Of a DNA stretch of 15,984 nt, positions 1 to 15,984 are shown piece by piece. Below the pieces are notes generated by a model. The model saw only the letters and a program-made list of their open reading frames with translations. It was not told the DNA's origin and ran no database searches. This DNA is from Spirochaetota bacterium (GTDB lineage Bacteria; Spirochaetota; Spirochaetia; SZUA-6). The translations under genes and the position numbers were made by a program. The stretch spans positions 1 through 15,984 of the forward strand of contig QNBI01000006.1 of the NCBI GenBank assembly GCA_003641675.1, given 5' to 3'. Each line of letters opens with the position of its first letter. Positions within the stretch are counted from its first letter, which is position 1.

Positions 1-594
1 ATGACAGTAAAAAAACAGGAACTCCCCGCATACGATCCACGAGCTTCTTACAGCCAGGCTCTTTGCTATGAAATGAGTAATAGGGGGGGGTGCCATCTTG
101 AAGGTGGTTATACTGCTATTAAAGATTACTGTGCAGGCTATGCTGAATGGCCCGGCGACCGTGTGGAAGGGACACCTTTAATTTCTAAAAATGCAACTTT
201 AACAAACACAGTGCTAGATATAATTGGTGCATGTGTTTATACATCAACTTCTATAAGTCTGGATGAATATTCACTGCTTATACATGCGGTTACCGGACTT
301 AATGTAAACGCTGGAATTCTCCAGCGTATTGCTCTAAGAACACTTGCCGTAGAAAGGATATTTAATACTGCCTGCAATATCACCGGTAGAGATGACTGGC
401 TTCCGGACAGATTCTACACCGAAGAAATTACTGCCAACAGAAAAAAACTCGTGCTTAATAGGGAAGTATTTGGCAAAATGCACATGGATTACTATCATGC
501 AATGGGATGGGATGATAACGGTAAGCCTGAAAATGAGACCCTAAATGCTCTAAAATTAGGAAAATACTTAAAAGAAATGGAGACTACGCTGTGA
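1..594 (+). CDS. Aldehyde:ferredoxin oxidoreductase (AOR family), C-terminal part, cut by the left window edge
   Basis: AOR-family enzymes hold a tungsto- or molybdo-bispterin cofactor and a 4Fe-4S cluster. They oxidise aldehydes to carboxylic acids and pass electrons to ferredoxin in the cytoplasm of anaerobes. The 197 residues visible match the C-terminal domain: D-P-R-A near residue 12, S-N-R-G-G-C-H near 26-32, V-L-D-I-I-G-A-C (71-78), and D-D-W-L-P-D-R-F-Y near 130. Cys78 sits where the family's last cluster-ligand cysteine is found. Full-length members are about 600 residues, so the ATG at base 1 is almost certainly an internal methionine and the gene begins outside the window. The stop codon overlaps the GTG start of the aldolase-like gene (GTGA), which implies co-translation. 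Oddity: the conserved N-R-G-G-C segment is encoded across eight consecutive G. Family assignment is firm; the aldehyde substrate is unknown. Confidence 0.88.
   Translation: MTVKKQELPAYDPRASYSQALCYEMSNRGGCHLEGGYTAIKDYCAGYAEWPGDRVEGTPLISKNATLTNTVLDIIGACVYTSTSISLDEYSLLIHAVTGLNVNAGILQRIALRTLAVERIFNTACNITGRDDWLPDRFYTEEITANRKKLVLNREVFGKMHMDYYHAMGWDDNGKPENETLNALKLGKYLKEMETTL
83..90 (+). repeat. G8 homopolymer inside the AOR coding sequence
   Basis: Eight consecutive G encode Arg-Gly-Gly of the conserved N-R-G-G-C-H stretch. The frame is open as given. A one-base slip would truncate the protein just before its Cys78 cluster ligand. Confidence 0.95.
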
Positions 595-2006
595 AAAAAA
601 AATCATTTGATTACGTATATAATAAACTGTACTCGATTGGCAGGGCAATATGCCGTGTTAATGGAAATAATACCCACAGCGGTAATCTATCTATGCGTGA
701 CCCCGAGGAAGACAACCTGTTTTATATTACATCGAGCGGTTCGCAATGCGGAGCCCTTGTGCCAACAGACATTGTTCCCTTAAAATTCAGTGAGGTGAGC
801 TGGGGAGATGCAAGGGCATCTACGGAATCTACAGAACACAGGAAAATACTACGGATTCCGAATTCAAATGCTGTAGTACATGCTCATTATATTAATGATA
901 CTGTTATTACATTTGATACCGAAAAGAATCATCTGTTTTTGCTTTACTCGGGTAAAGATGAGAAGGGCAGAGATGAATTTCTATTTATCCCTCTGGATCT
1001 GTATGGTTTATATATTGTGGACAGCGTTATAGTCGCAAGTTATCTGCAGCCTGTTGGATCACCTGAAATGGAAGAGAGAATACCTAAGTATTTAGCGGAT
1101 AATCAGTTAACCATTGTAAAAGGCCATGGGCCTTTTGCACGGGGATCATCGCCGGAGGATGCTTTTTATCGCTTAAGTGTATTGGAAAATAGTGCAGAAC
1201 TTATTCTTAATTTAAGAAGACGAGGACTTAATGTAACTAAACTTCAAAAGAAAATTAGAACTGAAGGCAAGGAAAAACTTCTGCCTTTTAAAATTCACAT
1301 TTTTGAAGATACTAATTTATCAGAGCGTGAAGTGCAGGATGAAACGGTAATTTTAGATTTTAAACAGAGGCTGAATTATAATTATGATCACTATATTGGC
1401 GCATACGGTACGGGTTCTATGAGCCAGAAAGTCTCTGCAGACGAGATGATATACTGTCCTATGTCTTCTGTACCGGAAGGACTTGACTTTCCTTTATACA
1501 GAAAAAAAATACAATTCGAAGAAAATGATGACACGGATTTAAAACTTCATAAATTAATATATCAGAATACAGTCCAGAATACATGTATGATTACCGCGAA
1601 TGCTCTTGCCACTTCGGAAGGTATGGTTGTTTTGGCAGAAAAATATGGGCTTTCTGTGCTCTATGAGGAAAACGATAAAGTTTCTTATAAGCCGGAAGAT
1701 CATCCTGTTGTAACACCTATAGATGCAGAGGCTATTTATCTAAATCCACGGCTCGGTCTTGTTGATATTTTCCGATTAAAGGATATGACACCCAACAATC
1801 CGATACTTAATATGCTGAGATGGTATAAAGGATGTTGTATTGTTGCAGGTTACGGTGTTGTTTCTACTGGCGATACAACTCTGGAACAGGCAGCTCATAA
1901 TGCATCGTCTGCAGAGAGAATAGCCCGTTTTCGAACAGAGGTTTACATTAACCATAAGCTGCTGGGTGGGCCTTCCATAGAGGATTTTGAATTAAAAACG
2001 CTTTAG
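591..2006 (+). CDS. Two-domain class II aldolase/adducin-like protein, second domain without metal ligands
   Basis: Class II aldolases of the FucA/AraD fold use a zinc ion held by one Glu and three His to cleave or epimerise sugar phosphates. The N-terminal half (about 1-215) has the motifs: G-N-N-T-H-S-G-N-L-S (25-34), I-T-S-S-G (46-50), E-x3-H at 79-83, A-V-V-H-A-H (94-99) and V-K-G-H-G (176-180). Predicted ligands are Glu79, His97, His99 and His179. The C-terminal half (about 255-471) repeats the fold, but the H-A-H position reads T-A-N (335-337) and the G-H-G position reads G-Y-G (420-422), so it is probably structural or regulatory. The start is GTG inside the AOR stop codon, with GGAG eight bases upstream. 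Single-domain aldolases are about 215 residues, so 471 fits a duplication. Lactaldehyde- or glycolaldehyde-releasing chemistry would suit the neighbouring AOR and FucU-like genes, but substrate is not shown. Confidence 0.82.
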   Translation: MKKKSFDYVYNKLYSIGRAICRVNGNNTHSGNLSMRDPEEDNLFYITSSGSQCGALVPTDIVPLKFSEVSWGDARASTESTEHRKILRIPNSNAVVHAHYINDTVITFDTEKNHLFLLYSGKDEKGRDEFLFIPLDLYGLYIVDSVIVASYLQPVGSPEMEERIPKYLADNQLTIVKGHGPFARGSSPEDAFYRLSVLENSAELILNLRRRGLNVTKLQKKIRTEGKEKLLPFKIHIFEDTNLSEREVQDETVILDFKQRLNYNYDHYIGAYGTGSMSQKVSADEMIYCPMSSVPEGLDFPLYRKKIQFEENDDTDLKLHKLIYQNTVQNTCMITANALATSEGMVVLAEKYGLSVLYEENDKVSYKPEDHPVVTPIDAEAIYLNPRLGLVDIFRLKDMTPNNPILNMLRWYKGCCIVAGYGVVSTGDTTLEQAAHNASSAERIARFRTEVYINHKLLGGPSIEDFELKTL

Positions 2007-2019
2007 GGGTTTAGGAATT

Positions 2020-2796
2020 ATGAATAATAAAAAAGTATATACAGAAGAAAAGAAGAATATCGGTATTATTATTTTAAATAATCCGGAAAAAAATAACACT
2101 TTCGATGTGGAATTAGCTGTTCAGCTTAATGAGGCTCTTCTGGAATTCGAAAACAAAAAGAGTATTCGTGTTGTTATAGTTAAGGCAGAGGGTAAAAATT
2201 TCTCCATGGGTATATCATTGGATGAGTTTAAAGACAAAACTCACAGAGAATATACGGAATTTATTAGACTTATGGACAAACATAACCATACTATTGCAGA
2301 GATGAAAAAACCTGTAATTGCATCGGTACAGGGGTATGCTGTAGCTAATGGTGCTGGTTTGGTTTTTGCAAGTGATCTTGCTGTAGCGGGTGAAAGTGCT
2401 AAAATTGGTACTACCGCTATTAATGTAGGTTTAATATGTTTAGGTCCTGCGTCTCCTCTTGTAAGGCTTGTTGGTAGAAAGAAAGCTCTTGAAATGATAC
2501 TAACTGGGGAAATATTAACAGCCCAAGAGGCTAAAGAACTCGGTCTTATAAACAGGGTGGTTCCCGATACTGAATTAGAAAATGAAACACTAAAATTAGC
2601 GGAACTGCTTGCTTCAAAAAGTCCATTTGCCCTTATGGCCGGGAAGCGTGGTATTTATGCTTTACAGGATGTTTCCTACCATGAAGGAATAGATTATATG
2701 TCTGAGCTTTTTGCTGGGTTATGCGCTACCGAGGATGCAGAAGAGGGTGTAAAGGCTTTTATTGAAAGAAGAAAACCTTTATGGAAAATGAAATAA
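2020..2796 (+). CDS. Crotonase-fold protein (enoyl-CoA hydratase/isomerase family, ECHDC3-like), catalytic Glu pair absent
   Basis: This 258-residue protein has the normal length and order of the crotonase fold: the first oxyanion-hole segment N-F-S-M-G-I-S-L (60-67), the second G-Y-A-V-A-N-G-A-G (105-113), and the C-terminal helices. Lined up by eye with rat mitochondrial enoyl-CoA hydratase, Glu144 falls on Gly113 and Glu164 on Ala133, so ordinary hydration of enoyl-CoA is unlikely. The I-N-V-G-L-I-C stretch (134-140) with the following R-K-K-A-L-E-M-I-L-T-G-E resembles the ECHDC3 subgroup. It begins 13 bases after the aldolase-like gene, behind TTAGGA, and is in the same operon. No CoA-ligase, thiolase or acyl-CoA dehydrogenase lies in the window, so its CoA substrate, if any, is unexplained. 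Fold is confident, reaction is not. Confidence 0.8.
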   Translation: MNNKKVYTEEKKNIGIIILNNPEKNNTFDVELAVQLNEALLEFENKKSIRVVIVKAEGKNFSMGISLDEFKDKTHREYTEFIRLMDKHNHTIAEMKKPVIASVQGYAVANGAGLVFASDLAVAGESAKIGTTAINVGLICLGPASPLVRLVGRKKALEMILTGEILTAQEAKELGLINRVVPDTELENETLKLAELLASKSPFALMAGKRGIYALQDVSYHEGIDYMSELFAGLCATEDAEEGVKAFIERRKPLWKMK

Positions 2797-2840
2797 GAAC
2801 TATAATTATATAAATGACTGTTAAACAGGGGGTATAAATA

Positions 2841-3275
2841 ATGTTAAAAGGAATACCTAACATTTTATCACCGGACTTATTAAAGATACTAATGGAAATG
2901 GGACATGGTAATGAACTTGTAATAGGGGACGGCAACTTTCCGGCTGCATCGTATGCCCAGAGGCTTATCAGGCTGGACGGCCACAATGTCCCTGAAGTTC
3001 TGGATGCTGTTCTAAAGTTCTTTCCACTGGATACTTTTGTGAAAACTCCCGTTGCCGTGATGTCGGTTGTACCGGGTGATTCTACAAAACCGGAACGTTA
3101 CGATGACTTTAAAAATCTGGTAAAGAAGTATAATCCGGATTTTAAAGATTTTGAGTATGTAGAGAGGTTCGACTTTTACGAAAGAACAAAAAAAGCTTAT
3201 GCAGTAATAGCAACAAGCGATCTTGCTCTATATGCCTGTATAATCCTTAAAAAAGGTGTTTTAACGTCTCAATAG
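2841..3275 (+). CDS. Sugar mutarotase, FucU/RbsD family
   Basis: FucU/RbsD proteins interconvert alpha and beta anomers of free sugars (L-fucose, D-ribose and others) as they enter the cell. The 144-residue protein follows FucU along its length: M-L-K-G-I near the start, L-S-P-D-L-L-K-I-L-M-E-M-G-H-G (9-23) with the family's catalytic His at 22, Asp30, F-P-A (33-35), F-Y-E-R-T-K-K-A-Y-A-V (112-122) and I-L-K-K-G-V (135-140). FucU usually has D-A-H-F-P-A; here it reads D-G-N-F-P-A, a change near the sugar site that may alter specificity. An AGGGGG ribosome-binding site lies eight bases before the ATG. It is the last gene of the AOR-aldolase-crotonase unit and stops 6 bp from the GRE stop codon on the other strand. 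It implies that a free cyclic sugar enters this pathway. Confidence 0.85.
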   Translation: MLKGIPNILSPDLLKILMEMGHGNELVIGDGNFPAASYAQRLIRLDGHNVPEVLDAVLKFFPLDTFVKTPVAVMSVVPGDSTKPERYDDFKNLVKKYNPDFKDFEYVERFDFYERTKKAYAVIATSDLALYACIILKKGVLTSQ

Positions 3276-3281
3276 CCGATT

Positions 3282-5699
3282 TTAGTTATTCATCTCAAAT
3301 TTCATACGTTCTATAACATCATTCTGTAGTTCTTTATTTAATGGGGTGAAAAATGCACTGTAGCCTGCTATCCTTACCATAAGGTCGCGGTACTGCTCCG
3401 GCTTTTTTTGAGCGTCTCTAAGAGTTTCATCATCTACAACGTTAAACTGAATATGGTACTGGAAATTATTAAAATGCGTTTTAACTAATGCAAGAACACG
3501 TTTTCTTCCTTCCGGGGTTTTAAGTGTTTCCGGTGTAAGACGCATATTAAAAATTGAACCTTTTTGGAACCAAATGCTTGGAAGTTTACCCTCTGAATTG
3601 ATAGTCGCTGTCGGACCGTGTTTTTCGGAGCCGTTTGTTGGTGAAACTCCATTATTGACAGGTTCGGTGGCTTTTTTGCCGTCAGGAAGAGCACCTACGG
3701 ATTTGCCAAATGCAACATTTCCTGTAACAGAACTCTGGCTAAGGGCAAATGTAGCCGGAATAGGACCTTTCCCATAACGGGAACTTTTAAACTCTTTCTG
3801 ATAGGTTGAACCGAGATATTCGCTTATTTCTACCATCCATTTGTCTGCGTAATCATCATCGTTTCCAAATTTTGGAGCTTTATTTAAGAGAAGGTTGCGT
3901 ATTTCTTCTCCTGTAGGTGAAGTAGTATCATCTTCGAAATTAGTTTTTAGAGCATGCATAAGCTGTTCTGCGGTAAGTATTTTTTTGTCGAATAGTACAT
4001 ATTCTATTGCTGCAAATGAATTACCTGCCGTAACTGCTCCGGCAACCGGCCCGCCGTCTGCGGTATAGATAGCCCCGCCTTCAATAAGGGATTTTCCTCT
4101 TTCAATACAGTCATGAACCAGAGAAGAACGAAAAGCATTCTGGTCGTGCAAAATATGCATTTCATCGCTAATATGTTCTGTTATAACCTGCAAGGTCATA
4201 TAATAGTGAAGCTGCTTTTTAAATGCATTCATTATTTCTCTGGTGTTTTTAAAAGTTGTAAGATCACCGTCACCGGGCAAAAGTGTAATTCCCGTATTTG
4301 GATCTTTGCCGTTATTTATCGTCATTTCAAAAATTTTTCCTACATTAAGCCACGATCCTTTTGCTGCAAAGTCCCATTTTCCGGGGATTGATGCTTCGAT
4401 ACAACCAACCGGCGCCCATCCATATTGGTCTTCTTTTTTAATTCCCATATTGTTTAAAATACGCATAACTCCAAGATCATTGTAAAGTGCCGGTTGGCCG
4501 CCTTTGTGTTGTTCAATGACCTGGAGGGCTCTGTCCATAAATTCATCACTTGTCCCGGGAAACCATTTTAGAGAAACAGAAGGTTTTGCCAACTTTAAAT
4601 CGGCTGTTGAGTCCAAAATAACATATGTCAAATCATTTACTGCATCCTTACCGTCTGCAGTTTGTCCTCCAATGGCAAGATTTTCGGCGAGATGATAACC
4701 GGGGAAATACTCGCTATCCGGCCATGAACGTAATTTATTAATCTCATTGGCTTTAATAAAGAATGATTCAACTATTTCAAGTGCTTTTTCTCTGTTAATT
4801 ATTTTATTTTCAATATCGTGCTTATAATAAGGCCATAAATACTGATCGAAACGGCCAAGTGAAATTGCATGCCCATTTGTCTCTATCTGTAGTATTAATT
4901 GAATAAACCATACTGTCTGTACTGCCTGCCAGAAAGTCTGGGCGGGATTAGCAGGCACCTGCCTGCAGTTGGCAGCCATTTCAATAAGTTCTTTTCTCCT
5001 AGTGAAATCCGTGCAGGTTTTTGCTTCTTTGTCTAGAAGTTCTGCAAAACGGTTTGCAAAATTAATAACAGCTTCATTCGCAGTAATTACTGCCTGTAAA
5101 AACCAGTACTGGTTAATAGTGCCGGGTTCGGTTAAATCCAGCAGTTGTATTCTCTTTTTAGCTTTGTCAATAACATAGTTAAGCCCATGTTTTAATACCA
5201 TTTCATGGTCAGGAAGGACATTCCCAAGTCCAGCAGCAGCACACCACGTGTCATCTATTGCATTGATCTCCCAAGCAGTTTTTGCCTCCTCTGGAAGCTG
5301 ACTCCATATATTTTTAAATAAAGTTTTGTCCTCCCAGTAATCGATGGTGTTGAGAATTTTCTTTTTCGTATCTTCGGTATAGGTAAACTGATCGCATGGC
5401 CTTTCAGAAAAATGATAAGGGTTACCTTGAAATTCTTTAACGATCCAATCAACAGAATATTCAGGAAAGACAGGAGCTCCTCTAACAGTACTGGCCTGGT
5501 TTCCTACAATAAGCTCTCCGTCACGAACAAAAATGGTCATTTTATCAAGAACTTCATAGAGCGATTGCGCTCTTCTCTTTACAATAGGTTTCCCCTCGGT
5601 TTTTTTCATAGATTCTGTAAAGATAACAGCTCTTTCCGGGCATATCTCCGGTATCTTTTCTATTAGACCTTCTCTGAGTTTTTGAATCCTCGTATTCAT
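3282..5699 (-). CDS. Glycyl radical enzyme of the PflD/dehydratase-like group, substrate unassigned
   Basis: Glycyl radical enzymes hold a protein radical that generates a thiyl on an active-site Cys, which starts C-O, C-N, C-C or C-S cleavage without oxygen or B12. Length (805) is typical. The glycyl loop R-I-A-G-Y-S-A-F-F is at 776-784 (Gly779), and the active-site loop G-C-I-E-A at 432-436 (Cys433, Glu435). The C-x-E pair is shared by eliminating and decarboxylating GREs and differs from the Cys-Cys of pyruvate formate-lyase. Compared by eye with Clostridium butyricum glycerol dehydratase (His164, His281, Ser282, Asp447), this protein has Asn160, His277, Ala278 and Lys447. It is therefore not a standard diol dehydratase; the choline-lyase, hydroxyproline, isethionate and anhydrosugar-phosphate groups remain open. 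The ATG has AAGGGGG five bases upstream. It is transcribed away from the LacI-family gene, with an operator between, and its activase lies in that divergent unit. Confidence 0.9.
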   Translation of the reverse strand: MNTRIQKLREGLIEKIPEICPERAVIFTESMKKTEGKPIVKRRAQSLYEVLDKMTIFVRDGELIVGNQASTVRGAPVFPEYSVDWIVKEFQGNPYHFSERPCDQFTYTEDTKKKILNTIDYWEDKTLFKNIWSQLPEEAKTAWEINAIDDTWCAAAGLGNVLPDHEMVLKHGLNYVIDKAKKRIQLLDLTEPGTINQYWFLQAVITANEAVINFANRFAELLDKEAKTCTDFTRRKELIEMAANCRQVPANPAQTFWQAVQTVWFIQLILQIETNGHAISLGRFDQYLWPYYKHDIENKIINREKALEIVESFFIKANEINKLRSWPDSEYFPGYHLAENLAIGGQTADGKDAVNDLTYVILDSTADLKLAKPSVSLKWFPGTSDEFMDRALQVIEQHKGGQPALYNDLGVMRILNNMGIKKEDQYGWAPVGCIEASIPGKWDFAAKGSWLNVGKIFEMTINNGKDPNTGITLLPGDGDLTTFKNTREIMNAFKKQLHYYMTLQVITEHISDEMHILHDQNAFRSSLVHDCIERGKSLIEGGAIYTADGGPVAGAVTAGNSFAAIEYVLFDKKILTAEQLMHALKTNFEDDTTSPTGEEIRNLLLNKAPKFGNDDDYADKWMVEISEYLGSTYQKEFKSSRYGKGPIPATFALSQSSVTGNVAFGKSVGALPDGKKATEPVNNGVSPTNGSEKHGPTATINSEGKLPSIWFQKGSIFNMRLTPETLKTPEGRKRVLALVKTHFNNFQYHIQFNVVDDETLRDAQKKPEQYRDLMVRIAGYSAFFTPLNKELQNDVIERMKFEMNN

Positions 5700-5711
5700 A
5701 GAAACCCCCTT

Positions 5712-5727
5712 ATGAAAACGCTTTCAT
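5712..5727. promoter_or_regulatory. LacI-family operator in front of the GRE gene
   Basis: The near-palindrome ATGAAAACGCTTTCAT is centred on CG, as LacI/PurR/CcpA-type sites are. It also fits the CcpA cre consensus TGWAARCGYTWNCW. It starts 11 bp downstream of the predicted -10 of the GRE promoter, so bound repressor would block initiation or elongation. The adjacent LacI-family gene and two related copies (5880-5895, 9202-9217) make the local regulator the likely ligand. Confidence 0.8.
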
Positions 5728-5738
5728 AATATATTTAT

Positions 5739-5767
5739 AGAATATCATATTATTATTAACTTTGCAA
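5739..5767 (-). promoter_or_regulatory. Predicted sigma-70-type promoter of the GRE gene
   Basis: On the minus strand there is a -35 TTGCAA (5767-5762), a 17-base spacer and a -10 TATTCT (5744-5739). Both boxes are imperfect. The fit rests on spacing and on the operator just downstream. The surrounding DNA is very AT-rich, so chance matches are possible. Confidence 0.45.
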
Positions 5768-5845
5768 ATAAAAAATAACGATTATAATAAAATTATTAAA
5801 AATATTTAACGAATAAGTGCTAAATAACGGTAATGTCTATTGTTC

Positions 5846-5874
5846 TTGACAAATAGTAGATACATCAATAATAT
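5846..5874 (+). promoter_or_regulatory. Predicted sigma-70-type promoter of the LacI regulator and GRE activase unit
   Basis: A consensus -35 TTGACA (5846-5851), a 17-base spacer and a -10 TAATAT (5869-5874) are followed after 5 bp by an operator-like palindrome. Expected initiation is near 5881, inside the operator. Confidence 0.65.
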
Positions 5875-5879
5875 TTTAG

Positions 5880-5895
5880 TTGGAAGCGTTTTCAT
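5880..5895. promoter_or_regulatory. LacI-family operator in front of the LacI gene
   Basis: TTGGAAGCGTTTTCAT matches the reverse complement of the 5712-5727 site at 14 of 16 positions. It sits at the predicted transcription start of the regulator gene, which suggests autoregulation together with the downstream GRE activase gene. Confidence 0.72.
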
Positions 5896-5913
5896 GGAAT
5901 TAAGGATAATAGA

Positions 5914-6939
5914 TTGACAAAATATACAATTACAGAGATCGCAGAGATGTGTAATACATCCCCTACGACAGTATCTCGTGTACTAAATAACCCTAAATTA
6001 GTTGCAGAGCCTTTAAGGTCTAGAATACAGGACAAAATGAAAGAAGTTGGTTACAAACCAAATCCGTTTGCTTCCAGGTTAAGTTCTAAATCTAAGTGGG
6101 GCTTGGCACTCTTTGTATTTGATATTCTAAATCCTTTTTTTGCTCTAATTATGCGTAAAATAAGTCATTTAGCCATGCAACACGGTATCCCATTAACTGT
6201 TTGCGACACAGAGAATAATAGAGAAAAAGAAATGATATATCTTGACTATCTTCTAGATAACAAAATCGGGGGAATAATATTTGCGGAAGGTATATCAATA
6301 GAGACAATAGAAAGGGCTCTGAAATACACAGAGACAGTACTGATAGACCGGCAATTTAAGGAAGGCGTTGTTTCGGAAGTAACAAGCGATAATTATAATG
6401 GAGGTCGACAGGCAACTGAATACCTTCTGCAGCTAAACCACAAGAATATCGGATTTATAGCAGGACCGGATAAATGGCCATCCGCGGAAGAACGTTTACG
6501 CGGATATTGCGATGCTCTAAAAGCACGTGACATACCAATAAAGAAGGAACTAATTTTCCATGGAGATTTACGCTTTGAATCGGGAATTAGGGCTATGGAG
6601 TATTTTTTAACTCTGCCGAAATGGCCGACAGCAATTTTTAGCGCTAATGATCAGATGGCATTTGGCGTAATGAGTAAGGCAAGAATCTTGAACATATCTA
6701 TACCGGAGGATCTTTCTATTGTCGGGTTCGACAATATTCCATTTAACAATTTTTATGATACAAAACTAACTTCTGTGGAACAAGATATTCAAGCCTTGTG
6801 CAACAGCGCTTTTGACATAATGCTTAGGAAACTCGACAATAGATTAAAAGAAAATGGGGTAAGAAGAATTATAGTTCCGACAAAACTAAAAATAGGCGAA
6901 ACATGTCGTAAACTTATTGGAAAGGTTAATGGCTTATAA
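5914..6939 (+). CDS. LacI-family transcriptional regulator
   Basis: A 341-residue regulator with an N-terminal helix-turn-helix (I-T-E-I-A-E-M, then S-P-T-T-V-S-R-V-L-N-N-P at 16-27), a hinge near 45-60, and a periplasmic-binding-protein-like sensor domain to the C terminus. The sensor domain includes W-P-T-A-I-F-S-A-N-D-Q-M-A and I-V-G-F-D-N-I-P-F, typical of sugar-sensing LacI/GalR members. The start is TTG at 5914: AAGGA lies seven bases upstream and the HTH begins at the proper distance. Its stop codon lies within the start region of the activase gene, so the two are probably translated together. Three operator-like palindromes in the window place the GRE, its own unit and the importer under its likely control. 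Effector unknown; a sugar or pathway intermediate is the natural guess. Confidence 0.92.
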   Translation: MTKYTITEIAEMCNTSPTTVSRVLNNPKLVAEPLRSRIQDKMKEVGYKPNPFASRLSSKSKWGLALFVFDILNPFFALIMRKISHLAMQHGIPLTVCDTENNREKEMIYLDYLLDNKIGGIIFAEGISIETIERALKYTETVLIDRQFKEGVVSEVTSDNYNGGRQATEYLLQLNHKNIGFIAGPDKWPSAEERLRGYCDALKARDIPIKKELIFHGDLRFESGIRAMEYFLTLPKWPTAIFSANDQMAFGVMSKARILNISIPEDLSIVGFDNIPFNNFYDTKLTSVEQDIQALCNSAFDIMLRKLDNRLKENGVRRIIVPTKLKIGETCRKLIGKVNGL

Positions 6940-7879
6940 CATTTCAAAAAATTCTACCAGTACATCCGTAAAGTACGCTAATGTTTTCGAAATAGAGCGT
7001 TATGCAACAAAAGATGGACCCGGTATTAGAACCGTTGTTTTTTTTAAGGGCTGTAATTTAAAATGTATATGGTGTCAGAATCCGGAATCACAACTTATGA
7101 AACCGGAAGTTATGTATTCGAAAGAACAATGTGCAGGATGTCGAAAGTGTATATTTGCATGTCCTAATGGTTCTGTAGAAGAAATCCCCCCCCTTGGTTT
7201 TATAAGTAATCATAATACTTGTATTTTATGCGGCGCATGTGTAGATGCGTGTTTCTATGATGCTCGTAGAATTGTGGGTAAAAAATATACAATTGAAAGC
7301 ATAATGGAAGAAATTCTTAAAGATAAGGCTTTTTATGATAATTCTGGGGGTGGTGTTACTTTTTCGGGAGGCGAACCTTTACTGCAGCATAGGGCAGTTT
7401 TAGAATTGGCAAGCAGGTGTAAAAGTATGGGCATTCATACTGCTCTGGAAACAGCTGGCCATGTTGACTGGACTGTTTTTAATGAAATAATTCCGAATAT
7501 GGATTTAATATTTTATGATGTAAAGCATATAGATGAAAAATTACACAAAGAGTATACAGGGGTTTCCAACAGGCTCATTTTGCAAAATTTGCAGAAATTG
7601 AGCATGCATTTTGATAATATTGTAGTTAGAATACCAATAATACCAAAGGTAAACAACACACTGGATGTACAGAGAAAAATATATCATTTCCTTTTAGAAT
7701 CTACGAGAGTGAAGACTGTAGAACTTCTCCCCTTTCATAGGCTGGGTGCAGCCAAATATAGTGGCCTGGGCCGGGTTTATAAAATGGGAACTGCAAAAAA
7801 CCTGCATAAAGAAGACTGTCGTCCTTTTGCAGAGGAGGCAAGCAAATTGGGTTTAAATGTTCGTATTGGTGCAGTATAG
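6929..7879 (+). CDS. Glycyl-radical enzyme activating enzyme (radical SAM, two extra 4Fe-4S clusters)
   Basis: This radical-SAM protein installs the glycyl radical on a partner GRE by abstracting hydrogen with a 5'-deoxyadenosyl radical. From the ATG at 6929 (316 residues) the SAM-cluster motif C-x3-C-x2-C is at Cys42, Cys46 and Cys49 after D-G-P-G-I-R. A ferredoxin-like insert has Cys68/71/74/78 and Cys98/101/104/108, the usual mark of GRE activases other than the pyruvate formate-lyase one. S-G-G-G-V-T-F-S-G-G-E-P-L follows. The ATG overlaps the regulator gene by 11 bp; GGAAAGG lies close upstream. A TTG at 6917 would add four residues and cannot be excluded. The GRE is on the opposite strand about 1.2 kb away, so enzyme and activase come from divergent promoters that share operators. 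Oddity: a C8 run lies between the two ferredoxin motifs. Confidence 0.92.
   Translation: MAYNISKNSTSTSVKYANVFEIERYATKDGPGIRTVVFFKGCNLKCIWCQNPESQLMKPEVMYSKEQCAGCRKCIFACPNGSVEEIPPLGFISNHNTCILCGACVDACFYDARRIVGKKYTIESIMEEILKDKAFYDNSGGGVTFSGGEPLLQHRAVLELASRCKSMGIHTALETAGHVDWTVFNEIIPNMDLIFYDVKHIDEKLHKEYTGVSNRLILQNLQKLSMHFDNIVVRIPIIPKVNNTLDVQRKIYHFLLESTRVKTVELLPFHRLGAAKYSGLGRVYKMGTAKNLHKEDCRPFAEEASKLGLNVRIGAV
7186..7193 (+). repeat. C8 homopolymer inside the GRE activase gene
   Basis: Eight consecutive C lie between the two ferredoxin-type cysteine clusters, where the protein reads E-I-P-P-L. A one-base slip would remove the second cluster and the rest of the radical-SAM domain. Confidence 0.95.
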
Positions 7880-7881
7880 AA

Positions 7882-8473
7882 GTGAAAGGAATTGAACTTT
7901 CCAGGCATTATTACAAAAGGGTTGTAATGCCGGCGTTTTCTAAAAGGTATCGCCCGTTTATCAATTCTATGGCCTTCGGACTAATAGGGCCCGGTTCAGA
8001 ATGTTATGGTTACGGGCCGGTAAAGGGTTTTGATGGAAAATCCCAAAGAGACGGGATTACTTCTGTTCCGGCCTTTTTTAAACGTTTTCTTGGATTTAAT
8101 CGGCTGCATAATACTATAAAAGAATGGCTTTCAATAAAAGAGGAAATGCTTTCCGTATGTACAAATGGAGAAGTTTTTGATGATTTTAAAGCGGATTTAC
8201 CGCCTTTTCTATAAATGGGAGTATCGTGCTTTAAGAAAGCTTGGGGATTTAGGTGAAAACTTGTATAAAAAATTAGTAGCCGTTTCTGTTTCTAATACAA
8301 AAGAAACCGTGTTTAGCAATATTAAAAAAATTGTAGCGATTCTAATAAACGAAATAATTAAACTTGGGCTTAAGTTTAAAAGAAATGGAATATTTCTGCA
8401 GAACTGCGGATTTTCTATAGAGGAAAGCATAGATAATAAGATATTAAGAAGCGTTAAAGGCTATATTGAGTAG
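7882..8473 (+). pseudogene. Decayed DUF4037-family gene (two internal deletions, one frameshifting)
   Basis: DUF4037 proteins have a nucleotidyltransferase-like N-terminal part of unknown role and often neighbour or fuse to DUF4125. The first frame (7882-8214, GTG start two bases after the activase stop) keeps the family start, F-G-L-I-G-P-G-S-E-C-Y-G-Y, then jumps to D-G-K-S-Q-R-D-G and F-F-K-R-F-L-G. The D-H-D-W-G-P-G type segment expected between these, the putative metal-binding motif, is missing. After T-N-G-E-V-F-D-D the frame runs to a stop at 8214. The family's C-terminal segment, L-F-Y-K-W-E-Y-R-A-L-R-K-L-G, resumes in the +2 frame near 8196 and continues to 8473. The residues that normally separate these parts are gone. 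This points to a non-functional relic, based on family motifs recalled from memory. A short remodelled protein is less likely. Confidence 0.72.
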
Positions 8474-8486
8474 AGGAGAAAAAAGT

Positions 8487-9038
8487 ATGAAAAAATGCGG
8501 TAAGGATACAATAGAAAAAATTATTAAACTGGAAAAAGAGATGTTTATAAGAGTACCTACGAGAAATAATCCGCCATGCAGAGAGGATATAGAAGCTTTT
8601 AAAATTCATAGGAAAAGCCAATTTTCTGTTTGGTCGGAAAAAACTTGCCAGAGTTATATGAAAGATCTCATTGAAGCAGAATTCAAAGGGGATAATTTAA
8701 TGACATTAAAATATGCAAGAATGGATAATTTAATTCTTTCTCCATCGGGAAATGTTCTAATAGGTAGAATAATTAGTCAGTTTATAGAATGGCAGAAAGA
8801 GGTTATAGATGAATATCCTAATGTAATGAAAGGTGCAAGGGATATAGATGGTTTTGCTAAATACCTAAAAGCTGAAATGCAAACATATTCGGATAAAACA
8901 ATTGAATATCTCTGGGGTGATGTTAAATCATATATTAAAGAAGGCTCTAATATGTCTTTGGAATTATACAAGGCTCTTGCTAATTTGGCTGGATATAAAA
9001 CACTTAAAGATATGGAATCTGCTTTGAAATCAAAATAA
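8487..9038 (+). CDS. DUF4125-family protein, function unknown
   Basis: This 183-residue protein has the features of DUF4125: L-E-K-E-M-F near the start, P-C-R-E-D-I-E-A-F-K-I-H-R-K-S-Q-F (about 34-50), W-S-E, and L-M-T-L-K-Y-A-R-M. No signal peptide or membrane segment is visible, so it should be cytoplasmic. The biochemical role of the family is unknown. The ATG at 8487 is preferred over an in-frame TTG at 8466 because GAGGAG lies eight bases before it and the TTG has no ribosome-binding site. It follows the DUF4037 remnant, its usual partner, and is still open, which suggests it is retained or that decay is recent. It ends the regulator-activase unit; an importer promoter follows. Confidence 0.75.
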   Translation: MKKCGKDTIEKIIKLEKEMFIRVPTRNNPPCREDIEAFKIHRKSQFSVWSEKTCQSYMKDLIEAEFKGDNLMTLKYARMDNLILSPSGNVLIGRIISQFIEWQKEVIDEYPNVMKGARDIDGFAKYLKAEMQTYSDKTIEYLWGDVKSYIKEGSNMSLELYKALANLAGYKTLKDMESALKSK

Positions 9039-9165
9039 ACAATAAATAAATTAGAAACATTTTTTTAATTGTTAGGGTCAATGTTATTATTAACAGCTAA
9101 ATAGTGTAAATAGACAAATAAATACAAAAAAAATATTTTAAGGCACATATTTTTTTAAAATAGTA

Positions 9166-9193
9166 TTGACATACACCATGGTTATGTTATAAT
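9166..9193 (+). promoter_or_regulatory. Predicted strong sigma-70-type promoter of the ABC importer operon
   Basis: Perfect boxes: TTGACA (9166-9171), a 16-base spacer and TATAAT (9188-9193). The operator starts eight bases later. The preceding stretch, 9039-9165, is AT-rich and holds nothing else recognisable apart from a small TGTTA/TAACA inverted repeat. Confidence 0.8.
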
Positions 9194-9201
9194 AATAACC
9201 T

Positions 9202-9217
9202 ATGAAATCGTTTTCAT
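9202..9217. promoter_or_regulatory. LacI-family operator of the importer operon
   Basis: ATGAAATCGTTTTCAT is a near-perfect palindrome with the same ATGAAA...TTTCAT arms and CG centre as the sites flanking the LacI-family gene. Lying at about +2 to +17, it would give direct repression of the importer. Confidence 0.8.
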
Positions 9218-9250
9218 TATAATTAAGGTTTCAACATTATATTAGGAAAA

Positions 9251-9272
9251 CATGCATAATTATATATGCGTG
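9251..9272 (+). promoter_or_regulatory. Short stem-loop in the leader of the binding-protein mRNA
   Basis: An 8-bp stem (CATGCATA with TATGCGTG, one G-U pair) closes a six-base loop about 18 bases upstream of the AAGGAGG site. No T tract follows, so it is not a terminator. It could stabilise the mRNA or affect translation. It covers the start of a possible 12-codon leader reading frame. Confidence 0.4.
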
Positions 9273-9290
9273 AAAAATAAAATCCTATAA
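9252..9290 (+). CDS. Possible 12-codon leader peptide upstream of the binding protein
   Basis: An ATG preceded by AGGA at a five-base gap opens a 12-codon frame (M-H-N-Y-I-C-V-K-N-K-I-L). Its TAA stop directly abuts the GGAGG ribosome-binding site of the binding-protein gene. The arrangement would allow translational coupling. There is no codon-run signature of amino-acid attenuation. In an AT-rich leader such a frame may arise by chance, so this is tentative. Confidence 0.25.
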   Translation: MHNYICVKNKIL

Positions 9291-10265
<975 letters not shown>

Positions 10266-10293
10266 TCTTATGTAATAATTACTATGCTAAGTA

Positions 10294-10330
10294 GGGAATC
10301 TAATCTTTTAAGATTGGATTCCCTTTTATT
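10294..10330 (+). terminator. Intra-operon hairpin with T tract after the binding-protein gene
   Basis: A 14-bp stem with one G-U pair runs from GGGAATC to GATTCCC (10294-10323) around a two-base TT centre, followed by TTTTATT. It looks like a rho-independent terminator or a 3' stabilising hairpin. Genes for the rest of the importer follow with no clear new promoter, so it probably allows partial read-through. Confidence 0.7.
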
Positions 10331-10384
10331 AAGTGAAAATAGGATTAAAATTTCGAAATACAGGTTAGAGCGGGAGTAAGTACT

Positions 10385-11086
10385 ATGTTACGGATTTTTA
10401 AAAAAATACGGATCTGTATCTTTATTTTGATTGTTTCGTTTCTAATTATTGACGCATGTACAATAAAAAAAATAAACGAAGTCGATAAAAATAAAAGTAA
10501 AGATAAATATTCCACATGGACAAAAAGCGGAAAAAAGTTTGACCCTGTGGAGTATGTTAATAGTATCTGGAGTACAAAACTAATACCTGAATTTAGAACT
10601 AAATCTACCGATATAAAGTTGGTTTTAAGTGCGTTAAAAAAAGACAGAAAAAATGGTATTAAATTGTATGGCCGTATAAGGAAATTCGGTGGAACTAGTG
10701 CCGCGTTTAGAGTAAAGGGTAAGGCTAAAGTATTAAAATATGACAATAGTTCTATGAATGGGTTATTACTTCTTGACTTATTGCCGCCGGATGGCAAAAA
10801 GGATTTAGATTTGCAGGTAGGACCCGTTATTCGGCAAACAGCGATAAGGGATTCGGCAGATTTTATAACTTTTACTGATGTTGGTAATCAGTTGCAGTTT
10901 GCAAGCCTGGCAGATGAACTTAATAATCGTATAAAAAAGGAAGTAATTAAACCTTTGGATCTTGAACATATTGCAGGGGAAACAATTTCTTTTTTGGGCG
11001 CTTTTAAATTGGAAGAATCCGATAGTATAGATGATATTGCAATAACTCCAATAGAAATTAAAGTTGTTAAAACAATCGCAAAGTAA
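10385..11086 (+). CDS. DUF2291-family lipoprotein linked to sugar importers
   Basis: A 233-residue protein with an N-terminal hydrophobic segment (about 9-23) ending in I-I-D-A-C at Cys25. This reads as a relaxed lipobox, so it is probably a lipoprotein. The body matches DUF2291: F-D-P-V-E-Y-V-N-S-I-W, S-A-A-F-R-V-K-G-K-A-K-V, V-G-P-V-I-R-Q-T-A-I-R-D, and F-I-T-F-T-D-V-G-N-Q-L-Q-F. Such proteins are commonly encoded inside ribose-type ABC importer operons, but their role is unknown. GGGAG lies eight bases upstream of the ATG. It lies between the binding-protein and ATPase genes, the usual place for this family. A surface or assembly role in uptake is inferred from context only. Confidence 0.82.
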   Translation: MLRIFKKIRICIFILIVSFLIIDACTIKKINEVDKNKSKDKYSTWTKSGKKFDPVEYVNSIWSTKLIPEFRTKSTDIKLVLSALKKDRKNGIKLYGRIRKFGGTSAAFRVKGKAKVLKYDNSSMNGLLLLDLLPPDGKKDLDLQVGPVIRQTAIRDSADFITFTDVGNQLQFASLADELNNRIKKEVIKPLDLEHIAGETISFLGAFKLEESDSIDDIAITPIEIKVVKTIAK

Positions 11087-11095
11087 GGTAATATT

Positions 11096-12649
11096 ATGAA
11101 AGAAAATAGCAGTTTTCCTCTAATGGAAGCTAAAAACATTAGAAAGGTTTTCCCTGGGACTACTGCCCTGCATAATGTGGATTTTAAAATATTCAAGGGT
11201 AAGGTTAATGCACTTGTAGGAGAAAATGGTGCAGGTAAATCTACACTTATGAAAATTATTGCAGGAATAGAAAAACCTACCTCTGGAACACTCTATATGT
11301 ACGACAGTAAAGGAGAGGCGGAAGAGGTCTCGTTTAATTCTACCAGAGATGCTGTTAGAAAAGGTATTGGTATTGTTCATCAGGAACTTAATCTTTTTTC
11401 CAATCTTGATGTAGCAGAAAATATTTTCATGAATAAGGAAATTAATAGGTACGGTTCATTATATATTGACCATAAAAGCCAGTATGAAAAATCAAAGGAA
11501 ATTCTGCATAAACTCGGGCAGAATATAAATCCTAGTACCATAGTTAGGGATTTGCGCTTAGGACAACAACAAATAGTCGAAATTGCAAAAACCATGATTG
11601 AAGATCCCAAAATACTTATTATGGATGAACCAACCTCTTCTTTAAGTATTCAGGAAGTACAGGTTTTATTTAACGTAATTTCAGATTTAAAAAAGCATGG
11701 GGTAGCTGTTGTCTATATTTCACATCGTCTTGAGGAGATAAAAGAAATTGGAGATTATATCACTATTTTAAGAGATAGCAAGCTTGTAGATTTCGGTGAA
11801 GTAAAACAAATGGAAATGAAGGATATAATAGAAAAAATGGTGGGACGTGATCCTAATAAATTTTTTACCGGACAAGCACATATTTCCGGAAAAGAGCTTT
11901 TACGTATAAAAAATATGACTTTACCGAGATATGGCGGCGGTTTTACCTTTGAGAATATTAGTTTTTCCGTTAAAGAAGGGGAAATACTTGGTATATATGG
12001 TCTTATGGGTGCTGGAAGAACAGAACTGCTTGAAAGTATAATGGGTATAAATGAAAATGCAACAGGTGAAATATGGCTCGAAGGTAAAAGATTAGATAAT
12101 AAGGATACAAAGCAGCGAATACAACATGGACTTGTATTAATTCCTGAAGATAGGCAGCGTGAGGGGCTTTTTACAAACCTTTCTGTCGCAATGAATCTAA
12201 CCATGTCTAGCATTAAGAGGTTTTTAAAAGGTTTCCATATTATAAAAAGGCTGGAAGAAAAACATGTACATGAGGTAATTGATGAAATGGGCATTAAAGT
12301 TTCTTCACCGGATGTCTCTGTAAACGCCTTAAGCGGGGGGAATCAGCAAAAAGTTGTAATTGGAAAGGGATTATTAACTCAACCTAAGGTTCTGTTAATG
12401 GACGAGCCCACAAGAGGAATCGATGTTGGTGCAAAATCGGATGTGTTTGAGATTATGAACCGTATGGCAAATGAGAAATTCGGTGTAATTTTTGTTTCTT
12501 CAGAATTGGAAGAGATATTTTCTATGTCGGATAGAATAATTGTACTATCAAAAGGTAAAATAACAGGAGAATTTGACCGTTCGAAAGCAACAGAAGAGGA
12601 AATCAGGAAGGTGTCAGAAATTGGGCACGGAATTACTGCAACAGCATAA
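11096..12649 (+). CDS. Sugar ABC importer ATP-binding protein with two ATPase domains (RbsA-like)
   Basis: This cytoplasmic ATPase of 517 residues is built of two fused nucleotide-binding domains, as in RbsA/XylG/MglA. Domain 1 has Walker A G-E-N-G-A-G-K-S-T (42-50), signature L-R-L-G-Q-Q-Q and Walker B I-L-I-M-D-E-P-T-S-S. Domain 2 has the degenerate Walker A G-L-M-G-A-G-R-T usual for this class, a proper signature L-S-G-G-N-Q-Q and L-L-M-D-E-P-T-R-G-I-D-V-G. The shorter first signature and the Lys-less second P-loop are normal for the family. The ATG is preceded by TAAGG at seven bases and follows the DUF2291 gene by nine bases. It pairs with the permease gene downstream. Confidence 0.95.
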   Translation: MKENSSFPLMEAKNIRKVFPGTTALHNVDFKIFKGKVNALVGENGAGKSTLMKIIAGIEKPTSGTLYMYDSKGEAEEVSFNSTRDAVRKGIGIVHQELNLFSNLDVAENIFMNKEINRYGSLYIDHKSQYEKSKEILHKLGQNINPSTIVRDLRLGQQQIVEIAKTMIEDPKILIMDEPTSSLSIQEVQVLFNVISDLKKHGVAVVYISHRLEEIKEIGDYITILRDSKLVDFGEVKQMEMKDIIEKMVGRDPNKFFTGQAHISGKELLRIKNMTLPRYGGGFTFENISFSVKEGEILGIYGLMGAGRTELLESIMGINENATGEIWLEGKRLDNKDTKQRIQHGLVLIPEDRQREGLFTNLSVAMNLTMSSIKRFLKGFHIIKRLEEKHVHEVIDEMGIKVSSPDVSVNALSGGNQQKVVIGKGLLTQPKVLLMDEPTRGIDVGAKSDVFEIMNRMANEKFGVIFVSSELEEIFSMSDRIIVLSKGKITGEFDRSKATEEEIRKVSEIGHGITATA

Positions 12650-12673
12650 TAGATGGAGGTGTAAGTAGTATTT

Positions 12674-13753
12674 ATGGCAGCTGAAGTTAAGAAAAATGCA
12701 AATATCGGATTTTCATTGGGAATGCTTGTTTTAAAATTAAGAACATTAATTGCATTCTTTGCCGTTATGATAGTTTTTGCAATTATTGCACCAAATTTTT
12801 TATCTATCGGAAATTTAATAGAAATGGCAAAACATTCTGCGATTTGGGCGATACTGGCAATGGGCATGGCTTATGTAATAATTGGAGGAGGTATTGATCT
12901 TTCAGTTGGTTCTATTGCAGGTTTGTGCGGTATGCTGGCCGGGGGATTAATTGTAGAAGGTTTACAGCTTCCAGTATTTGGCATCGTAATTTATTTCCAT
13001 ACAATAATGATAATTTTAATTGTACTGCTTATAGGAGTTCTACTTGGTGCGATTAATGGGCTGTTCATTACAAAACTAAGTGTTGCACCTTTTATTGCAA
13101 CTTTAGGTATGCTTTATATGGCACGTGGTTTTGCTCTGTTACGCTCTGGCGGTAAAACTTTTCCCAATCTTGTAGGAAATCCTTCTCTTGGGAATACCGG
13201 GTTTCCATTTTTAGGAGCCGGATACATTCTCGGTCTTCCTGTAATTGTATGGCTTGCTGTTATAATTGCAGTAATAGCAGCATATGTATCTAAAAAAACA
13301 CCCCTCGGCAGGCATGTTTATGCTGTAGGAGGAAATGAAGATGCCGCCATTCTGTCCGGAATTCGAGTAGACAGAATAAAGATGTATACGTATATGTTTT
13401 CCGGCTTCACTGCGGCACTTGTCGGTCTCATTTTAGCTTCACAACTTGTGGCATCGCATCCCGCTACCGGAGAGAGTTACGAACTTACTGCAATCGCTGC
13501 AGTTGTTCTCGGAGGCACCTCTTTAAGTGGAGGGCGAGGTACAATCGGAGGTGCAATAATTGGCGCACTTATTCTCGGTGTTCTCAATGACGGTCTCGTT
13601 ATGGTTGGTGTTTCGTCTTTCTGGCAGATAGCAATCAAGGGAATGGTTGTCGTTCTGGCAGTCATTATAGACCAGTATCAACTTAAAAAACAGGATGAAG
13701 CGGCTCTGCGTGAGCAAGCAGTAAGTGATATTAATGGTACGGCTGCGGCGTGA
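12674..13753 (+). CDS. Sugar ABC importer permease (RbsC-like)
   Basis: An inner-membrane permease of 359 residues with about eight to ten hydrophobic segments and the family hallmark G-G-G-I-D-L-S-V-G-S near residue 71. Also typical are A-P-F-I-A-T-L-G-M-L-Y, G-R-H-V-Y-A-V-G-G-N-E-D-A-A and L-G-G-T-S-L-S-G-G-R-G-T near the last helices. A single permease gene implies a homodimer, as in ribose importers. The ATG at 12674 is the first possible start, because an in-frame TAA lies 12 bases upstream. The best ribosome-binding site, GGAGG, sits 14 bases before the ATG, an unusually long gap. It ends 11 bp before the convergent transketolase C-half gene, with no clear terminator between. Confidence 0.93.
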   Translation: MAAEVKKNANIGFSLGMLVLKLRTLIAFFAVMIVFAIIAPNFLSIGNLIEMAKHSAIWAILAMGMAYVIIGGGIDLSVGSIAGLCGMLAGGLIVEGLQLPVFGIVIYFHTIMIILIVLLIGVLLGAINGLFITKLSVAPFIATLGMLYMARGFALLRSGGKTFPNLVGNPSLGNTGFPFLGAGYILGLPVIVWLAVIIAVIAAYVSKKTPLGRHVYAVGGNEDAAILSGIRVDRIKMYTYMFSGFTAALVGLILASQLVASHPATGESYELTAIAAVVLGGTSLSGGRGTIGGAIIGALILGVLNDGLVMVGVSSFWQIAIKGMVVVLAVIIDQYQLKKQDEAALREQAVSDINGTAAA

Positions 13754-13764
13754 TCGATCTTTGG

Positions 13765-14709
13765 CTATTTTAATATTTTCTTAATTGTATTATATATGCC
13801 TTTTCTATCTATTCCATAATATGAACGGATTTGATCTCTCGGGCCTGCTTTAGAGAATTGTCCTTCTGTAATACCGAGACGGATAAAGTCTGTATCTAAT
13901 TTATTTTCTGCGATAATTTCCGCTGTAAGACTCCCGATTCCGCCGTGCAATGAATGTTCTTCCACAGTAACCACTTTTTTTGTTTTTAATATGGAATTTA
14001 AAATTCCATCTCGATCTAAAGGCCTTATTGAGGGAATATTTAAAAGTTCAACATCTATAGATTCCTTTTCGAGGTCCAGGGAAGCTTTATAAGCTTTGTT
14101 GACTAAAGAGCCTAGCGAAATAAGAGTAACATCGCTTCCATGTCTTAAGATATCAACTTTACCAGGTGTAAATCTGTACTCTTTGTTGTGTAAATAGGGA
14201 AAGAGACCGTTATCCATTCTAATATACATGGGACCCTTATTCTTAAGAGCATATAAAACTATCTGTTCTGTCTCCACAGGGTCCGAAGGGGCAAATATTT
14301 TAATGTTCCCCAATCCAAGCATTATTGAAATGTCATCTATTGCATAATGCGTGCTTCCTAAGGACCCGTATGCAACTCCTGCATTTAATCCGAACAGTTT
14401 TACATTCGTTTCGGAATAACAAACATCATTCTTAACCTGCTCATTCGAACGGGCAATTAGAAAAGGAGCGGCATTTGCAGTTACAGAAACATAACCACTT
14501 AAAGACAAACCGACAGATATGCCCACTAAATTCTGCTCTGCAATTCCGACATTTACAACTCGTTCTGGGTATAGTTCCTGAAATGGAGCAATCTTAGAGG
14601 TACTTGTTGAATCTCCGACTACTACTACAAGGTTTATACCCTCTTTTACCGCTTTTATAAATGTTTCTACCATAATATTGCGGAGGTCTGTTTTTTCGGA
14701 TACACCCAT
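13765..14709 (-). CDS. Transketolase C-terminal subunit (split transketolase)
   Basis: In two-subunit transketolases this half carries the pyrimidine-binding and C-terminal domains. It supplies the catalytic Glu that activates thiamine diphosphate bound by the N-subunit. From the ATG at 14709 (314 residues) the features are V-V-V-V-G-D-S-T (28-35), V-N-V-G-I-A-E-Q-N (52-60) with Glu58 as the predicted catalytic acid, D-I-S-I-M-L-G-L, I-F-A-P-S-D, R-M-D-N-G-L-F-P, and V-T-V-E-E-H-S near the C-terminal domain. The start overlaps the stop of the N-half by one base (TAATG). GAGGAG lies eight bases upstream inside the N-half gene, so the halves should be made in equal amounts. An upstream in-frame ATG at 14769 has no homology support. 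Substrate is unclear. Confidence 0.92.
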   Translation of the reverse strand: MGVSEKTDLRNIMVETFIKAVKEGINLVVVVGDSTSTSKIAPFQELYPERVVNVGIAEQNLVGISVGLSLSGYVSVTANAAPFLIARSNEQVKNDVCYSETNVKLFGLNAGVAYGSLGSTHYAIDDISIMLGLGNIKIFAPSDPVETEQIVLYALKNKGPMYIRMDNGLFPYLHNKEYRFTPGKVDILRHGSDVTLISLGSLVNKAYKASLDLEKESIDVELLNIPSIRPLDRDGILNSILKTKKVVTVEEHSLHGGIGSLTAEIIAENKLDTDFIRLGITEGQFSKAGPRDQIRSYYGIDRKGIYNTIKKILK

Positions 14710-15539
14710 TATTCGAGCTCCTCTATGGCTTCCGTTACCTGCTCCCCGACTGGGACTTTGTGGTGCCATACTGCTTTGTCTTCTATAAATGAGATTCCCT
14801 TTCCCTTTATGGTGTGCGCAATGAGAGCGTGGGGTTTGCCGCAGCTTAAGTCCAGATTGTTTGTCTGTTCTATAATTTCCGCCGGGTTGTGTCCGTCAAT
14901 ATCTTTTGTATCAAATCCAAAGGCGTCCAATTTGTCCTTTAAGGGCTCTACAGACATTATCTTTCTGGTTCTGTCTGCGAGCTGCAGAGTGTTTCTGTCT
15001 ATTATTAGTATTAAATTATCAAGTTTAAATTGGGAAGCACTCATGGCAGCTTCCCATACAGAACCTTCCTGAAGTTCTCCGTCGCCTGTTAAAACAAAGA
15101 CCCTGTAGTTTCTTTTACTGAGTTTTGCACCCAGTGCTAATCCGACACCAACGGAAACACCATGGCCGAGTGCTCCGGTGTTTAGTTCAACAGCTTTAAT
15201 CTTTTGCTTTACAGGATGCCCCGGAAGCCTGGAATCAAACTTAAGGTAGGTGTCTAAAAGCGATTCCTCTATATATCCTGCTTCTGCCAATGTACAGTAA
15301 AAACCTCCGGCTCCATGTCCTTTACTTAAGATAAAGTGGTCCCTATTAGGGTTTGCAAGGTCATCTTTGTTTATATGGAGTATGTTGAAAAAAAGAGAAG
15401 CAAGAATATCCGTTTCTGAAAGATCTGCTCCGGTATGGCCCTGCCCTGCATGAGAATTCATGAGTATTATTTTTTTCCGTATATTCTTCGCACGTTCCTT
15501 AATTTTATCCGGAGGTAAAGAATATTCATTAGTAATCAT
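14709..15539 (-). CDS. Transketolase N-terminal subunit (split transketolase)
   Basis: This is the thiamine-diphosphate-binding half of a two-subunit transketolase that moves two-carbon ketol units between sugar phosphates. The 276 residues show A-G-Q-G-H-T-G-A-D-L-S (31-41), S-K-G-H-G (72-76), L-P-G-H-P (105-109), G-A-L-G-H-G, the thiamine motif G-D-G-E-L-Q-E-G (152-159) with D-R-N (181-183), and W-H-H-K-V-P. A TTG further upstream (15581) lies at a -35 promoter box and is rejected as the start. The ATG at 15539 fits the family's N terminus but has no Shine-Dalgarno sequence. Two-subunit transketolases act in pentose-phosphate, apulose-phosphate and sulfoquinovose routes. No kinase or isomerase in the window decides between them. 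Confidence 0.9.
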   Translation of the reverse strand: MITNEYSLPPDKIKERAKNIRKKIILMNSHAGQGHTGADLSETDILASLFFNILHINKDDLANPNRDHFILSKGHGAGGFYCTLAEAGYIEESLLDTYLKFDSRLPGHPVKQKIKAVELNTGALGHGVSVGVGLALGAKLSKRNYRVFVLTGDGELQEGSVWEAAMSASQFKLDNLILIIDRNTLQLADRTRKIMSVEPLKDKLDAFGFDTKDIDGHNPAEIIEQTNNLDLSCGKPHALIAHTIKGKGISFIEDKAVWHHKVPVGEQVTEAIEELE

Positions 15540-15549
15540 AACAAATAAA

Positions 15550-15578
15550 ATATTATCGTAAAAAATAGTAAACGTCAA
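15550..15578 (-). promoter_or_regulatory. Predicted promoter of the split transketolase genes, with a very short leader
   Basis: On the minus strand, TTGACG (15578-15573), 17 bases, then TAATAT (15555-15550). Initiation six to seven bases later would fall about four bases before the ATG at 15539. The message would be nearly leaderless, in line with the missing ribosome-binding site. Confidence 0.55.
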
Positions 15579-15633
15579 CAAATATAATAGTAATAAATAG
15601 AAAATATAGAAAAGAAAAAGAAAAGTATGAATT

Positions 15634-15984
15634 TTATTCTGCGATAATAACTTTAACGCCTCTTTTTTCTAATTCTTTATGGATGGAATCGGGTATGTCT
15701 TTATCTGTTATAAGGTAATCTATCATTTCTGCTGGACCCAGCAATGCAAAGCAGATTTTACCTATCTTAGTAGAATCTGCAACAAGGTATACTTCGGTTG
15801 CAGACTCTATCATGGCTTGTTTTACAGCTATATCATTAAAACCGGGATATGTCAGCCCGTTGTCTGGCGAAATACCTCCGGCAGCAAGGAAGAGTTTATC
15901 AACATGGATATGGTCGAAAAAAGCTGCTGCCTTTTCCCCGGTCAGAGATAGGGTAGGGGCCTTAAAATCACCGCCTGTTACCAT
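15634..15984 (-). CDS. DeoR-family transcriptional regulator, C-terminal sensor part, cut by the right window edge
   Basis: The visible 116 residues are the C-terminal ligand-sensing domain of DeoR/GlpR-type regulators, which bind phosphorylated sugars. Markers are V-T-G-G-D-F-K-A-P-T-L-S-L-T-G-E-K-A-A, V-D-K-L-F-L-A-A-G-G-I-S, L-T-Y-P-G-F-N-D, K-Q-A-M-I-E-S-A and V-Y-L-V-A-D-S-T-K-I-G-K. The helix-turn-helix half (members are about 250 residues) lies outside the window, so the Met at the edge is internal. The gene points the same way as the split transketolase genes and sits 94 bp upstream of them, making it their likely regulator or operon neighbour. The short gap between holds the transketolase promoter but no clear terminator. 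Confidence 0.87.
   Translation of the reverse strand: MVTGGDFKAPTLSLTGEKAAAFFDHIHVDKLFLAAGGISPDNGLTYPGFNDIAVKQAMIESATEVYLVADSTKIGKICFALLGPAEMIDYLITDKDIPDSIHKELEKRGVKVIIAE

What the first reader, a model, noticed from the sequence alone, without database searches (positions are those of the whole stretch)
3282..5699. Glycyl radical enzyme with a non-standard active site in a sugar-import regulon
The enzyme has Cys433, Glu435 and Gly779, but the positions that hold substrate in glycerol/propanediol dehydratases differ (Asn160 for His164, Ala278 for Ser282, Lys447 for Asp447). It sits with a CUT2 importer, a mutarotase and an aldolase-like protein. No microcompartment shell gene, diol-dehydratase partner or alcohol/CoA-aldehyde dehydrogenase is visible. 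A GRE acting on an intact or phosphorylated sugar, or on a sugar-derived polyol or sulfonate, would be an unusual route. The residue comparison is by eye.
Basis: partly seen in the sequence, partly recalled or inferred. Interest (0 to 1): 0.72.

Follow-up and report, generated by a model that had tools for sequence, protein, structure and literature searches.

The report
New sugar-linked glycyl radical enzyme family
A spirochaete carries an oxygen-sensitive radical enzyme, switched on together with an importer for an apiose-like sugar, whose conserved active site matches no characterised relative checked here and so points to an unknown radical step in anaerobic sugar breakdown.

Summary
The 805-aa protein at 3282-5699(-) is a complete glycyl radical enzyme (GRE) with Cys433, Glu435 and Gly779. 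The three unusual residues (Asn160, Ala278, Lys447) are in all 104 aligned sequences above 50% identity; Asn160 and Lys447 are in none of 43 more distant GREs. These sequences form one clade with two branches: A (Spirochaetota, the window's) and B (Bacillota plus two spirochaetes). It lies on the YbiW side of the GREs, but YbiW is only 38% identical and its signature is absent.

A conserved LacI-type operator lies before the GRE and before the CUT2 importer. The only metabolic enzyme in that regulon is the GRE. The importer's binding protein is about 60% identical to a Rhizobium etli protein (recalled to bind D-apiose) and pairs with the branch-A GRE (11 of 13 genomes, 0 of 381 others). Next door are AptA/AptB-like transketolase genes, as in the E. 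coli D-apiose cluster. Two branch-B operons pair the GRE with a rhamnulokinase-like kinase and a class II aldolase, without an isomerase.

Best reading: a new GRE subfamily that cleaves a C-O bond of an imported, unphosphorylated, apiose-like compound upstream of kinase and aldolase or transketolase. The substrate is unproven.

The parts
3282..5699 (-). glycyl radical enzyme, 805 aa, branch A (N160, A278, D443, K447, C433, E435, G779)
5713..5726 (.). LacI-type operator TGAAAACGCTTTCA upstream of the GRE
   Evidence: exact match to TGAAANCGNTTTCA; 3 matches with up to 1 mismatch in the window against 0.10 expected; a site before the GRE in all 12 loci L002-L013 and in L078, L081
5881..5894 (.). 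second operator-like site (1 mismatch) just upstream of lacI
5914..6939 (+). LacI-family regulator, divergent from the GRE
   Evidence: divergent from the GRE in every branch-A locus read, with aldolase and/or DeoR genes between them in six
6917..7879 (+). GRE activating enzyme (radical SAM with ferredoxin-type clusters)
   Evidence: TIGR02494 347.5 bits over cut-off 174.35
7882..8473 (+). remnant of a DUF4037 protein, in two reading frames (relatives intact, about 300 aa)
8466..9038 (+). DUF4125 protein
9203..9216 (.). LacI-type operator TGAAATCGTTTTCA upstream of the importer operon
   Evidence: also before the importer gene in L003, L005, L006, L010, L011, L079, L080
9300..10265 (+). CUT2 sugar-binding protein, GRE-associated type, 60-62% identical to R. 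etli RHE_PF00037 (4ry0/5ibq)
10385..11086 (+). DUF2291 lipoprotein of the importer
   Evidence: the E. coli D-apiose cluster has a DUF2291 gene too
11096..12649 (+). CUT2 ATP-binding protein
12674..13753 (+). CUT2 permease
13765..14769 (-). transketolase C-terminal subunit, AptB-like
   Evidence: 52-54% identical to E. coli AptB; the own genome's only match at E <= 1e-30
14709..15581 (-). transketolase N-terminal subunit, AptA-like
   Evidence: 49% identical to E. coli AptA
15634..15984 (-). DeoR-family regulator fragment (window edge)
2841..3275 (+). FucU/RbsD-type sugar mutarotase, 70% identical to the one in the isomerase/kinase/transketolase module of G334
2020..2796 (+). enoyl-CoA hydratase/isomerase family protein
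591..2006 (+). class II aldolase/adducin domain protein, 471 aa
1..594 (+). aldehyde:ferredoxin oxidoreductase, C-terminal part (window edge)
   Evidence: an AOR also follows lacI at a GRE locus of G373 (L137)

Best explanation
It is a member of an apparently uncharacterised GRE subfamily on the YbiW side of the GRE tree. Steps: (1) a CUT2 importer takes up an intact sugar-like compound related to D-apiose (candidates: D-apiose itself, its alditol, an anhydro form or a small glycoside); (2) LacI releases GRE, activase and importer when that ligand is present; (3) the activase makes the Gly779 radical, Cys433 abstracts a hydrogen from a C-OH carbon, Glu435 takes the hydroxyl proton and a neighbouring C-O bond breaks, with Lys447/Asn160 doing the work of the His/Asp pair of the diol dehydratases, giving a carbonyl compound; (4) the product is phosphorylated by an FGGY kinase and split by a class II aldolase (branch B) or by separately regulated kinase/transketolase genes (branch A). 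Shown by computation: subfamily, invariant active-site signature, predicted regulon, pairing with its own importer, D-apiose-type neighbours. Inferred: unphosphorylated substrate, C-O cleavage, roles of Lys447/Asn160, position upstream of the kinase. Not shown: substrate and product.
For: Signature invariant in 104/104 sequences above 50% identity; N160, D443, A445 and K447 in 0/43 others. A (12 rows), B (11) and A+B each one side of a branch with SH-aLRT 100, 97 and 100. Operator TGAAANCGNTTTCA before GRE and importer and, in most loci, before lacI; 3-4 exact sites per genome in 7 of 7 genomes, reversed control 0 in six and 1 in one. The regulon so defined holds no kinase. The YbiW-type motif WGYRCTG (8 of 8 rows used) is WD[FY]AAKG in A+B. 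GRE-type binding protein (76-85% identical, own copy apart) in 11 of 13 genomes with a branch-A GRE and in none of the other 381 of the 394-genome draw. Window transketolase subunits 49% and 52-54% identical to AptA and AptB of the E. coli D-apiose cluster; strains carrying such a cluster grow on D-apiose (PMC13001218, passages read). The two branch-B operons (G323, G542) hold the same set GRE, activase, importer, rhamnulokinase-like kinase, FucA-like aldolase, lacI in different orders, with no isomerase among them; the isomerase of the branch-A genomes was not found in either genome.
Against: No substrate is known, and LacI binding is a sequence prediction. A GRE ketone formed next to the cleaved C-O bond would lack a hydroxyl that a DHAP-type class II aldolase needs, so the link to the branch-B aldolase is chemically awkward. 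Branch-B context rests on two loci. Branch B has no apiose-type importer (SBP 25-29% to the E. coli protein) and no AptB-like transketolase (best 33-36%), so an apiose-like substrate may be limited to branch A or be wrong. AptB matches of at least 45% are in only 5 of 13 branch-A genomes (several incomplete); the AptB-side genes beside the GRE in L006 and L010 are 41% and 39%. G334 has a full separate isomerase/kinase/transketolase module with its own importer, and G347 the isomerase, binding protein and transketolase on one contig, so the GRE is not simply the missing step of that route. The Sphaerochaeta locus L010 has an FSA-like gene about 6 kb from the GRE, which fits a YbiW-like route. 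The R. etli ligand is recalled; the 4ry0 title was cut off before the ligand and 5ibq was not listed.
Confidence: 0.48

Rival explanations
1. A YbiW-like lyase that opens an anhydro-sugar phosphate, with the kinase acting before the GRE.
For: Nearest characterised relative is YbiW (38% identity), solved with 1,5-anhydroglucitol-6-phosphate (title of 8id7). Spirochaete GREs of 36-40% identity sit with ROK-type kinases (my reading of the sequences) in L054, L055, L058, L059. Branch-B operons hold a kinase. An FSA-like gene (25% identity to the one in L053) lies at L010 18457-19095, about 6 kb from the branch-A GRE.
Against: The YbiW-type motif WGYRCTG, with its Arg, and His160/Ser278 are replaced in all 104 A+B sequences. 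No kinase in the predicted branch-A LacI regulon. In the window and 18 A/B loci tblastn with one ROK, one FSA and one PfkB protein found only that FSA-like gene and a remote ROK-family match in L004 at 22% identity.
Confidence: 0.17
2. A dehydratase of a small diol (1,2-propanediol, glycerol, ethylene glycol) formed downstream of the aldolase, as in fucose/rhamnose fermentation.
Against: His, Ser and Asp of the diol dehydratases are Asn, Ala, Lys in 104/104. No propanediol oxidoreductase, PduP-type dehydrogenase or shell protein among the Pfam-scanned window ORFs; the related loci were not searched for them. In branch A the operator sites lie before GRE, lacI and importer, not before the aldolase.
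Confidence: 0.12
3. A C-S or C-N lyase acting on a sulfonated or amino sugar, Lys447 holding an anionic leaving group.
For: GREs that cleave C-S and C-N bonds exist (7kq3, 5fau). The isomerase near some branch-A GREs is a remote relative of sulfoquinovose isomerase (109 bits against a cut-off of 700).
Against: Below the cut-offs of the sulfopropanediol and choline lyase models. No sulfonate genes recognised among the scanned window ORFs. That isomerase is also in 38 genomes without a branch-A GRE.
Confidence: 0.13
4. A radical isomerase that turns free D-apiose directly into D-apulose, standing in for ApsI.
For: YbiW chemistry applied to a hemiacetal would give the ketose; the Escherichia D-apiose cluster also lacks apsI (PMC13001218, passages); AptAB-like genes beside the window GRE.
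Against: 8 of 13 branch-A genomes also carry the sugar isomerase at E <= 1e-100; an ordinary isomerase needs no radical.
Confidence: 0.07

Closest known systems
YbiW / PflD, 1,5-anhydrohexitol-6-phosphate lyases (radical-mediated glycolysis)
   Same: GRE with sugar-derived substrate; YbiW is the nearest characterised sequence; both have the RYG[KR]GP loop near residue 640
   Different: 38% identity only; His160/Ser278/GYRCTG replaced by Asn160/Ala278/D[FY]AAKG; no PTS in the window; importer delivers an unphosphorylated ligand
B12-independent glycerol and 1,2-propanediol dehydratases
   Same: fold, Cys-Glu pair, glycyl radical, activase
   Different: His/Ser/Asp of the substrate site are Asn/Ala/Lys in all members; no diol-pathway partners in the window
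D-apiose catabolic cluster (aplK, aptA, aptB, CUT2 importer with DUF2291) of E. coli SE15 / Pectobacterium
   Same: importer with DUF2291 and split transketolase, homologous gene by gene (DUF2291 by family only)
   Different: the E. coli cluster has no GRE; here importer and GRE form their own LacI regulon
Rhizobium etli binding protein RHE_PF00037 (4ry0, 5ibq)
   Same: 57-62% identity to nine GRE-linked binding proteins, 70% to the paralogue in the isomerase module
   Different: 27 positions shared by R. etli and that paralogue differ invariantly in the nine GRE-linked proteins, so the ligand may differ

Membership tests
Glycyl radical enzyme superfamily | PFL-like and Gly_radical domains, active-site Cys, radical Gly, cognate activase | tested here: met
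YbiW (1,5-anhydroglucitol-6-phosphate lyase) | YbiW-type active-site signature (His160, Ser278, WGYRCTG) | tested here: not met
   all 104 A+B sequences have Asn160, Ala278, Ala445, Lys447
YbiW (1,5-anhydroglucitol-6-phosphate lyase) | activity on the 6-phosphate | not testable with these tools
   needs assay
Glycerol / 1,2-propanediol dehydratase | His164, Ser282, Asp447 (recalled numbering; seen in 9rco) | tested here: not met
   Asn160, Ala278, Lys447 aligned without gaps in these blocks
trans-4-hydroxyproline dehydratase, choline lyase, sulfopropanediol lyases, PflD | NCBIfam equivalog cut-offs | tested here: not met
   533/1100, 502/1050, 532 and 517/1000, 503/1109 bits
Pyruvate formate-lyase | TIGR01255 cut-off (994 bits) | tested here: not met
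   150 bits
Isethionate lyase | sulfonate-binding arginines | not tested
   no alignment with 7kq3 was printed
D-apiose catabolic gene cluster | AptA/AptB transketolase | tested here: met
   49% and 52-54% identity; homology only, activity untested
D-apiose catabolic gene cluster | AplK kinase | tested here: inconclusive
   a GlpK-like FGGY kinase beside the isomerase on own contig C437 is 36% identical to AplK
D-apiose catabolic gene cluster | growth on D-apiose | not testable with these tools
   needs culture

The most novel reading that the evidence does not exclude
A widespread GRE subfamily starts the anaerobic breakdown of free branched or furanose-type sugars (D-apiose or its alditol, anhydro or glycoside form) by a radical C-O cleavage on the unphosphorylated molecule, using a Lys/Asn pair as acid in place of the His/Asp pair: a first radical step upstream of any kinase, chemistry that I know of for no GRE.
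Probability: 0.35. Interest if true: 0.78.

Novelty: new variant of a known kind. Interest (0 to 1): 0.6.

Why it matters
GREs carry out hard anaerobic reactions, and newly assigned ones have opened pathways. This subfamily is defined by an invariant, unique pocket, spans Spirochaetota and Bacillota (one cluster alone stands for 1165 sequences), occurs in Sediminispirochaeta bajacaliforniensis (P0051) and comes with its own importer and regulator, so the substrate can be found by ligand screening of the binding protein. If it handles free sugars it would extend radical-mediated sugar breakdown beyond phosphorylated anhydrosugars.

Tried and rejected
Gene context in Bacillota could not be read: no loci from viral contigs; plasmid hits were all under 60% identity, best listed 36%. 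Literature: searches for GRE with YbiW + sugar, radical-mediated glycolysis, anhydroglucitol, class II aldolase + ABC transporter, rhamnulokinase, apiose, and similarity networks listed no paper whose title or abstract start assigns this subfamily; only open-licence papers are held, and PMC10176493, PMC9594981, PMC6384099 and the network papers were not opened, so a description in print is not excluded. Carter et al. and Ma et al. were not read; they are known from passages of PMC13001218 and PMC12441222. The PDB had no sequence match for the SftI-like isomerase. The binding-protein model was mediocre (mean pLDDT 61.5) and used only to look up titles. The GRE model has low confidence around 325-336 and 640-714, so those pocket parts rest on alignment alone. 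Two extra exact operator matches (own C288; G334 C1:393504) lie beside genes of other function and were not taken into the regulon. The idea that the GRE belongs to the isomerase module as such was dropped: 38 of 46 genomes with the isomerase at E <= 1e-100 have no branch-A GRE.

Full report
What is there. The window (own contig C6 of an assembly given as 81.8% complete; its close relatives are spirochaete MAGs) holds a full-length GRE gene at 3282-5699(-), 805 aa, with both GRE domains. It is the only PF02901 match in the held genome. Divergent from it run lacI, a GRE activase, a broken DUF4037 gene, DUF4125 and a CUT2 importer with DUF2291; beyond the importer, on the other strand, lie split transketolase genes and a DeoR fragment. 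On the GRE's other side lie FucU, an enoyl-CoA hydratase-like gene, a class II aldolase-like gene and the end of an aldehyde:ferredoxin oxidoreductase.

Active site. The printed alignment with a solved 1,2-propanediol dehydratase (9rco; function from the title) puts N160, A278, K447 opposite His, Ser, Asp. Of 13 loci found in genome contigs, 12 carry relatives of 75-82% identity (two of them cut by a contig end), all in records named as spirochaete MAGs; the thirteenth is a remote GRE of 30%. Protein searches with residues 128-175 gave 67 relatives for the window and 22 for the G542 protein. In an alignment of 147 GREs, 104 (the window, 14 loci, 89 database proteins, with near-copies among them) are above 50% identity to the window, and all 104 have N160, A278, W442, D443, A445, A446 and K447. 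The next is 41% identical. Of the 43 below, none has N160, D443, A445 or K447, 4 have A278, and 40 have His at 160.

Phylogeny. In a 65-row tree (quick method, SH-aLRT only) branch A (12 rows) and branch B (11) each form one side of a branch (100 and 97), A+B 100. A+B joins three GREs of G068 with support 92, inside a 39-row group (100) that also holds the clade with E. coli YbiW. YbiW is 38% identical. B comprises database proteins, two of them named as Bacillota (Lachnotalea glycerini P0020, Clostridiales COT073 P0002), P0006 with 1165 member sequences, and two spirochaetes. Branch A is patchy: in the window's order 2 of 26 genomes have it (own and G302), and the two other genomes of its genus do not.

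Regulon. A palindrome TGAAANCGNTTTCA lies at 5713-5726 and 9203-9216, with a one-mismatch copy at 5881-5894 (3 matches, 0.10 expected by shuffling, 0 of 200 shuffles reach 3). All 12 loci L002-L013 have 2-3 exact sites, as do the two genomes split over L078/L079 and L080/L081: one before the GRE in all; one before lacI in all but L006 and L010 (in some, inside the longest reading frame of lacI, whose true start is then further in); one before the importer gene in L003, L005, L006, L010, L011, L079 and L080. Genome-wide there are 3-4 sites per genome in 7 of 7 genomes searched; the reversed control gave 0 in six and 1 in one. In G334 the fourth site is beside an amidohydrolase-like gene, in the own genome the third is beside a tricarboxylate-transporter gene (my reading of the sequences). 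So the predicted LacI regulon is GRE, LacI, activase, DUF4037/DUF4125 and importer. The transketolase, DeoR, FucU, aldolase and AOR genes of the window have no such site.

Substrate class. The importer's binding protein is about 60% identical to R. etli RHE_PF00037, recalled as solved with D-ribose (4ry0) and D-apiose (5ibq). In a draw of 394 genomes of the class (two searches, taken to be the same draw), GRE-linked binding proteins (76-85%, and the own copy) occur in 11 genomes, all among the 13 with a branch-A GRE (one of these a partial gene; G373 and G449 lack the protein). A second group (49-61%) occurs in 20 genomes, in 12 of them on the same contig as the SftI-like isomerase with under 5 kb between. 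In G334 that second importer sits with isomerase, FucU (70% identical to the window's), GlpK-like kinase, split transketolase and DeoR (L139). The E. coli D-apiose cluster has importer, DUF2291, kinase and AptA/AptB; strains carrying it grew on D-apiose (growth of SE15 itself is not in the passages read). The window transketolase subunits are 49% (AptA) and 52-54% (AptB) identical to it, permease 50%, ATPase 45%, binding protein 41%. Beside the GRE in other genomes, AptA-like subunits are 48% (L002) and 47% (L010), AptB-side ones 39% (L010) and 41% (L006), AplK-like kinases 35-38% (L003, L006, L010). Other transketolases of the 15 genomes searched give 30-40% to AptB; 5 of the 13 branch-A genomes have a match of at least 45%. 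I infer that the GRE-linked importer carries a compound close to, but not identical with, what the D-apiose-type importer carries.

Branch B. G323 and G542 each have lacI, GRE, activase, three importer genes, a rhamnulokinase-like kinase and a FucA-like aldolase, in different orders. The SftI-like isomerase was found in neither. The seven small class II aldolases printed keep the Glu and His residues expected of an aldolase (motif recalled). Hence I place the GRE before the kinase. The weak point: GRE chemistry leaves a deoxy carbon next to the new carbonyl, which a DHAP aldolase would not accept unless the leaving group is the ring or glycosidic oxygen of a sugar carbon that keeps a second oxygen.

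Mechanism. By analogy with dehydratase GREs (recalled), Glu435 takes the proton of the hydroxyl at the radical carbon and His164/Asp447 help the leaving group. Here Lys447 is the candidate acid at that place, with Asn160 beside it; this is inference from aligned positions, not from a ligand-bound model.

Against. An FSA-like gene in L010, the kinase in branch B and the YbiW kinship keep the YbiW-like reading alive; branch B lacks the apiose-type genes; AptB likeness is uneven.

Verdict. A real, conserved GRE subfamily for which I found no assigned function, in a sugar-import regulon; new variant of a known kind; substrate open.

Noticed in passing
window 7882-8473: The DUF4037 gene is broken into two frames and shortened; relatives (L079, L011) have an intact gene of about 300 aa. 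No DUF4037 or DUF4125 gene lies between activase and importer in L003/L082 and L005, so it is dispensable.
   Followed up: partly
L137 (G373) 3029-5820: At a GRE locus of G373 an aldehyde:ferredoxin oxidoreductase follows lacI where the activase usually is; its relative ends at window 594. It may oxidise an aldehyde product.
   Followed up: no
L133, L135, L130, L078: A separate DeoR-linked CUT2 module with class II aldolase and (L133, L078) rhamnulokinase-like kinase but no isomerase in the stretch; would suit an imported ketose.
   Followed up: partly
L010 18457-19095(-): FSA-like aldolase gene beside the transketolase and kinase genes of a branch-A locus.
   Followed up: no
L054, L055, L058, L059: YbiW-like GREs next to what read as ROK kinases and ABC importers in spirochaetes: looks like an importer-plus-kinase version of the 1,5-anhydroglucitol route.
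   Followed up: no
L050, L052, L061: Other GREs (35-41%) with FGGY kinase and short-chain dehydrogenase genes, L050 with three GRE genes: probably further sugar/polyol GREs.
   Followed up: no
G361:C473:31903-34278: A GRE reading frame (39% identity) with one internal TGA.
   Followed up: no
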